Shown here: positions 1 to 64,000 of the stretch, piece by piece | Numbering within the stretch: the first letter of the stretch is position 1 | Layout of the letters: each line of letters starts with the position of its first letter | Translations under genes and position numbers: made by a program | The notes under the pieces: generated by a model | Database searches by the model: none | Seen by the model: the letters and a program-made list of their open reading frames with translations, nothing else | What the model was told of the DNA's origin: nothing | Origin: an uncultured bacterium | GTDB taxonomy: Bacteria; Elusimicrobiota; Elusimicrobia; Elusimicrobiales; Elusimicrobiaceae | NCBI GenBank assembly: GCA_949291515.1 | Contig: CASEVY010000007.1 | Coordinates: forward strand, 248,001 to 312,000 | Reading direction: 5' to 3' | Length of the DNA stretch: 64,000 nucleotides

Positions 1-366
1 CGTGACAAGCGCGCAGACGGCGGGTCTTAGTCCCGTGAAAGCGTCCGCTACATATTTGTTTTTGATGAATTTGTTTAATATGCCCGCGACTATTATTATT
101 ACTATTACCGAAGGCGTCACTATTCCCAAAGTGGCGATTATCCCGCCCAGTATCCCGCCCGCGTTAAAGCCGGAAAAGGTGGCCATATTTATACCCAGCG
201 GGCCGGGCGTAATTTCTGAAACGGCAATCATATCGGCCAACTGGTGCGTGGTAAACCAGCCGGTCTTAAAAGACAGCTGATATAAGAACGGCAGCGTAGC
301 CAATCCGCCGCCCACGGCAAAGAGTCCTATTTTAAAAAACTCAATGTATAAAAGAAGATATGTCAT
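1..366 (-). CDS. Chromate transporter family protein, ChrA half (partial, runs off left edge)
   Basis: Only the N-terminal 122 residues are inside the window; the gene continues beyond base 1. The translation has the CHR-family signature: an early GLFAVGGG turn in the first membrane segment and the SEITPGPLGIN motif near residue 50, followed by hydrophobic segments. The family moves chromate or a related anion across the inner membrane. It starts with ATG at 366, overlapping the TGA of the upstream gene in the pattern ATGA, so the two are translationally coupled. Together they form the split, two-gene version of a ChrA transporter. The real substrate is not shown by the sequence; many members act on other anions. 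Confidence 0.85.
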   Translation of the reverse strand, partial: MTYLLLYIEFFKIGLFAVGGGLATLPFLYQLSFKTGWFTTHQLADMIAVSEITPGPLGINMATFSGFNAGGILGGIIATLGIVTPSVIVIIIVAGILNKFIKNKYVADAFTGLRPAVCALVT

Positions 367-920
367 TTTGCCGTTTTCCTCTGTATGGCGTTATGAATTA
401 TGGCCGCTATCGCGCAGAAAACCACCAGTAAAGCGGGTGATATCTTAAAGTAAAAATATACCGCCAGACTAAATGCGAACAATAAACCGGTAAACAGGCT
501 TACTATCCCTTTTTTGAAGAAAGGCAGCAAGGCGTTTACTATCAGAGCGGCGACGCAAATTCTTATGGAGGCGAAAAGCCTTTCGGTAATTTCCGCGCTC
601 ATATATTGTTTAAGAAACAGGGCTATAATCGTAATAATTATAATGCTTGGCGTTATTATGCCCAGCGTGGCGGACAATGCCCCTAATATGCGGCGTTTCT
701 GATAGCCCAGCAAAGAGGCGGTATTTACCGCTATTACGCCCGGCGTTACTTGCGAAACGGCGAAGAAATCCATAAGCTCCTGACGGGTCATCCATTGTTT
801 TTTGTCTATCAGTTCCTTTTCTATTACCGGCAGCATGGCGTATCCGCCGCCGAATGTCATCGCGCCTACTTTGGCGAAGGTAAGGAAAAGATCAAGCAGA
901 GAGATGTTTTTGTCTTGCAT
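363..920 (-). CDS. Chromate transporter family protein, second ChrA half
   Basis: A 185-residue polytopic protein with the CHR-domain hallmarks: MTFGGGYAMLPVIEKE near residues 21-36 and SQVTPGVIAVNTAS near 56-69, followed by about four further hydrophobic segments. This is the length of a short-chain CHR protein, which pairs with a second short protein to make a transporter. The partner is the overlapping downstream gene. It follows a HAD hydrolase gene by one base, so the three probably share a transcript. It is an inner-membrane transporter; substrate unknown. Confidence 0.88.
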   Translation of the reverse strand: MQDKNISLLDLFLTFAKVGAMTFGGGYAMLPVIEKELIDKKQWMTRQELMDFFAVSQVTPGVIAVNTASLLGYQKRRILGALSATLGIITPSIIIITIIALFLKQYMSAEITERLFASIRICVAALIVNALLPFFKKGIVSLFTGLLFAFSLAVYFYFKISPALLVVFCAIAAIIHNAIQRKTAK

Positions 921-921
921 A

Positions 922-1611
922 TTAAAGTATTTTTAGAAGGTCCTCTATTTTATCTACTTTGATAAAGCCGTGTGATAGTTTCCCGGCATTTAGATTTTCG
1001 TGCTGCCAGGTAAGGGCATAAGGTATCCAAACGGCTTTAGCGCCCAATTTGACTACAGGCATTATGTCCGATCTTAGTGAATTGCCGACCATAATAAATT
1101 CCTGCGGCATTACGCCCAGACGATTCATAAGGGTTTTATAACCGCGTATATTCTTTTCGCTCATAATTTCTATATGGTGCAGATATTTTGTCAGGCCGGA
1201 TTTATGCAGTTTTCTTTCCTGGTCCAGCAAGTCGCCTTTTGTCGCGACGACCAGTTTATATTTTTGGCTTAAAGTTTTAAATGCGGTCAAGGTGCCGGGC
1301 AGCAGTTTTACGGGTTGTTGCAACATCGTTCTGCCGATATTTATCATCTCGCCTATGGTGGCGGAAGATATTTTGTTGGCGCTTATTTTTAATGATGTTT
1401 CTATCATTGAAAGCACGAATGCTTTAATGCCGTAGCCGTAAAGCGGCAAATTTTTTATTTCCGTGGAATAGAGTTCTTCTTTAATGGCGGCTTTGTCGGC
1501 ATAAGATGAGAGGAGAAGATAAAACTTTTCTTCCGCCTGGCGGAACAAATCCTCATTGGCCCACAGGGTGTCGTCGGCGTCGAAAGCCACTATTTTTATA
1601 TTGCGCATCAT
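922..1611 (-). CDS. HAD-superfamily hydrolase (phosphatase-like)
   Basis: This 229-residue cytoplasmic protein has HAD motif I, FDADDT, at residues 9-14: the nucleophile Asp and the DxDxT pattern that marks phosphatase and phosphomutase members. A VATKGD stretch (motif II Ser/Thr region) and a later GNSLRSDIMP segment (motif IV) follow, with a helical cap between. An in-frame TTG lies 15 bases upstream at 1626, but the ATG at 1611 begins directly with the beta strand leading into motif I and is preferred. The substrate cannot be told. It sits just before the chromate-transporter pair on the same strand. Confidence 0.8.
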   Translation of the reverse strand: MMRNIKIVAFDADDTLWANEDLFRQAEEKFYLLLSSYADKAAIKEELYSTEIKNLPLYGYGIKAFVLSMIETSLKISANKISSATIGEMINIGRTMLQQPVKLLPGTLTAFKTLSQKYKLVVATKGDLLDQERKLHKSGLTKYLHHIEIMSEKNIRGYKTLMNRLGVMPQEFIMVGNSLRSDIMPVVKLGAKAVWIPYALTWQHENLNAGKLSHGFIKVDKIEDLLKIL

Positions 1612-1636
1612 AATTAATTCTACCAATTTTTGATTA

Positions 1637-1665
1637 TAAAAAAGGCGCCGCTTTTTGGCGGCGCC
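1637..1665 (-). terminator. Rho-independent terminator after rubrerythrin
   Basis: An 8-bp stem, GGCGCCGC with GCGGCGCC (1644-1651 and 1658-1665), is followed on the minus strand by seven T. It lies just downstream of the rubrerythrin stop codon and separates that operon from the HAD/ChrA genes. Confidence 0.85.
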
Positions 1666-1683
1666 GATATGTCTTGGGGAGTT

Positions 1684-2214
1684 TTATTTCTTTACCTCGA
1701 AATAGGCTTTTTTATATTTGCATACCGGGCACATTTCGGGTGCTTTTTCGCCGGTAAAAGTGAAGCCGCAGTTCATACATTTCCAAGTTACTTTGCCGGT
1801 CTTTACGAAAACTTCGCCTTTTTCAAGTTCGTCGAACAGTTTTAAGTAGCGTTCTTCGTGTTCTTTTTCTATTTGAGCTACTTTCTCGAAGAGGAAAGCT
1901 ATATCGTTGAAGCCTTCTTCTTTTGCTTCTTTGGCGAAGTTAGCGTACATATCGGTCCACTCGTAATTTTCGCCGGCGGCTGCGTCTTTAAGGTTTTGCA
2001 GGGTTGAGGGGATATCGCCGTCGTGTAAGAGTTTGAACCATATTTTGGCGTGTTCTCTTTCGTTTTTGGCGGTTTCCTTAAAGATGGAAGCTATATAGTT
2101 ATAGCCTTCTTCTTTAGCTTTCTTGGCGTAATAGGTATATTTGTTTCTGGCTTGGGACTCGCCCGCGAAGGCGGTCATAAGATTTTTTTCGGTTTTTGAT
2201 CCTTTGAGTTCCAT
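1684..2214 (-). CDS. rbr: Rubrerythrin
   Basis: Non-haem diiron peroxidase that reduces hydrogen peroxide in the cytoplasm of anaerobes. The 176-residue sequence has the ferritin-like four-helix domain with the ligand-type residues E19, E52 and the ExxH patterns (EREH at 52-55, EKEH at 116-119). A C-terminal rubredoxin-like domain has Cys pairs CxxC at 146/149 and 162/165. It is the second gene behind perR, separated by one base, so it is very likely under peroxide-sensing control. An AGGAGA ribosome-binding site precedes the ATG. Identification is secure. Confidence 0.96.
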
Positions 2215-2215
2215 T

Positions 2216-2605
2216 TTATTTCTCCTGTTTGTTTCTGCATTCTTTGCATATCCCGTTGAAAACTATTTCACGGTGATTTATTTTAAAATTGGTTTGCTCC
2301 GCCGTTTTGTTTATTTGTTTTGACAGCTCTTCATTTATAAACACGTCTTCCACTTTGCTGCAGAGCTCGCAAATTATATGGGCGTGTTCTTGGATAATGT
2401 GGTCAAAATGATCGGCTTGATTAAGTCCGCTTATCTTCTTTATCCGCCCTTGCTTTGCCATTTGGTTTAAGTTTCTGTAAAGCGTTCCCAGGCTTAACGG
2501 CGGATATATCGGCTTTATTATCGAATAGAGATAATCCGCCGTAGGGTGGCACGGATTGCTTTTTAGCGTATTATAGATAAGTTCTCTTTGTTTGGAGTAT
2601 CTCAT
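2216..2605 (-). CDS. perR: Fur-family peroxide regulator, PerR-type
   Basis: A 129-residue Fur-family repressor with an N-terminal winged helix (residues 1-60) and a C-terminal metal and dimer domain. All five regulatory-metal ligands known from Bacillus PerR have counterparts: H20 in HPTAD, D68, H74, H76 and D87. The Asp at the last position is the feature associated with peroxide sensing. Structural zinc Cys pairs are at 79/82 and 120/123. The start is taken at ATG 2605, behind GAGAG; an upstream in-frame TTG at 2617 is less likely. It is cotranscribed with rubrerythrin and has a Per-box in its own promoter region, which suggests autoregulation. Confidence 0.9.
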
Positions 2606-2628
2606 AAAAGCTCTCAATTAATCGATAA

Positions 2629-2643
2629 CAGTAATTATTACTG
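2629..2643. promoter_or_regulatory. Per-box operator upstream of perR-rubrerythrin
   Basis: A perfect 7-1-7 palindrome, CAGTAAT-T-ATTACTG, lies 24 bases upstream of the perR start. The architecture and AT content match the Per-box consensus (TTATAAT-n-ATTATAA type). It is the only perfect palindrome of this kind in the leader and probably mediates peroxide-responsive autoregulation. Confidence 0.7.
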
Positions 2644-2940
2644 ATAGTATATCAAAGAAATAAAATTTTTGCAACATTATTTTAAAGGCGAACAAATTTT
2701 TATTGTTGACAATTTGACGGAACAAGATATATCGGAGGGGTAATTTATTGGGCCGCATTGCTGATTAGTCCTCATAAACAGGAGCATTTAAGAAGGTAAT
2801 TGGCAATAGCGGGAGAGATTTTTCCGCGCAGGCTTTTTACTTGTTTATAAATTATATTCTTAAAGGCTTTTGGGCCAGATGATATTTTATGTTGGAATAA
2901 TTTCTCAAGTTTTTTTGATAAAGATATATAATAAGCAAAC
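2644..2940. other. Gap with no supported gene; short open frame only
   Basis: Between the Per-box and the terminator at 2941 I see no gene with a start, ribosome-binding site and recognisable product. A 56-codon open frame exists on the minus strand (2772-2942, TTG start, Lys-rich), but it lacks a ribosome-binding site and begins right behind a terminator. It may be chance or the remnant of a gene end. A TTGACA at 2705-2710 and a TATAAT at 2927-2932 on the plus strand have no convincing partners. Confidence 0.4.
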
Positions 2941-2967
2941 AAAAAAACCTAGGGTTTTCCCTAGGTT
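2941..2967 (-). terminator. Terminator of the BamA-like gene
   Basis: A 9-bp perfect stem, AACCTAGGG with CCCTAGGTT (2946-2954 and 2959-2967), with a four-base loop, is followed on the minus strand by a seven-T run. It is about 75 bases past the stop codon of the outer-membrane gene. The adjoining bases hold one copy of a motif seen again at 41651. Confidence 0.8.
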
Positions 2968-2970
2968 TCT

Positions 2971-2985
2971 AACTAACCGCCCCGC
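2971..2985. repeat. Copy 1 of a 15-mer flanked by hairpins
   Basis: The 15-mer AACTAACCGCCCCGC recurs exactly at 41651-41665. In both places a GC-rich hairpin ends 3-5 bases before it, and its last bases CCCCGC open a second hairpin. Here the second hairpin is short: CCCC at 2980-2983 pairs with GGGG at 2992-2995. Confidence 0.6.
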
Positions 2986-3042
2986 AATAATGGGGACCAA
3001 GAACATTTTAGCATTATTTTTTTATAAAAAAGCAATTATATT

Positions 3043-4371
3043 TTAAAATTGGCCGCCGAATACAAAGGATATTTGGTTGGAGGAATCGCTCAAATTATGA
3101 GTATAGTTAAGGCCAAATGGGAAAGGGAAACGCCAAAACTTATAGGAAATGGAAGCGCCTGCGCCGCTTTGGTGATGATATTGTTTGTCATAAACATAAG
3201 CCAACTCATAAAACGGCTGTAGGGATAATAGGCCGGTGTTGTTTCTTATCAGATAGTATATAAATGCGGCGCTTGCACCCGCGCCGTACTGTCCGAATAT
3301 GGTGCGGCTGTATCTGCCTTGTCCGCCCAGCAAATCTTGGGCGCGCACCTGCGCGGCGAAGGGGGAATTGAAAGCGCTTTCTCCTTTTATTTGCAGGGCG
3401 AGCAGATGTCTGTTTTTAAATTCGGTAATGTTTTGCAAATGGGCCGAGAGTTTGGAAATGTCAAAGTCTGCGCCGGTCCATTCTCCGCCGTTCTCGTAAG
3501 ACATACGGGCGGAAAGGCCGTAAATATTGCGTGGCAAATCTTTCAGGCTTTCTTCTTTGTCGGTAAGGCCATAGCCGAACAGCGCCCCCATATTTGCGCC
3601 CGAGCGTATATTTTTTTTATAGCTTAAACCGAGCGCTACGGTATTATAGCTGCCTGAGGCCATATCTTTATCGTATCTGATATATCTGTATTGGGGAGAT
3701 ACAAAGGCTTTAAAGGGGCCGTATTCGCGGGAGTATTGCAAGTAGAAGGAATCTTCTTTTGTGTATATTTGCGCGATCGGGTCGGAAAAATCCTCCTTAT
3801 CGTCCGAAGTGCTGAAAATACCGTCATTGTTAATCCAGTTGTTTTGGTAGAAACGTTGTTCGAAATTCATATTTTTGGCCGCGGCAAGGAAAGAATTTCT
3901 TCCGTCTTTTAGCATAAAGCTGAGCATACTGCCGTCTTTGCCTGTTGCGCCAAACAGCATAATTGTTTCCCCTCTTTTAAAGAGGTTCCCTGCGGCCAAG
4001 GCTAAGCCTGCGGCGCTTTTTTCGCCGCCTGTAGCGAAAGCCAGAGGGAATATATAATAACCGTCTTCCGCGTTTATGGAAATATCTACGGTTTTATTTT
4101 CGCGCGGCTGCAGGGAGAAGGACAATTTTTTTGATATTCTCAAATCGTGCAATTCGTTTTTGGCGTTTTCGTATTCTTCGGCATTAAAAGGGCGGCCTTC
4201 TTTCAAGGCGAAATATTTTTTCAGCAGTTCCGGCTTTGTCCTTTTGGAAAAGACATTGACTTTATTTATGATATATCCGTCGTAAAGCTCGTCAGGTCCG
4301 GCGGAAAGTGCCGAAATGGGAAAACAGGCGCAAAGAAGCGTAGCCAAAAATATTTTATTTTTTAATTTCAT
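3043..4371 (-). CDS. BamA/Omp85-like outer-membrane protein with one POTRA-like domain
   Basis: 442 residues. A Sec signal peptide (about 1-24, ending SALSAG) is followed by one POTRA-like domain (about 30-110, YDGYIINKVNVFSKR then a KNELHDLR helix). The rest is alternating beta strands that fit a 16-strand barrel, ending in the C-terminal Phe typical of barrels recognised by BAM. It is about half the length of BamA (near 800 residues, five POTRAs), so it resembles patatin-type or TamA-like short Omp85 members rather than the core assembly factor. It is monocistronic, with a strong terminator. Its cargo or partner is unknown. Confidence 0.7.
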   Translation of the reverse strand: MKLKNKIFLATLLCACFPISALSAGPDELYDGYIINKVNVFSKRTKPELLKKYFALKEGRPFNAEEYENAKNELHDLRISKKLSFSLQPRENKTVDISINAEDGYYIFPLAFATGGEKSAAGLALAAGNLFKRGETIMLFGATGKDGSMLSFMLKDGRNSFLAAAKNMNFEQRFYQNNWINNDGIFSTSDDKEDFSDPIAQIYTKEDSFYLQYSREYGPFKAFVSPQYRYIRYDKDMASGSYNTVALGLSYKKNIRSGANMGALFGYGLTDKEESLKDLPRNIYGLSARMSYENGGEWTGADFDISKLSAHLQNITEFKNRHLLALQIKGESAFNSPFAAQVRAQDLLGGQGRYSRTIFGQYGAGASAAFIYYLIRNNTGLLSLQPFYELAYVYDKQYHHQSGAGASISYKFWRFPFPFGLNYTHNLSDSSNQISFVFGGQF

Positions 4372-4486
4372 AATTACCCCGTAAGCCGCATGCGGAAGCG
4401 CAACGTCTATATTTTACAAAAAGGGCGTAATATCGGGCAAAAAAGCTCGGTATTAACGTCAATAATTTATATAATTTATATATATT

Positions 4487-5293
4487 ATGAACAAAAACAT
4501 ATCTCAAACGGTGTTGGAAAGAGCCGAAACGATAGTATTTAAAGTAGGTTCCAGCCTGATAGTGGATTCTTCGGGCAATATTCGTACTGACTGGGTCGAT
4601 TCCCTGGCAGAGGATATCAGAGATTTGATATTAAGCGGGAAGAAAGCGGTAATCGTTTCCTCCGGCGCGGTGGCCATGGGCAGGATACGTCTTGGCCTTG
4701 GTATGCAGAAACTGAATTTAAGCCAAAAACAGGCGGCGGCGGCTGTAGGGCAGATAGAGCTATCCAGTATGTATCAGGAGATACTCGAAATCAAAAAGAT
4801 AAAGGCGGCGCAGGTTCTGCTGACGCAGGACAATGCCGATAACGAACATACTTTTATTAACGCTGTGGCTACGCTGAAGACTTTGCTGGAGATGGACGTC
4901 GTCCCGATAATCAACGAGAACGATACCGTCAGCAGCGAGGAAATCAAATTCGGCGATAACGATCGTTTAAGCGCGATAGTGTCTCAAATGACGGGCGCCG
5001 ATATTCTGCTTTTGCTTTCGGACGTGGACGGCCTTTACGAGCGCGATCCGAAATTGGATCCTCAGGCCAAATTTATACCAGTGGTCAAAAAGATAACTCC
5101 CGAAATAGAGGCTATGGCCTCCAACAGCAAAAGCACGCTCGGCACCGGCGGAATGAAGAGCAAACTTATGGCCGCGCAAATGTGTATGGGCATAGGGTGC
5201 GATATGGTAATATCGGCGGGCAAGGAGCTGTATCCTCTTCGCCGCTTGCTTAAAGGGGAGAAGTGCACTTGGTTTTTGCACGGTGAAAAATGA
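4487..5293 (+). CDS. proB: Glutamate 5-kinase (lacks PUA domain)
   Basis: Phosphorylates glutamate with ATP, the first step of proline synthesis. The 268-residue protein has the amino-acid-kinase fold: KVGSSLI at the N-terminus, SSGAVAMG, the NENDTVS substrate loop and TGGMKSKL near the C-terminus. Family members are usually about 370 residues, with a C-terminal PUA domain; this one ends after the kinase domain. The first gene of a proB-proA-proC operon, it overlaps proA by ATGA. A TATAAT at 4470-4475 lies only 11 bases before the ATG and no Shine-Dalgarno is visible, so its leader must be very short. Confidence 0.95.
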   Translation: MNKNISQTVLERAETIVFKVGSSLIVDSSGNIRTDWVDSLAEDIRDLILSGKKAVIVSSGAVAMGRIRLGLGMQKLNLSQKQAAAAVGQIELSSMYQEILEIKKIKAAQVLLTQDNADNEHTFINAVATLKTLLEMDVVPIINENDTVSSEEIKFGDNDRLSAIVSQMTGADILLLLSDVDGLYERDPKLDPQAKFIPVVKKITPEIEAMASNSKSTLGTGGMKSKLMAAQMCMGIGCDMVISAGKELYPLRRLLKGEKCTWFLHGEK

Positions 5294-6540
5294 TGATAGA
5301 GAACACCATAAAAGAAATTTGTCTAAACGCCAAAGAGAGCGCAAAGACGCTGGCTTTGGCGTCTTCGAAGTTAAAGAACGAAGTTCTTTTAAAAGCGGCG
5401 GATAATTTAATGGCCGAAGCGGATAAAATCCTTAAAGCGAACGCCGAGGACATAAAAAATCTCTCCGCGGAAAAAGCGCGGGCTTTTAAAGACAGGCTTT
5501 TGCTTAACGAGGAGCGGATAAAAGCGATTGCCGACGGAGTAAGGAAAGTGGCCTCTCTGCCCGATCCGGTAGGCAAGGTATTGGCGTCTTGGCAGGTCCC
5601 CAGCGGGCTTAAGATAAGCAGGGTAACAATTCCGCTTGGCGTTTTGTGCGTCATCTTTGAGGCTCGCCCGAACGTATGCGCCGATGCGGCCGCTTTATGT
5701 TTTAAAGCCGGCAGCAGCGTGATACTCAGGGGCGGCGGCGACAGTTTTAATTCCTGCCTGGCGATTTACGAATGTTTCAAAAAGGCTTTGGCGGATTGCG
5801 CTTTGCCGCAAGGCTGCATAAATCTTGTACCGTCAAAAGATCACGAAGCGGTGGATATTCTGTTAAGGCAAGAAGATTATATCGACGTCCTAATCCCGCG
5901 CGGCGGCAAGAAACTTATCGAGAAAATCAGCCAAAGCCGCATACCGTCGTTTAAGCATTTAAACGGGATATGCCATACCTATATACATAAAGACGCGGAT
6001 ATGGAAATGGCCTGCAAAGTGCTTGTAAACGCCAAACTGCGGCGCACTTCCATCTGCGGCGCTACGGAAACGGTACTGTTGGATAAGGAGCTTGGCGAGG
6101 CAAAGATAAAGCAGGTTCTCGGCGCGCTTATTGAAAGGGGCTGCGAAGTCCGCGCGGACGAATATATACGGTCCTTTATGCCCGATCTGCCCGCCGCCGA
6201 AGAAGAAGATTGGGGTACGGAATATTTGGACGCGATAATATCTGCCAAGACGGTATCAGGCGTCAAAGAGGCGGTGGCGCATATAAGCAAATATGGGTCT
6301 AATCATACCGAATCGATAATCACGCAAAACGCCCAAGCGGCGGAAGAGTTTTTAAACGGCGTAAACAGCGCGGTGGTAATGCATAATACGTCCACTCAGT
6401 TTTGCGACGGAGGGGAATTCGGTATGGGCGCGGAAATAGGCATAGCCACGGGCAAGCTGCACGCACGCGGGCCTGTCGGTTTGGAACAGCTTGTAACGTT
6501 CAAATATAAGGTGGAAGGACACGGAGAAACAAGAAAATGA
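5290..6540 (+). CDS. proA: Glutamate-5-semialdehyde dehydrogenase
   Basis: Reduces glutamyl-5-phosphate to the semialdehyde with NADPH, the second step of proline synthesis. At 416 residues it is full length. Visible landmarks are LGVLCVIFEARPNVCADAAA near residue 115-135, and the catalytic Cys in RRTSICGATE near residue 250. ALKxGN-type glycine motifs appear as CFKAGSSVILRGG. Two adjacent ATG codons (5290 and 5293) are possible starts; both overlap or abut the proB stop. It overlaps proC at the far end. Confidence 0.97.
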   Translation: MMIENTIKEICLNAKESAKTLALASSKLKNEVLLKAADNLMAEADKILKANAEDIKNLSAEKARAFKDRLLLNEERIKAIADGVRKVASLPDPVGKVLASWQVPSGLKISRVTIPLGVLCVIFEARPNVCADAAALCFKAGSSVILRGGGDSFNSCLAIYECFKKALADCALPQGCINLVPSKDHEAVDILLRQEDYIDVLIPRGGKKLIEKISQSRIPSFKHLNGICHTYIHKDADMEMACKVLVNAKLRRTSICGATETVLLDKELGEAKIKQVLGALIERGCEVRADEYIRSFMPDLPAAEEEDWGTEYLDAIISAKTVSGVKEAVAHISKYGSNHTESIITQNAQAAEEFLNGVNSAVVMHNTSTQFCDGGEFGMGAEIGIATGKLHARGPVGLEQLVTFKYKVEGHGETRK

Positions 6541-7352
6541 AAACGGGCAAAATATTATTTGTCGGCTGCGGCCATATGGGTGGCGCATTGCTTGAGGGCT
6601 GGACGAAGTACGGCGGTTTAAGCAAAGAGGATATTATAGTCGCCGAGCCTTCCGATATCATAAGGAAGAATTTAAAGAAAGAGGGCTATAAAGTTTTTGC
6701 GGGTATTGAGAAACTGCCCCGCAGGACGGAAATAAAAGCCGTCGTTCTCGCCGTAAGACCGGATACTTTTAAAGAAGTTTTGCCCTTGCTTGCCGAAAGG
6801 ATTGCTCCGTCGGTTTTAATAATCAGCATAGCGGCGGGCAAGAAGATATCTTTTATAGAAAATCATTTGCCCGATAATCCGATAATAAGGATAATGCCTA
6901 ATATGGCGGTATCGCAGGGCTTGGGGATAAGCGGTTTATACGCTTCAAAGAAAACGGACGCCGAGGATAAGGAATATATATTCGGATTGATGAGTTCCTG
7001 CTCCCGCGCCTTATGGCTGGAAAAGGAAGAGGATATCCACAAGATAGTCGCGCTCGGCGGCAGCAGCCCCGCATATATATACAGCTGTGCTTTGGCTCTT
7101 GAAAAGGCGGCGCGCGATTACGGCCTGGCGGAAGATTTTGTACGGGAAGCGGCGGTAAACGTATTTTTGGGTTCGGCGGTATTATTTGCCAAAAGCGAAG
7201 GCTCGCTGAGCGACGCTGTTGCGAAGATAGCCACCAAAGGCGGCACGACCGAAGCGGCTGTAAGCGCATTTAACAAAGGCGACGCTTTGACTAAACTTTT
7301 TGCCAAAGCGATGAAAGTCTGTATGGCAAGATCCAAGGAAATGTCTAAATAG
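6537..7352 (+). CDS. proC: Pyrroline-5-carboxylate reductase
   Basis: Last step of proline synthesis: NAD(P)H-dependent reduction of pyrroline-5-carboxylate. The 271-residue protein opens with a Rossmann GCGHMGGALLEGW motif and ends with the P5CR dimerisation domain, containing the TKGGTTEAA signature near residue 230. The ATG overlaps the proA TGA, and GGAGAAAC lies upstream as ribosome-binding site. All three proline genes are therefore translationally coupled and end at a clear terminator. Confidence 0.97.
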   Translation: MKTGKILFVGCGHMGGALLEGWTKYGGLSKEDIIVAEPSDIIRKNLKKEGYKVFAGIEKLPRRTEIKAVVLAVRPDTFKEVLPLLAERIAPSVLIISIAAGKKISFIENHLPDNPIIRIMPNMAVSQGLGISGLYASKKTDAEDKEYIFGLMSSCSRALWLEKEEDIHKIVALGGSSPAYIYSCALALEKAARDYGLAEDFVREAAVNVFLGSAVLFAKSEGSLSDAVAKIATKGGTTEAAVSAFNKGDALTKLFAKAMKVCMARSKEMSK

Positions 7353-7357
7353 ATAAG

Positions 7358-7380
7358 GCCCCGCTTAAGCGGGGCTTTTT
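7358..7380 (+). terminator. Terminator of proBAC
   Basis: A 7-bp GC stem GCCCCGC/GCGGGGC with a TTAA loop is followed by five T, six bases after the proC stop. Confidence 0.9.
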
Positions 7381-7442
7381 GATGTTTTTACGCCGTATGG
7401 CGGCGGGAAAAACGAAAATTTATAAATGATATAATAAAATAA

Positions 7443-8920
<1,478 letters not shown>

Positions 8921-8921
<1 letters not shown>

Positions 8922-10450
8922 TGGAAAGAGAACTGGTTTTGATAGCCGATTTCGGCGGGCAGTACAATCAGCTTATAGCTAGGCGGGTACGGGAAGAACA
9001 CGTATACTGCGAGGTCGTTCCCTTTAAGAAGCTGCTTGCCAAGGCAAAGGTTTGCAAGCCTAAGGGGATAATTTTCACCGGCGGGCCCGCCAGCGTATAC
9101 GAAGAAGGAGCCCCGGCGGTGGAAAAAGAAGTCTTTTCGCTGGGGATACCGGTTTTGGGCATATGTTACGGACATCAGCTTACCGCTCATTTACTGGGCG
9201 GGGAAGTGGTCAGCCCCGATTTCAAGGAATACGGTAAAGTAAAGATAAGCATAGACGGCGGTTTGTTGTTTAAAGGCATAAAGAATGATGAAATATGCTG
9301 GATGAGCCACCGCGATTATGTAAGGAAACTTCCGCCCGGCTTTAAGTCTTTGGCTTATACCGATAAATGCCCCGTAGCGGCTATGGCCGACGAGAAGCGC
9401 AAAATTTACGGCGTGCAGTTCCACCCCGAGGTGGAGCATACCCCCTTCGGCAGGGCTTTGCTGAGGAATTTCCTTTTTGATATTTGCGCCTGTAAAGGCG
9501 ATTGGACTATGGATAATATAGCCGCCTCGCTTATTAAAGAATTAAAACAAAAGGCATCTGGCAAGCGGGTGCTTTGCGCGCTTTCGGGCGGGGTCGACTC
9601 TTCCGTAGCGGCGGTTTTGGCCAATAAAGCCATAGGCGACAATTTGATATGCGTCTTTGTCGACCACGGACTTATGCGCAAGAACGAAGGCGACGAAATA
9701 GAAAAAATGTTCAAGCGCGATTACCATATCAATATGGTTAGGGTAAACGCGGGTGAAAGATTTTTAAACGCGTTAAAAGGGGTCCGCGATCCGGAAGAAA
9801 AGCGGAAAATAATAGGCAGGGAATTTATTTCCGTCTTTGAGCGGGAGTCTTTAAAACTCGGGCAGATAGACTATCTTTTGCAGGGGACGATTTATCCCGA
9901 CGTTATAGAATCGGGCGCGGGCCAAGCCAGCGTGATAAAGAGCCACCACAATGTCGGCGGTTTGCCAAAAAATATGAAGTTCGGCCTTTTGGAGCCTCTG
10001 CGCCTGTTGTTTAAGGACGAAGTACGCGCACTCGGTTTGGAAATCGGCCTGCCCAAAAGCCTGGTGTGGCGTCAGCCTTTCCCCGGGCCCGGCCTGGCGG
10101 TAAGATGCCTTGGCGAGGTGCGGGAAGAAAAACTTAAAATCATACGCGACTCCGACGCCATTTTGCGCGAGGAAATATCCAAAAACGGGCTTGAAGACAA
10201 AATTTGGCAGTACTTTACTTTCCTGCCGAACATTAAAAGCGTAGGAGTTATGGGCGACGAACGGACCTATTTCCATACCGTAGGGATAAGAGCTGTAACA
10301 TCGGTCGACGCGATGACTTGCGACTGGGCCAAAATACCTTATGACGTCTTGGATAAAATATCTTCCAGAATAGTCAGCGAGGTGGAAGGCGTCAACAGAG
10401 TGATATACGACGTAACCTCCAAGCCGCCCGCCACGATAGAATGGGAATAG
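8921..10450 (+). CDS. guaA: GMP synthase (glutamine-hydrolysing)
   Basis: Converts XMP, glutamine and ATP to GMP. The class I glutaminase domain (residues 1-190) has the catalytic Cys82 in GICYGHQ and the FHPEVEHT His/Glu. The ATP-pyrophosphatase domain follows, with P-loop LSGGVDSS near residue 220. The C-terminal dimerisation domain ends in the family-typical KPPATIEWE. At 509 residues it is the normal length. It overlaps the guaB stop in the pattern TGATG, so the two form an operon for guanylate synthesis. Confidence 0.98.
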
Positions 10451-10465
10451 CCATTCCCGCGCTTT

Positions 10466-10496
10466 ATACCCGTACGGGGTGTGCGTATGCTATAAT
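10466..10496 (+). promoter_or_regulatory. Candidate CsoR-type operator and -10 for the metal regulator
   Basis: The sequence ATACCCGTACGGGGTGT (10466-10482) has the C-tract/G-tract layout of CsoR/RcnR operators. It lies just upstream of a TATAAT at 10491-10496 and a GGAGGG ribosome-binding site. A similar element stands before the exporter gene at 11697-11718. This is a prediction by eye. Confidence 0.45.
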
Positions 10497-10513
10497 AAAC
10501 TGACGGAGGGCTT

Positions 10514-10804
10514 ATGGCTTTGCATACCGATTGCAAGAATAATACTCAAAAGACTATTCGACTGCTTAAGACCGCGCGCGGCCAAATAGAGGGAATAATA
10601 AATATGATAGAAAGCGACAGAGCCTGCGTGGAGGTAAGTTCTCAGCTTTTGGCGACGCAGTCTATACTGAAAAAGGTCAACGTGGAAATACTTTCCAATC
10701 ACCTGTCGCGATGCGTAAAAGACTCTATTGAGCACGACAGCGAGAAAGTCAAAAGAGCGAAATTGGAAGAAGTGGTCGCTCTTTTAAACAAAATGCTTAA
10801 ATAG
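10514..10804 (+). CDS. CsoR/RcnR-family metal-sensing repressor (DmeR-like)
   Basis: A 96-residue all-helical repressor of the DUF156 family. The RGQIEGIINMIE helix and the metal-site pattern C38, H63, C67 match the Cys-His-Cys core of CsoR and InrS. His4 and Cys7 near the N-terminus could add ligands, as His3 does in RcnR. The gene converges on, and overlaps by 8 bases, a DmeF-like exporter gene on the other strand. This recalls dmeR-dmeF pairs that control cobalt or nickel efflux. The metal (Ni, Co or Cu) cannot be decided from sequence alone. Confidence 0.85.
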   Translation: MALHTDCKNNTQKTIRLLKTARGQIEGIINMIESDRACVEVSSQLLATQSILKKVNVEILSNHLSRCVKDSIEHDSEKVKRAKLEEVVALLNKMLK

Positions 10805-11651
10805 TCTTTTCTACGTTTATCAAATCAAATTCCGCATAGCTGTTTATCAGCTTTTTTATTTCTTCCGCGCTTTGCGCGCTTTCACATTTAAGTACGGCGG
10901 CGTATTTGCCTTGCCCGGTATTCCAAATGTGAAGATACTCTACATCCGCGCCGTCCTCTTTAAGCCGCGCGGATATGTCTTTTTTTAAGGAAGGATCTTC
11001 GTAATCGGCCAAGATTTTTCCCGTCGCTTTAATAAGTCCAAAAGCCCAGAGGCAAATCATCGCTCCTCCCAAAAAACCTACCAGAGAATCAAGAAAGTTT
11101 AATCCCGCGTATTTGCCCAATAGCAAAGCGGATATCGCCAAAAGCGAGGTTAGAGCGTCAGCCAAAATATGCAAATAAGCCGATTTGAAGTTGAAGTCTT
11201 CATGCGCGTGCGCGCCGTTTGGGCCGTGCGAGTGGGCGTGACCATGGCGGGAATGCCCGCCCATTATAAAAGCGCATAAAGCATTTACCAAAAGCCCAAT
11301 TGCCGCAACCAAAATGGCTTCATTAAAATTGATTTGCAGGGGGTTAAAAAAGCGTTCGGCCGATTCGTATAAAATCCATAATCCGGATAGGGCCAAAAGT
11401 ATTGCGCTGGCAAAGCCCGCCAAGGGGCTGAATTTCCCGCTGCCGAAAGCCAGCTTCTCGGAATATTCGTATTTGCGTATCATCATATAGGCAAAGAAGG
11501 TTATCGACAGCGCGAAAGCGTGCGTGCCCATATGCCAGCCGTCGGCCAAAAGCGCCATTGAATTGCTGAAATAGCCGAAAGCTATTTCAGCCGCCATGGT
11601 AATTAAGGTAAGTATTATTACGGTTAAAGTCTTTCTCTCATTCTTCGTCAT
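10797..11651 (-). CDS. dmeF: Cation diffusion facilitator, DmeF-like metal exporter
   Basis: Inner-membrane proton-coupled exporter of divalent metal. The 284-residue protein begins with MALLADGWHMGTHAFAL near residue 33-48, the TM2 motif in which DmeF proteins have HxxxH rather than the HxxxD of zinc exporters. TM4-TM5 are joined by a His-rich cytoplasmic loop (about 130-150, HGHAHSHG). HILADALTS forms the second metal site, and a short ferredoxin-like cytoplasmic domain follows. The loop and DGWHMGTH strongly suggest the Co/Ni exporter subgroup. Expression is probably relieved by the neighbouring CsoR-type regulator. Confidence 0.85.
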   Translation of the reverse strand: MTKNERKTLTVIILTLITMAAEIAFGYFSNSMALLADGWHMGTHAFALSITFFAYMMIRKYEYSEKLAFGSGKFSPLAGFASAILLALSGLWILYESAERFFNPLQINFNEAILVAAIGLLVNALCAFIMGGHSRHGHAHSHGPNGAHAHEDFNFKSAYLHILADALTSLLAISALLLGKYAGLNFLDSLVGFLGGAMICLWAFGLIKATGKILADYEDPSLKKDISARLKEDGADVEYLHIWNTGQGKYAAVLKCESAQSAEEIKKLINSYAEFDLINVEKTI

Positions 11652-11665
11652 AAGTCGTCCTTGTC

Positions 11666-11738
11666 GGATAAAAACTACAGGTTAAATTATTTTCGGCATA
11701 CACCCCCCTGGGGTATAGTATTAGTATAGTTTTTATCC
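11666..11738. promoter_or_regulatory. Operator region of dmeF with 12-bp flanking inverted repeat
   Basis: ATACACCCCCCTGGGGTAT (about 11698-11716) looks like a CsoR/RcnR-type operator. It sits between two arms of a perfect 12-bp inverted repeat, GGATAAAAACTA (11666-11677) and TAGTTTTTATCC (11727-11738). The region separates the divergent dmeF and GNAT genes, so a bound repressor could affect both. Confidence 0.55.
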
Positions 11739-11776
11739 CTTCTTTTGTCAAAGATTTTTATTTGCTAAAATTTAGC

Positions 11777-12262
11777 GTGCTTATAAGGAAAACGGAAGAA
11801 AAAGATTTGCCGTCTGTAGAACTTTTGTACGCCTGCGCACGCGCTTTTATGAGGGAAAACGGCAACGGCGGACAATGGGGCGGAGAATATCCCAAGCGGG
11901 AGAAGCTGCTTGAGGATATTTCGCGCGGTTACTCTTATGTTTGTTTGGAGGGCGGCGAGTTTTTGGCGGTATTCAGTTTCTGTCCTTCCCCCGATCCGAC
12001 TTATGCAAAAATAGAAGAAGGCGCCTGGCTAAACGAGGAGCCTTACCGTGTTATTCATCGTATAGCGGCGGGCAAAAAACGGCGCGGCGCCGCTTCCTTT
12101 TGTCTTGATTGGTGTTTTAAACAATACCCCAATATCCGCATAGACACTCACAAAAACAACGCGCCCATGCTGGGGCTTATAAATAAATTCGGGTTTAAGT
12201 ATTGCGGAATTATATATACCGACGACGGAAGCCCGAGGCTTGCTTTTCAGAAAAAAATATAA
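11777..12262 (+). CDS. GNAT-family N-acetyltransferase
   Basis: About 161 residues with GNAT-fold character: an N-terminal LIRKTEEKDLPSV strand, a central AAGKKRRGAASF pyrophosphate-binding loop (the R/Q-x-x-G-x-G/A region) and a C-terminal NKFGFKYCGI strand. A GTG start at 11777 is preferred because it begins exactly at the first beta strand; a TTG at 11762 is also in frame. No Shine-Dalgarno is visible. A possible -35/-10 (TTGTCA, TAAAAT at 11766-11771) would start transcription almost on the GTG. The acyl acceptor is unknown. Confidence 0.75.
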   Translation: MLIRKTEEKDLPSVELLYACARAFMRENGNGGQWGGEYPKREKLLEDISRGYSYVCLEGGEFLAVFSFCPSPDPTYAKIEEGAWLNEEPYRVIHRIAAGKKRRGAASFCLDWCFKQYPNIRIDTHKNNAPMLGLINKFGFKYCGIIYTDDGSPRLAFQKKI

Positions 12263-12281
12263 TTATATTTTTTCTTCCCGT

Positions 12282-12308
12282 AAAAAACCCCCGCTTTTGG
12301 CGGGGGGC
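12282..12308 (-). terminator. Terminator of the 12317-12928 lipoprotein gene
   Basis: The stem CCCCCGC/GCGGGGG has a short TTTTG loop and is followed on the minus strand by a six-T run. It lies nine bases past the stop codon. Confidence 0.85.
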
Positions 12309-12316
12309 AAAGTCTT

Positions 12317-12928
12317 TTATTTTATTTCTATGGTCTTAATAGCGTTATCTATTTTAAGAGCCAAATTGTCGTTGATTTCCGATGTGGCTTTTAATATGGC
12401 CTCTTTCTCTTCCCGGCTTAAATCGTCCGTCAATTCCTGGTCGGCAAAGAATGTTTGGATTATCAGTTCCCAGGATTGTTGGTCGTCATTGCAGGATAAC
12501 ATTACGATCTTCTTTTGGCTTTCCTTTTCCGTAAAGACGCTTTTCCTGCAGGTTTTGCCGCTTATGTTAAGCTCTTCTATGTCGTCGTAAATCACTTCCT
12601 GCAGGCCGAACGGGGGGCGGTTCTCGAAGAAATTATTGTCCACTTTGGTATAGGCGTAGGAGAGGCTTATCGGCGGATAATTTTCGAAGTTGTCATACAT
12701 ATAAGTCTGTACTGAGTTTATGGAAGGATCTTCTTCCTTATAAAATTGCAGGGTTTCTTTCGGGTCGACTTTTATTTCCCTTAACGTTCCGAAATCCTCT
12801 TGCGATAGTGTGATGTTCAATCCTCCTTTAAGAGTATAGGTTCGGTTTTTGTCGGCGGATTTGTCCGAACAGGCCTGAATCAAAAAGACGCAAGAAATAA
12901 GCATTATCGTTTTTAACATTGTTCTCAT
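12317..12928 (-). CDS. Lipoprotein of unknown function
   Basis: 203 residues beginning with a lipoprotein signal peptide; the lipobox LIQAC puts the lipidated Cys at about residue 20. The mature part is mixed alpha/beta, with an acidic start and an amphipathic C-terminal helix. I recognise no family. It resembles small envelope lipoproteins of the PsbP/MOG1 or DcrB type in having a KKIVMLSCNDDQQSWELIIQ strand pair, but that is only an impression. AAGGA precedes the ATG. It is a single gene with its own terminator. Confidence 0.65.
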   Translation of the reverse strand: MRTMLKTIMLISCVFLIQACSDKSADKNRTYTLKGGLNITLSQEDFGTLREIKVDPKETLQFYKEEDPSINSVQTYMYDNFENYPPISLSYAYTKVDNNFFENRPPFGLQEVIYDDIEELNISGKTCRKSVFTEKESQKKIVMLSCNDDQQSWELIIQTFFADQELTDDLSREEKEAILKATSEINDNLALKIDNAIKTIEIK

Positions 12929-13030
12929 AATATAGTCCTTACCCTGAAGGGTTTTTTTGATATATCAATTTTTATATTATCAAAAGCGAATTGTTAAGGC
13001 AATAGAGGCCGGGGCGATAATCGTATGGGA

Positions 13031-13059
13031 AAAAATAAAACCCCGCGTTTTGCGCGGGG
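13031..13059 (-). terminator. Terminator downstream of tRNA-Asp
   Basis: The stem CCCCGCG/CGCGGGG is followed on the minus strand by a T-rich run. It lies right after the 3' end of the tRNA gene. Confidence 0.8.
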
Positions 13060-13065
13060 TTTAAA

Positions 13066-13143
13066 TGGCGGAGTCAACGGGATTCGAACCCGCGGTCTCT
13101 GCCTTGACAGGGCAGCGTGTTAACCAGGCTACACCATGACTCC
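13066..13143 (-). tRNA. tRNA-Asp (GTC)
   Basis: The minus strand folds into a full cloverleaf. The acceptor is GGAGTCA with TGACTCC (all seven pairs), the D stem GTGT/ACAC and the anticodon stem CTGCC/GGCAG. The loop CTGTCAA gives anticodon GTC. The T loop is TTCGAAT. Discriminator G and the CCA end are encoded in the DNA. Confidence 0.96.
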
Positions 13144-13187
13144 AAGTACTTCAACTATATATATTTTATATTTTTGCGCTCTTTGAG

Positions 13188-14120
13188 TCAAGAAAGACTT
13201 ATTGAGCGCTCGTCTTCTTGCGGGGGGAATTCCCCCCAGAGTATTTGTTCCGTCTCAAGTTTGACGCCCGTTCGGGCATATACTTCTTTTTGAACTTTTC
13301 TTATAAGATTGTAAATATCGGACGCGCTGGCCTTTTCGTAGTTGATTATAAAACCGGCGTGCTTTCGCGAAACTTGCGCCCCGCCTACGGTTAAACCTCT
13401 TAATCCGCAGGAATCTATCAGGCGGCTGGCATAATCGTTTTGAGGCCTTTTAAATACGCTTCCCGCGGAAGGATATTCTAAAGGCTGTTTTTGAGAGCGG
13501 CGTTCAAGTATGGACGATCGGATTTGTTTTAATTCGTTCGGGTTTTTGTCCGCAAGTGCCCAAGTAACGCTTAATATTATGCAGCCTTCTATATTTTTTA
13601 CTTTGCGGTACCCGTATTGCACTTCGTTTTTGGAAATTTCTTTGATTTCGTTTCGCGGCGTCAGCGCTTTGAAACTTTTTAAGCAGTCGAAAGTTTCCTG
13701 CCCGAATGCTCCCGCATTCATAAAAACCGCTCCGCCGCAGCTGCCGGGTATTCCGCTAAGACATTCTATCCCGCCCAGTCCGTTTTCGGAAGAGAATCGT
13801 GCCGCCTCGTCAAGCGCAGTGCCCGCTTTTGCGGTAAGTTCATTGCCGTTTAGGGTGAGGCCCGAGTAATTTTTCAGACAGCAAATAATACCTTTTAAGC
13901 CCAAATCGCTTACCAGGATATTCGAACCGAACCCTATTATGCGGAAATCCAGTCTTTGCGTCTTTGCAAAATTCTTCAGATACAGGATTTGTTCCTCAGT
14001 TTCCGGCAAAGCCAAAACTTGCGCCGCGCCGCCGGTTTTATAGGTGGTATAGTTGCTCATAGGCGCGTCGAAAACAAGGATTTCTTTTATCCTTTCGTCT
14101 AAATTCTCTTTCCAATCCAT
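13188..14120 (-). CDS. murB: UDP-N-acetylenolpyruvoylglucosamine reductase
   Basis: NADPH-dependent flavoenzyme that makes UDP-MurNAc in peptidoglycan synthesis. The 310 residues have the FAD-binding part (TTYKTGGAAQVL near 25, FGSNILVSD near 62, GIPGSCGGAVFMNAGA near 123). The catalytic Ser is in SAGSVFKRP, and a C-terminal LETEQILWGEF supplies the Glu. Length and missing insert fit type II MurB. A minus-strand TATAAT (14128-14133) ends seven bases before the ATG, with no ribosome-binding site, so the mRNA is probably leaderless. Confidence 0.96.
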   Translation of the reverse strand: MDWKENLDERIKEILVFDAPMSNYTTYKTGGAAQVLALPETEEQILYLKNFAKTQRLDFRIIGFGSNILVSDLGLKGIICCLKNYSGLTLNGNELTAKAGTALDEAARFSSENGLGGIECLSGIPGSCGGAVFMNAGAFGQETFDCLKSFKALTPRNEIKEISKNEVQYGYRKVKNIEGCIILSVTWALADKNPNELKQIRSSILERRSQKQPLEYPSAGSVFKRPQNDYASRLIDSCGLRGLTVGGAQVSRKHAGFIINYEKASASDIYNLIRKVQKEVYARTGVKLETEQILWGEFPPQEDERSISLS

Positions 14121-14157
14121 TTAATATATTATATAAAAAGATTATGGAGGAAAATTT
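14118..14157. promoter_or_regulatory. Divergent murB/pgm intergenic region with a leaderless-type murB -10
   Basis: Only 37 bases separate the two start codons. On the minus strand TATAAT (14128-14133) is seven bases from the murB ATG. On the plus strand GGAGGA stands in front of the pgm ATG, so pgm has a normal ribosome-binding site and its promoter must lie inside murB. Confidence 0.55.
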
Positions 14158-15708
14158 ATGACAGATAAAAATGCCGGCAAACTGCCTACTCAAAGTATAG
14201 ATTTGAAAATGTTGGAAACGGAATTCTATAATCCCTCGGCCAAGCCCGCTAAGGTGAAATTTGGGACTTCCGGACATAGGGGCGTATTGGGTTCTGGTTT
14301 TTGCGCTTTGCATGCCAAAGCCATAGCGCAAGCCGTAGCCAAGATGCACTTGGAAGAAAATATAAAAGGCAAAGTGCTTGTCGGCGGCGATACGAGGCTG
14401 ATGTCAAAAGTTACCGCAGAGCTATGCGCCTGCGTTTTGGCCGGCAACGGAATAGAGGTTTCTCTGCCTGCGATACCGGTGCCTACGCCGGTGTTCTCTT
14501 TCGAGATTTTATCCAAACGAGCGGTTGCCTGTCTAAACGGTACGGCCAGCCATAATCCTCCGCAGGATATGGGGCTTAAATATAATCCTTCCACGGGCGG
14601 ACCGGCTGATTCTTCAATAACGTCGAAAATAGAAAAATACGCCAACTACTTTATGCAAAACGAGAACGAGATAAAATTTATCTCGCTGGACGAAGCGAAG
14701 AAACGCGGTTTGGTAGAAGTCCCCGACATAATAGACAATTACGTTAAAGCGCTAGGCGGAAAGATAGATTTTAAGGTAATAAAAAGCGCCGCTCTTAAGG
14801 CCGCTCTGCACCCTATGGGCGGAACCAGTCTTCCATTTTTTAAAGCGATAAAGGAATATTATAAATTGGATAATGTGGAAATAGTGAGCGAATTGCAAAA
14901 CCCGTCGTTTAACTTTATTCCTCTTGACCACGACGGCAAGACGAGAATGGATCCCTCCTCCAAGTATCCGATGTCGCCGCTGATAGATTTGGCTTTAAGC
15001 GGAAAATACGATTTCGCCGGGGCGTGCGATCCGGACGCCGACCGCTTCGGCGCGGCGACTTCCAAAGGCGGGCTGTTATCGCCCAATCACGCGCTTTGCG
15101 TTATGCTGAACTATTTGGCTGACAATAAAAAGACGGCAAAGACCAATGCCGTCGGCCGCACTATAGGGACGACACATCTGATCGATAAAATAGCCGCTTC
15201 AAAAGGACTGCGGGTGGAAGAGGTAAACGTAGGTTTCAAATATTTCGTACAAGGCCTTTTGAGCGGGGAACTTTTAATGGCGGGCGAGGAAAGCGCGGGT
15301 ATGTCCCAGGCCGATTGGGTAACTGAAAAAGACGGTATGCTGGCCGTTTTTCTGCTGCTTGAGATTATGAGCAATACCGGCCAGGATATTGCAGGCTTGT
15401 ATAAACAGCTTACCGCGCTTTACGGCGACCCTGTATATACGCGTGTAGATATGCCCGTAACGGAAGAAGTTAAGGAAAAACTTAAAGGCTTCGGCAAAGA
15501 AAGTTTGGCGGGGTTAAAAGAAGTCGCCGGCGAGAAAGTGCTGAATGTCCGCGATACCGACGGAGTGAAGGTCTATTTGGAAGACAGTTGGTTTCTTGTC
15601 AGGCCTTCCGGCACCGAAGCCATAGTCAAGTTCTACGCCGAAACTTTTAAAGGCGAAGAACATTTGCGTAAAATACTTGAGGAAGGCCGCAAAGTGTTTG
15701 GCCTATAG
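14158..15708 (+). CDS. pgm: Phosphoglucomutase (alpha-D-glucose specific type)
   Basis: Interconverts glucose-1-phosphate and glucose-6-phosphate, feeding glycogen and nucleotide-sugar synthesis. The 516-residue phosphohexomutase has four domains. An early GTSGHRG, the phosphoserine loop TASHNPP near residue 129, the metal loop DPDADRFG near 284 and the C-terminal phosphate loop RPSGTEAIVKFYAE are all visible. ASHNPPQDMGLKYN followed by GGPADSS is typical of the E. coli Pgm subgroup, not of phosphomannomutases. GGAGGA precedes the ATG, and a terminator follows. Confidence 0.93.
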   Translation: MTDKNAGKLPTQSIDLKMLETEFYNPSAKPAKVKFGTSGHRGVLGSGFCALHAKAIAQAVAKMHLEENIKGKVLVGGDTRLMSKVTAELCACVLAGNGIEVSLPAIPVPTPVFSFEILSKRAVACLNGTASHNPPQDMGLKYNPSTGGPADSSITSKIEKYANYFMQNENEIKFISLDEAKKRGLVEVPDIIDNYVKALGGKIDFKVIKSAALKAALHPMGGTSLPFFKAIKEYYKLDNVEIVSELQNPSFNFIPLDHDGKTRMDPSSKYPMSPLIDLALSGKYDFAGACDPDADRFGAATSKGGLLSPNHALCVMLNYLADNKKTAKTNAVGRTIGTTHLIDKIAASKGLRVEEVNVGFKYFVQGLLSGELLMAGEESAGMSQADWVTEKDGMLAVFLLLEIMSNTGQDIAGLYKQLTALYGDPVYTRVDMPVTEEVKEKLKGFGKESLAGLKEVAGEKVLNVRDTDGVKVYLEDSWFLVRPSGTEAIVKFYAETFKGEEHLRKILEEGRKVFGL

Positions 15709-15726
15709 CCGAGTTTTGCAATAGAG

Positions 15727-15756
15727 AAAAAAGCCCGGCTTATGCCGGGCTTTTTA
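15727..15756 (+). terminator. Terminator of pgm
   Basis: The stem AGCCCGGC/GCCGGGCT with a TTAT loop has A- and T-runs on both sides, so it could work in both directions. Confidence 0.85.
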
Positions 15757-15813
15757 TGTATCGAAAAGTTTAGGCCATAATTTTTATGTCTTCACAACGT
15801 TTATGGCGGGGGT

Positions 15814-16608
15814 TTATGTCTTCAAAGACATAATCCCTGTCGTCATATTTTGGCCGTATACGGGTTCTATTTGCATATAGTAGTTTGATTGAAAGGCTCT
15901 CATATTTCGGCCTTGCCCCGCGTCCAAAGGCAGCCCGCAGTTGATAAGACGCCTTTTTTCGTCGCGGATTAAAAATTCGGGATTAAGTTTTTGAAATGAA
16001 ATTTTTCCTTTCTCGGGTTCAATGCCGTAATAGTAAGTTTTTTTGTATTGTGGCAAAGATTTTGCTTCGGAAAGGCTTCTGGCGCGTTTGTATAAGGAGA
16101 AGGCTTCGTTTTTTCCTGTTTGGCGGCGACAGATATTTGCCGTCCTATTCGCTGATTGTTTTTGAGTATTGCTTCGTACTCTTTTTAAGTGTATTGTACT
16201 TTTCTTTAAGCGCTTTTTCCTCTTCGTTTTCCGTTCTTTTTTACTCTCTTCCAGTTTTTGAGCCGATGAATGGAATTGTCGTATATTCGTTTAGGCGGTA
16301 TTATTGGGGGCTTATTCTGGTATTGTCGGCCGCGGAGAGATAATTTTTTCGTCGAAAAAAGAATGTTCAATCTCTCGGGAGATTAGTTTGTTTTTTGTTT
16401 CCGACATTTTTTGCAGCAAAGTTTTTGCCTTTAGGAAATCTTTGGAGTTTATTTCCGCCGAATTTCCTTTAATTCCCCGAGGAGAGATATGCGCGTTTTC
16501 GGCAAGCGCGGCGGCCGGCGTCGCAAAGATAAAAGAAAAATGTAAAAGCCAGCAGTTTTTTAATAAATAACCTATATGTTGTAATATGATATCAGGCCTT
16601 AACGCCAA
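15814..16608 (-). pseudogene. Decayed gene for a secreted coiled-coil-like protein
   Basis: Between pgm and purB the minus strand holds protein-like pieces in different frames. A signal-peptide-like N-terminus (16608 down to about 16540) runs into a Lys/Glu-rich helix that meets TAA at 16312 and another in-frame TAA at 16291. A strongly coiled-coil-like stretch (RTENEEEKALKEKYNTL and onward, about 16240-16150) is open only in a shifted frame. The original frame then resumes for the last 80-100 codons to 15814. Even the signal peptide reads better with a frameshift (KKLLAFTFF then SFIFATPAAALA). No family was recognised. The pattern fits a gene disabled by several frameshifts, though two short real genes cannot be fully excluded. 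Confidence 0.55.
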
Positions 16609-16689
16609 AATACAAGGAAATTAAGGCCCAAACGCCTGTGGGAAATAAGACTATTACAAGTTTGAAATAATTAAATATAATAGGAATGT

Positions 16690-18066
16690 ATGGCTTTAAG
16701 TCCTTTAGACGGAAGATACGGAGAATCTGTAAAAGAGCTCGCCGCTTTGGCCGGCGAAGACCGCCTGATTCTTATGAGAATTAAGGCGGAATGTCTGTAT
16801 TTGCTTGCTTTGGCGGAGCGCGGCGTAATAAAAATGAGCGCCGCGGACAAAAAGAAAATACTTTCGCTTTCGGAAGCGCCAAACTCCGCCGTCGCAACCG
16901 TTAAACTTATAGAAACAAAAGGTTTTAAGGGAATAAAGGCCACAAGGCACGATGTTAAGGCGGTGGAGTATTATCTGCGGCTGGCTTTTGAGGAGAAAGG
17001 TCTCGGCAGATATAGCCAATGGCTGCATTTCGCCCTGACTTCGGAAGACATAAACAGCCTCTGTTACGCCGTGATGACCAGGGACGCCCTGCAAGAAGTG
17101 TTAATACCTGCTTTAGAAAACATTTTATCCGCTTTTGGCAAATTGGCAAAGAGTTATGCCGATGATGTCTTGTTGGCGCGCACGCACGGCCAGCCTGCGG
17201 TTCCGACCACTTTCGGCAAAGAGTTCAAGGTTTTTGAGTATCGTCTTTCAAGGCAGCTGAAACAGCTTAAGAAACAGCAAATTTCCTGTAAATTCGGCGG
17301 GGCGGTAGGGTGCTATAACGCGCATGCGGCGGCGTTTGACAATATAGATTGGACCAAGTTTTCAAAAGATTTCATAGAATCTTTCAACAAAGGCCGCAAA
17401 AGCAAGATATTTTTGTGGGAAGTTTCGACGCAGATAGATCCGCATGATTCATATGCGGAACTTTTCGACAACCTGCGCCGCGCAAATATGATACTTTTGG
17501 ATTTCTCGCAGGATATTTGGCGTTATATATCCGATGGACTGATAAAGCAGAAAAGCGTTGAGGGGGAAGTGGGGTCTTCTACGATGCCTCAGAAGGTCAA
17601 TCCGATAGATTTCGAGCAGGCTGAGGGGAATATCGGCCTTGCTAATGCCTTGTTTGGGTTCTTCAGCGGGAAGTTGACGGTATCAAGATTGCAGAGGGAT
17701 TTGTCGGATTCCACTGTGCTGAGGAATATCGTCTGCGCTTTCGGATATTGCGTTACGGCCTATAAGTCTTTGTTAAAAGGTTTGTCCAAGATAAAGCCCG
17801 ACACCGAATATGCCTTGCAAGAAGTCCGTGCGCACCCGGAAACGCTGTCCGAAGCGCTGCAGACTTTGCTTAGGACCTACGGGCGGCCAGACGCATATGA
17901 AAAACTGAAAGCTCTTACTCGCGGAAAGAAAGTCAGCGCGAAAGATATTGAACTTTTTGTGGAGAATTTGGATTTGACTCCGCCTCAAAGGAAAAAAATG
18001 CTTTCCTTGCGGGCGGAAAAATATATTGGCCTATCGGCAAAAATGGCAAGGAAGGTTTATTTATGA
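16690..18066 (+). CDS. purB: Adenylosuccinate lyase
   Basis: Cleaves SAICAR and adenylosuccinate in purine synthesis. The 458-residue protein belongs to the E. coli-like fumarase/aspartase superfamily branch. The signature GSSTMPQKVNPIDFEQAEGN lies near residue 297, the catalytic His region ARTHGQPAVPTTFGKE near 162, and TSEDINSL near 117. AGGA is upstream of the ATG, and a TATAAT at 16676-16681 ends only eight bases before it. It overlaps purA by ATGA, giving a two-gene adenylate operon. Confidence 0.97.
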   Translation: MALSPLDGRYGESVKELAALAGEDRLILMRIKAECLYLLALAERGVIKMSAADKKKILSLSEAPNSAVATVKLIETKGFKGIKATRHDVKAVEYYLRLAFEEKGLGRYSQWLHFALTSEDINSLCYAVMTRDALQEVLIPALENILSAFGKLAKSYADDVLLARTHGQPAVPTTFGKEFKVFEYRLSRQLKQLKKQQISCKFGGAVGCYNAHAAAFDNIDWTKFSKDFIESFNKGRKSKIFLWEVSTQIDPHDSYAELFDNLRRANMILLDFSQDIWRYISDGLIKQKSVEGEVGSSTMPQKVNPIDFEQAEGNIGLANALFGFFSGKLTVSRLQRDLSDSTVLRNIVCAFGYCVTAYKSLLKGLSKIKPDTEYALQEVRAHPETLSEALQTLLRTYGRPDAYEKLKALTRGKKVSAKDIELFVENLDLTPPQRKKMLSLRAEKYIGLSAKMARKVYL

Positions 18067-19085
18067 TAGATATAGTATCCGGCGGGCAGGCCGGCGATGA
18101 AGGGAAAGGCAAGATATCGGCGTATCTTTCTTATAAAGGGAACTATTCTTATTGCGTTCGCATAGGCGGGCCGAATGCGGGGCATACGGTTTTGCATCGA
18201 GGCAACAAGTATACCTTAAAGAATATTCCGTCCGGATTTCTTAACCCCAAGACGAAATTGGTTTTGGGCGCTGGAGCGTATACCAAGACCGACTGGCTGC
18301 TTAAAGAAGTCGAGCTTACCGGCACGAAAGACCGCCTTATAATAGACCCTATGGCGGTTCTCATAGAGGAAAGACATACTTCCGCGGAGAAAGGCGACAG
18401 CCATTTTATGTCGGCAGTAGGCAGCGTGGGGACAGGATTGGGGCAGGCGGTTAAGGAGCGTATAGAAAGAAGGGCGCTAAAATTCGCAAAAGACGAGCCG
18501 CTGCTAAAAGATTTCATACAGGACGTACCCGAACTTTTAAACAAGGCTTTGGCAAAAGGCGAAGACGTTTTGGTTGAGGGTACTCAGGGCGTGAAACTTT
18601 CGCTTTTGCACGGCGAATATCCTTTTGTTACTTCGCGCGATACGACCGCGTCCACCTTCTTGGGTGAAGCGGGCTTGGGCCCGAAAGCCGTAAGAGACTG
18701 TTGGGTAATTTTTAAGCCTTATGTCAGCAGGGTGGGGCCGGGCCCTTTGGCCAGCGAGATTTTCGACGAAAAAGAATTGGAGCTTTATCACGGCAAAGGC
18801 TGCGAAATCGGCAGCGTCAGCAAGCGCCTGAGAAGGATCGGCCGCTTTGAAGACGAAACCGCCATAAAAGCCATTATGCTTAACAGCGCGACCAAAATAG
18901 CCGTCACACATATCGACCTTTTTGCGGGCAATGATGCGGGTACGGTAAACTGTTACGAACAGTTTAGCGGGGAAGCAAAAAAATTCTTGGACCATCTGCA
19001 GGATATATTGAAGAAAACTTATCCGTATCCGGAACTTAAACTGATATCCAACGGTCCGGAATTGGAAGATATGGTAATTCTGTAA
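18063..19085 (+). CDS. purA: Adenylosuccinate synthetase, short archaeal-type
   Basis: GTP-dependent condensation of IMP with aspartate, the step before PurB in AMP synthesis. The 340 residues are about 90 fewer than usual bacterial PurA, but match the short form known from Pyrococcus. The P-loop reads SGGQAGDEGKGK near residue 5-16 (Ala where most have Trp). GPNAGHTV, the VEGTQGVKLSLLHGEYPFVTSRDTTAS region and TRVGPGPL-like segments follow. The start overlaps purB. The short form suggests horizontal acquisition or an ancient paralogue; function should be unchanged. Confidence 0.93.
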   Translation: MIDIVSGGQAGDEGKGKISAYLSYKGNYSYCVRIGGPNAGHTVLHRGNKYTLKNIPSGFLNPKTKLVLGAGAYTKTDWLLKEVELTGTKDRLIIDPMAVLIEERHTSAEKGDSHFMSAVGSVGTGLGQAVKERIERRALKFAKDEPLLKDFIQDVPELLNKALAKGEDVLVEGTQGVKLSLLHGEYPFVTSRDTTASTFLGEAGLGPKAVRDCWVIFKPYVSRVGPGPLASEIFDEKELELYHGKGCEIGSVSKRLRRIGRFEDETAIKAIMLNSATKIAVTHIDLFAGNDAGTVNCYEQFSGEAKKFLDHLQDILKKTYPYPELKLISNGPELEDMVIL

Positions 19086-19100
19086 GATTTGCGCAATCGC

Positions 19101-19131
19101 AAAAAGCCGCCGGTTATCGGCGGCTTTTTTT
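19101..19131 (+). terminator. Terminator of purBA
   Basis: The stem AGCCGCCG/CGGCGGCT with a five-base loop is followed by seven T, about 20 bases past the purA stop. Confidence 0.9.
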
Positions 19132-19285
19132 ATCGCCGCGGATAGTTCCCTTCGGGTGCGGTTTTAATGCTTTAGGGCATTTGTCCGACTTGGAGGCTTT
19201 CCCAGGTTCGCTAGGCCTAATAAACGGATTGCAAAAGGAATAAAAATTGTTAATAATGAATAAATAGACCGCGGAGGGACATTTT

Positions 19286-21073
19286 ATGAAATCCTATGCC
19301 GTTGACAGTATTTATGCTTTTATCATAATAGTGGCAGTATTCCTGGTTCTGCCTTTCTTCGTGCCGATGCAGGAGGAAGAATATTTATCCGAGCCGGTCG
19401 GCGAATATAGTATAGAGGAAGAGAAACCCGAAATTTTTACTAGAATAATCGACAGAGTATCTTCCTTTTACAGATTAAAGAAAAAGAAAAAAGCCGTACT
19501 ATCCGAATCTTTGAGAGAAGAATCTTCCGCAGATAAGAAAGAACTATCCTCCTCCGAAAAAAGCGCTTTGAAAGCAGAGGGCCAGGCGGCAGGCTCAAGC
19601 GCGAGAATGTCCGGCGAAACCCTCCGCTCGCAAGATCTCCAAACTAATGGCGAAGGCGGCCGGCGCGGCAGGAACGCGGCCTCTTTGCCTGATATGGCGG
19701 AGCTCGACGGGAAAAGATATCCGATAATGCCGGATCCTTATGGGAACAAATATGTTATAGCCAAAGGCGGTCCGATAGCGCTTAAAGATTTTTTGGCCAA
19801 AGGCGGAAGAATAGTAAAGCCTATGTATAACTATGATGCGGGAAATGATTTCCCTGGCGATATTGCAGGCGGGAATATCGGCTCTGGCGGCAATGGCGGA
19901 CGCGTAGGCGCTAAAGGAAATGCCTCCGCCCAATCCTACGGCGAATTGGCGTCCTATAAAACGAGAGGGGGCGGTAAAATCAGCGGATTTAATCAAGGTA
20001 AAACGGCGGATTTAAACGACGAAGAATACGCTGCCAATCAAGGCGGAACGGGCGGCCGTAAAGCGGGATTTGATTTGAGCGGATACGATTTTTCCTCGGG
20101 TGAGAGTTTTAACGAACTGCGCCAAAATTTATCAGCCAAAAGCGGCGGCGGTTCCAAAGGCGACAGCGCAGAAGAGAGAGAGAACAGAACTCCAAAGGTC
20201 TATAAACTGCAAAATACGAAACCTTTTGTCAGCGAGAACGCCGTAGGCGTTTCCATACAAAATGAAGAGGACGGCATATCGCTGGATATAGGCGAAGGCG
20301 GCGCCTCGGAGGATAGCTTTGGTTTTGATTCCGGCCCCGGCGGGGAAATCGGCTTTGAGGAACAAGAACCTCTTGATGGCAAGAATGTGGTGTCAAGAAG
20401 CATAGAGGCCGGTTATGAGAACTCTTTGGGTATAATACCGGAAAATGCGGATACTCGCAAAGCGATGACGCGAGAGCTCCTGGGCGATTCGGCCTTTGTC
20501 GGCCGTTCCGAACAAGGACGGGTAAGCGATCCCTGGATATTGCCAAACAATATAGACAACGGCCCCGGCAAGGAGTTTTTTGAGGCCAACAGGGACGTAC
20601 TGCTCGGAAGCGATGCGGTAAGTTTCAGGGAATGGGAAGAGAATGATATTTATTACGATAATGTCCGCGGCGAAATAGAAACGGCTACTAACGGTGCGGT
20701 TACGCCGTTGGTTATGATAAACGGGCAAAAAGGGCCGTTTACCATGCAGGTTATGCCTGAAAACAGCTACTATTACAAAGTGACGTCCAATTTGCTTAAC
20801 AATAAAGTCCGAAATGTGGACGAAAACGGGGAAGTCGATTTAAACCGGATAGACAGAAACAGAGTCTTGGTCGTAGTGCCGGAGCGGCCTCTGGCAGAGA
20901 ATTTGAGGAAAGACGGCTATAAGGTAGCCATTTTCGAAAAATACATAGTGACCCCCGGCAATTTAAAGAATTTCTATGATCAAACATCCAGTGCCGTAAA
21001 AGATATAGAAGCGGGGAAGAAGGCTGAGCACGAAGCCAAAAAACAGGATATAGCCCGCTCTTTAAAGATCTGA
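19286..21073 (+). CDS. Anchored Gly/Ser-rich protein, tandem paralogue 1
   Basis: 595 residues, not recognised. One N-terminal membrane segment (about 9-26) with no cleavage site suggests a signal anchor with the bulk outside the cytoplasm. An acidic stretch and a juxtamembrane motif (50-69, EIFTRIIDRVSSFYRLKKKK) follow. Residues about 75-430 are low-complexity, rich in Gly, Ser, Asn and Glu, and probably disordered. The last ~120 residues are ordered, with the motif RVLVVVPERPLAENLRKDGY near 526-545 shared with the next two large genes. A GGAGGG ribosome-binding site precedes the ATG. It is the first of three homologous genes. No catalytic motif is visible; a structural or surface role is only a guess. 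Confidence 0.75.
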   Translation: MKSYAVDSIYAFIIIVAVFLVLPFFVPMQEEEYLSEPVGEYSIEEEKPEIFTRIIDRVSSFYRLKKKKKAVLSESLREESSADKKELSSSEKSALKAEGQAAGSSARMSGETLRSQDLQTNGEGGRRGRNAASLPDMAELDGKRYPIMPDPYGNKYVIAKGGPIALKDFLAKGGRIVKPMYNYDAGNDFPGDIAGGNIGSGGNGGRVGAKGNASAQSYGELASYKTRGGGKISGFNQGKTADLNDEEYAANQGGTGGRKAGFDLSGYDFSSGESFNELRQNLSAKSGGGSKGDSAEERENRTPKVYKLQNTKPFVSENAVGVSIQNEEDGISLDIGEGGASEDSFGFDSGPGGEIGFEEQEPLDGKNVVSRSIEAGYENSLGIIPENADTRKAMTRELLGDSAFVGRSEQGRVSDPWILPNNIDNGPGKEFFEANRDVLLGSDAVSFREWEENDIYYDNVRGEIETATNGAVTPLVMINGQKGPFTMQVMPENSYYYKVTSNLLNNKVRNVDENGEVDLNRIDRNRVLVVVPERPLAENLRKDGYKVAIFEKYIVTPGNLKNFYDQTSSAVKDIEAGKKAEHEAKKQDIARSLKI

Positions 21074-21108
21074 ATTGGGCCCTAAGACCTATGTGTTTTT
21101 GGGCCTAA

Positions 21109-21131
21109 AAACCCTTGTTTTACAGGGGTTT
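21109..21131 (+). terminator. Weak terminator after paralogue 1
   Basis: A 10-bp stem AAACCCTTGT/ACAGGGGTTT (one wobble) with a TTT loop is followed by an AT-rich, but not poly-T, stretch. Confidence 0.45.
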
Positions 21132-21202
21132 ATTTAATAGATTTTAATAATAGAAACAGTGTTTTTTGCGGCTTTGAAATTAAATTTACGGAGTAAGCGG
21201 AT

Positions 21203-21844
21203 ATGAAGAAAAAATTCCTGTATGTTTTGGCGTTTTCCATAATGTCGTTTTGTGCGCTGCCTGCCAATGCGGATTTGCATATGTATTGCAAGATAAACGG
21301 CGTGAAGTATGAGTTGGGCGATGTAATTAAGAGGTTTGGCAATTCAAGCAAAGCCGTTATCGGCTGCTGCGATTTGACTAAAGTTTGCGGACCCAATTAC
21401 ATATCCAACGTAGAAGGTTCCGAATATTTGCATTCTTTGAGCTTGATAGCTGCGAAATACAATCATTTGGGCTCGCTGAAATATCTTATAGACGTCAAGG
21501 GCGTAGGCTATGAAAGCTGGCCGATGAAGAAAGGCAGCGACGGTTATTACAGGGATTATAAAGACTATACCCAGCTTATGTATGCGGTAAGAAACGGCAA
21601 TGCTGAGATGGTGGAATATCTCTTGAAAAAAGGCGCAAGCCCAACGCTTAAAAACAAAGACGGGAAGAACTCTTTTGATTATGTCGGGTCAAATGGCCAA
21701 ATAAGGGAAATACTGGAAAAAAGGTTGTATTCTTTTAAACTTGACACGAAGTATAAACAAGAGATTATAGACTTAAAAAACGGTAAATATGACGAAATTT
21801 TTGCCGGTTTTATGAAGTTGGTAGATTTTGACGATAACATATAA
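21203..21844 (+). CDS. Secreted ankyrin-repeat protein
   Basis: 213 residues with a clear Sec signal peptide (about 1-23, ending PANA). The mature N-terminal part has a Cys cluster (CKINGVKYE, then GCC and VCG). Two to three ankyrin-like repeats follow; the best is YTQLMYAVRNGNAEMVEYLL with KKGASPTLKNKDGK, near residues 113-145. Ankyrin repeats bind other proteins. The location, between two of the three large anchored paralogues and on the same strand, suggests a periplasmic partner for them. No ATGA overlap occurs, but gaps are short. The Cys residues may form disulfides. Confidence 0.7.
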   Translation: MKKKFLYVLAFSIMSFCALPANADLHMYCKINGVKYELGDVIKRFGNSSKAVIGCCDLTKVCGPNYISNVEGSEYLHSLSLIAAKYNHLGSLKYLIDVKGVGYESWPMKKGSDGYYRDYKDYTQLMYAVRNGNAEMVEYLLKKGASPTLKNKDGKNSFDYVGSNGQIREILEKRLYSFKLDTKYKQEIIDLKNGKYDEIFAGFMKLVDFDDNI

Positions 21845-21873
21845 CCTCAAATAAGAATAGGGAGGAGGCGGCT

Positions 21874-23880
21874 ATGAAGAGTAAAAAAAGCGGTGGCATA
21901 TTTATATGGATTTTTGCCGCGGTAGCCTTGTTCTTGGCTGTTCCGTTTTTGTTCCAAGAGGAAACGAACGGAAAACGTGGCGGCAAGATGTCGATAGATG
22001 GCGAGGGTCTTTTGCCTGTCGTCTCCTCCGAGAATCCCTTAACCAAATATATTAAAAGGCTTGCGGACTTTTACGGCTTTAAAAAGAAGGATTCCGGACG
22101 GAAGTCTTTTGCCAAAAATGATGTATATTCCGATGACGAATTGATGTATATGGAAGAAGGGTTCGGCGCTATGTTTGCGGCGCAGAACAAATCAGATTCC
22201 GAGGCCAAGCCCGCAAAGGGCGGGCAGGAAGTTTCCGCAGAACAAATTGCCTCTATCAGGGCGGCCTATTCCAAGGCGGCCGAAGTGTCTCTTAAAGACG
22301 GCACGGTCCGTACAGAGAGCGGGCTTACGATAAAACCGTCGCAAGACGGCTACTCTATAGAGGGTAAATTTTATAAAAACGGGACATACCCTTCCTTAAA
22401 GAACAGGCGCGAGATAGAACGCGCTTTAAGCAAATTTCATAAAGAGAAAGCGGCGCAGGAAGGTTTAACTGCGGCATATGTACGCAATTCGGACGGCAGT
22501 CTGTCTGTGAAATATATTTCTCCTAATATGTTGGATTCTAAAAGCAGGAGTTTGTACGCTTCCGGGAAAAGAGATATCGGAGACGATTATTACCGCGGGG
22601 CGAGAATATTATCCAGGAATGTTTCTTCCGGGGAGTCTTCTTCTTCTGGTTCTGAGCGCCGCGGATATCTTTCCAGCGGCAGTATCGATTCTGCATACGA
22701 CAGCATATCCGAGCGTCTGAAGGAGCATTTTGACGAGGACGACAGCCAAGGGGCTTCTTCCGAGAGGGAGGAAGAACGAGAAGAGAGCCGCAATGATAAA
22801 GAGGAAAATCTTTCTCAGGAACTGATAGCAAATTCTAACCGCGCGCCGGTCAGCTTGCTGATAACTTCGCAATTAAGGGAAGCTCCGAACAAAATACCTG
22901 ATTCCAAATATTTGGATGCGCCCAGAGTAGCGCTGAAACTTCCCAATACCAATGCCAATATCAGATCTTTAAATGATCTGCTGGCGAAATACGGCATAAC
23001 AAATACTTTAAGTTTTGAAGAAATGCAGCTTCCCAATATAGCGCCCGGCACAAGCAGGGAGCAAATCCGCGAGATAATGTCGGAGTGGGGCAAGCATCTG
23101 CAGGCGTTCAAATCTGAAGACGGGCTTTTAAGGGTTTTCTCTCCGACGATGATACCGGATACGGTTTTTACCGGCGGGAACAATGATCCTTATATGTATG
23201 TTGGTTATCCGAGAGTTCCGTATATGGACGTAGACGGTTCGGGCCAGCCTGCGATTACAAGTTTTTCGGAAGTGTTTCTTAACAGGACGGGTTTGGCCAA
23301 TATGTTTGACGCCATGAGGGATTCCGAAGGTGAAAGGCTGGACACTTCGGAATTGGAAGATCGCTATTTGGCATTGGATTCGATGCGCAATGAAAACAAT
23401 AAATATTTGCAAATGCTCGGCCAAAATGACGCCATAAGCAACAAAATGCCTAAGGTTGTGTTCTATTTGGGAAAACTAAGACGGAGCGAGGGCAATGTGG
23501 CCGTAGCTTCGCCGTCATCTTTCTTATACGTATACGCACCGAATATGGCGCCGGATTTTGTAGTTGACGGCGGTACGGATTCTTCTTACAGGGAGATGTC
23601 GGCCGCGGCGTTTTTGGACAATGTCAACAAACGCGGCAGCAACAATATTGTTATAGTTAATGATGAACGCCTTAAGGAAACGCTTAAAAAAGCAGGGGTA
23701 AAAAACGTTTCCGTCATAGAAACGGACAGATTGTCTTCCGGTACGCCGGAAGACGTGGAATATGTAATAGGCGCGTTGAAAGAAGTGGTGGCCCAGAGGG
23801 TAATGTCCGATGAGGAATTAAAACAAGAATTTATTAAGGCTATGACTGACGCCAGTAAAAAAGAAAAGGGCGGCAAATAA
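21874..23880 (+). CDS. Anchored Ser/Glu-rich protein, tandem paralogue 2
   Basis: 668 residues, not recognised, with the same plan as its neighbours. A membrane anchor lies at about 9-27. The juxtamembrane motif (54-73, NPLTKYIKRLADFYGFKKKD) lines up with those of the flanking proteins. A variable, charged and Ser-rich middle (about 75-330) includes an acidic SEREEEREESRNDKEE run. The C-terminal half is ordered. Its last domain has strands around residue 470 and the motif NIVIVNDERLKETLKKAG near 591-608, matching paralogue 1. GGGAGGAGG precedes the ATG. It starts 29 bases after the ankyrin gene. Function unknown. Confidence 0.75.
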   Translation: MKSKKSGGIFIWIFAAVALFLAVPFLFQEETNGKRGGKMSIDGEGLLPVVSSENPLTKYIKRLADFYGFKKKDSGRKSFAKNDVYSDDELMYMEEGFGAMFAAQNKSDSEAKPAKGGQEVSAEQIASIRAAYSKAAEVSLKDGTVRTESGLTIKPSQDGYSIEGKFYKNGTYPSLKNRREIERALSKFHKEKAAQEGLTAAYVRNSDGSLSVKYISPNMLDSKSRSLYASGKRDIGDDYYRGARILSRNVSSGESSSSGSERRGYLSSGSIDSAYDSISERLKEHFDEDDSQGASSEREEEREESRNDKEENLSQELIANSNRAPVSLLITSQLREAPNKIPDSKYLDAPRVALKLPNTNANIRSLNDLLAKYGITNTLSFEEMQLPNIAPGTSREQIREIMSEWGKHLQAFKSEDGLLRVFSPTMIPDTVFTGGNNDPYMYVGYPRVPYMDVDGSGQPAITSFSEVFLNRTGLANMFDAMRDSEGERLDTSELEDRYLALDSMRNENNKYLQMLGQNDAISNKMPKVVFYLGKLRRSEGNVAVASPSSFLYVYAPNMAPDFVVDGGTDSSYREMSAAAFLDNVNKRGSNNIVIVNDERLKETLKKAGVKNVSVIETDRLSSGTPEDVEYVIGALKEVVAQRVMSDEELKQEFIKAMTDASKKEKGGK

Positions 23881-23928
23881 TTATATCAAGCGCGGCCGTT
23901 TAATATAATTGTAGTAAAGAGGGTAAAT

Positions 23929-25968
23929 ATGTCTAAGGGTATTATATTAAAGATATTACTTTGCGGATTTGTGGTGTTTTTGCTTCTTCCGGCGGTTTTT
24001 GACGAAGAAGAGAAGGCGCCGGCCACCATTCGTCCTTTCGAAGGCGCTACCGAATTTAATCCAAGTGTATACGACGGCGAAGAGAGCCTGCCGATACTGG
24101 AAGGCGCCCCGGAAGAAGAGGGGAATGTCTTTACCAGATACGCGAAAAAATTTAAGAAGATGTACGGCAGGGCATTGTTCGGTTCGGCTTCTCAGAACGA
24201 GCAATCGTATGAAGCCGCCGCGCAAAACGATTTGGATAACGGCGACGAAGAATTATATTATGCCATGGCGGCATTATTTAGTTCGGGCAGCTCAGGCGGT
24301 GCGGCAGTGGGCGGTGAAAGATCCTCTTATGACAACGGCGCCGCTTCAAATAACGTCAAGGCGCTTGCTTATGACAAAGAATATTTTAAAGGTGTTCCGT
24401 CCCCGGTAAAGCAGACGGTCCACGACAATGCTCCGGTAAAAGGCCTGTATGAAACGTCTTCTACGGAACCTTACGAAGCCAGGACTAAAGCAAAGCAGGT
24501 ATACAGCAACGTAATGAATAAGGTTGACAGGACCGTTCCAAAAGCCGCGAAATCGCAGTCCGCTTTTGGCGATTTGGAGGGGGAAGGCGAAATTTCGTCA
24601 TATAAAGGCGGAGTTTACGGCTCTTTTGATAATTCGGTCGTTGGGGATATCGGTACCGATAGTATGGCGCCGGATTTGGCCGACGGTTTAATTTTAGCGA
24701 GCGGCAAACGCGTTAACCGCGAATATACCGGGATATCCAGCCCTCGGCGCGGTTCGACAGGCGGGAGCAAAGGGGGAAGCTATAATTCTTACGGCGGTGG
24801 AGCGGCCAGAGAGGATTTAAACGGTTGGGGTGCGGGTTTTGGTGAAAGTTTTGAAGCGGCTGCCGCCCGTACGGAAGAAAATGTTTCCATTGCGGCCGGC
24901 ATAATGAAAGATGAACGGCGCGAAGAGCAAGCAGCCGGCGGCGGTAATGGCGGAGCAAATTCCCAAGGCGGTAATGCCAAGGCTGAAGATGGTTCTTCCC
25001 AAGGGGGAGAAGCAAATTACTCCGGCGGGGCCGGTAAACAGAACGGAGGAGAGGCGTCTGCGGAAAACTCCTCAAGCGGGAGTTCCGAAGATGTCAGCCC
25101 TGCAGAAGAAAGCGGCGATACAGAGAGCGATGGCCAAACTCAGGGGGCAAACGGTTCCAATCCGAACAATCCTTTATTGGGCAGGGATACGCTGTTCGAT
25201 CAAGCTAAATACGATTATGTACTGCATAAAACTTGTATGGACGGTTCCAATTCCAATATGGCGGAGAATAGGAGCCTGCCCTTTGCCAGGGATATAGGAT
25301 ACTTGGGTTCAGATGGTAATGGAGCGAACGGATTTTCAAATGCCAATCCTGACAAGATAGAGCCTCTTTGCACAACTCCGTTGGAAGGAGCGCAGTCTGT
25401 AGAAGATGCAATAAACGGCAAGAGGATAGTTGTTGATTTGGGCCTTGCCCGCGGAAAGGACGGCAATTTATATAGAGCCGTACCGACGTATTTGGCGCTT
25501 TCGAGCAAGGGGCTTGGTCAAATAGGCATACTCAATTATTACGAAGATGCCGACGGCGATATAAATATGGGCGACCTGTTCAAGGGCGCGAGTATTTCGG
25601 AGTTCGCCTCGGTAGCAAACAATAAAGAGAGTATCGTTATAACGGTTTCGCCCGCGGTGGCGCGAGCATATTTGGGGAAATCCGTTCTTATAGAGGAAGG
25701 CGATTTGGAAAGTAAAAGCGGATTAAAGTCTCTTGCCGAGAAATTGAACAATCTCCCCGCGGAAAGAGAACGCATATTGGCTATTGCAAGCCAGCCGCAG
25801 GCGGCGCAGCGACCTCAGCCGAAGAAGAATACTCAAGCGGAAGAAAAAGCCCGCAAAGAAGCTGTCGACAGGGCGGATATCGAACAGAAGAAGGAAGAAA
25901 TAAAAGACAACAGGTTTTTTGGCAAACTAGCGGATTTGTTTGGCGGCAATAAGAGAGGAAGAAAATAG
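23929..25968 (+). CDS. Anchored Gly-rich protein, tandem paralogue 3
   Basis: 679 residues. The N-terminal anchor (about 5-24, containing Cys12) is followed by an acidic stretch and the juxtamembrane motif at 66-85 (NVFTRYAKKFKKMYGRALFG). The long middle (about 90-410) is very rich in Gly, Ser, Asn and Ala (for example GGGNGGANSQGGNAKAEDG) and surely disordered. The ordered C-terminal part (about 420-600) contains two Cys (HKTCMDG, EPLCTTP) and a diverged version of the shared motif (KESIVITVSPAVARAYLG). A basic, Gln/Lys-rich tail follows. The family is not recognised. The next gene, malic enzyme, follows closely but is probably unrelated. Confidence 0.73.
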   Translation: MSKGIILKILLCGFVVFLLLPAVFDEEEKAPATIRPFEGATEFNPSVYDGEESLPILEGAPEEEGNVFTRYAKKFKKMYGRALFGSASQNEQSYEAAAQNDLDNGDEELYYAMAALFSSGSSGGAAVGGERSSYDNGAASNNVKALAYDKEYFKGVPSPVKQTVHDNAPVKGLYETSSTEPYEARTKAKQVYSNVMNKVDRTVPKAAKSQSAFGDLEGEGEISSYKGGVYGSFDNSVVGDIGTDSMAPDLADGLILASGKRVNREYTGISSPRRGSTGGSKGGSYNSYGGGAAREDLNGWGAGFGESFEAAAARTEENVSIAAGIMKDERREEQAAGGGNGGANSQGGNAKAEDGSSQGGEANYSGGAGKQNGGEASAENSSSGSSEDVSPAEESGDTESDGQTQGANGSNPNNPLLGRDTLFDQAKYDYVLHKTCMDGSNSNMAENRSLPFARDIGYLGSDGNGANGFSNANPDKIEPLCTTPLEGAQSVEDAINGKRIVVDLGLARGKDGNLYRAVPTYLALSSKGLGQIGILNYYEDADGDINMGDLFKGASISEFASVANNKESIVITVSPAVARAYLGKSVLIEEGDLESKSGLKSLAEKLNNLPAERERILAIASQPQAAQRPQPKKNTQAEEKARKEAVDRADIEQKKEEIKDNRFFGKLADLFGGNKRGRK

Positions 25969-26000
25969 CCGTTTGAAATTAAAGCAAGAAAAAAATAAAA

Positions 26001-27449
26001 ATGGAATTAAAATTTGATTTGAGTAATATGGAAGAGTTTTTGCCGAAGGAGTTTGACGCCGAAAAGCGGCTTAAGGCAAAAACTCTTTTCTTTAAGAAGC
26101 TGGCTTTGGCGGCGCATAGCTTTTACGGCGGTAAGATGGCGTCTATGCCGAAGGCCGGGCCTATGTCGCCCGGCTGGATGAACGTATGGTATACGCCTGG
26201 AGTTTCGGCTGTGTCTACTGCCATAAGGGAATCGGAGGCCAAATCTTACGATTTAAGTTCGCGCGGCAATAGAGTTTTGGTATTGAGCGACGGCACACGA
26301 GTATTGGGCGACGGCGATTGCGGCGCGGCTGGCGGGCTTGGCGTAATGGAAGGCAAAGCTATGCTTATGAAGTATTTGGGCGGCATAGACGCCGATGCGG
26401 TATGTATAAACAGCCGCGACGGAAAAGGGTTGCCTTCGGCCGAAAAGATAACAGATTTCGCAAATATGATAGCGCCAAGTTTCGGCGCTATCAATTTGGA
26501 AGACATCAGCCAGCCTAATTGCTATAAAGTGCTAGACGAACTAAGGAAAACTTGTCCCATACCGGTATGGCATGACGACGCTCAAGGTACGGCGTGCGTT
26601 ACCTGCGCCGCTTTGATAAACGCTTTAAAACTTGCCGGCAAGAAAATTAATGATATAAAGATAGTCCTTTACGGGGCCGGCGCGGCCAACTCTACTGTGG
26701 CCAAATTCCTTATGGCTATGGGGGTTGCGGGCGGCAATATTATAATGTTTGACAAAAGCGGAGCTTTGAGCAAGAAAAGAACGGATTTAAGAGATAACCC
26801 GGATTTTTACAGACAGTGGGATTTATGCCTAAAGACAAACGCCGCAAATATTGAGAATGAACAATCCGCTTTTAAAAATGCCGATGCCGTTATAGCTTTG
26901 TCAAAGCCGGGGCCAGGCACGATAAAAAGCGAGTGGATAAGACTTATGGCGCCAAAAGCGATAGTATTTGCATGCGCCAATCCGGTGCCGGAAATATCGC
27001 CGGAAGAGTCTTTGAAAGCGGGCGCTTTTATAGCGGCGAGCGGGCGGGGCGATTTTCCAAATCAGGTAAACAATTCGCTTTGTTTCCCGGGTATATTGAA
27101 AGCGGCGCTTTTGTGCAGAGCGCGCGGTATAACCGACACAATGGCGCTGGCGGCGGCGAAGGCTATAGCTGAATGCGCGGAGCTTAAGGGTATTAACCCA
27201 AAAAGGATACTGCCAGATATGTATGACGCGGAATTGTATCCTATGCAGGTACGAGCCGTAGTCGAGCAGGCCGCTAATGAGGGTTTGGCCGGGCTGCCGA
27301 TAACTCCGCAGGAGGCTTACTCGAAAGCAAAAAATGACATAAAAGCGGCGCGGGCGCTGAGCGACGTTTTATACAGGGACGGCTATATTAAACAGATGCC
27401 GCTGTCAATAATAAAACAAGCCTTGCGGGAAACGCTTGAGGAAGTATGA
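26001..27449 (+). CDS. Malic enzyme, NAD(P)-dependent
   Basis: Oxidative decarboxylation of malate to pyruvate and CO2, or the reverse. The 482-residue protein has the malic N-terminal domain (YTPGVSAVSTAI near 64; LVLSDGTRVLGDGDCGA near 93-109), the HDDAQGTACV motif near 193 and an NAD-binding GAGAANSTVAKFL near 224. CANPVPEISP near 325 is typical of the bacterial MaeB-like group without the phosphotransacetylase domain. It overlaps the fumarase alpha gene by ATGA, so malate produced from fumarate can be passed to pyruvate. The start ATG has only a weak ribosome-binding site (AAGAAA). Confidence 0.93.
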   Translation: MELKFDLSNMEEFLPKEFDAEKRLKAKTLFFKKLALAAHSFYGGKMASMPKAGPMSPGWMNVWYTPGVSAVSTAIRESEAKSYDLSSRGNRVLVLSDGTRVLGDGDCGAAGGLGVMEGKAMLMKYLGGIDADAVCINSRDGKGLPSAEKITDFANMIAPSFGAINLEDISQPNCYKVLDELRKTCPIPVWHDDAQGTACVTCAALINALKLAGKKINDIKIVLYGAGAANSTVAKFLMAMGVAGGNIIMFDKSGALSKKRTDLRDNPDFYRQWDLCLKTNAANIENEQSAFKNADAVIALSKPGPGTIKSEWIRLMAPKAIVFACANPVPEISPEESLKAGAFIAASGRGDFPNQVNNSLCFPGILKAALLCRARGITDTMALAAAKAIAECAELKGINPKRILPDMYDAELYPMQVRAVVEQAANEGLAGLPITPQEAYSKAKNDIKAARALSDVLYRDGYIKQMPLSIIKQALRETLEEV

Positions 27450-28279
27450 GAATAATAAAAAGCGCGGAAATAAGAGATATGGTCGCCGCTCTTTGTGTGG
27501 AGGCGGCTTATAATTTGCCCGTTGGCGAAATAAAATTGTTGAAGTCCGCCATAAAGAAGGAGAAAGGGCTCGCCGCCAATTTGATAAACCTTATTTTAAA
27601 GAACGCGGAAATAGCCTCCAAAGGAGAATATCCCTTGTGCCAGGATACTGGCAGCGCCGTCGTATTTGCCGAAATAGGCGAAGAGGTGTTTATAGACGGC
27701 AATATAAACGAAGCCGTAAATGCTGGCGTCAGGAAGGGATATAAAGAGGGCTATTTGCGCAAGTCGATAGTATCGTGCCCGTTATTTAAGAGAATTAACA
27801 CTAAGGATAATACTCCCGCCGTTTTACATTTAAGCATAGTCAAAGGCTGTAAAGTAAAACTGAAAGTTTTGTTAAAAGGGGGCGGCGCGGAAAACGCCAG
27901 CAGGTTAAAAATGTTCACTCCTGCCGACGGCAAACGGGAAATAATAGACTTTATAAAGCAGAGCGTAAAGGAAGCCGGCGGCAAAGCGTGTCCGCCGTAT
28001 ATTCTGGGGATAGGCATAGGCGGCGATTTTGAGCAATGTGCTTTTTTGGCCAAGAAGGCGCTGACAAGAAATCGCGCACACTCAAACAAGAATTATGCCC
28101 TGCTTGAACGCGAAATATTGAAAGCCGTAAACTCTTTGGGGATAGGCGCGCAAGGCCTTGGCGGGAAAACGACTGCTTTGGCCGCCTATGCGGAAATAGC
28201 GCCTTGCCATATGGCCAGTTTGCCTGTGGCGGTAAATATCTGCTGCCACAGCCACCGAATAAAAGAGGGCGTAATATGA
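27446..28279 (+). CDS. Fumarate hydratase class I, alpha subunit
   Basis: Fe-S-dependent hydration of fumarate to malate. The 277-residue protein corresponds to the N-terminal domain of FumA (or TtdA). It has the cluster Cys in YPLCQDTGSAV near residue 55-65, a second Cys in VSCPLFKRINTKDNTP near 110, and the GIGIGGDFEQCAFLAKKAL segment near 190 with a third. The HSNKNYALLEREIL and GLGGKTTALA motifs complete the site. The oxygen-labile 4Fe-4S cluster fits an anaerobe. It is coupled by ATGA overlaps to the malic enzyme upstream and to the beta subunit downstream. A tartrate dehydratase role is possible but less likely next to malic enzyme. Confidence 0.9.
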   Translation: MRIIKSAEIRDMVAALCVEAAYNLPVGEIKLLKSAIKKEKGLAANLINLILKNAEIASKGEYPLCQDTGSAVVFAEIGEEVFIDGNINEAVNAGVRKGYKEGYLRKSIVSCPLFKRINTKDNTPAVLHLSIVKGCKVKLKVLLKGGGAENASRLKMFTPADGKREIIDFIKQSVKEAGGKACPPYILGIGIGGDFEQCAFLAKKALTRNRAHSNKNYALLEREILKAVNSLGIGAQGLGGKTTALAAYAEIAPCHMASLPVAVNICCHSHRIKEGVI

Positions 28280-28794
28280 AGAAGATTTCTCTTCCCGCAG
28301 ATAGAGCTGCGTTGGAAAAATTAAGAGCCGGCGACGCCGTATTGCTAAGCGCAACGATTTACTCTCTTAGGGATAAAGCGCACGCTTTGCTTTTGAAAAG
28401 CGGCTCCATTCCCGAATTTCTGCGAGGCGGCATAATATATTATATGGGCCCTACTCCCGCACGGCCCAATAAGGCGGTCGGCAGCTGCGGGCCGACTACA
28501 AGCGCGCGAATGGACAAATATACGCCTACAATAGTCAAAAAAACAGGTATAATTGGTATTATAGGTAAAGGCGAGCGCAGCGCCGCGGTAAACCGCGCGA
28601 TGAAAGGCAGGACTATATATTTTCTTGCCTATGCCGGTTTGGGCGCATTGTGCGCGCAGAGCGTTTTAAAAAGCGAAGCTGTATTGTATAAAGAATTGGG
28701 CGCGGAAGCGATTTTTAGGTTGGAAGTGAAAGACTTTCCGCTGATAGTATGCCAAGATCTTAAAGGCGATAATGTATACGGAGGAATAAAATGA
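28276..28794 (+). CDS. Fumarate hydratase class I, beta subunit
   Basis: 172 residues matching the C-terminal domain of class I fumarases. The signatures are LLSATIYSLRDKAHALL, GGIIYYMGPTPARPN and the SCGPTTSARMDKYTP loop. The start is placed at ATG 28276, overlapping the alpha-subunit stop; a longer frame from 28204 would cover the alpha gene. Alpha and beta together form the enzyme. The gene overlaps the next lipoprotein gene by ATGA, so an envelope gene set is translationally tied to a metabolic operon. Confidence 0.92.
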   Translation: MKKISLPADRAALEKLRAGDAVLLSATIYSLRDKAHALLLKSGSIPEFLRGGIIYYMGPTPARPNKAVGSCGPTTSARMDKYTPTIVKKTGIIGIIGKGERSAAVNRAMKGRTIYFLAYAGLGALCAQSVLKSEAVLYKELGAEAIFRLEVKDFPLIVCQDLKGDNVYGGIK

Positions 28795-29366
28795 AGAAGT
28801 CATTACTGTTTTTGATTGTATTGTGCGGCGCGGTTCTTTTCGGCGCATGCAGCGGCAATAAGAGGAATTCAAATTACGAAGAGGAACCTTATAATCGTTC
28901 CAAGAAGGCTTCCTACGAGAGCAAGATAAGGTATTCGGTATTTGCGCCTTTTATGTACGAAGATAAGTTCTACTCCTATTATGCTTTGGCCAAGAAAGTT
29001 TCCGGCCCGGATAATAAGGGGTGGTATGAGGTCGAATTTAAAAACGGGCCTAAAAAAGGCGAACGAATAAAAACGAAGAACGTTATCGTCAAGACGAGGC
29101 CGGCCGACGACTATGAATTAAAGAAAGGTTTGGTTGTTTTGGTAAATCATTGGAACCCCAGAACGCAGAATGACGAGAGCCGCACCGATATGTGGCGCAA
29201 AGGCGTAGTATATAATTTGGACGAACTCGATAAAGGCAAAGTGATGTTGGAGTTCCCTTACGACCGCAACGATTTTATGGCGACCAAAGAAGTGTATCTG
29301 CTGGACAATATAAGGCTGATATTGGAGCCCAAGGACGTGCGTGATCCTAGAATATTTTTAGATTAG
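28791..29366 (+). CDS. Lipoprotein of unknown function (first of envelope gene set)
   Basis: 191 residues beginning with a lipoprotein signal peptide; the lipobox LFGAC gives a lipidated Cys at about 20. The mature protein is strongly charged and appears mostly beta, with an SH3-like feel: WYEVEFKNGPKKGERIKTKN, then LVVLVNHWNP, then VVYNLDEL and VMLEFPYD strands. No family recognised. The GGAGG ribosome-binding site lies in the end of the fumarase beta gene. Five further envelope genes follow with almost no gaps. Confidence 0.7.
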   Translation: MKKSLLFLIVLCGAVLFGACSGNKRNSNYEEEPYNRSKKASYESKIRYSVFAPFMYEDKFYSYYALAKKVSGPDNKGWYEVEFKNGPKKGERIKTKNVIVKTRPADDYELKKGLVVLVNHWNPRTQNDESRTDMWRKGVVYNLDELDKGKVMLEFPYDRNDFMATKEVYLLDNIRLILEPKDVRDPRIFLD

Positions 29367-29370
29367 GGAT

Positions 29371-30069
29371 ATGTTAAGGAAGATATTTTTTGCTCTATCC
29401 GCTTTTATAATTTGCGGTATGCCCCTGCGGGCGATGCAGAGCGATACATATTTGATAGATACGCCTACGGCCGAAGTTTTGCCGCTTAGGGATTTAGGCG
29501 TAAGGACTCGTATTTTTACCGGCGGAGGCGTACTTGCCTATTTTGATTTTACGGTTATAAACCGCCTGAGCATAGGAGCGTCTTTAACTGCGGAACACTT
29601 GGTAGGGGAAAGCGATGAGGATATAAAACTTCTTGTCCCCGCGCTTCAGCTTAAGTATCGTCTGTATGACGGCGGAGATCATTTGCCTGCTTTTGCCATA
29701 GGTTTTGACAATCAGGGCTTTAAGTATAACCACGATTTGGACGAGTATGAGCAACCTGCGAAGGGGCTGTATTTGGCGCTAAGCAAGGAGGTGCTGATAC
29801 CCGGTTTGATGTTCAATCCCGGTTTAAACGTAACTGTTGACGGTTTTGAATTTGACAAATTGGCGGGATACATATCGGCCGCTTACAATATAAAAGATGT
29901 AGTTAATTTAATGTTCGAATGGGACAATATCCACTCGATAAAAGAGTCCAGACTAAACGGCGGGCTTAGGGTATATGTAACCGAAAATTTTTCTCTGGAT
30001 TTTGCGATACGCAATTTTAATCATAAAGCGGAGCGTATAGCGCAGTTTAAGTACAGCTGCAGCATATAG
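29371..30069 (+). CDS. Outer-membrane beta-barrel-like protein
   Basis: 232 residues with a Sec signal peptide (about 1-21). The mature protein begins with the phrase YLIDTPTAEVLPLRDLGV. Regular amphipathic strands separated by short turns follow, in a pattern seen in YjbH-like or OmpW-size barrels. Many strands have alternating hydrophobic residues, such as LRVYVTENFSLDFAIRNF near the end. The function is unknown. Its position, directly before a HAMP protein and a TolC-type channel, makes it part of the same envelope set. Confidence 0.65.
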   Translation: MLRKIFFALSAFIICGMPLRAMQSDTYLIDTPTAEVLPLRDLGVRTRIFTGGGVLAYFDFTVINRLSIGASLTAEHLVGESDEDIKLLVPALQLKYRLYDGGDHLPAFAIGFDNQGFKYNHDLDEYEQPAKGLYLALSKEVLIPGLMFNPGLNVTVDGFEFDKLAGYISAAYNIKDVVNLMFEWDNIHSIKESRLNGGLRVYVTENFSLDFAIRNFNHKAERIAQFKYSCSI

Positions 30070-30070
30070 T

Positions 30071-30520
30071 ATGGAAAGAATAAAGAAACCGTATAAACGC
30101 AGTATAATTTTTATTAAGAAGCATATGCAGTTGAAGTTCGTATTTTTGTCTTTGCTGCTTGCTCTTTTGTGCGTGGCGATGTGCACTTACGAATTCGTGA
30201 GTATGATACAGGCGTTTTTTAAGGCGCATCCTGTGTTGCTGCAGGAACTTATCGAGCAGAGTTCCGTCCTTATACCTATCTCCATAATGAAACTTGCGAT
30301 ATTTTTTGCGGTGATAGCCATATTGGCGGCAATTTTATCCAACAGAATAGCGGGGCCGTTATACAGATTTGAAAGCGTATGTAAGGAAGTAGCCAAAGGC
30401 AATTATAAAGTGCGGGTAAAGCTGCGCGACGGCGACGGTCTTAGAGGGTTGGAAAAAGAATTCAATGCTATGCTGGACAGCTTGGAACGGAAAGAAGGGG
30501 AATGTAAAGATGAGAAATAA
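30071..30520 (+). CDS. Membrane protein with a HAMP domain and no output domain
   Basis: 149 residues. Two membrane helices (about 20-42 and 70-93) enclose a short periplasmic loop. A HAMP domain follows (about 93-145): RIAGPLYRFESVCKEVAKGN, a connector VRVKLRDGDG, then the second helix ending LERKEGE. Sensor kinases or chemoreceptors would continue into an output domain, but here the protein ends. It may act as a signal adaptor or as a scaffold. It overlaps the TolC gene by 11 bases. Confidence 0.78.
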   Translation: MERIKKPYKRSIIFIKKHMQLKFVFLSLLLALLCVAMCTYEFVSMIQAFFKAHPVLLQELIEQSSVLIPISIMKLAIFFAVIAILAAILSNRIAGPLYRFESVCKEVAKGNYKVRVKLRDGDGLRGLEKEFNAMLDSLERKEGECKDEK

Positions 30521-31814
30521 AGCGGCGGCTCTTTTGCTCGCGATAATGACTTTTGCGTGTCTGGCCAGCGCGCAGAAATATCGTATAAAATATTCTGTAG
30601 ACGAGAAAGATCCTATTTCTTTGGAAAATGCCATACGTCTTGCGTTGGAGAACAACTACGAACTTTTGCTTACCGAGCAGGACGTGGTAATATCTGAGCA
30701 GCGGTTAAAGGAAGCCAAATTTTTATATTTGCCCGAGATAAGTTTTAACGCCGCGGCGACGGGTTACAATTTGGATTCGCCCATAGTTTTGCCCGACAGT
30801 CTTGGCCTTAGATATATAGCGCCGGCCAAGGACCACGATACGGATACTTTATTTTACGGTTTGGGCGTATCGGCGACGCAGTATTTGTATACCGGCGGGC
30901 GGATTTCCAGTACGGTAAGTATGGCAAAAGCCGGCCTTAAGGAAGCGATGAGCCGTTACGAAGCGGTAAAATACTCGGTAATATATCAAGTCAAGGAGGC
31001 GTTTTTCCAGCAGTTGTTTCTGCAGCGCCAAGAAGCCTTGCTGCAGGATATGATAAACCGAGTGGAAAAATATTTGCAAGGCAAAACATACAAACAGTGG
31101 GAAAGGGTGTTGATACAAGCCGAACGCGCAAAAATGAAGAGCAGGGTCAATGCTTTGAAGGAGGAATTGTCCTCGGCCAATTTAAAACTTATAAACGTAT
31201 TGAATAAAGAACTTAACAGCAAAGTGGTTATAAGCGGCGATTTTGACTTTAATCCGATTAACGTCGATTTGGCAAAAGCTACTTTGTGGGCTATGGAATT
31301 CAGGCCGGAACTTAAGAGCGCTTTGTACAAGCTGGAGATGGACAATATATCAGTCAAACTTTCGCTTGCGAGGCGCTATCCCAATATATTGCTCGGCATA
31401 GGTTATGACCGCCAGGGCGAGGACAATATAAACGATGAGAATATTCAAGCCACATTGGCTTTGAAACTTCCTTTCGGCTACGACTACGGCACACAGCTGA
31501 AACAGAAACGCGCGGAACAGCGCCAGAGCAATCTCAAGCGTGCGGCGATAGAAGACGCAATTCGCTCCGAGGTTTTGGAAGCCTACAATAATCTTATGTT
31601 TTGGCAGGAAGAGACCGCCGTCCGCATCGCTACTTGGGACACCATCAATAAAGAACTGGGCAATTTAAACTACAATACTTTGACTAAAGAAGAAGCCATA
31701 AGAGTGTTTTATTATTATTATGAAGCGGGCGTGGATTATCTAGAGGGTATAAAAGAACATATGTTGGCGATAGCCAAGTTGGAATTGGCTGTCGGACAAG
31801 ATATAAGAGAGTAG
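30510..31814 (+). CDS. TolC-family outer-membrane efflux protein
   Basis: 434 residues with a Sec signal peptide (about 1-21, ending CLASAQ) and two copies of the long-helix outer-membrane-factor repeat. SLENAIRLALENNYELLL near residue 40 opens the first repeat, and LAKATLWAMEFRPELKSALY opens the second, with barrel strands between. TolC trimers form the exit duct for export pumps or type I secretion. The start is chosen at ATG 30510 behind GGGGAA; an upstream in-frame start at 30465 lies in the HAMP gene. No inner-membrane pump or adaptor lies nearby, so the partner is unknown. Confidence 0.88.
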   Translation: MRNKAAALLLAIMTFACLASAQKYRIKYSVDEKDPISLENAIRLALENNYELLLTEQDVVISEQRLKEAKFLYLPEISFNAAATGYNLDSPIVLPDSLGLRYIAPAKDHDTDTLFYGLGVSATQYLYTGGRISSTVSMAKAGLKEAMSRYEAVKYSVIYQVKEAFFQQLFLQRQEALLQDMINRVEKYLQGKTYKQWERVLIQAERAKMKSRVNALKEELSSANLKLINVLNKELNSKVVISGDFDFNPINVDLAKATLWAMEFRPELKSALYKLEMDNISVKLSLARRYPNILLGIGYDRQGEDNINDENIQATLALKLPFGYDYGTQLKQKRAEQRQSNLKRAAIEDAIRSEVLEAYNNLMFWQEETAVRIATWDTINKELGNLNYNTLTKEEAIRVFYYYYEAGVDYLEGIKEHMLAIAKLELAVGQDIRE

Positions 31815-31819
31815 TTTTA

Positions 31820-32782
31820 ATGAAGTCAAAGACTATCAGAACAATCCTTTTCGCTTTATGTTTTTTTGCGGCGTCATATGTGCAGGGCGGGGTAATAAAC
31901 GAGAAAGAAGAAAACGATATCCTGCGCGAATTTTTATGGCGGGAATTTGTTTCTCTGCCGAAGGACAAACGCCCGAAGATAGGTGTTACGCTTTCGGCCG
32001 GCGGAGTCAGAGGGTTTTCCCACATCGGGGCTTTGGAAGTAATAAAAGCCAGCGCTTTGCCGATAGATTATATGTCGGGCACTTCGATGGGGTGTATAGT
32101 CGGCTCAATGTTCTCGGCGGGGGTAAGCCAGGCGCGTTTGCTGGATTTGGCGGAAAATCCTAAACTTTCCTATATATCAAAAGATCTTACGATACTGGGC
32201 GTTATCAAATACGTATTTGGCAACAGATTGTTTTCTTCGGAACAATTTCAGGAATTTATAGAATCGGAAATAGGCTCCATATATTACGAGGATCTCAATA
32301 TTCCCTTTGCGTGCGTTTCGGCAGATATTAAGACCGGTGAAAAGGTAGTCTTTAACAGCGGTCCTGTGGCTTTGGGCGTACGCGCGAGTATGAATTTGCC
32401 CGGCATTTTCGCCCCCGTGGAATATCGCCAGCGCTATTTGGTCGACGGCGGGGTGGTGGATTATATGCCGGTGGATTTGGTCAAAGAGATGGGGGCGGAT
32501 TGGGTGTTGGCGGTATTTTCTCTTCCAGATTATTCAAAGAGCGTGCCGACGACCATTTTGGGATATATCATACGGACCGGCGATTTGAGAGGCGCACTCC
32601 TTACGGAAAGCTCCGAAAAGAGCGCCAATTTCCTGATAGAGTCGCGTGTTGGCGATATATCCTCTTTTAATCCCGGCGAATCGTTAAAAGCTCTTGAAAT
32701 CGGCGCCAAATCGGCCTATACGGCATTGCCCTCGATGAAGGAGAATTTACTATTATATTCGGTGGATTATGTTTTTAAATAG
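31820..32782 (+). CDS. Patatin-like phospholipase, secreted
   Basis: 320 residues with a signal peptide (about 1-22). Patatin-fold catalytic signs are all present: the oxyanion loop SAGGVRGFSHIGAL near 58-72, the nucleophile Ser in GTSMGCIVG near 89-97, and the catalytic Asp in DGGVVDYMP near 211-219. It belongs to the RssA-like group and probably acts on phospholipids in the periplasm or at the outer membrane. It sits five bases after TolC and overlaps the TPR gene by 14 bases, so it belongs to the same transcript. Substrate not determined. Confidence 0.86.
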   Translation: MKSKTIRTILFALCFFAASYVQGGVINEKEENDILREFLWREFVSLPKDKRPKIGVTLSAGGVRGFSHIGALEVIKASALPIDYMSGTSMGCIVGSMFSAGVSQARLLDLAENPKLSYISKDLTILGVIKYVFGNRLFSSEQFQEFIESEIGSIYYEDLNIPFACVSADIKTGEKVVFNSGPVALGVRASMNLPGIFAPVEYRQRYLVDGGVVDYMPVDLVKEMGADWVLAVFSLPDYSKSVPTTILGYIIRTGDLRGALLTESSEKSANFLIESRVGDISSFNPGESLKALEIGAKSAYTALPSMKENLLLYSVDYVFK

Positions 32783-33779
32783 GGGATTTTTTATTGCGCT
32801 TGCCGCTTTATTTCTGTTATGGCCTTTCGCTCAAGGCAATGCCTTGTTTGGGATAAGCGCGCGCAATGCCCAAAACCAAATGCTGCGCGAAGCTGAAGAC
32901 GCATATGACAACGCCGAATATAAACGAGTGGAAGAATTGGGCAAAGAATTTTTGCTTAAATATCCTTCGGCATCAAAGAAGCGTCTAAAGAGAATGTATC
33001 TGCTTTTGGGCGATTCATACAAAGAACGCGGGCAATACGACAAGGCTCTGCTGACTTATAACGAGGCGGCGGAATTTTTGTCAAAAGACGAAGATATAAA
33101 TTTGGCTTTAGGCGGGATATATCTTATCGGCGGGCTGACGGATAACGCAAAAGATATTTTCAGGAAAGTTCTTGAGATAAATAAGGAAAATAAAGAGGCC
33201 CTTTTGGGAATGGCCAGAGCATACTATGAGGAAGGCCTCTTTTCGCGCGCCAATGTATTTTTCGAATATTACGGCCAAGCCGGCGGCGGAAAGGAAACCG
33301 CGGGTCCTTTTTATTATTATTATGCAATGTCTCAATATCTTGCGGACAATCAAGATGCGGCTCTTGATCTGGCTTTAAAGGCATTATCCGCGGAAGAAAC
33401 GGCCGATACCTTATTGCTGTTGGCAAAGATTTACAGAAACGCCGATGACGAGGAAAACGCTTGGCGCTATATAGACGCCGCTTTGGAAAAAGATCCTGCT
33501 CGCTACGACATTTATTTGACTAAAGCCTTATGGCTTTCTTTCGGCACCTTGGAGCAGACCAAACAGGCTGAGAAAATGGCCGATATCATACTTGAAAAAG
33601 ACAGCCGCGACAAATTGGCCCTGTTCATAAAATATATGTCTTTAAGAAAACGAGGCGGCGACAGCGCAAGGGCCGGGGCGTATTTAAAAACGATAATGTC
33701 GACTGAAGGCGATCAGTTTATGGATAAACTCGCGGCTAAACTTTATTATATGAATATGTCGGAAAAATCTCGTAAATAA
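32769..33779 (+). CDS. Secreted TPR-repeat protein
   Basis: 336 residues with a signal peptide (about 1-23, ending FAQGNA). The rest is made of tetratricopeptide repeats, some with the classic W/Y-G-A-Y pattern: YKERGQYDKALLTYNEAAEF, DNAKDIFRKVLEINKENKEA, ENAWRYIDAALEKDP. Six or more helical pairs are visible. Such periplasmic TPR proteins scaffold envelope complexes. It is the last gene of the 28.8-33.8 kb envelope set and is followed by a two-way terminator. Confidence 0.85.
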   Translation: MFLNRGFFIALAALFLLWPFAQGNALFGISARNAQNQMLREAEDAYDNAEYKRVEELGKEFLLKYPSASKKRLKRMYLLLGDSYKERGQYDKALLTYNEAAEFLSKDEDINLALGGIYLIGGLTDNAKDIFRKVLEINKENKEALLGMARAYYEEGLFSRANVFFEYYGQAGGGKETAGPFYYYYAMSQYLADNQDAALDLALKALSAEETADTLLLLAKIYRNADDEENAWRYIDAALEKDPARYDIYLTKALWLSFGTLEQTKQAEKMADIILEKDSRDKLALFIKYMSLRKRGGDSARAGAYLKTIMSTEGDQFMDKLAAKLYYMNMSEKSRK

Positions 33780-33796
33780 TATAAAGATATTGCGAA

Positions 33797-33832
33797 AATA
33801 AGCCCGCCGCATTTTCAAGCGGCGGGCTTATT
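33797..33832. terminator. Bidirectional terminator between TPR gene and pssA
   Basis: A long perfect stem, AATAAGCCCGCCGC with its complement, surrounds a loop ATTTTCAA. Both strands end in T-rich tails, so it serves the convergent genes on both sides. Confidence 0.88.
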
Positions 33833-33852
33833 TATAGCTAAAAACGCGGCAA

Positions 33853-34650
33853 TCAGTCTTCCTTTTTGATGGTTATGTTTCTGAAAGCCTTAAATATCAT
33901 CATAATTACGCCCATTAAGGCGTAAAGCCCGAACACTATAAACACCACGTCTTGCGGATATTTGAACAAGAAAGCTATAACTATGGCTATAATGGCAAGT
34001 TTGGTAACCGAGATCTTTTTATGCGGAGCATCTTGTGTCTTTTCTTTTTTCCCTTTGAAAGCGGCATATGGGATATTGGATACCATAAGCAAAGCCAAGC
34101 CTATCGTGATGAAAGCTATAAGATTATATATATACGGCAGGTAGATTTGCATAAAAGGCATTACTTTGCCGTTGGCGTCAAGCGCGAAGATATTGTATGA
34201 AAGCGCGAAAGAAACCAAAACCGCGGCGGCGGCCGGTACCGGTAACCCCGTAAAGTACTGCTTTGATGATTTGCCGGCATGGGCCATAGCGTTAAATCTC
34301 GCGAGCCTGATTGCGCCGAACAGTACAAAAAGGAAAGCTATCTGCGCGCCGAACACCGTAATATTTTGTAGAGCTATATAGTAGATAAGGAAAGCGGGTG
34401 CGGTACAGAAAGATATCAAATCCGCCAGGGAATCCATTTCCACTCCGAAAGAGGATTCGGCGTTTAACATTCTTGCAACCCGGCCGTCGAAAGTATCCAA
34501 AAGCATCGCTATAAAAATAAGCCAACCGGCCTTAGAATAATGGCCGTTTATAGACGCCATTATAGAGAAAAATCCGCACCCTATATTACCCATTGTGAAC
34601 AGTGAAGGTATCGTGATTATTCCTGCGTGTTTTATTTTTTCCAAATTCAT
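33853..34650 (-). CDS. pssA: CDP-diacylglycerol-serine O-phosphatidyltransferase
   Basis: Makes phosphatidylserine from CDP-diacylglycerol in the inner membrane. The 265 residues have the CDP-alcohol phosphotransferase motif near residue 48-75: LDTFDGRVARMLNAE followed by SSFGVEMDSLAD. This is the D-x2-DG-x2-AR-x8-G-x3-D-x3-D pattern. FGxxxDSLAD is typical of the type II, membrane-bound Pss. About seven further hydrophobic segments follow. It is coupled to psd, three bases upstream, so the two steps to phosphatidylethanolamine are encoded together. Confidence 0.93.
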   Translation of the reverse strand: MNLEKIKHAGIITIPSLFTMGNIGCGFFSIMASINGHYSKAGWLIFIAMLLDTFDGRVARMLNAESSFGVEMDSLADLISFCTAPAFLIYYIALQNITVFGAQIAFLFVLFGAIRLARFNAMAHAGKSSKQYFTGLPVPAAAAVLVSFALSYNIFALDANGKVMPFMQIYLPYIYNLIAFITIGLALLMVSNIPYAAFKGKKEKTQDAPHKKISVTKLAIIAIVIAFLFKYPQDVVFIVFGLYALMGVIMMIFKAFRNITIKKED

Positions 34651-34653
34651 AAA

Positions 34654-35334
34654 TTATCTCCAAAGGCCGAGTACGGTAAGCGCGCCTTGAACGTGTTGGC
34701 CTTCCTTAACGGTAATTTTAACCTTGTCTTTGGGCAAGTATACGGCAACTTGCGAACCAAAGTATATCATACCCGCATATTGGCCTGCTTTTACCTTTTC
34801 GCCCGGTTTTACCCAACATTCTATCCTTCTGGCAATTGCGCCGGTGATTTGTTCCATATGGGCGAACTTGTCGCCGTTGGCGAATTTGATAAGATTTCTT
34901 TCGTTGTTGTTGGCCTCGGGGTTATTGGCGAAAGCGAATTTGCCTTTCGTGTATTTAACCTCTTGAACTTCGCCGTCGATGGTCGCCCTTTGTATATGGA
35001 CATTGAAAATTGACAGGAAAATACGTATTACCAATACGTTTTCATCGCCTTCGGTTTTAATTGAAAGTATTTTGCCGTCTGCGGGGCAGGCGATTTCGTC
35101 TTCTTTAAATACGGTAGGACGGTATGGGTCCCTAAAAAAGAACGCCACGAAAACGCCTATCGCGGCATATAATACGGCTACCGTCAGCGAAAGAAAAGAA
35201 CAAGTTAAAAGGTAGACTATAAAAGCGGTTAGGGCAAGGGCGAATATTATGGCGGCGGTTTTTTTGCCGCGCGGGTGAACGGTGTTGACCCAGCCGAAAA
35301 CTTCTCCAAAAGTTCTTTTGATGTCTTCTAACAT
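34654..35334 (-). CDS. psd: Phosphatidylserine decarboxylase proenzyme (short type)
   Basis: Decarboxylates phosphatidylserine to phosphatidylethanolamine. The 226-residue sequence has two N-terminal membrane segments (about 25-65). A catalytic domain follows, with FLSIFNVHIQRATIDGEV and the C-terminal FGSQV, in which the Gly-Ser bond is the expected self-cleavage site that makes the pyruvoyl group. This is the short, PSD-B-like form of alphaproteobacteria and archaea. The start is ATG 35334, behind GAGG; a longer frame would run into the tRNA gene. Its promoter TATAAT lies between the tRNA-Leu terminator and the gene. Confidence 0.93.
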   Translation of the reverse strand: MLEDIKRTFGEVFGWVNTVHPRGKKTAAIIFALALTAFIVYLLTCSFLSLTVAVLYAAIGVFVAFFFRDPYRPTVFKEDEIACPADGKILSIKTEGDENVLVIRIFLSIFNVHIQRATIDGEVQEVKYTKGKFAFANNPEANNNERNLIKFANGDKFAHMEQITGAIARRIECWVKPGEKVKAGQYAGMIYFGSQVAVYLPKDKVKITVKEGQHVQGALTVLGLWR

Positions 35335-35360
35335 AAAACCTCGCTTATAAAGCGTATTAT

Positions 35361-35388
35361 ATAAAAGAGGCCGCCTTTGCAGAGCGGC
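35361..35388 (-). terminator. Short terminator after tRNA-Leu
   Basis: The stem GCCGC/GCGGC with a nine-base loop is followed on the minus strand by CTCTTTT. It separates tRNA-Leu from psd. Confidence 0.5.
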
Positions 35389-35398
35389 TTTAAAAGTG

Positions 35399-35482
35399 TG
35401 GGCAGGGGGGGACTCGAACCCCCACGATCTTGCGATCAACAGATTTTAAGTCTGTCGCGTCTACCAATTCCGCCACCAGCCC
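35399..35482 (-). tRNA. tRNA-Leu (TAA)
   Basis: The minus strand folds to a class II tRNA. The anticodon stem ACAGA/TCTGT encloses loop CTTAAAA (anticodon TAA), the long variable arm GATC-GCAA-GATC is intact, and the T arm is GGGGG-TTCGAGT-CCCCC. The acceptor GGGCTGG/CCTGCCC has a T5 with T68 mismatch. The discriminator is A and CCA is not encoded. Confidence 0.93.
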
Positions 35483-35512
35483 TTAATAAATTATAGATAT
35501 ATTCTAGCAAAT

Positions 35513-35914
35513 TTAGCCGTAAAAGGCATTAAAAAATTTGTCGCAGGAGACGCTCTTTATCCCGATGGATCGGACCTTTTGCGCCAGTTCCCTGTCCGAA
35601 GTGACCACCACCGCTCTTTTGCCGTATTCTTTACAGTATTGCGCCTGTTCCAAAATGATTTCGTCGGCCGTCATTTCTTCCGTAAAGGTCGCGTGTACGC
35701 AGGGCGTTACGGTGGGGCCCACTTTGCGGAATGTCCCGTCGAGTATCAGTCGGAACTCCGAGCCATACAGCTTTTGCGAGCCCAGTTCGTCAAGCCAAGA
35801 AATAAGTTCCGATGTCAAATTATCCTCGCTGATATATCCGTTGCCGGCCAAGAAAGTTCTTATAAAATTCAGGCCGTCTATAAGGTAAATTGTGGGTTTT
35901 GAGCTGCCTTTCAT
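35513..35914 (-). CDS. YacP-like NYN-domain protein (putative RNase)
   Basis: 133 residues with a PIN-like NYN fold. The N-terminal acidic strand is IYLIDGLNFIRTF near 8-20, LILDGTF lies in the middle, and the C-terminal VVVTSDRELAQKVRS near 97-111 holds further conserved Asp. These Asp residues form the metal site of NYN nucleases. The family (DUF901, YacP/Rae1-like) includes ribosome-dependent mRNA nucleases. It lies between two tRNA genes on the same strand, which may be chance. The substrate cannot be inferred. Confidence 0.8.
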   Translation of the reverse strand: MKGSSKPTIYLIDGLNFIRTFLAGNGYISEDNLTSELISWLDELGSQKLYGSEFRLILDGTFRKVGPTVTPCVHATFTEEMTADEIILEQAQYCKEYGKRAVVVTSDRELAQKVRSIGIKSVSCDKFFNAFYG

Positions 35915-35966
35915 ACTGTTACAGGGTATAAAAAAACCGCCTTTCGGCGGAACCTTTATAAAAACA

Positions 35967-36040
35967 TTGCGGGGGCAGGATTTGAACCTGCGATCTCAAG
36001 GTTATGGGCCTTGCGAGATACCGGGCTTCTCTACCCCGCA
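35967..36040 (-). tRNA. tRNA-Met (CAT), probably initiator
   Basis: The minus strand folds into a cloverleaf with acceptor TGCGGGG/CCCCGCA, D stem GAGA/TCTC, anticodon loop CCCATAA and T loop TTCAAAT; CCA is not encoded. Similarity to initiator tRNA is high: a weak first pair T1-A72, the A11-T24 purine-pyrimidine pair, and an overall CGCGGGGTGGAG-like start. However, the anticodon stem has AGG/CCT instead of the usual three G-C pairs next to the loop. Confidence 0.88.
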
Positions 36041-36112
36041 ATATTATTATACATAATCAGACGGGACTTTGCAAATAGTGCGGAGCTTATCGTCCGTTTA
36101 GGTGCGATAGGT

Positions 36113-36433
36113 TCAGATAAGGCTTCTGTAATATTCTCCCCATTTGGCCATTTCTTTTAAAAGAGGGTCAAGCGTTTGGCCTAAAGGGGAAAGAGAATAT
36201 TCTACCCTAGGGGGGACTTCCGGGTATGCTTTCCTTTTTAACAGTTTGTTTTCTTCCAATTCGCGCAGATTGTCGGTAAGCACTTTTTGGGAACATCCTA
36301 TGCTTTTCTGCAGCTGTCCAAAGCGTCTTACCCCGCATAGCAAATCCCTTATGATAAGTATTTTCCATTTGTTTCCTATCAGCTGCAAAACTATAGCTAC
36401 AGGGCATAGCGGAAGAGTTTTTTTATTATTCAT
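36113..36433 (-). CDS. HxlR-family transcriptional regulator
   Basis: 106-residue winged-helix regulator of the HxlR/MarR-like family. The typical opening CPVAIVLQLIGNKWKILIIR is at residues 10-29, followed by the recognition region SIGCSQKVLTDNLRELEENK and a PRVEYSLSPLG wing. Cys10 in the CPV position is the redox-sensing Cys in YodB/HypR-type members, and Cys33 and Cys47 are also present. It is divergent from a cupin gene, so it probably controls that gene and itself. The signal (quinones, aldehydes or other electrophiles) is not known. Confidence 0.87.
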   Translation of the reverse strand: MNNKKTLPLCPVAIVLQLIGNKWKILIIRDLLCGVRRFGQLQKSIGCSQKVLTDNLRELEENKLLKRKAYPEVPPRVEYSLSPLGQTLDPLLKEMAKWGEYYRSLI

Positions 36434-36459
36434 AAAATCCCCTTTGTATTGATATAGTT

Positions 36460-36488
36460 ACTTTTTTAATACTACATTACAAAAAAGT
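36460..36488. promoter_or_regulatory. Candidate operator between hxlR-like and cupin genes
   Basis: The inverted repeat ACTTTTTT (36460-36467) and AAAAAAGT (36481-36488), with 13 bases between, lies in the 119-base divergent gap. A downstream AT-rich TATAAAAT could be the cupin -10. The prediction rests on symmetry and position only. Confidence 0.4.
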
Positions 36489-36552
36489 GCCTACTTTACA
36501 TTTGTACTGTATAAAATATAGCATATTGTAACAAGAAATTAAAGGAGGACTT

Positions 36553-36990
36553 ATGAAGGAAATCATCGTTAAAAACTATAAAGAAACAAAAGGCGCGCAG
36601 CAGGGGGAAGGCAAAAACAAATTTACGGTAAAGCCGGTAATCCCCGCTGAGGCCGTAAACAAATGTTCCGCTAATTTTGTGGAAGTGGAGCCCGGCAATA
36701 CGGCTTACGGATATCACTGGCACGAAGCTAACGAAGAAGTATTTTATATTATCAGCGGGGAAGCTTGCGTAAAAACCGAAGACGGGGAAATCCGCCTGAA
36801 ACAGGGCGACGCGATATTCTTCCCGGCAGATGTAAAAGGTTCCCACGTAATATCAAACCCGTCCGAAACTGAAAAACTTGTTTATTTGGATTTCGGTACG
36901 GCTAACAGACCCGATATCGTACATTTTACGGGGACGCAAAGCGGTATGGCCGTATCCGAAGACGGAAAAGTCCATATGTTCGGGAAATAG
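36553..36990 (+). CDS. Cupin-domain protein
   Basis: 145 residues forming one cupin barrel. The metal-binding motif 1 is YGYHWHEANEEVFYIISGE near 56-74, giving two His and Glu ligands. Motif 2 is FFPADVKGSHVISN near 95-108, with the last His. The enzyme or binding function cannot be told; single cupins include isomerases, dioxygenases and sugar-binding sensors. A GGAGG ribosome-binding site precedes the ATG. It is divergent from, and likely controlled by, the HxlR-type regulator. Confidence 0.82.
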   Translation: MKEIIVKNYKETKGAQQGEGKNKFTVKPVIPAEAVNKCSANFVEVEPGNTAYGYHWHEANEEVFYIISGEACVKTEDGEIRLKQGDAIFFPADVKGSHVISNPSETEKLVYLDFGTANRPDIVHFTGTQSGMAVSEDGKVHMFGK

Positions 36991-37017
36991 CAAGTATACG
37001 GCAAGTGCGGCAAGCTT

Positions 37018-37884
37018 TTAAGCCTGTTTTTTTATTCCCAAAATCAGTTTGGCGGCGGGTTTAAATATAAAAGAAATCAGGTTAAAAGCAAATGACAGCA
37101 GTTTGGACAGCCCGGCTTTAAACAGGTAGGAAGCCGGGTTGTTTTTTATATATAAATCTTTAATCGCTTTGCGAAGTCTTTTTTCTCCCTCCGTATTGCC
37201 CAAACTCCTCATGGTGTAGCTGTTTTGCGTTAAATTCCAAAGGGTAAGTTTCTTGTCGATAAAATAAAATTTGTATTTAAATGACAGACGGGCCCAAAGG
37301 TAATAATCCGCCATAGGAGCGAAGGGGGATTGAAAGCCGTAAGTTTCGGCGAGGGCGGTTTTCATCATAACGCAGGAAAATGTCGGTATGGGGTTAAATG
37401 CCATAAGCGGGAAGTTCAAATTATAAGCGTTTGAAAAAGGGTTTAAAACCTTTAAATATACTTTTACCGCTTTATTGAACAAAGAGAGTTTTTTGCGGCG
37501 GTTCTCGTTTCCAAAACATTGCACGTCGTTAAAAATTATTTCCGCCTGCGGGTTCTGGGACAGCAGGGAAAACTTTTCCTTAAGATAATCTTTATGCCAA
37601 ATATCGTCGCATTCCAAGAAGGCCACATAATCCGTTTTGACGCAGGAAACGGCTTTTTTAAGCGTTTCCTGCAGGCCCATATTTCGGCCGTTCGGGTGGG
37701 AAAGCAATTTTATCCGCTCGTCTTGTCGGGCGTATTTGCGGATTATTTGCGTACTTAGATCCGAGGAGCCGTCGTCAAAAACTAAAAGCCGCCACTTCCC
37801 GCAGCTTTGCGCCAAGACGGATTTTATTGTTTCCTCTATCGTGTTTTGGCAATTATAAGAGGCCGTAATTATCGTAACTTCCAT
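37018..37884 (-). CDS. Family 2 glycosyltransferase
   Basis: 288 residues with a GT-A fold. The N-terminal nucleotide-sugar site is VTIITASYNCQNTIEETIKS, then VFDDGSSD near 34-42, and the metal-binding DxD-like motif is in ECDDIWHKDYL near 87-97. A C-terminal hydrophobic, Lys-rich helix may attach it to the membrane. It overlaps the downstream end of a MurJ-like flippase by 16 bases, so both likely serve one glycan: the transferase builds it and the flippase moves a lipid-linked unit. The sugar is unknown. Confidence 0.85.
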   Translation of the reverse strand: MEVTIITASYNCQNTIEETIKSVLAQSCGKWRLLVFDDGSSDLSTQIIRKYARQDERIKLLSHPNGRNMGLQETLKKAVSCVKTDYVAFLECDDIWHKDYLKEKFSLLSQNPQAEIIFNDVQCFGNENRRKKLSLFNKAVKVYLKVLNPFSNAYNLNFPLMAFNPIPTFSCVMMKTALAETYGFQSPFAPMADYYLWARLSFKYKFYFIDKKLTLWNLTQNSYTMRSLGNTEGEKRLRKAIKDLYIKNNPASYLFKAGLSKLLSFAFNLISFIFKPAAKLILGIKKQA

Positions 37885-39362
37885 TTTATTCCCGCCGTCT
37901 TTTTAAGGTAGGCTAAATCGCCGCTGAGTAAGAGGGCAATGCCGTTAAGCAATACGAAGGCGCTTCCTTTTATCAATATTTCCACAAACACATTGTTTTG
38001 ATAAAAGGCGAACGCGTATTTGACAATACCCGCGCAAATAAAAGAGATTAAAATCGTTTTCAGCACCCAAAGCATATTGCTGCCGTAGGGTATAAACGGG
38101 GCGAAAGTTTTTAAGGTAATGGTATTCATAATCGTCATAACGGCGTACATCGCCAGGAATATTACGGGGTAAGCGTAAGCTCCGTAATATTTTATGCCGA
38201 ATACAAAAGCGGCGGTACAAATCAGGCCAAGTATCAGGTAACGGGGGGTAATCTCTTTGATTATTCTAAGCGCGGAAAACACGTTGGAGGCATTATTGTT
38301 AAACCCGATAAAGGGTACGGCCATAATGAACATCGCCAAAAATTTGGCGGTATTTTGCGCGTCTTGCGCGCTAAAGCTGCCTCTTTTAAAGAACATTGTT
38401 ATTATCTCTTGTGCGAACAGGCAGGTAAAAACACAAAAGGGGATAAGCAGTATTGAAACGGCCTTATCGGTTTTGATTACGGTATCGGCCATTTGATCAA
38501 AATGTTTTTTTGCCGCTTCTTCGGTAAACTTGACTTTTGCGACGCTGTTTACTTTTGAGGTCAAAATATCCGTCGGGCTGTCGGATAGCATTCTGGAATA
38601 ATTTACCGCGCTTACCATACCCGCCTGAGTGGAAGAAATCATAAACAGCGGCGCGTAAAGCACTGCGGCCCAGACCATAGCGCCGGGCTGGGAATAAAGG
38701 AAATTCTGTATAAACTTTTTATTGAAAACCGGTTTTGCGGGAGTGAAATGCCAAGCGTGTTTTTTCCTTAGCAGATAGAGCGAGAATAGTCCTTGTATCC
38801 AATAGGCGGATATATAGCCCAGGAACATAGCCTCAAGTTTTTTTGATGCGATTAAAAACAATAGTGGGAGCAAGGTATTAAGCGGGGCGAGGAAGTAAAT
38901 CCCGAACATACGGTAGCTTTCGCAAAGGGCTATGAGGTAAGACATTATAAAAAAAGAAAAGAAATAAACTGCGCTTAGGAAAAGCAAATTGCCAGAGCGT
39001 TGTATTTCCGCGGGCGAGAAGGCTGAAATCGCGCCGAGTATTTCACTCGGCCAAATATAAGCGGCGGCGCAGAAGATAAGGGCCGCGGCTATATAGAGAT
39101 ACAAAAAGAAATTGGCCAAATTTAGCGCCGCGTCGGGCGATTTTTCGCGCTGGTGCATAAATTCCGGCAGAACCAGGGAAACGTTTAGGGAAGATATCCA
39201 CCCGGTAAGTACGGCGCAAATGAGAATAAGGTAAAAGTAGACGTCAGTTTTACCCGTCGCGCCGAAGTAGAAAGCCAATAAAAGACTGCTTAAAAAGGAG
39301 AATAACTTTCCCGTAACCGTCGCGGCGACGGAGAGAGCGGCTCCTTTTTTATAATTCTCCAT
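37869..39362 (-). CDS. MurJ/MviN-like lipid flippase
   Basis: 497 residues with about 13-14 membrane segments, MOP-superfamily. The N-terminus GAALSVAATVTGKLFSFLSS and the FFKRGSFSAQDAQNTAKFL region near residue 325-343 are typical of MurJ/MviN. The neighbouring glycosyltransferase makes an O-antigen or exopolysaccharide flippase equally possible. The start is ATG 39362, because an in-frame extension to 39668 would cover gatB. A minus-strand TATAAT ends seven bases before that ATG, suggesting a leaderless mRNA. Confidence 0.8.
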   Translation of the reverse strand: MENYKKGAALSVAATVTGKLFSFLSSLLLAFYFGATGKTDVYFYLILICAVLTGWISSLNVSLVLPEFMHQREKSPDAALNLANFFLYLYIAAALIFCAAAYIWPSEILGAISAFSPAEIQRSGNLLFLSAVYFFSFFIMSYLIALCESYRMFGIYFLAPLNTLLPLLFLIASKKLEAMFLGYISAYWIQGLFSLYLLRKKHAWHFTPAKPVFNKKFIQNFLYSQPGAMVWAAVLYAPLFMISSTQAGMVSAVNYSRMLSDSPTDILTSKVNSVAKVKFTEEAAKKHFDQMADTVIKTDKAVSILLIPFCVFTCLFAQEIITMFFKRGSFSAQDAQNTAKFLAMFIMAVPFIGFNNNASNVFSALRIIKEITPRYLILGLICTAAFVFGIKYYGAYAYPVIFLAMYAVMTIMNTITLKTFAPFIPYGSNMLWVLKTILISFICAGIVKYAFAFYQNNVFVEILIKGSAFVLLNGIALLLSGDLAYLKKTAGIKWKLR

Positions 39363-39383
39363 ATTTGATATTATATTAAATAT
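39350..39383. promoter_or_regulatory. 21-bp divergent gap with two leaderless-type promoters (murJ-like / gatB)
   Basis: The two start codons are separated by only 21 bases (39363-39383). On the plus strand TATATT (39372-39377) ends six bases before the gatB ATG. On the minus strand TATAAT ends seven bases before the flippase ATG. Neither has a ribosome-binding site. Each -35 must lie inside the other gene. Confidence 0.55.
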
Positions 39384-40823
39384 ATGAAACACGAATTTGA
39401 ACCTGTAATCGGGCTGGAAATACATGTCCAGCTCGCGACAAAGAGCAAGATGTTCTGCTCCTGCCCAAGCGGCGCCAAAAGCGATATGGCGCCCAATACG
39501 GCGCTTTGCCCGCTGTGCAGCGGCCAGCCGGGCGTATTGCCGGTAATAAATAAGGAAGCCGTCAAATTGGCCCTTAGGGCGGCTATGGGCATTAACGCCA
39601 AGATAAACGAAGTTTCCGTCTTTGCCCGCAAGAATTATTTTTATCCCGATTTGCCAAAAGGCTATCAAATCTCACAGGACGACAAACCGATAATAGAACA
39701 CGGATACGTCGAGATAGAAACGGACGAGGGCAAAAGCAAGAAAATCAATATTACCCGCGCCCATCTGGAAGAGGACGCGGGCAAATCCACGCACGAGAGC
39801 GACGCTTCTTTAATAGATTTAAACCGTGCGGGCGTGCCTCTGCTGGAGATAGTTTCCGAGCCGGATATGCGCAGCCCGCAGGAGGCTTATAATTATCTGA
39901 CTTCTTTGAAGAAGATAATGCAGTGGCTTGACGTTTCCAACTGCGATATGGAAAAGGGCGAACTGCGCGTGGACGTTAATTTGTCTTTGAGGCCGAAGGG
40001 AACGGAAAAGTTCGGCACCAGAATAGAGATAAAGAACCTCAACTCTTTCAAAGCGGTGAAAGACGCTTTGACCTATGAGATAAAACGCCAGAGCGAACTT
40101 TTGGACAATGGCGGCTCAATAACCCAGCAGACTATGCTGTGGAATGAGGAAGAAGGCGTAACGAAAACGATGCGCAGCAAAGAAACGGCGCAGGAATACA
40201 GATATTTCCCCGAGCCCGATCTTCCGCCTTTGGAAGTTGCGGAAGAGATGTTGAACGAGGTTAAATCCTCAATGCCGGTTCTGCCTTGGGAAAAGCGCGA
40301 ATATTACGAGAAGGAACTCGGCCTTAACGCCTATGACAGCAAACTGCTGATAGGCAGCCGCGCCTTGTGCGATTATTTCGAGAAGGTGGTAAAGGCGGGC
40401 GCGCAGCCCAAGAACGCCGTCAACTGGATAGGTACCGATTTATTGGGCAAGTTAAACGCGGCGGGTAAAGAGATAGAGGACAGCCCCGTGAAGGCCGAAG
40501 ACTTGGCCGCCTTGATAAATTATATACAAAGCGGGAAGATTTCTTCCAAAATGGCCAAGGAAATATTTGTCAAAGCGTTTGAAAGCGGCAAGGGCGTGAA
40601 GGAACTTGTGGAAAGCTCCGGCGCTTCTCAAATCAGCGACGAGGCCGCTTTGGAAGCGTGGGCCAAAGAAGCGCTTGCGGCCAACCCTAAAGCCGCGGCC
40701 GATGTCAAAGCCGGCAACGGCAAGGCGATAGGCGCTTTGGTAGGTGCGGTAATGAAGATGTCCAAGGGCAAAGCCAATCCCGCGCTTTTAAACAAGATAT
40801 TTATGAAGTTGATAAACCAGTAG
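39384..40823 (+). CDS. gatB: Asp/Glu-tRNA amidotransferase subunit B
   Basis: Part of the GatCAB complex that amidates misacylated Glu-tRNA(Gln) and Asp-tRNA(Asn). The 479-residue protein is full length. The N-terminal kinase-like cradle has IGLEIHVQLATKSKMFCSC near 9-27 and the second zinc Cys pair in CPLCSGQPG, YFYPDLPKGYQISQ near 88, and LEEDAGKSTHE near 127. The helical tail domain (about 300-479) ends with MKMSKGKANPALLNKIF. gatA and gatC are not in the window. The ATG has a TATATT just six bases upstream. Confidence 0.97.
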   Translation: MKHEFEPVIGLEIHVQLATKSKMFCSCPSGAKSDMAPNTALCPLCSGQPGVLPVINKEAVKLALRAAMGINAKINEVSVFARKNYFYPDLPKGYQISQDDKPIIEHGYVEIETDEGKSKKINITRAHLEEDAGKSTHESDASLIDLNRAGVPLLEIVSEPDMRSPQEAYNYLTSLKKIMQWLDVSNCDMEKGELRVDVNLSLRPKGTEKFGTRIEIKNLNSFKAVKDALTYEIKRQSELLDNGGSITQQTMLWNEEEGVTKTMRSKETAQEYRYFPEPDLPPLEVAEEMLNEVKSSMPVLPWEKREYYEKELGLNAYDSKLLIGSRALCDYFEKVVKAGAQPKNAVNWIGTDLLGKLNAAGKEIEDSPVKAEDLAALINYIQSGKISSKMAKEIFVKAFESGKGVKELVESSGASQISDEAALEAWAKEALAANPKAAADVKAGNGKAIGALVGAVMKMSKGKANPALLNKIFMKLINQ

Positions 40824-40846
40824 ATATCGTGTAAAGATATTTTATA

Positions 40847-40876
40847 AAAAGCCCCTCTTTTTTGAGGGGCTTTTTT
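40847..40876 (+). terminator. Terminator of gatB
   Basis: The stem GCCCCTC/GAGGGGC with a T-loop is followed by six T, about 25 bases after the stop. Confidence 0.9.
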
Positions 40877-40949
40877 ATTTGTGTTTTTTAAAAATAGGGG
40901 GAATTCCTATTATAAATCGTCATAGCCTGAACAAAAAAGCAAAAACAGC

Positions 40950-40976
40950 TTGACTGTTTTTTTTTTTTGATAAATT
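40950..40976 (+). promoter_or_regulatory. Promoter-like element with a 12-T tract in the spacer
   Basis: TTGACT (40950-40955) is a good -35. The spacer contains 12 consecutive T (40957-40968), and the first -10-like hexamer, TAAATT (40971-40976), stands after 15 bases. Changes in the T-run would move the spacing toward or away from 17, the usual basis of phase-variable promoters. The Cys-rich secreted protein lies downstream. Confidence 0.4.
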
Positions 40977-41067
40977 TCTTCTAAAATCGGCCTGATAAAT
41001 AAAATAAGCATTGGTTTCTATCCAGATTGACTTAATCGGGCCTTTTAATATGGGAGAGGAAAAAATT

Positions 41068-41625
41068 ATGTTTAAAAAGAAAACAATTGCTAAGGCGTTT
41101 CTGGCAGTATTTTGTTTTTTCTCATGTCTTGTTTCGCTTCGGGCCGAAAGCTGTTCGACAGCGGGTGAGGTTCAATATAAATATACGGCAAGCGGCTGCA
41201 GTTATATCACGCAGAAAAGAACATGTTGCGCGACAACGGGTCAATGGTCTGATTGGGACGCTTCGTGTCCGAGCTGCACTTCCAATCAATGCTGGAACGG
41301 CTCATATTGTGAGGATAAACAGGCAACAACCGCAACTTGCGGCGCAAATACGACCGGTACTACAGTCAGGAGAACAGCCGTATGTATAGATGGAAAGGGC
41401 TGGTCTTATGGCGAATGGGGGGAGTGCAAATGTTCCTCAACTTTATATTATCCTTCAGTACTTAGATGTGATAAATGTTGGAAGACTTATAATGGCATAC
41501 AGACTTATTATATCTTAAGCAAGTACGGCGACACTTGCTGTCAGCCTCAATGTTGTGCGACAGGTACATGTTCGGCCTCTTTCAATGGTGTTGATCCTTG
41601 CTGTCATAAAATGGACGAGTTTTAG
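41068..41625 (+). CDS. Secreted cysteine-rich protein
   Basis: 185 residues from ATG 41068, behind GGGAGAGGA; an earlier in-frame start at 41011 is less likely. A Sec signal peptide covers about 1-26 (ending SLRA). The mature part has 21 Cys, several in pairs (CC at five places), with two WSxW-like turns, GQWSDWDASC and WSYGEWGEC, recalling thrombospondin-like repeats, and SNQCWNGSYCED. The many Cys suggest disulfide-bonded surface or secreted domains. No family recognised. The T-tract promoter upstream suggests variable expression. Confidence 0.72.
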   Translation: MFKKKTIAKAFLAVFCFFSCLVSLRAESCSTAGEVQYKYTASGCSYITQKRTCCATTGQWSDWDASCPSCTSNQCWNGSYCEDKQATTATCGANTTGTTVRRTAVCIDGKGWSYGEWGECKCSSTLYYPSVLRCDKCWKTYNGIQTYYILSKYGDTCCQPQCCATGTCSASFNGVDPCCHKMDEF

Positions 41626-41628
41626 TTT

Positions 41629-41665
41629 CCGGGGTATTCCCCCGGCTCTCAACTAACCGCCCCGC
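41629..41665. repeat. Hairpin and copy 2 of the 15-mer element
   Basis: The hairpin CCGGGG/CCCCGG (41629-41634 and 41640-41645) is followed by CTCTC and then AACTAACCGCCCCGC (41651-41665). This is an exact copy of the 15-mer at 2971. Its last six bases open the terminator hairpin that follows. Confidence 0.6.
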
Positions 41666-41692
41666 GTTTTGTGAATAAACGCGGGGTTTTTT
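41660..41692 (+). terminator. Terminator of the Cys-rich protein gene
   Basis: A 10-bp stem CCCCGCGTTT/AAACGCGGGG with a seven-base loop is followed by six T. The first arm is shared with the repeated 15-mer. Confidence 0.9.
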
Positions 41693-41711
41693 ATTGAGTG
41701 TTAAATTTTAT

Positions 41712-42017
41712 TTAATAAAGCGGCATATAGAGTAGGGAAAGATAAATGTCTGCAATATTTTTTAAAGCTACCACAAATTTGTAAGAGAACCAGCAGAACA
41801 ACAGCACCATTATCAGCGAGAATATCCACTTCGTCCATTTGCCTATCAAAGGCGAACGCACGACAAAATATATCGCAAACGGCCCTATAAACAAATACAG
41901 CAGCCACATGCCCCATATTTTGTAGTAAAAGGAAACATGCTTGCCCTGCCCCGCTCCGCAGTATTTGCAGTAATTGTCGAAATCGCCGATATCGGCTTTG
42001 CATTTCCAGCAGATCAC
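41712..42017 (-). CDS. Small membrane protein with N-terminal zinc ribbon
   Basis: 101 residues. The first 22 contain two CxxC pairs (CWKC and CKYC), a zinc-ribbon knuckle near the N-terminus. Two membrane helices follow (about 35-57 and 65-85). Such zinc-ribbon membrane proteins are common and mostly uncharacterised. The start overlaps the Rel stop codon, so it is probably cotranscribed with rel, lpxB and the oxidoreductase. Function unknown. Confidence 0.72.
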   Translation of the reverse strand: MICWKCKADIGDFDNYCKYCGAGQGKHVSFYYKIWGMWLLYLFIGPFAIYFVVRSPLIGKWTKWIFSLIMVLLFCWFSYKFVVALKNIADIYLSLLYMPLY

Positions 42018-43459
42018 AGTTCTATGCCTCTGCTTCTTAGGAACGTTTTTATCTTGGAGCGGGCTCTGGCGGTTTTGGCCGCCTCAAGCCATTGCGGTTT
42101 AGGTTCAACATTCTTGCGGGTTTGTATTTCCACGATGTCGCCGCTTTTAAGGATACTGTTCATCTTTACCATTTTACCGTTGACCAAAGCGCCGCTGTAA
42201 TGATCGCCTATTTCGGTATGAACCAAATAAGCGAAATCCAGCGGAGTTGCGTGCTCCGGCAGAACCTTAACGTCGCCTTTGGGGGTAAAGACGAAAATCT
42301 GATTTAAGTTAATATCCGTTTGGAAACTTTCCAAAAACTCTCTTGGCGCGGTCAAATCGCGCTGCCATTCTATCCACTGGCGTATCCAGTTGAGTTTCTC
42401 GTCCAAATTCGGATCGGCCTTGCTGCCGAGTTTATAGCGCCAATGCGCGGCGATGCCGTATTCGCAGGTGCGGTGCATATCTTCCGTCCTGATTTGCACT
42501 TCGACCAAACTGCCCTCGAAGAATACCGTCGTGTGTATGCTTTGATACATATTCATCTTCGGCATGGCGATATAATCGGTGAAGCTGCCCGCGAGCGGTT
42601 TGAAATTGGCGTGAAGCGCTCCCAATGCTCTGTAGCAATCAAGTACGGTATCGGTGATAATGCGCACGCCCAAAAGGTCTTGGATTTGCTCGAAGGTGGA
42701 ATCCTGCTTCTTCATTTTCCTGAAAATCGAATAATAATTTTTTACGCGGGAAAGCAGTCTATGCGGTATTTGGTCTTTATCGAGCACTGCGCCCAATGCG
42801 CTTTTAAATGCGGCCAGTCTTTTGTCCAAATTGGCTTTTTTGCGGTCTACGCCCGCGACGATTTGTTTATATTCTTCCGGGAAAAGATATTTGAAAGAAA
42901 GGTCCTCAAGCTCGTTTTTTATGCTGAACATTCCAAGCCGCTGGGCCAAAGGCGCGTAGAGGTTTAAAGTTTCCAAAGCCTTTTCCTTCTGGCGTTTTGG
43001 AGCGAGCGCGTCAAGCGTTTTCATATTGTGGGTTCTGTCGGCCAGCTTTATGAGGATAATGCGCATATCGTTTGATACCGCTATCAACATCTTGCGCCAA
43101 TTCTCCACAGTTTCTTCGTCGGTTGAAGTATTTTCCAAACGGTCGATTTTGGTCAGGCCCGCAACCATATTGGCTATTTCTTTATTGAAATTTGTTTCTA
43201 TATCCTTTACGGTAGTGTCGGTATCTTCCACGGTATCGTGCAGCAGAGCCGCTGAGATGGTATCGGCGTCGAGTTTATGTTCCAGCAATATTTTGGCAAC
43301 TTCGCAGCAGTGGGTAAAGAACGGCTCGCCGGTAAGTCTTTTTTGGTTTTCGTGCGCTTTTTTGGCAAAGAAATAAGCCTTCTCAATCATCGCCGTGTCG
43401 TGATTGGGATTATATTCTTTAAAGCCCGCCAAAATTTCGTCTAAATAGTGATCGTCCAT
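42014..43459 (-). CDS. Rel/SpoT-type (p)ppGpp synthetase/hydrolase, short
   Basis: 481 residues. The HD hydrolase domain (about 25-150) is intact: HDTVED at 74-79. The synthetase domain (about 235-340) has RVKNYYSIFRKM, DLLGVRIIT and EVQIRT. The position of the bifunctional RFKD motif reads SFTD (292-295), so two basic residues are missing. A TGS domain follows (about 385-447). The protein then stops, lacking the helical, zinc-finger and ACT domains of a normal Rel near 730 residues. Hydrolase function is likely; synthetase function is uncertain. It starts two bases after the lpxB stop. Confidence 0.9.
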   Translation of the reverse strand: MDDHYLDEILAGFKEYNPNHDTAMIEKAYFFAKKAHENQKRLTGEPFFTHCCEVAKILLEHKLDADTISAALLHDTVEDTDTTVKDIETNFNKEIANMVAGLTKIDRLENTSTDEETVENWRKMLIAVSNDMRIILIKLADRTHNMKTLDALAPKRQKEKALETLNLYAPLAQRLGMFSIKNELEDLSFKYLFPEEYKQIVAGVDRKKANLDKRLAAFKSALGAVLDKDQIPHRLLSRVKNYYSIFRKMKKQDSTFEQIQDLLGVRIITDTVLDCYRALGALHANFKPLAGSFTDYIAMPKMNMYQSIHTTVFFEGSLVEVQIRTEDMHRTCEYGIAAHWRYKLGSKADPNLDEKLNWIRQWIEWQRDLTAPREFLESFQTDINLNQIFVFTPKGDVKVLPEHATPLDFAYLVHTEIGDHYSGALVNGKMVKMNSILKSGDIVEIQTRKNVEPKPQWLEAAKTARARSKIKTFLRSRGIEL

Positions 43460-43461
43460 AA

Positions 43462-44610
43462 TTACTCTTTGGGGAAGACCTCGTCAATTATCATTTTAGC
43501 CGCTCTTTTCGCTACGCCCGGCTCGCCGAGCTGGCTTCTGAGTTTCAGCAGCTGCGCGCGCATTGAATTGTAATTCTTTTCGCTTCCTATTATCGAGCAT
43601 ACTTCCTGCGCTATCGCTTTGGGGTTGGCGTCTTTCTGTATGAATTCTTTTACCACGCCTTTCTTGCTTAATATATTTACCAGCGAAATATAGGGCACCT
43701 TGATAATCATCTTAGCCACTTGATAAGTTACCCAGCCCGTCTTATACACCACCAGCATCGGCAGGCCCAAAAGCGCGTTTTCCAAAGTGGCTGTGCCGGA
43801 GCAGGTAATTACGAAATCCATTTCGCTTCTGGAGGCGTAGTCGTTTTCGCGCACGATTTCCAACCCGTCGTGGCGGGGGCCGATAAGTTCGTAAATTTTT
43901 TCGTCGCTGACTTCCGGTACGGCAAAGAGATAAGCCTTCGCGTTGGGGAAGGATCTTCTCACTTCCTTAAACGCCTGATAAAAAAGTTTAGTGTGTTTTT
44001 CTATTTCTCTGGGTCTGCTGCCGGGCAAAAGGCCGATTTTCCATTCTTTGGTATTATCGCCTTTGAAAGGGTTTCCCTTCGGGGCGGGTATTTTGTCTAA
44101 AAGCGGGTTGCCCAAGAATACGGCGTCGCCGCCCAAATCGGTATAGATTTTCTTTTCAAACGGGAAGATGACGAACATCTTTTTTGCCAGTCTTACTATG
44201 CTTCTTGCGCGGTATTCGCGGCTGGCCCACACTTGCGGACAGACATAGTAATAGGCGGGAATATTTCTGTGTTTGGCTATGCCCAGAACCTGATGGTTAA
44301 ACCCGTAGAAATCCACGGTAATAACACAGGCGGGGTTTTTCTCGTTGATGTAATTTTTGATCATATTCATCAAGCGTACCCACATAGGCAGTTTTTTGAA
44401 GGGTTCGACAAAGCCGCTTGCTCCGCGCGCGACGAGGTTATAGAGGAATTTATCGCTCGCGGCTTTCATTCTTTCCCCGCCGATTGAAGTGACGGTAATA
44501 TCCGGCGCGTAGGCCTTCAATTCTTTTATAAGATTAGAGGCGTGCACGTCGCCCGAAATGTCGCCCGCGACGACCAAAATATTTTTGCTGTTTGGAATGA
44601 TATGGGGCAT
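43462..44610 (-). CDS. lpxB: Lipid-A-disaccharide synthase
   Basis: Joins UDP-2,3-diacyl-glucosamine and lipid X to form the lipid A disaccharide at the inner membrane. The 382-residue GT19 protein has VVAGDISGDVHASNLI at residues 13-28, YYVCPQVWASREYR near 121 and the LLPGSRPREIEKH loop near 195. ITCSGTATLENALLGLPMLVVYK lies near 267. It lies two bases after the Gfo/Idh oxidoreductase gene and directly before rel. It is firm evidence of an LPS-type outer membrane. Confidence 0.95.
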   Translation of the reverse strand: MPHIIPNSKNILVVAGDISGDVHASNLIKELKAYAPDITVTSIGGERMKAASDKFLYNLVARGASGFVEPFKKLPMWVRLMNMIKNYINEKNPACVITVDFYGFNHQVLGIAKHRNIPAYYYVCPQVWASREYRARSIVRLAKKMFVIFPFEKKIYTDLGGDAVFLGNPLLDKIPAPKGNPFKGDNTKEWKIGLLPGSRPREIEKHTKLFYQAFKEVRRSFPNAKAYLFAVPEVSDEKIYELIGPRHDGLEIVRENDYASRSEMDFVITCSGTATLENALLGLPMLVVYKTGWVTYQVAKMIIKVPYISLVNILSKKGVVKEFIQKDANPKAIAQEVCSIIGSEKNYNSMRAQLLKLRSQLGEPGVAKRAAKMIIDEVFPKE

Positions 44611-44612
44611 AA

Positions 44613-45677
44613 TTATTTACCGCTCCCTCTTTTAAGATTGCCCAAACTTTCGTCGAGGGCTATTTTCGCGGCCGTACCTATCTCGTGCATAAGGTGCATG
44701 GGTCCGTGTTTTTCTTCTTTGGAGCCTTGGGGCACGTTATAGCGTTTGATTTCGTCTATAATTTTCAAAGCTATCAAAAGGGCTTTGCTGCCTTTTTCGC
44801 CGCTGGGGCCGGGCGTTTTGTCGTTTTGTATGCAATCGACGAAGTGCAAAATTTCCGAGGTAATGGGCATTTGTTTGTCTACGGTGGGGTAAATGACGTC
44901 TATGTCGTTTAACGATTTGATTATGGGGACTTTCTTCCTGTAAATTTTGACTCTGGCGTTCATAAAATCTACCGAGATATAAGCGTCTTCCTGATACAAA
45001 TTCATATAACGGGAGCGCTCAAAACTGGCCCTGCTGGCGGTAACGTCGGCCGTGCAGCCGTTGGCGAATTTAAGGCGGACATTGGCGATGTCTTCATGTT
45101 CCGAAAAAGCGCTTAGGCCGATGGCGTCTATGGATACCACGTCCGATTTGAGCATAGTCAAAAGCAAGTCTATATCGTGTATCATCAAATCTAGCACTAC
45201 GCCGATATTGGCCATTCGCGGGTCATAGGGCCCAAGCCTTTTTATCGCGATGAATTTGGGGTCTTTTATATATTTGAAAGCTTCAAGTACGGCGGGGTTA
45301 AATCTTTCCACGTGTCCTATTTGGAGTATTACGTCTTTTTCGTGTGCTTTGGCTATCAGTTCTCTGGCCTGTTCCATAGTGGAGGCTATCGGTTTTTCCA
45401 TCAGCGTGTTTACCTTATGCTCCAAGCAGTACATACCTATTTTATGATGCAGTTCGGTAGGGGCGGCCACTATTACGGCCTCTACCTGCGGGATTAAATC
45501 TTCGTATCTTGTATAGGCGGTGGAATTGTATTCCCAAGCCAGTTTCTGCGCGCGCATAGGGTCATTATCGCAGACGCCTACAAGTTCTATATTTTTCATT
45601 TTGGATAAAGTTCTTACGTGAAAAGTGCCGATTTTGCCGGCGCCGATGACGCCGAATCTTATTTTTTTGTCGCTCAT
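44613..45677 (-). CDS. Gfo/Idh/MocA-family oxidoreductase, GnnA-like
   Basis: 354 residues. The N-terminal Rossmann domain begins with RFGVIGAGKIGTFHVR, and MEKPIA near residue 93-98 is the family's EKP signature. The C-terminal catalytic domain contains GHVERFNPAV near 121 and LDLMIHDIDLLL. It lies directly upstream of lpxB and on the same transcript. Oxidoreductases at this place are often GnnA, which oxidises UDP-GlcNAc at C3 on the way to 2,3-diamino lipid A. The aminotransferase GnnB is not in the window. GAGG precedes the ATG, with TATAAT further upstream. Confidence 0.83.
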   Translation of the reverse strand: MSDKKIRFGVIGAGKIGTFHVRTLSKMKNIELVGVCDNDPMRAQKLAWEYNSTAYTRYEDLIPQVEAVIVAAPTELHHKIGMYCLEHKVNTLMEKPIASTMEQARELIAKAHEKDVILQIGHVERFNPAVLEAFKYIKDPKFIAIKRLGPYDPRMANIGVVLDLMIHDIDLLLTMLKSDVVSIDAIGLSAFSEHEDIANVRLKFANGCTADVTASRASFERSRYMNLYQEDAYISVDFMNARVKIYRKKVPIIKSLNDIDVIYPTVDKQMPITSEILHFVDCIQNDKTPGPSGEKGSKALLIALKIIDEIKRYNVPQGSKEEKHGPMHLMHEIGTAAKIALDESLGNLKRGSGK

Positions 45678-45775
45678 ATAAAATACCTCGTATTTTTAAT
45701 TATAGCATTTAGGGCAACTTAGCCGAAATTTTTTATCTCAAAAACGGGCTCGCTTATTTTGTTATAATTATTTAT

Positions 45776-46222
45776 ATGAAAGAAAGAACTTTAGTTTTAA
45801 TGAAACCAGACGCCATAAGCAAAAAACTTACCGGCATCATAATAGACCGCCTGGAACATCTGGGCTTGGATATTAAAGGCGCTAAAGTCAGAGTAATGAC
45901 GGAAGAATTGGCGCGCGAACATTATTCCAATTTGGCCGGACAGCCGTTTTTGCCCGGAGTAATATCATTTATGCGGGGCGACTTTAACGGTATAACCGAT
46001 CACCGCATTTACGCTTTCGTATTCGAAGGCGAGGACGCGATAGCAAAGGTGCGCGGCGCATTGGGCGCGACGGATCCGGCCAAGGCCGAACCTTGGAGCA
46101 TAAGGGGCGCTTTCGGCTGTTTTAAAGACGGCGTAATGCAGAACTGCGTACACGCCTCCGGCAGCAGGGAAGACGCTCAGCGCGAAATCAATCTTTGGTT
46201 CAAGCCAGAGGAAATAGTGTAA
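45776..46222 (+). CDS. ndk: Nucleoside diphosphate kinase
   Basis: Transfers the terminal phosphate among nucleoside triphosphates. The 148-residue protein has the typical KERTLVLMKPDAISKKL start and the phospho-His in QNCVHASGSREDAQREI near 121-137, where family members usually read NxxHGSDS. An extended -10 (TGTTATAAT, 45760-45768) ends seven bases before the ATG and there is no ribosome-binding site, so the transcript is probably leaderless. It overlaps the next gene in the pattern TAATG. Confidence 0.96.
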   Translation: MKERTLVLMKPDAISKKLTGIIIDRLEHLGLDIKGAKVRVMTEELAREHYSNLAGQPFLPGVISFMRGDFNGITDHRIYAFVFEGEDAIAKVRGALGATDPAKAEPWSIRGAFGCFKDGVMQNCVHASGSREDAQREINLWFKPEEIV

Positions 46223-47067
46223 TGAAGCTAAAAGCGACAATCGTTTTTCCGCTTTTGTTGTTATTATCCTGCGCGGTTTTCGCGCAGGATAAAGTTACGT
46301 TGCGCACCGCCGACAAGTGGAATTTGTCCGCGCTTTACAATCCTTCTCAAAACGGGAAGTACGTAATTTTGCTGCACGATTTGGGCAGCAAGAAAGAGGA
46401 ATATCCTTCTTTCAGCCGCGCATTGGATAAGGCGGGCTTTGGTTATTTGGCATTGGATCTTAGGGGCCACGGCCAAAGCACCAATATCAACACCTACGAT
46501 AAATTTGAAAAGACAGGCGTAAACAACGAGTTTAACAAAATGACGCGCGACGTCGACGCCGCGATAGACTATCTGCGCGGGAAAGGCGCGTCCGAGGGCG
46601 ATATATTCATTTTGGGCGCGGGCTTGGGCGCGAATGTGGCGGCGAAATCTTTGCCGTTCCACCCTAAGATAGGCGGAGTGGTTTTGCTTACGCCTTCCTT
46701 AAAGAACAGGGACGTATTGACGATGGTCGGGATAAAGAATTTCAAAGGGCCGGTATTTATCGGCGTATCTTCGACTGACAGGAAACAGCTTATGGAGGCT
46801 AGTTTTATAAGGAACGCCGCCTATTTGGCTTCGGGCAAAGGCAAAGTAACTTTTATGACGGCCTATAATTTAAAAGGCGTGGATATGCTCGACAGGTACC
46901 TTACGCAGGAAGTTCTGCAATGGCTTATAACGCCGCAGCTTCCCGAGGTTCTGCCCGACGCTATTTCTTTTGAAGAAGAAACTTATAACGATACCCCGTC
47001 CGCGGCCCCCAAAAAGGACGATTCGCCAGCGATGACGATGGGCGACGTTTTAAAATCGCTCGATTGA
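46222..47067 (+). CDS. Secreted alpha/beta-hydrolase fold protein without catalytic Ser/His
   Basis: 281 residues with an export signal; LLLLSC may be a lipobox (Cys17) or the site may be AFA|QD. The fold resembles dienelactone or acyl hydrolases: VILLHDLGSKKEEY near 48, YLALDLRGHGQS near 75 and an ILGAGLGANVAAKS elbow near 130-143. The expected GxSxG nucleophile is GAGLG (132-136), so Ser is absent. The C-terminal His position (usually HG) reads KGVD. Both catalytic residues therefore appear lost, and the protein may bind rather than cleave. It is coupled to ndk by TAATG and precedes murQ by six bases. Confidence 0.75.
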   Translation: MKLKATIVFPLLLLLSCAVFAQDKVTLRTADKWNLSALYNPSQNGKYVILLHDLGSKKEEYPSFSRALDKAGFGYLALDLRGHGQSTNINTYDKFEKTGVNNEFNKMTRDVDAAIDYLRGKGASEGDIFILGAGLGANVAAKSLPFHPKIGGVVLLTPSLKNRDVLTMVGIKNFKGPVFIGVSSTDRKQLMEASFIRNAAYLASGKGKVTFMTAYNLKGVDMLDRYLTQEVLQWLITPQLPEVLPDAISFEEETYNDTPSAAPKKDDSPAMTMGDVLKSLD

Positions 47068-47073
47068 TAATTT

Positions 47074-47997
47074 ATGAAACCCAACCGCACCCGCCGCGAT
47101 TTAAGCGGATTAAGCGCGAAACTGCCTCAGACGGAGGTCTTAAACGAGAACTCCGCCGATTTCAGTTTTTGCGCGCCCGCAAAGATGTTTGACAAAATGC
47201 AGCGGGAAAATCTAAACGCGGTTAAAGCCGTCGCTAAAGCCAAGAAGGCGATAGTGGCGGCGGCGAAACTTACGTCCGAGACATATCTTAACGGCAATAA
47301 AATAATTTTCGCGGGCGCGGGTACTAGCGGACGCCTTGGGGTGCTTGAGGCGGCCGAATGTCCGCCCACTTTCAGCGTAGGCTATGACGTGTTTGATACC
47401 GTTATGGCCGGCGGAAAAGGGGCGGTGTTTAAAGCGGTTGAGGGTGCGGAAGACGATTTTAATTTGGGCGCGCGAGATTTCAAGAAGAAAGCCAAAAAAG
47501 GCGATATTCTTATAGCGATAGCGGCCAGCGGCAGAACGCCGTACGCTTTAGGCGCTTTGCGCGCGGCCAGGGAAAGGGGGAACGGAACGGTTTTCGTTTC
47601 CTGCAGCGATACGGCGGATACGTCTGACGCGGATATTTTCGTTTATTTGCCTACGGGCGCGGAAGTTGTTTCCGGCTCTACTCGCCTTAAGGCGGCTACA
47701 GCGACAAAATGCGCTCTTAATATGATTACGACAATGGCGATGGCCTTAAGCGGGAAAGTCTACAAGAATTTGATGGTGGACGTCAAAGCCTCGAACGTGA
47801 AACTCAAAGACAGGGCTGCGCGGCTGATAGCGAAGGCCGCCGGCATAGAAAAGGAAGAGGCGGTTGCTCTTGCCAAAAAAACACGCTACAATGTAAAGGC
47901 GGCCATAGTAATGGCGAAACTTAAAGTCGGCTTTGGCAAAGCGCAGGCTTTGTTAAAGGAAAGCGGCGGTTTTTTGGACAAGATTATAAATGAATAA
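47074..47997 (+). CDS. murQ: N-acetylmuramic acid 6-phosphate etherase
   Basis: Cleaves the lactyl ether of MurNAc-6-phosphate to GlcNAc-6-phosphate during peptidoglycan recycling. The 307 residues have a SIS domain: IIFAGAGTSGRLGVLEAAECPP near 75-96 with the catalytic Glu, GDILIAIAASGRTPYAL near 145, and VSGSTRLKAATATK near 205. It is close to the normal length of about 300. It overlaps anmK by eight bases, and with nagZ it forms a complete recycling set. Confidence 0.95.
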   Translation: MKPNRTRRDLSGLSAKLPQTEVLNENSADFSFCAPAKMFDKMQRENLNAVKAVAKAKKAIVAAAKLTSETYLNGNKIIFAGAGTSGRLGVLEAAECPPTFSVGYDVFDTVMAGGKGAVFKAVEGAEDDFNLGARDFKKKAKKGDILIAIAASGRTPYALGALRAARERGNGTVFVSCSDTADTSDADIFVYLPTGAEVVSGSTRLKAATATKCALNMITTMAMALSGKVYKNLMVDVKASNVKLKDRAARLIAKAAGIEKEEAVALAKKTRYNVKAAIVMAKLKVGFGKAQALLKESGGFLDKIINE

Positions 47998-49081
47998 GAA
48001 AAGCATACTCGCGCTGGGTCTGATGAGCGGCACTTCCGCCGACGGGTTAACTTTGTGTCTTTTCGATATAGCTTTAAAGAAAGTCGTTTGCTTCAAGACT
48101 TATCCCTACGACAAGAAACTTCAAAACAAAATACTAGGCGCTAAAGATATGAAAGCGCCGGAACTTTCGGAACTTAATTTCGAACTCGGCCGCCTATATG
48201 CCGATAAGGCCGAAAAATTCATCAAAGAAAACAATATAAACAAGAAAGACATAAAGGTAATAGGCTCGCACGGCCAAACGGTGTATCACAATCCTTCAAG
48301 CAGGGTGCCCAATACTTTGCAGATAGGGGAAGGCGCGTTTTTGGCGCGCCGCTTTAAAGGGATACCGGTAGTATATAATTTTAGGCCCGCAGATATTGCG
48401 GCCGGCGGAACTGGGGCGCCGTTTGTACCTATGTTCGACAGATACCTCTGCGGCGGCAAAAAAGCTATGCTTTTAAATATCGGCGGGATATCAAACATTA
48501 CGGTGTGTTTGGGGGAGGATACTTTCGGTTTTGACATCGGCCCCGGCAACAGCTTAAGCGACGCGGCGGTAAATCTGTTAAGCGGCGGCAAAAAGGCTTA
48601 CGATAAAGACGGCAAAATCGCCGCGGCCTATCAGCCCGATATTAGGAAAGCGGAAGCTCTTTCAAAACTGTTTGTGGGGGATAGGCCGCCTCTGTCGCTT
48701 GAAAGGAGCGATATGTCTGAAGGTTTCGTCAAGGCGCATTTTAAGGATTTGGCTTTGCCCGATGTTTCCACATTGAACTGGCTTACCGCTTTGACAATTG
48801 CAAAAAGCATAAAAAAATTTATACTTAATAGATATGGGATAAAGCGTCTTTATTTGTGCGGCGGCGGCGTTTACAATAAGACGCTGGTTTCGAATTTAAT
48901 TAAGCTGCTGCCGAATATTAAAATTACCGATACGGCCGAAATGGGTCTGCACCCGATGGCCAAAGAGGCGGCGGCATTCGCCTATTTGGCTTGGCTTACT
49001 TTAAACGGGCGGGCGGGCACATGCCCAAAGGCGACCGGCGCGGCCGAAAGTTCGGTTATAGGGTGCATAATAAAACAATGA
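47990..49081 (+). CDS. anmK: Anhydro-N-acetylmuramic acid kinase
   Basis: Phosphorylates and opens anhydroMurNAc, yielding MurNAc-6-phosphate for MurQ. The 363-residue ASKHA-fold protein begins LALGLMSGTSADGLTLCLF near 8-26 and has VIGSHGQTVYHNP near 85. ADIAAGGTGAPFVPMFD (catalytic Asp) is near 132-148, and NIGGISNITV and GPGNSLSD follow. Its stop overlaps the nagZ start (ATGA). It is the second gene of the murQ-anmK-nagZ operon. Confidence 0.95.
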   Translation: MNKKSILALGLMSGTSADGLTLCLFDIALKKVVCFKTYPYDKKLQNKILGAKDMKAPELSELNFELGRLYADKAEKFIKENNINKKDIKVIGSHGQTVYHNPSSRVPNTLQIGEGAFLARRFKGIPVVYNFRPADIAAGGTGAPFVPMFDRYLCGGKKAMLLNIGGISNITVCLGEDTFGFDIGPGNSLSDAAVNLLSGGKKAYDKDGKIAAAYQPDIRKAEALSKLFVGDRPPLSLERSDMSEGFVKAHFKDLALPDVSTLNWLTALTIAKSIKKFILNRYGIKRLYLCGGGVYNKTLVSNLIKLLPNIKITDTAEMGLHPMAKEAAAFAYLAWLTLNGRAGTCPKATGAAESSVIGCIIKQ

Positions 49082-50505
49082 ATACCAACCGTTTGATACA
49101 TGCCGGTTTCTGGTTCGGCAAGAGCGACGTAAAGGAAGCCTTGGCGCTGGCCAAGGCCGGGGTAGGCGGATTTTGCATATACTTCGGCACTACCAAAGAG
49201 GTTAAAGAGCTTATTGCGGCCTTGCGCGCGGCCGCGCCAAACGGATTGATAATCAGCGCCGATTACGAATACGGACTGGGCCGCTGGCATAAAGACGCGC
49301 AGCTTTTGCCTTCCAATATATCTATAGGCGCGGCTCGTAAAGAGGATTTGTCTTATAAAAAAGGTTTGATAACTGCCCGCCAAGCAAGAGAATTGGGCGT
49401 GGACTGGGTGCTGGCGCCGAATGTGGATTTGGCCGATACGCCGGCTAATCCGATAGTAAATACGCGCTCTTTCGGCAAAGACGCTTCTTTGGTTACGGAT
49501 ATGGCAAAGGCCTTTATGCTGGGTTTGGCCGACGGCGGCTGTCTGAACTGCCTGAAGCATTTCCCCGGGCACGGCTCCACTTTGCTGGACAGCCACCTCT
49601 CTTTGCCTACGGTAAACAAGACTATGGCAAAGCTGCAGGAAGAAGATTTGCTCCCTTATAAAAAACTTTTGACGAAAGCCGACGCGATAATGCCTTCGCA
49701 TTTATTGGTGCCGGCTTTTGACAAAGAAAAGCCCGTCTCTTTTTCCGAAAAAACCATACAAGGTTTTCTGAGGAAGGAACTTCGCTATAAGGGGCTGATA
49801 GTTACCGACGCTCTTATAATGAAGGCGACGGGCGGGCTAGATCCGGTAGACGCCTTTAAAGCGGGTGCGGACATTTTATTGTGTCCGGAAAATCCTTTTG
49901 AGGTTATGTCGAAGTTGGAAAAAGAAGTCAAAAAAGACCGCTCTTTAATAGAACACGCCATAAGCGCTTTAAGCGAACAGGAAATGATGATGGCGAAACT
50001 AAAAGCGGCGGAGGATTTCGTCTGCAAAGACTGCGCGGAACAGGCCGACAAACTTTCCTTTGATACGGCCCGCGCGGGAATTTGCCTGAAAGGCGAGGAT
50101 ATAAAGCTCAAGCACGGCAAGAGCGCAGCTTATTTGGAAATTGACGTCTTCCCCGGCGGCGAAATGCAGGCCAAGGATTTTTATAATAAACTTAAAGCCG
50201 AGGGAATAAAACTAAAGCCTTATAAGGCGGGCGACAAAAGCGACGTGCTTATAGTAAGCACAATGGCCAATTACGCCGCGTTCAGCGGGAAGATAAACTT
50301 CTCTTCCGAGCAGAAAGAACTTATAAACAAAGCGGCGGCCAAAGCGGGCAAGAGCGTTTTGGTTTCGTTCGGCAGTCCGTTTGTGGACGAGGGATTGAAA
50401 GTGAACACTTTCCTTATGGCGGGCACGCAGACGGCGCCCTTCCAAAAAGTTTGCGCCGATATACTTTTGGGCAAGGAAGCGGCGCGCGGCGTTATGCCGG
50501 TTTAG
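49078..50505 (+). CDS. nagZ: Beta-N-acetylhexosaminidase (GH3, NagZ-type)
   Basis: Removes GlcNAc from GlcNAc-anhydroMurNAc peptides during cell-wall recycling. The 475 residues start at ATG 49078 overlapping anmK. The GH3 barrel has KHFPGHGSTLLDSHLSLP near 160-177, which is the NagZ-specific KHFPGHG-x4-DSH loop, and VTDALIMKATGGL near 242. The C-terminal part (about 340-475) is a second domain, absent from the 341-residue E. coli enzyme but found in longer Gram-positive NagZ. It converges on ogt with a 4-base overlap. Confidence 0.92.
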   Translation: MNTNRLIHAGFWFGKSDVKEALALAKAGVGGFCIYFGTTKEVKELIAALRAAAPNGLIISADYEYGLGRWHKDAQLLPSNISIGAARKEDLSYKKGLITARQARELGVDWVLAPNVDLADTPANPIVNTRSFGKDASLVTDMAKAFMLGLADGGCLNCLKHFPGHGSTLLDSHLSLPTVNKTMAKLQEEDLLPYKKLLTKADAIMPSHLLVPAFDKEKPVSFSEKTIQGFLRKELRYKGLIVTDALIMKATGGLDPVDAFKAGADILLCPENPFEVMSKLEKEVKKDRSLIEHAISALSEQEMMMAKLKAAEDFVCKDCAEQADKLSFDTARAGICLKGEDIKLKHGKSAAYLEIDVFPGGEMQAKDFYNKLKAEGIKLKPYKAGDKSDVLIVSTMANYAAFSGKINFSSEQKELINKAAAKAGKSVLVSFGSPFVDEGLKVNTFLMAGTQTAPFQKVCADILLGKEAARGVMPV

Positions 50506-50975
50506 TCTTTAAAGTATCGTTCCAAAGCGAGCAGGAACTTCTTTTTGTCTTTTCCGCAGGCAAAGCCCGCTAGTTTCCCGTCCGAGGCTATTACTCTGTG
50601 GCACGGCACGACTATTAAAATCGGATTTTTATTATTGGCGTTGCCCGCGGCTCTGGCCGCTTTTTTGTTGCCCGCTTTTTCGGCCAGCTCGGCGTAAGAG
50701 ATTGTTTGCCCGTAAGGTATTTTGACGAGGTTTTGCCATATTTTAATTTGGAACGGCGTTCCTTCAAGCAGCAAGGGCAAATCGAAAGTTTTGCGCCGCC
50801 CTTCAAAATATTGCGAAAGCTGTTTTTCGGCTTCCAAGAGCAGGGGCGTTTTCTCAAAGATAAAATCTTTGCTGGCGCGGCGCTCTTTGGGGGCTATTTC
50901 GCATATTTTGCCCTCCTTTTCGGCCAGCAGAAGCGCACCTATGGGGGAGGCTATAAATAAGGCTTTTTTGCTCAT
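50502..50975 (-). CDS. ogt: Methylated-DNA-protein cysteine methyltransferase
   Basis: Transfers alkyl groups from O6-alkylguanine to its own Cys in a suicide reaction. The 157-residue protein carries the active site IVVPCHRVIASDGKLAGF near 120-137 and the DNA-recognition helix YAELAEKAGNKKAARAAGNAN. It is divergent from an AlkD-like glycosylase gene with 33 bases between their starts. TATTAT on the minus strand (50982-50987) ends six bases before the ATG, so it may be leaderless. Confidence 0.93.
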   Translation of the reverse strand: MSKKALFIASPIGALLLAEKEGKICEIAPKERRASKDFIFEKTPLLLEAEKQLSQYFEGRRKTFDLPLLLEGTPFQIKIWQNLVKIPYGQTISYAELAEKAGNKKAARAAGNANNKNPILIVVPCHRVIASDGKLAGFACGKDKKKFLLALERYFKD

Positions 50976-51011
50976 TAAAGAATAATATCAAATTTATATA
51001 ATTGTGGTATG
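50973..51011. promoter_or_regulatory. 33-bp divergent promoter region of ogt and the AlkD-like gene
   Basis: On the minus strand TATTAT (50982-50987) ends six bases before the ogt ATG. On the plus strand TATAAT (50997-51002) ends six bases before the AlkD-like ATG. No ribosome-binding site is present on either side. The layout repeats what is seen between the flippase and gatB genes. Confidence 0.55.
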
Positions 51012-51689
51012 GATATTAAAGAAATAAACGCTTTTTTAAAAGAAAACGCCGAGCCTAAGTTTAGGGACTTTTCCGCCTCTTTGATACCTTCCGGCGGCAG
51101 ATTGCTCGGGGTGAGATTGCCTCTTCTTCGCAAATTGGCCGCGCAAATAGCCAAAGGCGATTGGGAAGATTACTTTCTTAACGCGCCCGAGGTTTATACC
51201 GAGCATACTATGCTTAAAGGTTTTTTGCTCGGGCATATAAAGGATATTGACGTCCTTCTTAAATATTTAAAACTCTATATTCCCAAAATAAACAACTGGG
51301 CGGTATGCGACAGCCCTTTAAGCGGCCTTAAACTGATAAGGAAACATCAAGAAAAGGTATGGGGCTTTTTGCAAAATTACATAGAAGACAAAAGGGAATT
51401 TTACGCCCGCGCGGCGGCCTGCCTTTTAATGGATTTTTTTGTTGATGACAAATACATAGACGAAACTTTGCTTGCCCTGTCCAAAATCAAAGCGGAAGGC
51501 TATTACAGGCAAATGGGCGTGGCGTGGGCGATAAGCGTATGTTACGTAAAATTTCCCGCCAAGACTGAAGCGTTCTTAAAGGAAAACAAACTGGACGTTT
51601 TTACTCATAACAAAGCGATAAGCAAGATACGGGAATCTTTGAGGGTTGGCAAAACGGATAAAGATAGGCTGCAAACCTTAAAGCGGTAA
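51009..51689 (+). CDS. DNA alkylation repair protein (AlkD-like HEAT glycosylase)
   Basis: 226 residues, all helical, with HEAT-type repeats. Residues corresponding to the Bacillus cereus AlkD site are visible: Trp and Asp in NNWAVCDSPLSG (near 97-108), Arg in FYARAAACLLMDFF and Trp in MGVAWAISVCY. It would excise alkylated bases such as 3- or 7-alkylpurines. It stands divergently next to ogt, so two alkylation-repair activities are paired. A TATAAT six bases upstream of ATG and no ribosome-binding site point to a leaderless mRNA. Confidence 0.88.
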   Translation: MDIKEINAFLKENAEPKFRDFSASLIPSGGRLLGVRLPLLRKLAAQIAKGDWEDYFLNAPEVYTEHTMLKGFLLGHIKDIDVLLKYLKLYIPKINNWAVCDSPLSGLKLIRKHQEKVWGFLQNYIEDKREFYARAAACLLMDFFVDDKYIDETLLALSKIKAEGYYRQMGVAWAISVCYVKFPAKTEAFLKENKLDVFTHNKAISKIRESLRVGKTDKDRLQTLKR

Positions 51690-51715
51690 GAGGTTCTTTT
51701 TAGTAGAATATATAT

Positions 51716-53413
51716 ATGAAAGACAAAAATCACGGCGTAGTGGTCGCGCCCGGCGCGGGTTTCTGCCCCGGGGTAAAGAAAGCGATAGACTGCGTATTGC
51801 ATTTGGAAGCCGCGGGCAAAAAGCCGATATATACCATCGGGCCGCTTATACACAATAAGCAGGTTACGGATATGCTTGCGGAGAAGGGAATAACTTCGAT
51901 AGACGAGCTTTCGCAGGCCAAAGACAAGAACGGCGTTCTTGTGATACGCGCGCACGGCATTACGCCGGAATTTCAGGCGGAGGTGCAGTCTCAGGGTATG
52001 GAAGTGGTGGATTCCACCTGCCCTTTGGTAAAGAAAGTGCATAACGTTATAGACGAATACGCCAAGCAGGGCTACTATACCGTAATAGTGGGCGACGGCG
52101 GCCACGCGGAAGTTATAGGTCTTTTGGGCTATACGCGGGGCAAGGGCTATGTGATAGCCAATGCCGATGAAGCCAAAAATCTGCCGCATTTCGACAAAGT
52201 AAATATAGTATCGCAAACCACTCAGAAGGAAGAAACGTTTTTCAAAGCGGCCGAAGCGGTAAAAGCCAAGGCCGACATATGCCAAATCAACAATACGATA
52301 TGCCAGCCGACCAAACAGCGCCAAAAGGAAACATTGGAGCTTGCCAAGAACGCCGATTTGGTAATAGTTGTAGGCGGACGGCACAGCGCCAATACGGCGC
52401 GGCTGGCCAAACTGTGCGGGGAGCTTTGCCCCAAAGTAATACACGTGGAAAGCGAGGAAGAAATCCGCAGGGAGGACGTCCTTTCGCCAAGCAATATTTT
52501 TATAACTGCCGGCGCGTCCACGCCGAACTGGGTTATAGACAATGTGGCGGGCCGGGTAAAGAATTACAGGAAGGAGGCTTCCTCTTTCTTGGGGGTGCTT
52601 GGCAGAATATGGGATTTTATAGTCAAGAGTTCCATTTTTACGGCATTGGCTGCGGCGTGTCTGACTTATGTCTGTATGAAACTTTCCGGCGCCAATAACG
52701 ATTTAAAGCTTTATTTGCTTTCCGCGTTTTTTATTTTTACTTTGACTTTCGCCAACAAAACGCCGCAGGATATGCCCTCGAAGATAAAGAAGCGTTTTCT
52801 TACGCCGATAGTATTGGGCGGTTTGACTGCTTTTTTGGTCTCGCTTAATTACGGCGCCGGGGTATGGCTGCCCACTTTGGTGTTTTTGATTTTGGGCGCG
52901 GCTGCTTATCCGTTTAGGAACAGGATAAATTTTCTTTCCCGTTTACCCGGCACGAAGGATATAGTTACGGCTTTAGGTTGGTGTTTCGTATGCGTATACG
53001 TACCGGCGGCGAGCCAAGGCCTTTTGATGAGCAAATCGGCCTGGCTGGCATTTAGCTACGGTCTTTTGCTGGTATTTATCCGTTCGGTAATACTCAGCAT
53101 CGGCTCGGCCAACAAAGATATGATGTTGGGCAAGGAAAGTTTTTACAAAGCATTCGGCATTAACGCCACAAAGACGGCCATCGGCCTGATAATAGCGGCC
53201 TTGACCGCGGTGCTTATCCAGCTTTTGATAATGGGCTGGAAGAGCGGGATAGTTTTTATGCTGCTTTTGGGGCAAATTTATACAATAGTAATAGCGGTAT
53301 GTTTTTACAGTAAAAAGACTCCGCGCACAACGGCGAGCGAAACTTTTATAGACGGCCAGTTTTTCGTTTTGGCATTATTGACGTATGCGGCGGTTCGGTT
53401 TTTAAAATTTTAA
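51716..53413 (+). CDS. ispH: IspH fused to a UbiA-like membrane domain
   Basis: 565 residues, about twice the usual IspH. The N-terminal part (1-280) is a complete 4-hydroxy-3-methylbut-2-enyl diphosphate reductase. The cluster Cys are C17, C102 and C196, the substrate His are H46, H80 and H130, and Glu132 lies in HAEV. It makes isopentenyl and dimethylallyl diphosphate. The C-terminal part (about 290-565) has eight or nine membrane helices. FANKTPQDMPSKIKKR (345-360) and SANKDMMLGKESFYKAFG (464-481) sit where UbiA prenyltransferases have their Asp-rich motifs, but most Asp are missing. No Shine-Dalgarno; TAGAAT ends six bases before the ATG. Confidence 0.88.
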   Translation: MKDKNHGVVVAPGAGFCPGVKKAIDCVLHLEAAGKKPIYTIGPLIHNKQVTDMLAEKGITSIDELSQAKDKNGVLVIRAHGITPEFQAEVQSQGMEVVDSTCPLVKKVHNVIDEYAKQGYYTVIVGDGGHAEVIGLLGYTRGKGYVIANADEAKNLPHFDKVNIVSQTTQKEETFFKAAEAVKAKADICQINNTICQPTKQRQKETLELAKNADLVIVVGGRHSANTARLAKLCGELCPKVIHVESEEEIRREDVLSPSNIFITAGASTPNWVIDNVAGRVKNYRKEASSFLGVLGRIWDFIVKSSIFTALAAACLTYVCMKLSGANNDLKLYLLSAFFIFTLTFANKTPQDMPSKIKKRFLTPIVLGGLTAFLVSLNYGAGVWLPTLVFLILGAAAYPFRNRINFLSRLPGTKDIVTALGWCFVCVYVPAASQGLLMSKSAWLAFSYGLLLVFIRSVILSIGSANKDMMLGKESFYKAFGINATKTAIGLIIAALTAVLIQLLIMGWKSGIVFMLLLGQIYTIVIAVCFYSKKTPRTTASETFIDGQFFVLALLTYAAVRFLKF

Positions 53414-53428
53414 GGAGTGGCAAATAAT

Positions 53429-54544
53429 ATGAAAGTAAGAAGAATAGGCGTTTTAACTGCCGGCGGCGATTGCCCCGGTCTTAACGCCGTAGTGAGAGGC
53501 GTAGCCAAGCACGCGCTTAACTGCGGCATAGAGGTATTGGGTTTTAAAAACGGTTTTGACGGTTTGGTAAAGAACCAGTTTATAGAGCTCGACAGCAAGA
53601 CGGTATCTGGCATACTTACGCGCGGCGGAACGATACTGGGCACCAGCAATTTGGCTAATCCTTTTAATTATACTTTAGCGCCTATGGGCTCGCCGGAAGA
53701 GCCCAAAGACGTTTCTTCGCTGGTGCTGCATACGATAAAGACGAACAAGGTGGACGCTTTGGTGACGATAGGCGGCGACGGGACTCTTTCTATGTCGCAG
53801 AAGTTTATAGAGATGGGCGTACCGATAGTGGGGGTGCCCAAGACTATCGATAATGACCTTTCGGCTACGGATTTTACTTTCGGTTTTGATTCGGCCTTGA
53901 GCGTCGCGACGGACGCGGTAGACAGAATACACACCACCGCCGAATCGCATCACCGCGTTATGATATTGGAAACTATGGGCCGCTACGCGGGGTGGATAGC
54001 TTTGCGTTCCTGTATAGCGGGCGGCGGAGACATCTGCTTAATTCCGGAGATACCTTACTCCGATGACGCTATCATAGAGGCAATAGAGGACAGACAGCGC
54101 AAAGGCAAAACTTTCAGCATAATAGTCGCGGCGGAAGGCGCGGTAAACGAGCAGGGCGAAATGGCCGTAAAAGCCAAGATAGCGGGCTCTACCGACCCGA
54201 TAAGGTTAGGCGGCATAAGCAGCAAAATAGCCGCTATGATAGAAGAACGTCTTAAAGTGGAATGCAGAGTGGTCGTGCTCGGCCACTTGCAGCGCGGCGG
54301 CACGCCTACGGCTTTTGACCGCTGGCTTTCCACCAGATTCGGCACCGAAGCGGTGGAGCTTATCTTGCAGGGCAAGACGGGCTATATGGTAGCTTTAAGA
54401 GGAACGGAAATAATAAGCGTGCCGGTAAAAGACGCGGTATCCAAACTGAAGAGAGTCGATCCGAACGGAGAGGAAGTTCGCGCGGCTTTGGCCGTCGGGA
54501 CGAGTTTCGGTTCAAGCAAAATCGGCGGAGCGTGCGGCGTATAA
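53429..54544 (+). CDS. 6-phosphofructokinase
   Basis: Phosphorylates fructose-6-phosphate, the committing step of glycolysis. The 371-residue protein has GGDCPGLNAVVRG near 12-24, TIGGDGTLSMSQ at 113-124 and GVPKTIDNDL at 135-144, then MGRYAGWIAL near 182. Gly in GGDG favours ATP as donor (PPi enzymes have GGDD), while Lys in PKTIDND is common to PPi and some ATP (group III) enzymes. The donor thus remains open. The start at ATG 53429 is behind AAGGAG; a GTG at 53417 is also in frame. It overlaps rlmB in the pattern TAATG. Confidence 0.93.
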   Translation: MKVRRIGVLTAGGDCPGLNAVVRGVAKHALNCGIEVLGFKNGFDGLVKNQFIELDSKTVSGILTRGGTILGTSNLANPFNYTLAPMGSPEEPKDVSSLVLHTIKTNKVDALVTIGGDGTLSMSQKFIEMGVPIVGVPKTIDNDLSATDFTFGFDSALSVATDAVDRIHTTAESHHRVMILETMGRYAGWIALRSCIAGGGDICLIPEIPYSDDAIIEAIEDRQRKGKTFSIIVAAEGAVNEQGEMAVKAKIAGSTDPIRLGGISSKIAAMIEERLKVECRVVVLGHLQRGGTPTAFDRWLSTRFGTEAVELILQGKTGYMVALRGTEIISVPVKDAVSKLKRVDPNGEEVRAALAVGTSFGSSKIGGACGV

Positions 54545-55290
54545 TGGAAAGAATAGACAAGGAACAGCTGATCTTCGGCATACACCCCATAAGGGAAGCG
54601 CTTAAAGGCAGAAAGCGCCAGATAATCCAACTCTATATCGTAGAGAACAAAAAGCAGAGCAAGGCGGTTGAAGACGTTATCCGCCTTGCCAAGACCAATA
54701 ACGTAAAGATAAAGAGTATGGAAGAACGCCTTATGAACAATTTGGCGGGCGGAGCCAATCATCAAGGCGTGATAGCGCGGGCGGAGCCTTTAAAACTTAT
54801 GCGCCTGACCAACGCTTTATACGAAAGTTCGGGCAACAAGAAGGATCTGTGGCTGGCTATTGACGAGGTTACCGATCCCCAAAATTTGGGTTCGATGTTA
54901 AGAAGCGCGGCCTGTCTGGGGTTCAGTACGGTGATATTGCCCCAGCGCAGAAGCGTCGGTATAACGGGCACTGTGCATAAAGTGGCGTGCGGCGCTTTGG
55001 AAACTTTGCGGATTGTGGAAGTCACCAATCTGACTACCGCTCTGCTGGACTTAAAAGACGAAGGCTTTTGGATTTATGGCGCGGATATGGCGGGCAAGAG
55101 CATAAAAGAGATGGATTATGCTTATCCCGCGGTATTGGTTATCGGTTCGGAAGGTACGGGGCTGAGGCTTAAGACCAAGGAACATTGCGACGAAGTTATC
55201 AGCATACCGCAGCAGGGCGGCGTGAGCAGTTTAAACGCCGCGGCGGCGGGCGCGATAATAATGTATGATATGTTCTCCAAGATAAAATAG
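54544..55290 (+). CDS. rlmB: 23S rRNA 2'-O-methyltransferase, RlmB-type (SpoU family)
   Basis: 248 residues. The N-terminal substrate-binding domain opens with FGIHPIREALKG. The SPOUT methyltransferase domain carries motif 1 (DEVTDPQNLGSMLRSAACLG near 107-126), motif 2 (VIGSEGTGLRLKTKE) and motif 3 (IPQQGGVSSLNAAAAGAI), which form the trefoil-knot SAM site. Closest to RlmB, which methylates G2251 in 23S rRNA. Its start overlaps the pfk stop codon; an in-frame start at 54532 is less likely. A bidirectional terminator follows. Confidence 0.93.
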   Translation: MERIDKEQLIFGIHPIREALKGRKRQIIQLYIVENKKQSKAVEDVIRLAKTNNVKIKSMEERLMNNLAGGANHQGVIARAEPLKLMRLTNALYESSGNKKDLWLAIDEVTDPQNLGSMLRSAACLGFSTVILPQRRSVGITGTVHKVACGALETLRIVEVTNLTTALLDLKDEGFWIYGADMAGKSIKEMDYAYPAVLVIGSEGTGLRLKTKEHCDEVISIPQQGGVSSLNAAAAGAIIMYDMFSKIK

Positions 55291-55302
55291 CGTTTTTGGC
55301 GC

Positions 55303-55339
55303 AAAAAATCCCCGTCCGTTTAAGCGGACGGGGATTTTT
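55303..55339. terminator. Bidirectional terminator between rlmB and barrel gene
   Basis: An 11-bp stem, ATCCCCGTCCG with its complement, has a six-base loop; poly-A precedes and poly-T follows. It serves both convergent genes. Confidence 0.9.
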
Positions 55340-55353
55340 GTTTTGTCTTAAAG

Positions 55354-56118
55354 CTAAATGGCGAGTTTGAGGTTCAAGCCGAGTGTATAGTTTTCGTCTT
55401 GGTGCTCTATGTCCTCAAAGGTGGCGAAAGCGGTTACGCCCAGTCTTGAAGGAAGTGGGTTGATATCCAAACGCGCGGTAAGGAAATAACCCTTATAGTA
55501 GCTGTCGCCGCCGAGATCGTAGACTTTATAGCCGGCTTCGCCGCCTACTCCCACTATATCCATAACGTCAAAAATGGCGAAGGCCTTTATATCGCCGTTA
55601 TAGATTTTGCTGTCGTTGTTCTTGCTCATAACTCTGGCGTTTAAGCCGTCCCAATAATCCAAGCCGCCGATAGCGCCGAGATAGAATATCCCCAAATCGG
55701 CGCCGGCCCTGGCGAAGAAACCGTATTTGTCGGTGCCGTCTGCCGCGCCGCCTTCGGTAAAGTTGTCAAAGGCGTCAAATTCTATGCGGCCGCCCAAGTC
55801 GACGTCAAGGCCGATATTCCAAATCCTCAATATCGCGAAAACACCGGGGTTGGTAAAATCTTTGGTATCGGCATAGTCGAGATTTCTGTACCCGATATAG
55901 CCGCCGAGCTGCAGTCTGTCGGTAATGCCGAAAGAGAGCGCCTCGCGGATGGTATATACCTTGCTGCTGTCGCCGTCGGTAGTGTCTTGGAAAGTAGCCA
56001 AAGTGTCGGAAAGGATCTGCCCCTCCGAGGGCATAAACAGCGGATTGGTTACCGCTTTGGCCAAAACGCACGGGCTTATAAAGCCGAGCATAAAGGCAAG
56101 AAGCAATAGTTTCTTCAT
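55354..56118 (-). CDS. Outer-membrane beta-barrel protein
   Basis: 254 residues with a Sec signal peptide (about 1-20, ending CVLAKA). The mature protein has regular amphipathic strands with short polar turns: LQLGGYIGYRNLDYAD, LDVDLGGRIEFDAFD and FTLTARL-like strands near the end. The start TNPLFMPSEGQILSDTLATF suggests a conserved family, but I cannot name it. An AAGGAGG ribosome-binding site precedes the ATG. It is divergent from smc. It resembles the 29.4 kb barrel only in general layout. Confidence 0.7.
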   Translation of the reverse strand: MKKLLLLAFMLGFISPCVLAKAVTNPLFMPSEGQILSDTLATFQDTTDGDSSKVYTIREALSFGITDRLQLGGYIGYRNLDYADTKDFTNPGVFAILRIWNIGLDVDLGGRIEFDAFDNFTEGGAADGTDKYGFFARAGADLGIFYLGAIGGLDYWDGLNARVMSKNNDSKIYNGDIKAFAIFDVMDIVGVGGEAGYKVYDLGGDSYYKGYFLTARLDINPLPSRLGVTAFATFEDIEHQDENYTLGLNLKLAI

Positions 56119-56198
56119 TAAGAAGCCTCCTTACTGTTAAATATATTTCCATTATGCCAAAAAACATATAAATAAGCAAAATATAGTATCATATAAAA

Positions 56199-56220
56199 AA
56201 GGGCCGCTTAACGAGCCCTT
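56199..56220. other. Small hairpin in the leader region of smc
   Basis: AAGGGC (56199-56204) and GCCCTT (56215-56220) pair around a 10-base loop. On the minus strand six T follow, as in a terminator, but no minus-strand gene ends here. On the plus strand it would lie 21 bases upstream of the smc start. Function unclear. Confidence 0.3.
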
Positions 56221-56241
56221 GTTTATTCTTGTGGAACTGTT

Positions 56242-59200
56242 ATGTATCTGAAAGCATTGGAAATCATCGGTTTTAAGTCTTTCGCCGATAAAGTAAGGCT
56301 GAATTTTGAGCCGGGCGTATCTTGTATAGTGGGCCCCAACGGCTGCGGCAAATCAAACGTAATAGATTCGGTGCGCTGGGCGATAGGCGAGATGTCTTGG
56401 AAGTCTTTGCGCTCAAGCTCGATGGTGGACATAATTTTCAACGGCACCAGAAAAAGACCTCCGCTGAATATGGCGCAGGTAAATATGGTGTTTGACAATT
56501 CCTCAAGAAAGCTGCCCGTAGATTTTAATGAGGTTACGGTTTCGCGCAAGATATACCGCTCCGGCGAAAGCGAATATTTCCTAAACAGAGTACAGTGCCG
56601 CCTTAAAGACATCAGGGAGATGTTCTTGGACACCGGTATCGGCGGCGAGGGTTATGCCATAATAGACCAAGGTTCGGTCAATCAGCTTTTGGAGTCCACC
56701 CCTGAACAACGGCGCGAAATGTTTGAGGAAGTGGCCGGCGTATCCAAGTACAAAGCCAAGCGGGAAGAGGCCGTACGCAAACTTGAGCGCGTGGATATGG
56801 ACATCGCCCGCTTAAGCGATACTTTGGCTTTGATAGCGGACCAGATAAAGAAACTTGACAGCGAAGCCCGCAAAGCCAGACTGTACCAAAAATACCGCGA
56901 GGAACTTAAAGAGAGCGAAATCGCCCTCTCTTTGGAAAACATAAAAAGCCACGAAGAGCAAATCCAAGCGGCGGCCAAGGAACTGGAGCCTATTTTAAAG
57001 GAAATAGAGGATTCCAATAATACCGTATCGGCATTGGAAGGGCAAGTCGCGGCTTTGGACCTTAATCTTACCCATAAACAGAAAGAACTTTCGCAGTTCG
57101 GGGAGAATATATCTTCCGCCAAATATCAGATCGGCCTTTTGGAAGGCGCGATACAGAACTGCCAAAATTTGGCAGGCGAACTTACCCTGCAGGTGCAGAC
57201 TTCCAAATCCGAAGACGTGGTGGCTTCCGCCAGGCTTGCGGAACTTGGGCCGGCATTGCAGGAACTTAGGAATAAAATAAATCAGGCGGAGGCGGAATAT
57301 AAACCTCTGCAGGATAAGTATAACGAGAAATATTCACAAGTAAGCACAAACGAACAGGCTTTAAAAGCGGCGCAAAACGACGTCGAAAGGGCTGTTGCTG
57401 CGGCTTCGGAGGTGTCTCAGAAGCAGCTGGAGCTTTCCGGTAAAATCGCTTTGGAAGAATCTTCCTGCGCGCACGAGGACGAGAATCTTATAAATTTGGA
57501 AAGGAATTTGCAGACCCAGCTACAGCGGGCGCAGGTCTTGAAAGAAGAAATAGAGAAATTTAGCGCCGCGCTTTCCCAAAAGCAGACAACCGTCGCCCAA
57601 ATTAAGGAAGACCAGCTTAAAGCGGAAAACGCCTTAAGCGAACTTAACGCCAAACGCCAATCTCTTAACGATAAATTGAACAATTTGAAAGGCAAACGAG
57701 CCTCCCTAAACGCCAAAATGCAGATGATACAAACGCAAGGCAAAAACGACCCTTATTGGGTAGGTACGAAACTCGTGGAAGAAAGCGGCATTGCGGGTAT
57801 AAAAGGCACTTTAAGAAAACAGCTTAAATTTAAGCAGGAAGACTGCTTGGCGGTGGAAGAGAGTTTCGGCAAGTTTATGGATTCCGTTTTGGCAGATGAT
57901 TTCGATGCCGTAAAACAGGCCGTTTCTTTGCTTAAACAAAACGGCAAAGCGAGATGCAGATTTATAATACTTTCGCGGGTGCCTCAGAGCAGGGAGGGCG
58001 CTTCCGTTCTTTCTGGCTCGGCCGTAAGCGGGCTTTTGCAATATCCGGCGGAACTTGAAGGATTGATAAAATACATAACGGCTTCTTACAGCGCTTTGGA
58101 AAGTGAAGTCGGAGACGGTTTTTGGGTTTCGGGCGGCGCGGCTGGCGTAAAATCGCCGGAGGCTTATTGGGGCGAGGAGGAAACCGCCAAAAAAGAATTA
58201 AAACAGCTGGACGCTCAGGAGAAGGAAATTTCAGACTCTTTGCAAAATGTAAACGCGCAAGCCGCGGAAACGGAACAGTCTTTGCGGGCTTTGCGTTCAA
58301 AATATCAGGAAGAAAGCATAAGTTTAAACTCCTTAAACAACGATATCAATTTGCATAAGAGGACTTTAGCCGAAGCGGAACAGTCCTGCCAACAAATAAT
58401 AAAGAACAAAGAGGAAATATCTTCGAGAGTGGCTCTCCGCAGAGAGAAGACCGGCGAGCTAAAACTGCAGCTTACGGAACTTACCGGCAAATACGAAGAA
58501 GCCAAGAACAATATCGGGGCCCTTCGCGAGAAGCGCGAGCTGCTTGAGAAGGAAGAACAAACCCTTAAGGCCGAAATAGAACAGGCCAACGCTAAACTTT
58601 ACGAAGCGAAAATAAAGAAGAACAATTTGGAATTGGACCTCAGAACGGCATCTTCCGAGGAGCAGAGCTTGAAAGAGGCGCAGAACAAACGCGGCGATAA
58701 TATCGCAAAAGCGACGGAAAGAATAAAAGTTCTGGAAGACGAAAAACTTTCCTCTCAAGCCAAGCTGGCCGCCCAGCGCGATTCTTTGGCCGCGCTTGAA
58801 GTGGCGGAAAATAAAATGCGCGGCGACTTGAATTTGATAAAAACCGAATTTGACGAGAAAAATACCGCCCTTAACAAACGCAAAGCGCGCGTCAATGAAC
58901 TTACCTTAAAAGCGCACGATTTGGAAAACGCGCTGGGCAATCACAGACGCCAAAAAACGGCGATTATAAACAATCTTTTGGAATCGTGGAACATCACTGT
59001 GCAGGAAGCGCAGATGAAATGGGGCGAAGTCAAAGTGGATTATGAGCGCGTAAAAATGATGAGAAAGCGCATAGAAAATATGGGCGCCGTAAATATGACC
59101 GCGCCGGAAGAATACGACGCCTTGACCCAGCGCAACGACTTTTTGAAAAAGCAGATAGAGGACTTGGGCAATGCCAAGCGGGATTTAAAGGCGGCGATAA

Positions 59201-59718
59201 GCAAAATAAACGCGACTACGAAAGAAAACTTTAAATATACATTCGATCAGGTCCGCACGCATTTTAAGAGCATTTACCAGACCTTATTTGTCGGCGGAGA
59301 GGCGGAACTTACTTTAACCGATCCGGAAAATCTGTTGGAAACCGGCGTGGAGATAACGGTTCAGCCGCCGGGCAAGAAACTTCTGAACATATCGGCTTTA
59401 TCCGGCGGGGAGAAGGCTTTGACGGCGGTATCTTTGCTGTTTGCGTTTTTTACGCATAATCCTTCGCCTTTCTGCATTTTGGACGAAGCCGACGCGCCTT
59501 TGGACGAGGCGAATGTGGAAAGATTTACCAATCTTATAAAAGAGTTTTCAAGCAAAACTCAGTTTATCGTGGTAACCCACAACAAGCGCACGATGGAAGC
59601 GGCGCAGATGTTATACGGCGTAACTATGGAAGAGAGCGGAGTCTCTAAAGTTCTGTCGCTCAATTTAAAGGATCAGGACGCAAAAACCAGGCGATTGGTG
59701 GCGGCGGCGTCGGAATAG
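56242..59718 (+). CDS. smc: Chromosome partition protein SMC
   Basis: ATP-dependent chromosome-organising protein. The 1158-residue sequence has the full SMC plan. The N-terminal Walker A GPNGCGKSNV is at 31-40, and a long coiled coil covers about 165-500. The hinge domain (about 510-640, with VGTKLVEESGIAGIKGTL) and the returning coiled coil (about 660-1000) follow. The C-terminal head has the signature LSGGEKALTAVSLLFA near 1053 and Walker B FCILDEADAPLDEANVERF near 1076. scpA and scpB are not in the window. The start agrees with the MYLKALEIIGFKSFA family opening. Confidence 0.98.
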   Translation: MYLKALEIIGFKSFADKVRLNFEPGVSCIVGPNGCGKSNVIDSVRWAIGEMSWKSLRSSSMVDIIFNGTRKRPPLNMAQVNMVFDNSSRKLPVDFNEVTVSRKIYRSGESEYFLNRVQCRLKDIREMFLDTGIGGEGYAIIDQGSVNQLLESTPEQRREMFEEVAGVSKYKAKREEAVRKLERVDMDIARLSDTLALIADQIKKLDSEARKARLYQKYREELKESEIALSLENIKSHEEQIQAAAKELEPILKEIEDSNNTVSALEGQVAALDLNLTHKQKELSQFGENISSAKYQIGLLEGAIQNCQNLAGELTLQVQTSKSEDVVASARLAELGPALQELRNKINQAEAEYKPLQDKYNEKYSQVSTNEQALKAAQNDVERAVAAASEVSQKQLELSGKIALEESSCAHEDENLINLERNLQTQLQRAQVLKEEIEKFSAALSQKQTTVAQIKEDQLKAENALSELNAKRQSLNDKLNNLKGKRASLNAKMQMIQTQGKNDPYWVGTKLVEESGIAGIKGTLRKQLKFKQEDCLAVEESFGKFMDSVLADDFDAVKQAVSLLKQNGKARCRFIILSRVPQSREGASVLSGSAVSGLLQYPAELEGLIKYITASYSALESEVGDGFWVSGGAAGVKSPEAYWGEEETAKKELKQLDAQEKEISDSLQNVNAQAAETEQSLRALRSKYQEESISLNSLNNDINLHKRTLAEAEQSCQQIIKNKEEISSRVALRREKTGELKLQLTELTGKYEEAKNNIGALREKRELLEKEEQTLKAEIEQANAKLYEAKIKKNNLELDLRTASSEEQSLKEAQNKRGDNIAKATERIKVLEDEKLSSQAKLAAQRDSLAALEVAENKMRGDLNLIKTEFDEKNTALNKRKARVNELTLKAHDLENALGNHRRQKTAIINNLLESWNITVQEAQMKWGEVKVDYERVKMMRKRIENMGAVNMTAPEEYDALTQRNDFLKKQIEDLGNAKRDLKAAISKINATTKENFKYTFDQVRTHFKSIYQTLFVGGEAELTLTDPENLLETGVEITVQPPGKKLLNISALSGGEKALTAVSLLFAFFTHNPSPFCILDEADAPLDEANVERFTNLIKEFSSKTQFIVVTHNKRTMEAAQMLYGVTMEESGVSKVLSLNLKDQDAKTRRLVAAASE

Positions 59719-59739
59719 ACGGACGTTTTAACCGCGCTA

Positions 59740-59768
59740 TTGACTGTAAGGTAAAATTAAAGTCTAAT
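59740..59768 (+). promoter_or_regulatory. Promoter of the phosphodiesterase gene
   Basis: TTGACT (59740-59745), a 17-base spacer and TCTAAT (59763-59768) form a good sigma-70-type promoter. Transcription would start at about 59775, three bases before the ATG, which implies a nearly leaderless mRNA, though GGGA is present upstream. Confidence 0.5.
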
Positions 59769-59777
59769 GGGAATAGA

Positions 59778-60518
59778 ATGAAATACGCCGTACTTTCGGA
59801 TATACACTCCAATTACGAGGCTTTGGACGTCGTACTCAAGAAGGTGGACGAGATCGGCGTAGACGGCTATGCTTTTTGTGGAGATCTTATCGGTTACGGC
59901 CCCGATCCGGAAGAATGCTGCCAGAGAGTGATGAAACTCAAAAACTTCGTGGCCGTTATGGGCAACCATGATATGAGTTTGTTCCGGGAAGACTTTTTCA
60001 ACTGGTTCAGCGATTATGCCAAAGAATCAATGATCTATACGGCAAAGCAGCTAAGCAAAAAATCGCAGGATTTTATAAAGAGTTTCGGGCGGGAATACCA
60101 CGGCAGGGATTTTTGTATGGTGCACGGTTCCTTCTTGGATCCGTTTAGGGATTATCTGCTCAGCGCGGAGCAGTTCGTCCTAAATTTGGACAAGTGGAAA
60201 GGCCATTTGTGTTTTGTCGGGCACAGCCACGTCCCGTTTATTATGAGTTATAAGAGCAATCATATGCCGCAGATAGATTTGTTTTTGGGATCCGACGTAA
60301 CGATAAAGATGCTTCCGGGGATACGATATATGATAAATCCCGGTTCAATAGGCCAACCGCGCGATACCAACGCAAAGGCTTCTTTCGGAATATTGGACAC
60401 GAAAGAGCAGACTTTCCGCCTCATCAGGCTGCCTTATGATATAGAAGCAGTACAGGCAAAGATAGAAAGCCGCGGCCTGCCGACGATACTTTCCACCCGT
60501 CTAAAGCAGGGCAAATAA
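59778..60518 (+). CDS. Calcineurin-like phosphoesterase (YfcE/MJ0936-type)
   Basis: 246 residues with the two-metal phosphoesterase fold. SDIHSNYEALDVVL near 6-19 supplies Asp and His, and FCGDLIGYGPDPEECC and VMGNHDMSLF near 58-67 add the GD and GNHD blocks. VHGSF near 115 and VGHSHVPF near 150 complete the site. Members hydrolyse phosphodiesters such as cyclic nucleotides or act on unknown phosphates. The genomic context (between smc and a tRNA) gives no clue. The substrate is not determined. Confidence 0.88.
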   Translation: MKYAVLSDIHSNYEALDVVLKKVDEIGVDGYAFCGDLIGYGPDPEECCQRVMKLKNFVAVMGNHDMSLFREDFFNWFSDYAKESMIYTAKQLSKKSQDFIKSFGREYHGRDFCMVHGSFLDPFRDYLLSAEQFVLNLDKWKGHLCFVGHSHVPFIMSYKSNHMPQIDLFLGSDVTIKMLPGIRYMINPGSIGQPRDTNAKASFGILDTKEQTFRLIRLPYDIEAVQAKIESRGLPTILSTRLKQGK

Positions 60519-60550
60519 AGATTTGGCGGCCTAGAAATAAGGCGTCAAGG

Positions 60551-60579
60551 TTGCAATTTTAAGTAATATTTGTTAATAT
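60551..60579 (+). promoter_or_regulatory. Promoter of tRNA-Ala
   Basis: TTGCAA (60551-60556), a 17-base spacer and TAATAT (60574-60579) lie eight bases before the tRNA 5' end. Spacing and position fit a sigma-70-type tRNA promoter. Confidence 0.6.
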
Positions 60580-60587
60580 ATAAGTAC

Positions 60588-60663
60588 GGGCCTGTAGCTC
60601 AGCTGGGAGAGCGCCTGCATGGCATGCAGGAGGTCATCGGTTCGATCCCGTTCAGGTCCACCA
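60588..60663 (+). tRNA. tRNA-Ala (GGC)
   Basis: Full cloverleaf with acceptor GGGCCTG/CAGGTCC (one G-T wobble), anticodon stem CCTGC/GCAGG with loop ATGGCAT (anticodon GGC) and T loop TTCGATC. Discriminator A and CCA are encoded. A strong promoter stands upstream and a terminator follows. Confidence 0.96.
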
Positions 60664-60673
60664 GATTTTATTT

Positions 60674-60702
60674 ACCGCCGCTTTAAGCGGCGGTTATTTT
60701 TT
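60674..60702 (+). terminator. Terminator of tRNA-Ala
   Basis: The stem ACCGCCGC/GCGGCGGT with a TTTAA loop is followed by a seven-T run, eleven bases after the tRNA. Confidence 0.88.
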
Positions 60703-60712
60703 TGTGTTTCGC

Positions 60713-60742
60713 GCCCTCGTTTACGTAGAGGGCTGTTTTTTT
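60713..60742 (+). terminator. Second terminator after tRNA-Ala
   Basis: The stem GCCCTC/GAGGGC with a nine-base loop is followed by TG and seven T. It backs up the first terminator and lies upstream of the lpoB-like gene. No gene is seen in the remaining 125 bases. Confidence 0.75.
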
Positions 60743-60866
60743 AGGGCTTGCCGATTGCGTAAAGTAATTTCTTGGGTGCGGGGCGAAAGAAGAACGGGCT
60801 GTTTTTCCTTGACAATACCCGCTTTAAGTGGGAAAATAAACTATATATCTGTTTTGAGGAGATAAA

Positions 60867-61460
60867 ATGAAAAAGATTTTTATTGCGGTGTTGCTTTTCC
60901 CGCTTTTGTTTGCCTGCGGCACTAAAGTGGAACGTATGGAAGTGGACGTAACCAAAGATTTAAGCGGCAAATGGAATGATACGGATTCGCGTTTGGTGGC
61001 GGAAACTATGATACAGGAATGTCTTAACGGGGCTTGGTACGCCAAAGCCGTAAAGGAAACGGGCGGTAAAGAACCCGTAGTCATAGTCGGTACTGTCGTG
61101 AACGACACTATGGAACATATAAATACCGGCGCTTTTGTGGAAGAACTGCAAAGAGCTTTAATCAACAGCGGTAAAATAGAATTCGTGGCCAGTTCGTCCG
61201 AGCGGGGCGAAATCCGCCAGGAGCGTTTGGAGCAAGACGAATACGCCTCGGAAGCGACCAGGAAGGCTTTCGGACAGGAAGTCGGCGCGGATTATATGTT
61301 AAGCGGCGTATTGAGTTCCATAGTAGATCAGGAAGGCCGCAAGTCGGTAGTGTTTTATCAGGTAAACTTGAAACTTATCAATATAGAAACCAATAAAATA
61401 CTTTGGAACGGCCAAAAACAAATCAAGAAGTATGTAGCGAAAAAATCTCTTAAATTATAA
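60867..61460 (+). CDS. lpoB: LpoB-like penicillin-binding protein activator lipoprotein
   Basis: 197 residues with a lipoprotein signal peptide (lipobox LFACG, Cys at about 17). The mature domain has the LpoB hallmark DLSGKWNDTDSRLVAETMIQ near 32-51 and ends with strands VVIVGTVVNDT and ALINSGKIEFVASS. LpoB, from the outer membrane, stimulates peptidoglycan synthesis by PBP1b. The gene leads three consecutive lipoprotein genes. A GAGGAG ribosome-binding site precedes the ATG. No penicillin-binding protein gene is nearby. Confidence 0.88.
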   Translation: MKKIFIAVLLFPLLFACGTKVERMEVDVTKDLSGKWNDTDSRLVAETMIQECLNGAWYAKAVKETGGKEPVVIVGTVVNDTMEHINTGAFVEELQRALINSGKIEFVASSSERGEIRQERLEQDEYASEATRKAFGQEVGADYMLSGVLSSIVDQEGRKSVVFYQVNLKLINIETNKILWNGQKQIKKYVAKKSLKL

Positions 61461-61465
61461 AAAAT

Positions 61466-62776
61466 ATGAAAGCCCGGTTTGCCCTTTTAATAATAGCGTT
61501 AAGCGTATTAACGGCGTGCGCCGGGCCTTCTTTACGCTATAAAAAGGAAGTCCTTGCCAAAATGGACGAGGGCGCCTTTGACAAAGCGCAAACACTGATA
61601 GAAGAAAATAAAAACAAGTCCTACGGAGATAAAAACTCCGTCCTTTATTATCTTGATTTGAGCTCCCAACAAACGGCTAGAGGCGATGGCGCGGGAGCGA
61701 TATCCTCATTGTCGGCTGCGGCCGAAATAACGGAAGAACTCTATGCCAAAAGCATAAGTGCCTCTTTGGGGACTTTAATGATAAACGACAATACAGTCGC
61801 TTATGTCCCACCTTTGTTTGAACAGGCGATGCTTCATCTTAGCAGCGCCGTCAATTACCTCTATGAAGGCGAGGAAAATTCCGCTTTGGTGGAAGCCAAC
61901 AGAATAGTTTTTATGCTGGATAAAAACCGAGAGGCAAATCAGAAAGATATTTATAACGACGACGCTTTCGCGCAGTATTTCGCCAGTATGATATATGAGG
62001 ACAACGGTAAACTTTCAGATGCCAGGATATCGCGTCAAAACGCCAGTAACGCATATGAAAGGCAGGCCGGCTCCTCTGCTAGAATGCCCAAGGTGGATTT
62101 GCCGCCCGACTACCAAGAAAAGGGCGAGGCGGTAATTCTTCACTATAACGGGAAAATCCCCATAAAAATTTCCAAAAGCGTTATGCTGGCTTGGAACGAT
62201 ATTTGGTTCGCGGTTGAGAACAACAGCGATTTGTCTTCCACCAGTCAAGGCCTTATCAACGCGGTGTATGCGGGCGCTTTCGGGCGGTCTATAACGGTAA
62301 GTTTTCCGGAATTCCAGGATATGCCTTACAGAATAAAATATTCTGAAGTTTCCGCCGACGGCGGGGCGCCTGTCCGAACGCAGCTGGTAAGCGACGTCGC
62401 CTGGCAGGCGAAGGCCGATCTAAGCCAAAGTATGAAGGGCATTTATACCCGTACCGTCATAAGAGCCGTAACAAAGTATATTTTAAGCGTCCAGGCCAGA
62501 CATATCGCCGAGAAAAACTGGGGCGAAGATCTGGGTTTTATAGTCGGTTCCGTTATGAGTATTTTGTCCAATGCGACGGAAGTCGCCGATACCCGCTCCT
62601 GGTTTACTCTGCCGGCCCAAATAAGAATGGCAAATCTGTTCTTGGAGCCAGGAGTTCATAATATCAAGATTAAATTTATAAGCGCGGGCGGGCGAACTAT
62701 TGACGAATACCTCTTTGAAAATGTACAAATTATAAAAGGGAAGAGAACATATTTGCACACAAGAACTTCCCGATGA
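61466..62776 (+). CDS. COG3014-like lipoprotein with helical repeats
   Basis: 436 residues with a lipoprotein signal peptide (lipobox LTACA, Cys at about 18). The next part is helical and TPR-like (about 25-200: KMDEGAFDKAQTLIEENKNK, then FEQAMLHLSSAVNYLYEGE). The C-terminal half (about 210-436) is beta-rich. This organisation resembles the COG3014 family found beside LpoB-type genes in other bacteria. It follows the lpoB-like gene by five bases and probably acts with it at the outer membrane. The precise role is unknown. Confidence 0.75.
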   Translation: MKARFALLIIALSVLTACAGPSLRYKKEVLAKMDEGAFDKAQTLIEENKNKSYGDKNSVLYYLDLSSQQTARGDGAGAISSLSAAAEITEELYAKSISASLGTLMINDNTVAYVPPLFEQAMLHLSSAVNYLYEGEENSALVEANRIVFMLDKNREANQKDIYNDDAFAQYFASMIYEDNGKLSDARISRQNASNAYERQAGSSARMPKVDLPPDYQEKGEAVILHYNGKIPIKISKSVMLAWNDIWFAVENNSDLSSTSQGLINAVYAGAFGRSITVSFPEFQDMPYRIKYSEVSADGGAPVRTQLVSDVAWQAKADLSQSMKGIYTRTVIRAVTKYILSVQARHIAEKNWGEDLGFIVGSVMSILSNATEVADTRSWFTLPAQIRMANLFLEPGVHNIKIKFISAGGRTIDEYLFENVQIIKGKRTYLHTRTSR

Positions 62777-62785
62777 GGAGCGAAA

Positions 62786-63712
62786 ATGAGAAAAATTCTT
62801 TATCTCTTGCTAGCGGTTTTTATTGTCGGCGCGTGTACCGCCAACAGAAATATATTAAATGAAAAGATGGCAAAATATCCCGCCGACAAGTATATAACTA
62901 AAGTTGCTTTCGGCCAAACCAAAAACGACGCCAAAGAAGCGGCCGTGGCCGAACTGGCCAAATTGTTTGACGATTTGCCCCAGGACGAGGCTTCGCAGAT
63001 ACGGCGCGATAATATAATATCGCAAATAAAAGCAGTTCAATGGTGGAAGAACAGGGAAAATAAAAGATATTACGCCATAGCCGTGTTGGAAAGAGAGCCT
63101 GCTTTGGAAACGATAAAACCCTATTATGCCACGATAGAAGGACAGCTTAACGCAGTGGTATCCAAGATTGCCGGCGAAAGCGATAAATACGTTAAACTGA
63201 AACACGCGTTTACAATGCCGGACTTGCTTGAGAAGAGGGAAGAGCTTGATCGCGAATACCGCAAAATATCTTTTGACGGCTCCGCCTATGACGAAGACGC
63301 TTTATATTCTTACAAAAGCATATACAATAAGACTCTGTACGACATCAAAATAAACGCCGTACTTTCCGGTTCCGACGATATAACTGTAAAGACGTATATA
63401 ATAGACGCTTTGAACGAATTGGGCTTTGGCGTAGGCGAAGATTTAAAAACTTACGATATTGAGCTGACTATGGATATAAAAATAGATAACTACGAGTCCA
63501 ATACTTTGGAGGGACTTTATTGGAGTACGGCCACTGCGACTGTGTCTTTAAAAGACGTGGAAACTGGGGGTATATTCGCCACTTTCAGCGAGAGTGAGCG
63601 TATAGGCTCTGCTCGCGGAGAGGACGCAAAAAGACGCAGCTTGGTGGCGGCGGGCAAAAAATGCGCGCCAATAATTAAAGAAAAATTTGTCGAATATATA
63701 GATAAGAAATAG
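62786..63712 (+). CDS. LPP20-like lipoprotein
   Basis: 308 residues with a lipoprotein signal (lipobox VGACT, Cys at about 17). The N-terminal domain (about 30-110) has the YPADKYITKVAFGQTKNDAK pattern and a following AVAELAKLF helix, matching LPP20-type lipoproteins. The C-terminal domain (about 190-308) has TolB-N-like strands: KTYDIELTMDIKI, then a TATVSLKDVETG turn. It is the third gene of the lpoB, COG3014-like, LPP20-like set. Genes of these three kinds often travel together; their joint function is not known. Confidence 0.78.
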   Translation: MRKILYLLLAVFIVGACTANRNILNEKMAKYPADKYITKVAFGQTKNDAKEAAVAELAKLFDDLPQDEASQIRRDNIISQIKAVQWWKNRENKRYYAIAVLEREPALETIKPYYATIEGQLNAVVSKIAGESDKYVKLKHAFTMPDLLEKREELDREYRKISFDGSAYDEDALYSYKSIYNKTLYDIKINAVLSGSDDITVKTYIIDALNELGFGVGEDLKTYDIELTMDIKIDNYESNTLEGLYWSTATATVSLKDVETGGIFATFSESERIGSARGEDAKRRSLVAAGKKCAPIIKEKFVEYIDKK

Positions 63713-63723
63713 GAGCTTTCGGA

Positions 63724-64000
63724 ATGAAAAGATTTTTACTTTTGCCTTTGTTGATGTTAAGCGCGTGTTTCGTTTTTGCACAGGAGCAGACGGCGCAGGA
63801 AAGCGCGCAGACGGCGGACGCTTCAAGCGAAAAGGTGCTGTATTCTTTGGGTTATTTGCTGGGCGAGAATTTAAAAAATAATCTTATGCTCAGTAGCGAG
63901 GACGATTTTAAAGCGGTGTCTCAGGGAATGAGGGACGCTCTGTTAAACCGCAACTCTCAAACCAATTTGGAAGACTATAAGCCCCTGGTGGAAAAACGCT
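63724..64000 (+). CDS. FKBP-type peptidyl-prolyl isomerase, N-terminal part (partial)
   Basis: The 92 residues in the window start with a Sec signal peptide (about 1-19, ending FVFAQ). A helical domain follows: VLYSLGYLLGENLKNNL and FKAVSQGMRDAL, the FKBP N-terminal dimerisation domain of Mip, FkpA and FklB. The catalytic FKBP domain would lie beyond base 64000. AGGAG precedes the ATG. It is probably a periplasmic chaperone cotranscribed with the lipoprotein set. Confidence 0.85.
   Translation, partial: MKRFLLLPLLMLSACFVFAQEQTAQESAQTADASSEKVLYSLGYLLGENLKNNLMLSSEDDFKAVSQGMRDALLNRNSQTNLEDYKPLVEKR

What the first reader, a model, noticed from the sequence alone, without database searches (positions are those of the whole stretch)
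19286..25968. Tandem trio of membrane-anchored, largely disordered proteins: a candidate undescribed system
Seen: three consecutive same-strand genes encode proteins of 595, 668 and 679 residues with the same layout. Each has an uncleaved N-terminal anchor, then a juxtamembrane motif near residues 50-85 of the form [F/L]T[R/K]-x-many-K/R-F/Y-Y. A long Gly/Ser/Asn/Glu-rich middle and an ordered C-terminal domain follow. Proteins 1 and 2 share V-h-V-V/N-x-E-R-x-L-x-x-x-L-+-x-x-G in that domain; protein 3 has a diverged version. Middles and lengths differ. I recognise no family. Inference: an ancient triplication with functional split, making a surface or periplasmic assembly whose parts are linked by flexible arms.
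Basis: partly seen in the sequence, partly recalled or inferred. Interest (0 to 1): 0.75.

Follow-up and report, generated by a model that had tools for sequence, protein, structure and literature searches.

The report
Tethered orphan binding-protein-fold envelope family
Three related proteins, each tethered to the inner membrane by a long floppy arm, belong to an undescribed protein family found almost throughout one family of gut bacteria; their end domains have the predicted shape of nutrient-binding proteins but have no matching transporter, so they have probably been reused to organise the cell envelope.

Summary
The three proteins are real and related, but the picture changes. (1) They are not strictly consecutive: an exported ankyrin-repeat gene (21203-21844) lies between the first and second. 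(2) The strongest shared part is the N-terminal anchor plus juxtamembrane segment (HHalign E 1e-6 to 1e-18). C-terminal kinship is clear by profile only for proteins 1 and 2; protein 3 joins them through its predicted fold. (3) They belong to a family present in 66 of 70 Elusimicrobiaceae genomes searched. It is usually a single gene at one conserved envelope locus, expanded here to four copies and expanded independently to three in the genome that looks like Elusimicrobium minutum. (4) The AlphaFold model of protein 2 (residues 335-645) matches class III periplasmic substrate-binding proteins (FhuD2, BtuF; Z 10.7-8.3, all 50 rows). The separate model of protein 3 points to the same superfamily. 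No sequence method sees this. (5) The genome has no canonical Peripla_BP_2 protein and no clear FecCD permease, so the fold looks orphaned. (6) Protein-1-type genes are followed by an exported ankyrin protein at nearly every locus, in several neighbourhoods. Best reading: inner-membrane-tethered, repurposed binding-protein-fold envelope factors, probably scaffolding or regulatory. The function is inferred, not shown.

The parts
19286..21073 (+). Protein 1 (P0001, class F1), 595 aa: TM anchor, juxtamembrane helix, small F1-type module (~res 130-180), long linker, C-terminal lobe
   Evidence: ORF; relatives 73-37% identical at the same place in 4 other species
19310..19369 (+). TM anchor of protein 1 (res ~9-28), ending in the family motif FLxLP
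   Evidence: alignment A3; F and P invariant in all rows
19436..19492 (+). juxtamembrane basic helix of protein 1 (FTRIIDRVSSFYRLKKKKK, res 51-69)
   Evidence: sequence; alignment A3
20648..21010 (+). C-terminal lobe of protein 1 (res ~455-575), homologous to protein 2 res ~527-645
   Evidence: HHalign F1a-F3 E 4e-6; alignment A4
21203..21844 (+). Exported ankyrin-repeat protein, 213 aa, signal peptide ending ANA|D, Cys-rich after it
   Evidence: Pfam Ank_5 3.8e-12; related genes follow F1 genes in other species
21874..23880 (+). Protein 2 (P0003, class F3), 668 aa
   Evidence: ORF; relatives in 16 of 18 genomes of the genus
21889..21951 (+). TM anchor of protein 2 (res 6-26)
   Evidence: helix 6-26 in the AF2 model; alignment A3
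22288..22539 (+). small ordered module of protein 2 (res 139-222), F3-type
   Evidence: pLDDT ~76-93; F3 vs F3x HHalign 6e-33
22540..22785 (+). disordered linker of protein 2 (res 223-304)
   Evidence: pLDDT < 50
22876..23808 (+). class III substrate-binding-protein-like domain of protein 2 (res 335-645): two alpha/beta lobes joined by long helix 492-516
   Evidence: AF2; Foldseek E 3.9e-4 prob 1.00; VIA-align Z 10.7 to FhuD2, all 50 rows one superfamily
23929..25968 (+). Protein 3 (P0004, class F4), 679 aa
   Evidence: ORF; relatives; two invariant Cys 436 and 481
23938..24009 (+). TM anchor of protein 3 (res 4-27)
   Evidence: AF2 helix; alignments A2, A3
24520..25368 (+). long linker of protein 3 (res ~198-480), mostly disordered, one predicted helix 308-337
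   Evidence: pLDDT mostly < 50; G/S/N/E-rich
25375..25788 (+). C-terminal lobe of protein 3 (res ~483-620)
   Evidence: pLDDT mostly 65-90; VIA-align rows all class III binding proteins, best HtsA Z 7.2
26001..28794 (+). malic enzyme and the two fumarase-subunit genes; between the family genes and the envelope cluster in genera g1 and g2, absent at this place in g6
   Evidence: Fumerase_C PF05683 for the last gene; malic enzyme and first fumarase gene named from their sequence and order; distribution
28791..33779 (+). conserved envelope cluster: putative lipoprotein (28791), putative outer-membrane protein (29371), TM+HAMP protein (30071), TolC-like OEP (30465), patatin (31820), TPR (32769)
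   Evidence: Pfam; same order directly downstream of the family gene in 10 of 10 g6 loci

Best explanation
The three genes are members of an undescribed, Elusimicrobiaceae-specific family of inner-membrane-tethered envelope proteins. Plan: cytoplasmic N-terminus, uncleaved TM helix ending in FLxLP, basic amphipathic juxtamembrane helix (SxNPL.. motif), a small class-specific module, a disordered leash, and a C-terminal domain with the class III substrate-binding-protein fold (full two-lobed domain in protein 2; apparently only the second lobe plus helix in proteins 1 and 3). Shown by computation: shared N-termini, conserved gene order, fold match, absence of the canonical partner transporter. 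Inferred: topology, and that the domain is an orphan binding protein reused as a periplasmic docking or regulatory head. The leash would let an inner-membrane-bound head reach peptidoglycan or outer-membrane partners, most likely products of the adjoining envelope cluster and, for the protein-1 class, the exported ankyrin protein encoded next to it. The ancestral state is probably one gene; duplication gave specialised classes F1 (ankyrin-paired), F3 and F4.
For: N-terminal homology of all classes. N-terminal profile hits in 66 of 70 family genomes, including 45 of 46 of genus g6, whose sequences were not in the profile; in all 10 g6 loci examined the hit sits at the same place: trypsin-like protease - family gene - lipoprotein - OMP-like - HAMP - TolC - patatin - TPR. 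Fold: protein 2 model pLDDT mostly 80-95 over 335-645; Foldseek E 3.9e-4, prob 1.00; Z 10.7 down to 8.3 at rank 50, all class III binding proteins. The separately aligned protein 3 model gives the same superfamily in its rows. Orphan status: no PF01497 match and only a sub-threshold FecCD match (E 4e-4) in the own genome; over the family, PF01497 in 4 of 67 genomes of the three genera that carry this family against 3 of 3 in the genera that lack it, and strong FecCD in 5 of 67 against 3 of 3. Ankyrin pairing of F1 in several distinct neighbourhoods. Precedent: mycobacterial FecB and LpqZ are orphan SBP-like proteins that bind arabinosyltransferases (PMC12802301). Two-membrane envelope supported by LpxB at 43465-44610.
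Against: No sequence method links the domain to known binding proteins: no Pfam hit in 28 members, no PDB sequence hit, HHalign to Elusimicrobiota PF01497 proteins no better than controls. Protein 3's model is weak overall (mean pLDDT 50, Z 7.2, Foldseek alone finds nothing). Protein 1 was not modelled. The C-termini of g2 and g6 members are not linked by sequence to those of this genus, so their fold is unknown and family unity there rests on the N-terminus and gene order. An unrecognised importer could use the domain. No experiment supports any function. Incomplete genomes may hide canonical transporters.
Confidence: 0.5

Rival explanations
1. Leashed ligand capture: the heads still bind a nutrient (heme, cobalamin, siderophore or another metal complex) and hand it to a non-FecCD importer such as the permeases that match FecCD only weakly. 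The multiple copies would give different specificities.
For: The fold is that of heme, B12 and siderophore binders. Weak FecCD-like permease matches exist in most genomes, including the own one (E 4e-4). Diversification by duplication fits specificity change.
Against: No transporter gene recognised next to the family genes in the loci read (not every neighbour was profiled). Proteins 1 and 3 appear to lack a complete first lobe, hence a full cleft. E. minutum-like G018 has no FecCD match at all yet three copies.
Confidence: 0.2
2. Structural tether: the fold is incidental, and the proteins act mainly as disordered inner-membrane to outer-membrane spacers (like TonB, TolA or Lpp-type spanners), with the C-terminal domain docking on the outer-membrane or TolC-like proteins of the cluster.
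For: TM-leash-domain plan; constant neighbourhood with lipoprotein, OMP-like and TolC-like genes over the family; linkers diverge freely while anchors are kept.
Against: No TonB/TolA domain or charged residues in the TM helix, no ExbBD-type neighbours recognised in the loci read. A conserved well-folded domain suggests specific recognition.
Confidence: 0.2
3. Ordinary lineage-specific hypothetical proteins with fast-evolving low-complexity middles; the fold match reflects a generic alpha/beta arrangement.
For: No sequence support for the binding-protein link; rmsd mostly 4-5 A; identity 5-14%.
Against: All 50 listed rows belong to one superfamily, rank 50 still Z 8.3 (typical for unmatched models 4-5), Foldseek E 3.9e-4, and two models made from different alignments agree.
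Confidence: 0.1

Closest known systems
Class III periplasmic substrate-binding proteins (FhuD2, BtuF, BhuT, HtsA; Pfam Peripla_BP_2 PF01497)
   Same: Predicted fold of protein 2 res 335-645: two alpha/beta lobes joined by one long helix; second lobe of protein 3
   Different: No detectable sequence kinship, no FecCD permease partner, TM anchor and long leash instead of a lipoprotein or soluble form, first lobe apparently missing in proteins 1 and 3
Orphan binding proteins repurposed in envelope biogenesis: mycobacterial FecB and LpqZ (PMC12802301)
   Same: SBP fold without an associated transporter; envelope gene context
   Different: Those are lipoproteins with known enzyme partners (AftB, AftA); here a TM-tethered family with a disordered arm, different phylum, no partner shown
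TonB/TolA-type envelope-spanning tethers
   Same: N-terminal inner-membrane anchor, long flexible periplasmic arm, small C-terminal domain
   Different: No homologous domain, no ExbB/ExbD or TolQ/TolR neighbours recognised; comparison is of plan only

Membership tests
Class III substrate-binding proteins (fold level) | two alpha/beta lobes joined by a single long backbone helix | tested here: met
   protein 2 only: Z 10.7-8.3, nearly all rows spanning both lobes, Foldseek prob 1.00; protein 3 second lobe and helix only, Z 7.2; protein 1 not modelled
Peripla_BP_2 (PF01497) sequence family | match to the family profile or significant profile-profile score | tested here: not met
   no match in Pfam scans up to E 1; HHalign to 20 Elusimicrobiota PF01497 proteins 0.012-0.57, as for controls
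Peripla_BP_2 ABC import systems | cognate FecCD-type permease in the genome or next to the gene | tested here: not met
   none recognised in the loci read; own genome only a sub-threshold hit E 4e-4; strong FecCD in 5 of 67 genomes of the carrying genera
Peripla_BP_2 ABC import systems | ligand binding in the cleft | not testable with these tools
   needs protein
Periplasmic (N-in, C-out) membrane-anchored protein | uncleaved N-terminal TM helix, C-terminal part outside the cytoplasm | tested here: inconclusive
   positive residues before and acidic after the TM helix, no AxA site seen, two invariant Cys in protein 3, exported neighbours; no topology predictor or experiment
TonB/TolA-type spanners | TonB_C/TolA domain and ExbBD/TolQR partners | tested here: not met
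   no such Pfam match in the three proteins or the profiled neighbours; partners elsewhere in the genome were not searched
Ankyrin-repeat protein (gene 21203-21844) | Ank repeat profile match above cut-off | tested here: met
   Ank_5 3.8e-12, 46.7 bits, cut-off 27

The most novel reading that the evidence does not exclude
A new trans-envelope system of Elusimicrobiaceae: several inner-membrane-anchored orphan binding-protein heads on disordered leashes, each class with its own membrane-proximal module and one class with a dedicated exported ankyrin partner, jointly dock on the outer-membrane/TolC-like/patatin cluster encoded downstream and organise envelope assembly or lipid turnover.
Probability: 0.25. 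Interest if true: 0.75.

Novelty: new variant of a known kind. Interest (0 to 1): 0.52.

Why it matters
Orphan binding-protein folds reused as envelope factors are known in a few lineages, notably mycobacteria. A family that is nearly universal in a whole bacterial family, TM-tethered, leashed and repeatedly duplicated would be a second, independent case in a two-membrane phylum whose envelope biology is almost unknown. It gives a testable handle (one conserved locus, a probable cultured representative, defined partner candidates) on genes that no profile library names.

Tried and rejected
Pfam and NCBIfam on the proteins: nothing for the three. PDB by profile: nothing. HHalign with canonical Elusimicrobiota binding proteins plus control families: no signal above controls. 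Foldseek alone on the protein 3 model: nothing significant; BFVD: nothing. BLAST of protein 1 outside the genus: nothing in 42 genomes, which first suggested a genus-restricted family; the N-terminal profile corrected this. Genome-contig scan with one protein gave one close relative only, which named the order Elusimicrobiales. Considered and dropped: TonB/TolA membership; pilus or secretion component (no neighbour or profile). One g1 row first grouped as F1 (L173) falls outside the F1 clade on a very long branch. Weak N-terminal matches in family f2 (E 1e-3 to 5e-3) were judged chance; one is an outer-membrane-type protein by eye. No paper on these genes was found in the library.
Full report
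WHAT IS THERE. The window belongs to a 1.5 Mb genome of the order Elusimicrobiales (a 73%-identical relative is recorded as an uncultured Elusimicrobiales bacterium). The three ORFs exist as described. Order: purB - purA - protein 1 - ankyrin - protein 2 - protein 3 - malic enzyme - fumarase subunits - lipoprotein - OMP-like - TM/HAMP - TolC-like - patatin - TPR. Gaps from the ankyrin gene to malic enzyme are 29-48 bases, which suggests one transcription unit (inference).

ARE THE THREE RELATED. I built separate alignments for each class from relatives in the genus and compared them with HHalign. N-terminal ~100 residues: all three classes are related (1 vs 2 1.8e-15, 2 vs 3 5e-12, 1 vs 3 9e-7; the F1b-F4 pair is weak at 0.01). 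C-terminal parts: F1-F3 4e-6; F3-F4 0.14; F1-F4 none. Against unrelated families from the same loci the best chance match was 5e-4, so F1-F3 is real and F4 is not linked by sequence. The small module behind the juxtamembrane segment is class-specific: F1 types match each other (9e-13), F3 types match each other (6e-33), F4 types match each other (9e-12), and none matches significantly across.

HOW WIDE. BLAST found relatives only in the genus. A profile of the N-terminal anchor found members in 66 of 70 genomes of the family: all of the genus, three of three in genus g2, 45 of 46 in genus g6, none in g3, g4, g5, and nothing convincing in the sister family. G018 in g2 is 1,643,562 bases in one contig, which from memory is the size of Elusimicrobium minutum Pei191 (identification by size, not proven). 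The g2 rows were in the profile, so their hits are circular; the g6 rows were not. In all 10 g6 loci read the hit lies between a trypsin-like protease gene and the same lipoprotein - OMP-like - HAMP - TolC - patatin - TPR series; malic enzyme and fumarase are missing there. This gene order is independent support that the weak N-terminal hits are true members. G018 carries three copies in tandem at this place, g6 mostly one. A tree of the N-termini puts the G018 trio in one clade (99/93) apart from the F1, F3 and F4 groups of this genus, so the expansions are independent; resolution is limited by about 100 columns.

THE FOURTH COPY AND THE ANKYRIN PARTNER. Another F1-type copy lies in the own genome beside a gene I read as malQ, followed by two ankyrin-type genes. 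At nearly all F1 loci with a readable downstream side the next gene, or in one case the next but one, encodes an exported protein of the ankyrin set. Ankyrin matches or clear profile kinship hold for most; for three species the neighbour (c32) has only borderline matches (Ank_4 0.013; HHalign 1e-4 to 4e-4 to two of the other sets), and one truncated neighbour was assigned by similarity only. The pair stays together in at least four different neighbourhoods, which argues for a functional pair rather than a fixed locus.

THE FOLD. The AF2 model of protein 2 (28 sequences) has mean pLDDT 72.8, with 310-668 mostly 80-95. Foldseek: five hits below 1e-3, all siderophore-binding proteins, best 3.9e-4, probability 1.00. 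VIA-align: FhuD2 Z 10.7, BtuF 10.1, RhuT 10.1, BhuT 9.9, down to 8.3 at rank 50, every row a class III binding protein. The protein 3 model, from ten F4-type sequences not used in the first alignment, is poor overall (mean 50) but mostly 65-90 over its C-terminal lobe; its VIA-align rows are again all class III binding proteins, best HtsA Z 7.2, though Foldseek alone gave nothing significant and Z near 7 can occur by chance. The order of strands and helices in protein 3 res 499-627 parallels protein 2 res 527-666. Protein 1 was not modelled; alignment A4 shows that it lacks most of the first lobe. I therefore place the domain at fold level only: sequence membership in Peripla_BP_2 was tested and not met.

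WHY 'ORPHAN'. The own genome has no PF01497 match and only a sub-threshold FecCD match. In genera carrying this family PF01497 occurs in 4 of 67 genomes and strong FecCD in 5 of 67; the three genomes of the genera without it have both. This reflects few independent events, so it is suggestive only.

HOW IT MAY WORK. Shown: anchor, leash, head, conserved neighbourhood, pairing with an exported ankyrin protein. Inferred: N-in topology, periplasmic head, docking or regulation rather than import. The closest functional precedent is mycobacterial FecB/LpqZ, SBP-like proteins without a transporter that bind arabinosyltransferases (PMC12802301). The main rivals are leashed ligand capture and a pure structural tether.

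NOVELTY. Family, plan and distribution appear undescribed in the libraries searched; the fold and the idea of repurposed binding proteins are known. Hence a new variant of a known kind, interest about 0.5.

Noticed in passing
window 15773-16596 (- strand): Remnants of a gene that is intact (528-604 aa) at the same place in relatives: matching pieces in different frames and about 240 residues of the middle not matched. The intact relative has no Pfam match.
   Followed up: partly
window 51716-53413: 565-aa protein with a LytB/IspH domain (8-281) followed by a C-terminal half with a sub-threshold UbiA match (E 9e-5); possible unusual fusion of two isoprenoid functions.
   Followed up: no
window 29371-30069 and relatives: 232-aa putative outer-membrane protein conserved over the family in the envelope cluster; only a very weak YjbH match in a g6 relative (E 0.024).
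   Followed up: no
genus g6 genomes, e.g. L158: The malic enzyme and fumarase genes that split the cluster in g1 and g2 are absent at this place, and malic enzyme was not found in the g6 genomes searched.
   Followed up: partly
L030 3095-5215 and L032 4628-6834: In two species the F1 gene is split into two adjacent ORFs (391+283 and 410+286 aa), separating the anchor half from the C-terminal half; split gene or sequencing error not resolved.
   Followed up: no
L125 5059-5466: A thioredoxin-like exported protein sits between the family gene and malic enzyme in one g2 genome, of interest beside the paired Cys seen in several family members.
   Followed up: no

What the first reader, a model, noticed from the sequence alone, without database searches (positions are those of the whole stretch)
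40950..40976. 12-T tract in the promoter spacer of a Cys-rich secreted protein
Seen: TTGACT, then a spacer with 12 T, then TAAATT with 15-base spacing. Known: slipped-strand changes in such homopolymers turn surface genes on and off in several pathogens by altering -35/-10 spacing. Inference: expression of the 21-Cys secreted protein is phase-variable. The current length may be a weak state, with 14 T giving the 17-base optimum.
Basis: partly seen in the sequence, partly recalled or inferred. Interest (0 to 1): 0.55.

Follow-up and report, generated by a model that had tools for sequence, protein, structure and literature searches.

The report
Shared poly-T promoters in gut Elusimicrobia
The run of 12 T's is not a one-gene oddity but one copy of a promoter that a group of uncultured gut bacteria place in front of dozens of exported-protein genes, with a T-run whose length differs from copy to copy and so could act as a random on/off dial for the cell surface, although switching has not been seen directly.

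Summary
The element is one of 23 copies in this 1.5-Mb Elusimicrobiales genome; all 22 runs of 12 or more T there are this element. The genus has 103 copies in 6 of 18 genomes, none in the reversed-pattern control. They precede Cys-rich exported proteins (59 of 102 unique copies) or type IV pilin-like proteins (31 of 102). In the phylum 64 of 340 genomes carry the motif; one has 85 copies. When the bases before the T-run lengthen, the T-run shortens, so the spacer stays near 16: length is tuned to -35/-10 geometry. Copies with almost identical flanks differ in T number (T10 versus T12 beside 485 identical bases), so the tract changes faster than its surroundings. This supports a porA/vlp-type phase-variable promoter used genome-wide. 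Against: 79 of 85 copies in one genome have the same spacer, and no reads or expression data were available, so switching is inferred. Ordinary promoters of pilin paralogues have 17-base spacers (11 of 11 that matched), so a 17-base optimum is possible, but the usual T-tract spacer is 16.

The parts
40950..40955 (+). -35 element TTGACT
   Evidence: TTGAC is set by the search design, the sixth base is mostly T in the genus
40956..40970 (+). 15-base spacer: G, T12 (40957-40968), GA; the last T and G 40969 form the TG of an extended -10 (TG-A-TAAATT)
40957..40968 (+). poly-T tract, 12 T; paralogous copies in this genome have 11 to 14
40971..40976 (+). -10 element TAAATT; in other copies and species TAAAGT, TACAGT, TAATTT, TATTCT, TATGAT, TACGAT (all TAnnnT)
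40977..41067 (+). region between -10 and start codon, with ribosome-binding-like GGGAGAGG at 41052-41059
   Evidence: leaders diverge between copies while the promoter core is kept
41068..41625 (+). 185-aa exported Cys-rich protein, no Pfam, PDB-sequence or PDB-fold match
41659..41687 (+). intrinsic terminator-like site behind the Cys-rich gene
40846..40875 (+). intrinsic terminator-like site behind the upstream gatB gene; separates the T tract from gatB

Best explanation
The site is a sigma-70-type promoter with an extended -10, whose spacer is almost wholly a T run. Gut Elusimicrobiales use this one promoter form for dispersed families of exported proteins: Cys-rich signal-peptide proteins and type IV pilin-like proteins. 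Slipped-strand replication adds or removes T's, moves the spacer along 14, 15, 16, 17, 18 and so raises or lowers transcription of each gene on its own; cells of one clone would then show different mixtures of surface proteins. Shown here: the promoter form, its genome-wide and genus-wide distribution, the exported products, the constraint on spacer length, and length differences between almost identical copies. Inferred: slippage as the cause, variation within a population, and the effect on transcription. The window gene (spacer 15) is one base short of the commonest state and is probably weakly expressed in the assembled genotype.
For: 23 copies in the own genome, 103 in 6 of 18 genus genomes, 0 in the reversed control; 22 of 22 T12+ runs of the genome are this element. 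With no demand on spacer content, 20 of 20 sites and 22 of 22 sites in the own genome have pure T tracts. Downstream of 102 unique copies: 59 Cys-rich exported, 31 pilin-like, 5 other, 7 cut by contig ends. Spacer compensation: 1, 2, 3, 4 bases between -35 and T run go with mean T 12.60, 11.79, 11.12, 10.14, mean spacers 15.60 to 16.14. The -10 drifts between species but stays TGnTAnnnT. Instability: 6 of 6 pairs with 150 or more downstream bases at no more than 1 mismatch differ in the T run, five of them in spacer length, for example G001 T10 versus T12 beside 485 identical bases and two tandem copies in L162 with T12 versus T10 beside 654 bases; the sixth, G000 versus G001, is G-T13 versus GG-T12 with unchanged spacer. 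Two copies with spacer 11 (L010, L262) have interrupted frames, as expected if such spacing is dead. Cys-rich paralogues keep signal peptide and first module and diverge behind, as in surface-variant families.
Against: G083 has 79 of 85 copies at spacer 16 and G115 38 of 60; such uniformity fits a conserved length as well as a switch, unless the assembly simply reports the commonest length in a mixed population. MutS is present, so slippage is not raised by loss of that repair gene. 34 of 84 looser within-genome pairs have the same T number. Homopolymer lengths in short-read assemblies carry error. Not every paralogue has the tract (L009, L006). No expression or read data.
Confidence: 0.6

Rival explanations
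1. A fixed promoter architecture: the T run is needed for its DNA shape (stiff, tightly twisted) or for a regulator that recognises it, and the length scatter is mutational noise held near 16 by purifying selection; genes are co-regulated, not switched.
For: Strong mode at 16 in all well-sampled genomes; 79 of 85 in G083. Ordinary pilin promoters use 17; recalled twist values for poly(dA:dT) would make a 16-base T spacer turn about as far as 17 mixed bases (inference, not tested).
Against: A shape requirement would tolerate an interrupted run, yet interrupted runs are rare (L349 is one); five of six almost identical pairs differ in spacer length, the sixth by a base change at constant spacer; about half of the copies in G000, G001 and G017 are off the mode.
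Confidence: 0.3
2. The T run is the tail of a terminator or a chance AT-rich stretch, and the gene is transcribed from elsewhere.
For: AAAAACAG/CTGTTTTT can pair around the -35 (seen).
Against: gatB has its own terminator-like site 40846-40875 and the scan does not list the T run as one; the pairing is lost in the many copies with AAAAAACGC upstream while the promoter core is kept; chance is excluded by 20 of 20 pure tracts and empty reversed controls.
Confidence: 0.04
3. The copies look alike only because gene and promoter were duplicated recently; the length differences are assembly error.
For: Many copies lie near contig ends, where assemblies break in repeats.
Against: Upstream and leader sequences are unrelated between most copies while the promoter core is nearly invariant; the same core precedes two unrelated protein families; assemblies from different studies show the same form and scatter.
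Confidence: 0.06

Closest known systems
Neisseria meningitidis porA promoter (poly-G between -35 and -10; van der Ende 1995, seen only as cited in passages of PMC7864442)
   Same: Homopolymer inside the spacer of a promoter of a surface protein; activity set by spacing.
   Different: One gene, poly-G, optimum 17. Here poly-T, 23 to 85 copies per genome, two unrelated protein families, commonest spacer 16, extended -10. Expression effect not tested here.
Mycoplasma hyorhinis vlp family (poly-A tract in the promoter of all vlp genes; passage of PMC10502178)
   Same: A multigene family of surface proteins in which each gene has its own homopolymer promoter.
   Different: vlp genes sit in one cluster (recalled); here copies are dispersed over the genome and serve pilins as well as Cys-rich proteins, in another phylum and in a genome with a MutS gene.
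Treponema pallidum tpr/tprL poly-G promoters (abstract and passages of PMC7864442)
   Same: Several outer-membrane-protein promoters of one genome carry homopolymers of varying length.
   Different: Poly-G, and in tprL within the -10 region, so -35/-10 spacing is not changed; fewer genes (recalled).

Membership tests
Promoter-spacer homopolymer phase variation (porA/vlp type) | Homopolymer between recognisable -35 and -10 elements | tested here: met
Promoter-spacer homopolymer phase variation (porA/vlp type) | Tract length sets -35/-10 spacing and the spacing is what is constrained | tested here: met
   Compensation between leading bases and T number; -10 position kept at the same distance while its letters drift
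Promoter-spacer homopolymer phase variation (porA/vlp type) | Tract length differs between otherwise identical copies or isolates | tested here: met
   5 of 6 pairs with 150 or more near-identical downstream bases differ in spacer length, the sixth by a base change; copies, not isolates, were compared; G083 is nearly uniform
Promoter-spacer homopolymer phase variation (porA/vlp type) | Reversible high-frequency change within a clone | not testable with these tools
   No reads or isolates; one genome per species held
Promoter-spacer homopolymer phase variation (porA/vlp type) | Expression depends on tract length | not testable with these tools
   No RNA or reporter data; two copies with spacer 11 have broken frames, indirect only
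Promoter-spacer homopolymer phase variation (porA/vlp type) | Product exposed at the surface | tested here: inconclusive
   Signal-peptide-like or prepilin N-termini; location on the cell not tested

The most novel reading that the evidence does not exclude
Gut Elusimicrobiales run a genome-wide combinatorial switchboard: nearly every long homopolymer of T in the genome is the spacer of an exported-protein promoter, up to 85 per genome, and each cell shows its own random mixture of pilins or Cys-rich proteins. The same promoter form has been placed in front of unrelated gene families, and an unrelated Bacillota has arrived at the same design.
Probability: 0.5. Interest if true: 0.78.

Novelty: new variant of a known kind. 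Interest (0 to 1): 0.62.

Why it matters
Promoter phase variation is known mostly from pathogens and a few genes per genome. A whole uncultured commensal lineage with tens of poly-T promoters on dispersed pilin and Cys-rich genes would be among the largest such sets, and the many natural copies make spacer length versus expression directly testable in metatranscriptomes.

Tried and rejected
Terminator reading of the T run: rejected. Loss of mismatch repair as the driver: a MutS_I domain is present; MutL was not searched. Function of the Cys-rich protein: no Pfam family for the window protein and none for five of the other six Cys-rich proteins scanned, the sixth only at E 0.024 below its cut-off, only E 0.33 and above in PDB sequences, a model of mean pLDDT 71.7 and no fold match better than E 2; left open. 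Viral contigs as a source of strain variants: no match. A conserved fold of the leaders: the consensus folding returned no structure for either class and was not pursued; it may have failed on input format.

Counts and drops: one search merged two G000 copies with identical contexts near contig ends (102 unique of 103). One search lists only the first places of each genome. One search left out 19 named loci that duplicate G001, G011 and G017. In one search, 24 loci were given: 11 pilin orthologues gave a 17-base spacer (two of these also gave a second, shorter match), L355 also 17, L349 18, the other 11 no match. Of 85 G083 copies 35 were read downstream (15, 20): 31 pilin-like, 1 other, 3 none.

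Papers: searches (Elusimicrobiota with phase variation, homopolymer, pilin, type IV pili, antigenic variation) listed no title or abstract that reports phase variation or poly-T promoters in Elusimicrobiota; some searches looked for the known mechanism. Only listings and the passages of PMC8809381, PMC10502178, PMC5084427, PMC7864442 and PMC7446861 were read. The Elusimicrobium minutum genome paper is not held.

Full report
What is there. The window carries TTGACT (40950-40955), G, twelve T (40957-40968), GA and TAAATT (40971-40976), a 15-base spacer; 91 bases separate TAAATT from the ATG at 41068 of a 185-aa exported Cys-rich protein. gatB upstream has its own terminator-like site at 40846-40875 and the Cys-rich gene one at 41659-41687. 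As a plain T run it is not beyond chance in the window; the genome-level facts below are what matter.

One of many. The window lies in contig C7 of a 1.5-Mb, 13-contig genome. The protein matches 14 further places there, two of them in one reading frame, and the 22 runs of T12 or longer in the genome all coincide with copies of the same -35/T/-10 element. Of 29 runs of T9 or longer, 23 are this element. Asking for TTGACT-N8..22-GATARATT without any demand for T gave 20 sites, all with pure T tracts, and none in the reversed control; TTGACN10..22TGATAAAKT gave 22 of 22 pure tracts in this genome, while the 12 genus genomes without the element gave 0 to 4 mixed-sequence matches each.

Who has it. 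In the genus 6 of 18 genomes have 103 copies (G000 23, G001 11, G005 6, G006 1, G011 26, G017 36). In the phylum 64 of 340 genomes match, 57 of these in two genera of one family, with 0 in the reversed control. The Cys-rich family itself is found in 6 of 60 genomes searched as relatives, own included, all in the genus.

What it drives. Of 102 unique genus copies, 59 precede Cys-rich exported proteins, 31 pilin-like proteins (GFTLIE-type prepilin start; Pfam N_methyl in the four tested), 5 something else or a broken frame, 7 end at a contig edge. In G083, with 85 copies, 31 of the 35 read are pilin-like. Among 20 Cys-rich proteins the signal peptide and first Cys module are kept and the rest varies.

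Why it is a promoter and why spacing counts. The -10 drifts (TAAATT 65, TAAAGT 23, TACAGT 8 and others of 102; TATTCT in G083; TATGAT and TACGAT in G088 and G087) but the copies compared read TGnTAnnnT, the extended sigma-70 -10 form (recalled). Spacers over 102 copies: 11:1, 13:1, 14:5, 15:27, 16:54, 17:11, 18:2, 19:1; with 1, 2, 3, 4 bases before the T run (n 30, 56, 8, 7) the mean T number falls from 12.60 to 10.14, leaving mean spacers of 15.60 to 16.14. So selection seems to see the spacing, not the T number. Pilin paralogues with ordinary promoters in the same genus have mixed 17-base spacers in 11 of 11 orthologues that matched; 11 of the 24 loci given did not match.

Why the length looks unstable. 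Six pairs of copies share 150 or more downstream bases with at most one mismatch; all six differ in the T run: G001 T10/T12 (485 identical bases), T14/T12 and T14/T10 (161), CALUXC T12/T10 (654), G011 T12/T13 (159), and G000 G-T13 against G001 GG-T12 (692), where a base differs but the spacer is the same. The three G001 pairs share members and are not independent. Two shorter pairs (107 and 91 bases) have equal T numbers. With a looser cut (90% over 60 bases, same genome) 50 of 84 pairs differ in T number.

Against. G083 holds 79 of 85 copies at exactly spacer 16; the share at 16 differs strongly between genomes (52% G000, 45% G001, 62% G011, 47% G017, 93% G083, 63% G115). Either G083 keeps the length by selection, or its assembly reports the commonest length of a mixed population. 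MutS is present. Reads and expression were out of reach, so population-level switching and its effect are inferred.

Judgement. The promoter class and its distribution are shown; tract instability is well supported; switching of expression is the best explanation (0.6) over a fixed T-tract architecture (0.3). The mechanism is of the porA/vlp kind; the scale, the dispersal and the sharing by unrelated families are new as far as the listed paper searches show.

Noticed in passing
L142, L145, L168, L173, L209, L212, L220 (WQRI, Bacillota bacterium Co191P1bin26; termite gut by recollection): An unrelated Bacillota bin has 7 fetched loci with one conserved promoter, TTGACT followed by 12 or 13 further T and GATAAAAT, of differing T number; the four with enough sequence precede exported-looking proteins, some very long. 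Looks like an independent use of the same design.
   Followed up: partly
G083 (85 copies): A gut Elusimicrobiaceae genome of 1.7 Mb with tens of dispersed pilin-like genes under one promoter form: a very large pilin repertoire.
   Followed up: partly
L013 versus L295 (G000 and G001): Two species share a 692-base stretch with at most one mismatch around one Cys-rich gene, suggesting recent exchange between species.
   Followed up: no
L036, 1611-3008: A protein of at least 466 aa with a prepilin N-terminus and 42 Cys under the T-tract promoter: it links the pilin and Cys-rich classes.
   Followed up: no
L294, L296, L299, L041, L259 leaders; fixed-promoter pilins such as L332 and L334: Pilin leaders carry a short stem-loop-like GCCC-AGCAA-GGGC just behind the -10, also as AGCC-AGCAA-GGCT in paralogues with ordinary promoters.
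   Followed up: no
L010 and L262: Two family copies with spacer 11 (T8, T9) have reading frames interrupted soon after the start: decayed gene and decayed promoter together.
   Followed up: partly
L250, L255, L274 (G017); L287, L288, L289 (G005): Some copies have no long ATG frame until about 350 to 460 bases behind the promoter: unusually long leaders or remnants of an inserted or broken first part.
   Followed up: no

What the first reader, a model, noticed from the sequence alone, without database searches (positions are those of the whole stretch)
51716..53413. IspH fused to a UbiA-like polytopic domain with degenerate Asp motifs
Seen: residues 1-280 are a complete IspH with all cluster Cys; residues ~290-565 are a membrane domain. 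Two segments (345-360 and 464-481) stand where UbiA prenyltransferases have their NDxxD and DxxxD motifs, but most Asp are replaced. Known: IspH fusions exist (for example to S1 domains), but a membrane UbiA-like fusion is unfamiliar to me. Inference: the fusion may place IspH at the membrane, channel IPP/DMAPP, or sense prenyl diphosphates.
Basis: partly seen in the sequence, partly recalled or inferred. Interest (0 to 1): 0.7.

Follow-up and report, generated by a model that had tools for sequence, protein, structure and literature searches.

The report
IspH fused to Asp-poor UbiA-fold domain
A gut-type Elusimicrobiota bacterium makes the last enzyme of bacterial isoprenoid synthesis (IspH) as one protein with a nine-helix membrane domain of the UbiA prenyltransferase fold; such fusions were published in 2015 for sulfate reducers, but here the domain has lost most of the metal-binding aspartates and kept a different conserved set of residues, so its job is open.

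Summary
ORF 51716-53413 is one intact 565-aa gene: a complete IspH (residues 8-283) plus a membrane domain. Sequence alone gives a sub-threshold UbiA match, but a model of the domain (pTM 0.80) matches UbiA structures over about 240 residues (Z 14-15). It is no frameshift or assembly error: the domain recurs in 93 of 341 genomes of the phylum, fused to IspH. The fusion type is not new: Rao et al. 2015 (PMC4746011) described 47 IspH-UbiA proteins, mainly in Desulfobacterales, and reported DXXXD motifs there. What is added here: in 45 Elusimicrobiota fusions the NDxxD motif reads N-[R/K/H]-x-x-[mostly E; Q in the window], the first Asp of motif 2 is always lost and its last Asp always kept. Conserved residues line the cytosolic side, where IspH sits. 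The domain is under purifying selection, yet was lost cleanly several times, leaving IspH-pfkA. The window's family has almost no other UbiA enzyme and one polyprenyl synthase, so quinone making is unlikely. Most likely it tethers IspH to the membrane and binds an isoprenoid ligand, with weak, altered or no transferase activity. This is a new variant of a known kind.

The parts
51716..53413 (+). ispH-ubiA-like fusion gene, 565 aa, ATG to TAA
   Evidence: same-length orthologues in independent assemblies
51737..52564 (+). IspH domain, residues 8-283, with C17, C102, C196 and other active-site residues
   Evidence: Pfam LYTB 1.3e-85; 3dnf 1e-58; residue alignment
52565..52609 (+). linker, residues 284-298, poorly conserved; IspH-only relatives stop near residue 290
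52610..53410 (+). UbiA-fold membrane domain, residues 299-565, nine TM helices
   Evidence: PF01040 sub-threshold, 22-25 bits against 34.2; model pTM 0.80; Z 15.3 to 4tq4, 14.9 to 4od5
52754..52768 (+). place of NDxxD motif 1: N347 K T P Q351
   Evidence: N 45/45, next residue R/K/H 45/45, position 351 acidic in 32/45 but Q here
52907..52909 (+). Y398, end of TM4, place of the conserved UbiA Tyr (Y139 of AfUbiA, by inference)
   Evidence: Y in 43/45; role of Y139 from PMC4106721
52955..52984 (+). K414-D415-x-x-T-A-L-G421-W422 segment at start of TM5
   Evidence: K/R 45/45, D/E 45/45, G421 and W422 45/45
53081..53119 (+). R456-S457 to motif 2 place S464xxxD468
   Evidence: R456 and D468 45/45; position 464 never acidic
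53129..53158 (+). G472-K-E474-x-F-Y-K478-A-x-G481 cytosolic segment after motif 2
   Evidence: E474, Y477, K478, G481 at 96% of 45
53339..53362 (+). E542-x-x-x-D546-x-Q-F549 at loop 8-9 and TM9
   Evidence: E/D 45/45 at 542 and 546; F549 45/45
53417..54544 (+). 6-phosphofructokinase-like gene (named by sequence only), next gene in fused and IspH-only relatives of the same family
54532..55290 (+). RNA 2'-O-methyltransferase (rlmB-like, named by sequence only), conserved in the same order

Best explanation
It is a membrane-tethered IspH. The N-terminal part is a working 4Fe-4S HMBPP reductase that makes IPP and DMAPP (inferred from intact residues). The C-terminal part has the UbiA fold (shown by model comparison) and holds IspH on the cytosolic face of the membrane (inferred from topology). 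Its pocket keeps the motif-1 Asn, the TM4 Tyr and the last motif-2 Asp, but has a basic residue where motif 1 has its first Asp and no acid at the first motif-2 position. I think it binds an isoprenoid or lipid (di)phosphate there, supplying or adjusting IspH locally, and that canonical Mg-dependent prenyl transfer is weak, altered or absent, above all in the window's genus, where the second Mg ligand (D72 of AfUbiA) is mostly Gln or Ser.
For: UbiA fold: top seven VIA rows are UbiA-family chains, Z 13.6-15.3, 238-246 residues aligned; Foldseek ranks UbiA first with probability 1.00. Intact IspH. No clear stand-alone copy in the phylum: matches in 93 of 341 genomes lie in IspH-fused ORFs, apart from pieces of one gene split between contigs in G053 and a shorter ORF near a contig end in G108. 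N347, G421, W422, P430, R456, D468, F549 are invariant in 45 sequences; columns at or above 90% are 18% of cytosolic-loop positions, 10% of TM and 0% of periplasmic, which speaks for a cytosolic-side site and not a mere anchor. dN/dS of the domain 0.06-0.17. In AfUbiA the N68A and D72A changes abolish GPP binding while D198A and D202A only weaken it (PMC4106721); here D72's place is Q and D198's is S.
Against: No ligand, activity or location was measured. 32 of 45 relatives keep an acid (mostly Glu) at the D72 place, so Mg binding may persist in them. The domain was lost several times in the same family, so whatever it does is dispensable. The structure model rests on seven sequences and is poor around motif 2 (pLDDT about 40). 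hhalign of the domain profile against the MenA-type UbiA profile of the same phylum found no significant match.
Confidence: 0.45

Rival explanations
1. The domain is an active prenyltransferase with an altered metal site, using DMAPP/IPP-derived donors made next door by IspH (the Rosetta-stone reading of Rao et al.). N347, E351, D415, D468, E474, D546 rebuild the Mg site and R348, K414, R456 bind the phosphates.
For: UbiA fold; N68-equivalent Asn and D202-equivalent Asp in 45/45, Tyr in 43/45, acid at the D72 place in 32/45; Rao et al. favour prenyltransferase activity.
Against: First motif-1 Asp is basic in 45/45 and first motif-2 Asp is lost in 45/45; the window itself lacks the D72 acid; its family shows no quinone route: no other UbiA over the cut-off except one partial hit in G015, and one polyprenyl synthase per genome against usually two in the sister family.
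Confidence: 0.28
2. The domain is a sensor: prenyl diphosphate bound in its pocket changes IspH activity, a bacterial parallel to UBIAD1, a UbiA protein that binds HMG-CoA reductase and senses GGPP.
For: UBIAD1 in the HMGCR complex is among the closest folds (8djk, Z 13.6); UBIAD1 acts as a GGPP sensor on an isoprenoid-pathway enzyme (PMC4374513, PMC9314443); consistent fusion to IspH; conserved pocket without the full catalytic motif.
Against: Analogy only; UBIAD1 keeps its Asp motifs and acts through protein degradation; no tested effect on IspH; repeated losses.
Confidence: 0.15
3. The domain is only a membrane anchor without a ligand site.
For: The Asp motifs are mostly gone; the domain is dispensable in several lineages; in the window's genus it evolves faster than IspH.
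Against: Charged and polar residues in the cytosolic half are invariant over proteins down to 37% identity, and conservation is highest on that side; an anchor would not need them.
Confidence: 0.1
4. Artefact: two genes joined by a frameshift, or a chance similarity of a transporter to UbiA.
For: The Pfam UbiA score is below its cut-off (22.3 against 34.2 bits).
Against: Same ORF in dozens of independent assemblies; UbiA structures stand at the top of the fold search over the whole domain.
Confidence: 0.02

Closest known systems
IspH-UbiA fusion proteins of sulfate-reducing bacteria (Rao et al. 2015, PMC4746011; UbiA part classed PT_UbiA_5)
   Same: IspH at the N-terminus, UbiA-like nine-helix domain at the C-terminus, in anaerobes
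   Different: Reported there with two DXXXD motifs; here motif 1 has N-[R/K/H]-x-x-[E/Q/S] and motif 2 lacks its first Asp. Elusimicrobiota are not named in the paper's main text.
UbiA prenyltransferases AfUbiA (4tq3-4tq6) and ApUbiA (4od4, 4od5)
   Same: Fold and topology, Z 14-15; motif-1 Asn and last motif-2 Asp
   Different: Most Mg-binding Asp of motif 1 and the first Asp of motif 2 are absent; fused to IspH
UBIAD1 bound to HMG-CoA reductase (8djk)
   Same: A UbiA-fold protein physically tied to an isoprenoid-pathway enzyme; fold Z 13.6
   Different: Separate polypeptide, vitamin K2 synthase with intact motifs, different pathway enzyme (mevalonate route)
IspH-RPS1 fusions (PRK00087)
   Same: IspH at the N-terminus of a two-part protein; the best NCBIfam score of the IspH part is to this model
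   Different: Partner is ribosomal protein S1 repeats, soluble

Membership tests
IspH (LytB, PF02401) | Whole-domain match and three cluster cysteines | tested here: met
   1.3e-85 over positions 1-266 of 267; C17, C102, C196 aligned with solved IspH
IspH (LytB, PF02401) | HMBPP reductase activity with a 4Fe-4S cluster | not testable with these tools
   needs purified protein
UbiA superfamily (fold) | Nine-helix UbiA fold with cytosolic loops 2-3 and 6-7 | tested here: met
   Z 15.3 to 4tq4, 244 residues, rmsd 4.2; Foldseek probability 1.00
UbiA superfamily (fold) | Pfam PF01040 gathering score | tested here: not met
   22.3 bits (full protein) to 24.7 (domain), cut-off 34.2; 11 of 20 domains match at E up to 0.1
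UbiA prenyltransferase (enzyme) | NDxxDxxxD first motif | tested here: not met
   N 45/45, first D never, D72 place acidic in 32/45 (Q in the window), D76 place acidic in 1/45
UbiA prenyltransferase (enzyme) | DxxxD second motif | tested here: not met
   first D 0/45, last D 45/45
UbiA prenyltransferase (enzyme) | Mg-dependent prenyl transfer | not testable with these tools
   needs an assay
IspH-UbiA fusion class of Rao et al. 2015 | UbiA-like domain fused to the C-terminus of IspH | tested here: met
IspH-UbiA fusion class of Rao et al. 2015 | Two DXXXD motifs | tested here: not met
   paper's statement
IspH-UbiA fusion class of Rao et al. 2015 | Common descent with the Desulfobacterales fusions | not tested
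   no Desulfobacterota chromosome could be reached

The most novel reading that the evidence does not exclude
The Asp-poor UbiA domain is no longer an enzyme but a built-in prenyl-diphosphate sensor that sets IspH activity at the membrane, a bacterial counterpart of UBIAD1 and HMG-CoA reductase.
Probability: 0.13. Interest if true: 0.75.

Novelty: new variant of a known kind. Interest (0 to 1): 0.36.

Why it matters
IspH-UbiA fusions have had no assigned function since 2015, because the published proteins did not express well in full length. Elusimicrobiota offer a useful comparison: a large set of fusions with a conserved but non-canonical pocket, next to close relatives that lost the domain at the same locus. 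That makes the role of the domain testable by comparison. If the domain senses isoprenoids, it would be an unexpected form of feedback in the MEP pathway.

Tried and rejected
Frameshift or assembly join: rejected. Chance similarity to another transporter family: rejected by fold search. Fusion unique to this genome: rejected. Quinone prenyltransferase in the window's family: unlikely. Profile-profile comparison with MenA-type UbiA proteins of the same phylum gave no significant match, and an hmmsearch of the domain profile against PDB sequences gave only weak unrelated hits; both are uninformative for a domain this divergent. Long IspH frames in other families (G184, G192, G208, G211, G217 and others) were fetched to look for other fusions: the two read to their end (G211, G217) stop soon after IspH, the rest were not resolved by the simple pattern used, and G131 is a further divergent IspH-UbiA. 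Plasmid search found only ordinary IspH. Reaching Desulfobacterota genomes through a plasmid locus was not accepted as a centre, so their motifs are quoted from the paper and not checked. The Elusimicrobium minutum genome paper is not in the library.

Full report
Observation. The ORF at 51716-53413 is one open frame of 565 codons with ATG start and TAA stop. Residues 8-283 are a full IspH: Pfam LYTB 1.3e-85, Aquifex IspH 3dnf 1e-58. In the alignments with Aquifex and E. coli IspH the cluster cysteines C17, C102, C196 and the residues H46, H80, H130, E132, T168, S224, N226 and S268 are present (their roles in E. coli IspH from general knowledge). It is the only IspH of the genome.

What the C-terminal domain is. 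Sequence search gives a sub-threshold UbiA match (22.3 bits for the full protein, 24.7 for the domain, cut-off 34.2), seen at the same place in many orthologues. A model of the domain alone (pTM 0.80, mean pLDDT 75, from seven sequences) puts UbiA structures first: 4tq4 Z 15.3, 4od5 14.9, 4od4 14.8, and UBIAD1 from the HMGCR complex 13.6. Foldseek agrees with probability 1.00, also with the full-length model, where UbiA chains come right after IspH chains. Helical bundles give middling Z easily, and soluble prenyl synthases follow at about 12.6, but UbiA entries fill the top of the list over nearly the whole domain. The loop around motif 2 is modelled poorly. Positive charges lie on the loops that face the same side as IspH (15 against 2).

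The motifs. By sequence alignment and topology I place the window's residues on the AfUbiA numbering: N68 = N347, D69 = K348, D72 = Q351, D198 = S464, D202 = D468. This mapping is inferred, not read from a superposition. In 45 distinct fusions N68 is kept 45/45, D69 is basic 45/45, D72 is acidic 32/45 (31 Glu), D76 is acidic 1/45, D198 is acidic 0/45, D202 is kept 45/45. In AfUbiA N68 and D72 with D198 and D202 coordinate two Mg; N68A and D72A are among four changes that abolish GPP binding, D198A and D202A raise KD 45- and 21-fold (PMC4106721). So the canonical site is lost in part everywhere, and most in the window's genus and its neighbour g2. Against this, N347, G421, W422, P430, R456, D468 and F549 are invariant and K414, D415, E474, Y477, K478, E542, D546 nearly so. 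This is an old, conserved alternative, not recent decay. dN/dS for the domain is 0.06-0.17. In the window's genus it is about 2 to 7 times that of the IspH part, elsewhere about equal, which hints at weaker constraint there; synonymous sites are near saturation in several pairs, so this is rough.

Distribution. A profile of the domain finds 93 of 341 genomes of the phylum, and matches lie in IspH-fused ORFs; the exceptions are one gene split between two contigs (G053) and a shorter ORF near a contig end (G108). G131 holds a further divergent fusion. The fusion is typical of the window's order (families f1 and f2), plus four genomes of families f14 and f15, one of which (G185) also has a second, shorter IspH. 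In the IspH tree these four join G021 of f1 (support 98/86), which suggests transfer. Nineteen IspH-only proteins sit inside the fused set in a way that needs 6 changes on the tree, at least 5 forced by well-supported branches. In f1 the gene after IspH is the same phosphofructokinase gene in fused and most IspH-only loci, often directly adjacent, and no domain remnant is found downstream. So the domain was most likely removed cleanly from the same gene several times; loss is the simpler reading, though direction was not tested formally.

Context. The sister family f2 usually has a canonical UbiA/MenA-type enzyme and two polyprenyl synthases; f1 has one polyprenyl synthase, and over the UbiA cut-off only a partial hit in G015. 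A role in quinone synthesis is therefore unlikely in f1. G018, which carries the fusion (L014), is a single contig of 1,643,562 bases; from memory this is the size of the closed Elusimicrobium minutum Pei191 genome, so a cultured carrier may exist, but this was not verified.

Prior work. Rao et al. 2015 (PMC4746011) found 47 IspH-UbiA fusions, mainly in Desulfobacterales, with two DXXXD motifs, and proposed membrane localisation, local supply of IPP/DMAPP, or sensing; expression of full-length protein failed. No paper found here treats the Elusimicrobiota fusions, within an open-access library only.

Mechanism. Shown: fused gene, intact IspH residues, UbiA fold by prediction, motif replacement, conserved cytosolic-side residues, purifying selection, repeated presence-absence changes at one locus. 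Inferred: IspH activity, membrane location, ligand binding. My first choice is a tethered IspH whose UbiA-fold domain binds an isoprenoid or lipid phosphate without ordinary Mg-dependent transfer; an altered but active prenyltransferase is the main rival, and a sensor like UBIAD1 (GGPP sensor for HMG-CoA reductase; PMC4374513, PMC9314443) is the most novel reading left open.

Noticed in passing
L118 (G185:C73) and L145 (G185:C87): One genome of family f14 holds both a fused IspH-UbiA-like gene and a second IspH in a shorter frame; with G189, G229 and G232 it suggests that the fused gene moved between families.
   Followed up: partly
L061:167-2022 (G015:C116): A canonical UbiA protein (IINDIFDADIDRR) lies directly next to a gene whose protein starts like a HAD phosphatase (TINVYDFDGTIYEGDSS) in an IspH-only genome of the window's genus; possible contamination or a lipid-linked-sugar route.
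   Followed up: no
G047:C43:33894-38307: Three polyprenyl synthase matches and one UbiA match lie together within about 4.5 kb, a possible isoprenoid gene cluster.
   Followed up: no
G020 and G024: The two of 60 relatives with no polyprenyl synthase match are both IspH-only genomes of the window's family; could be chance or incompleteness.
   Followed up: no
window:51009-51689: A protein resembling DNA alkylation repair (HEAT-repeat) proteins lies just upstream of the fusion in the closest relatives only.
   Followed up: no
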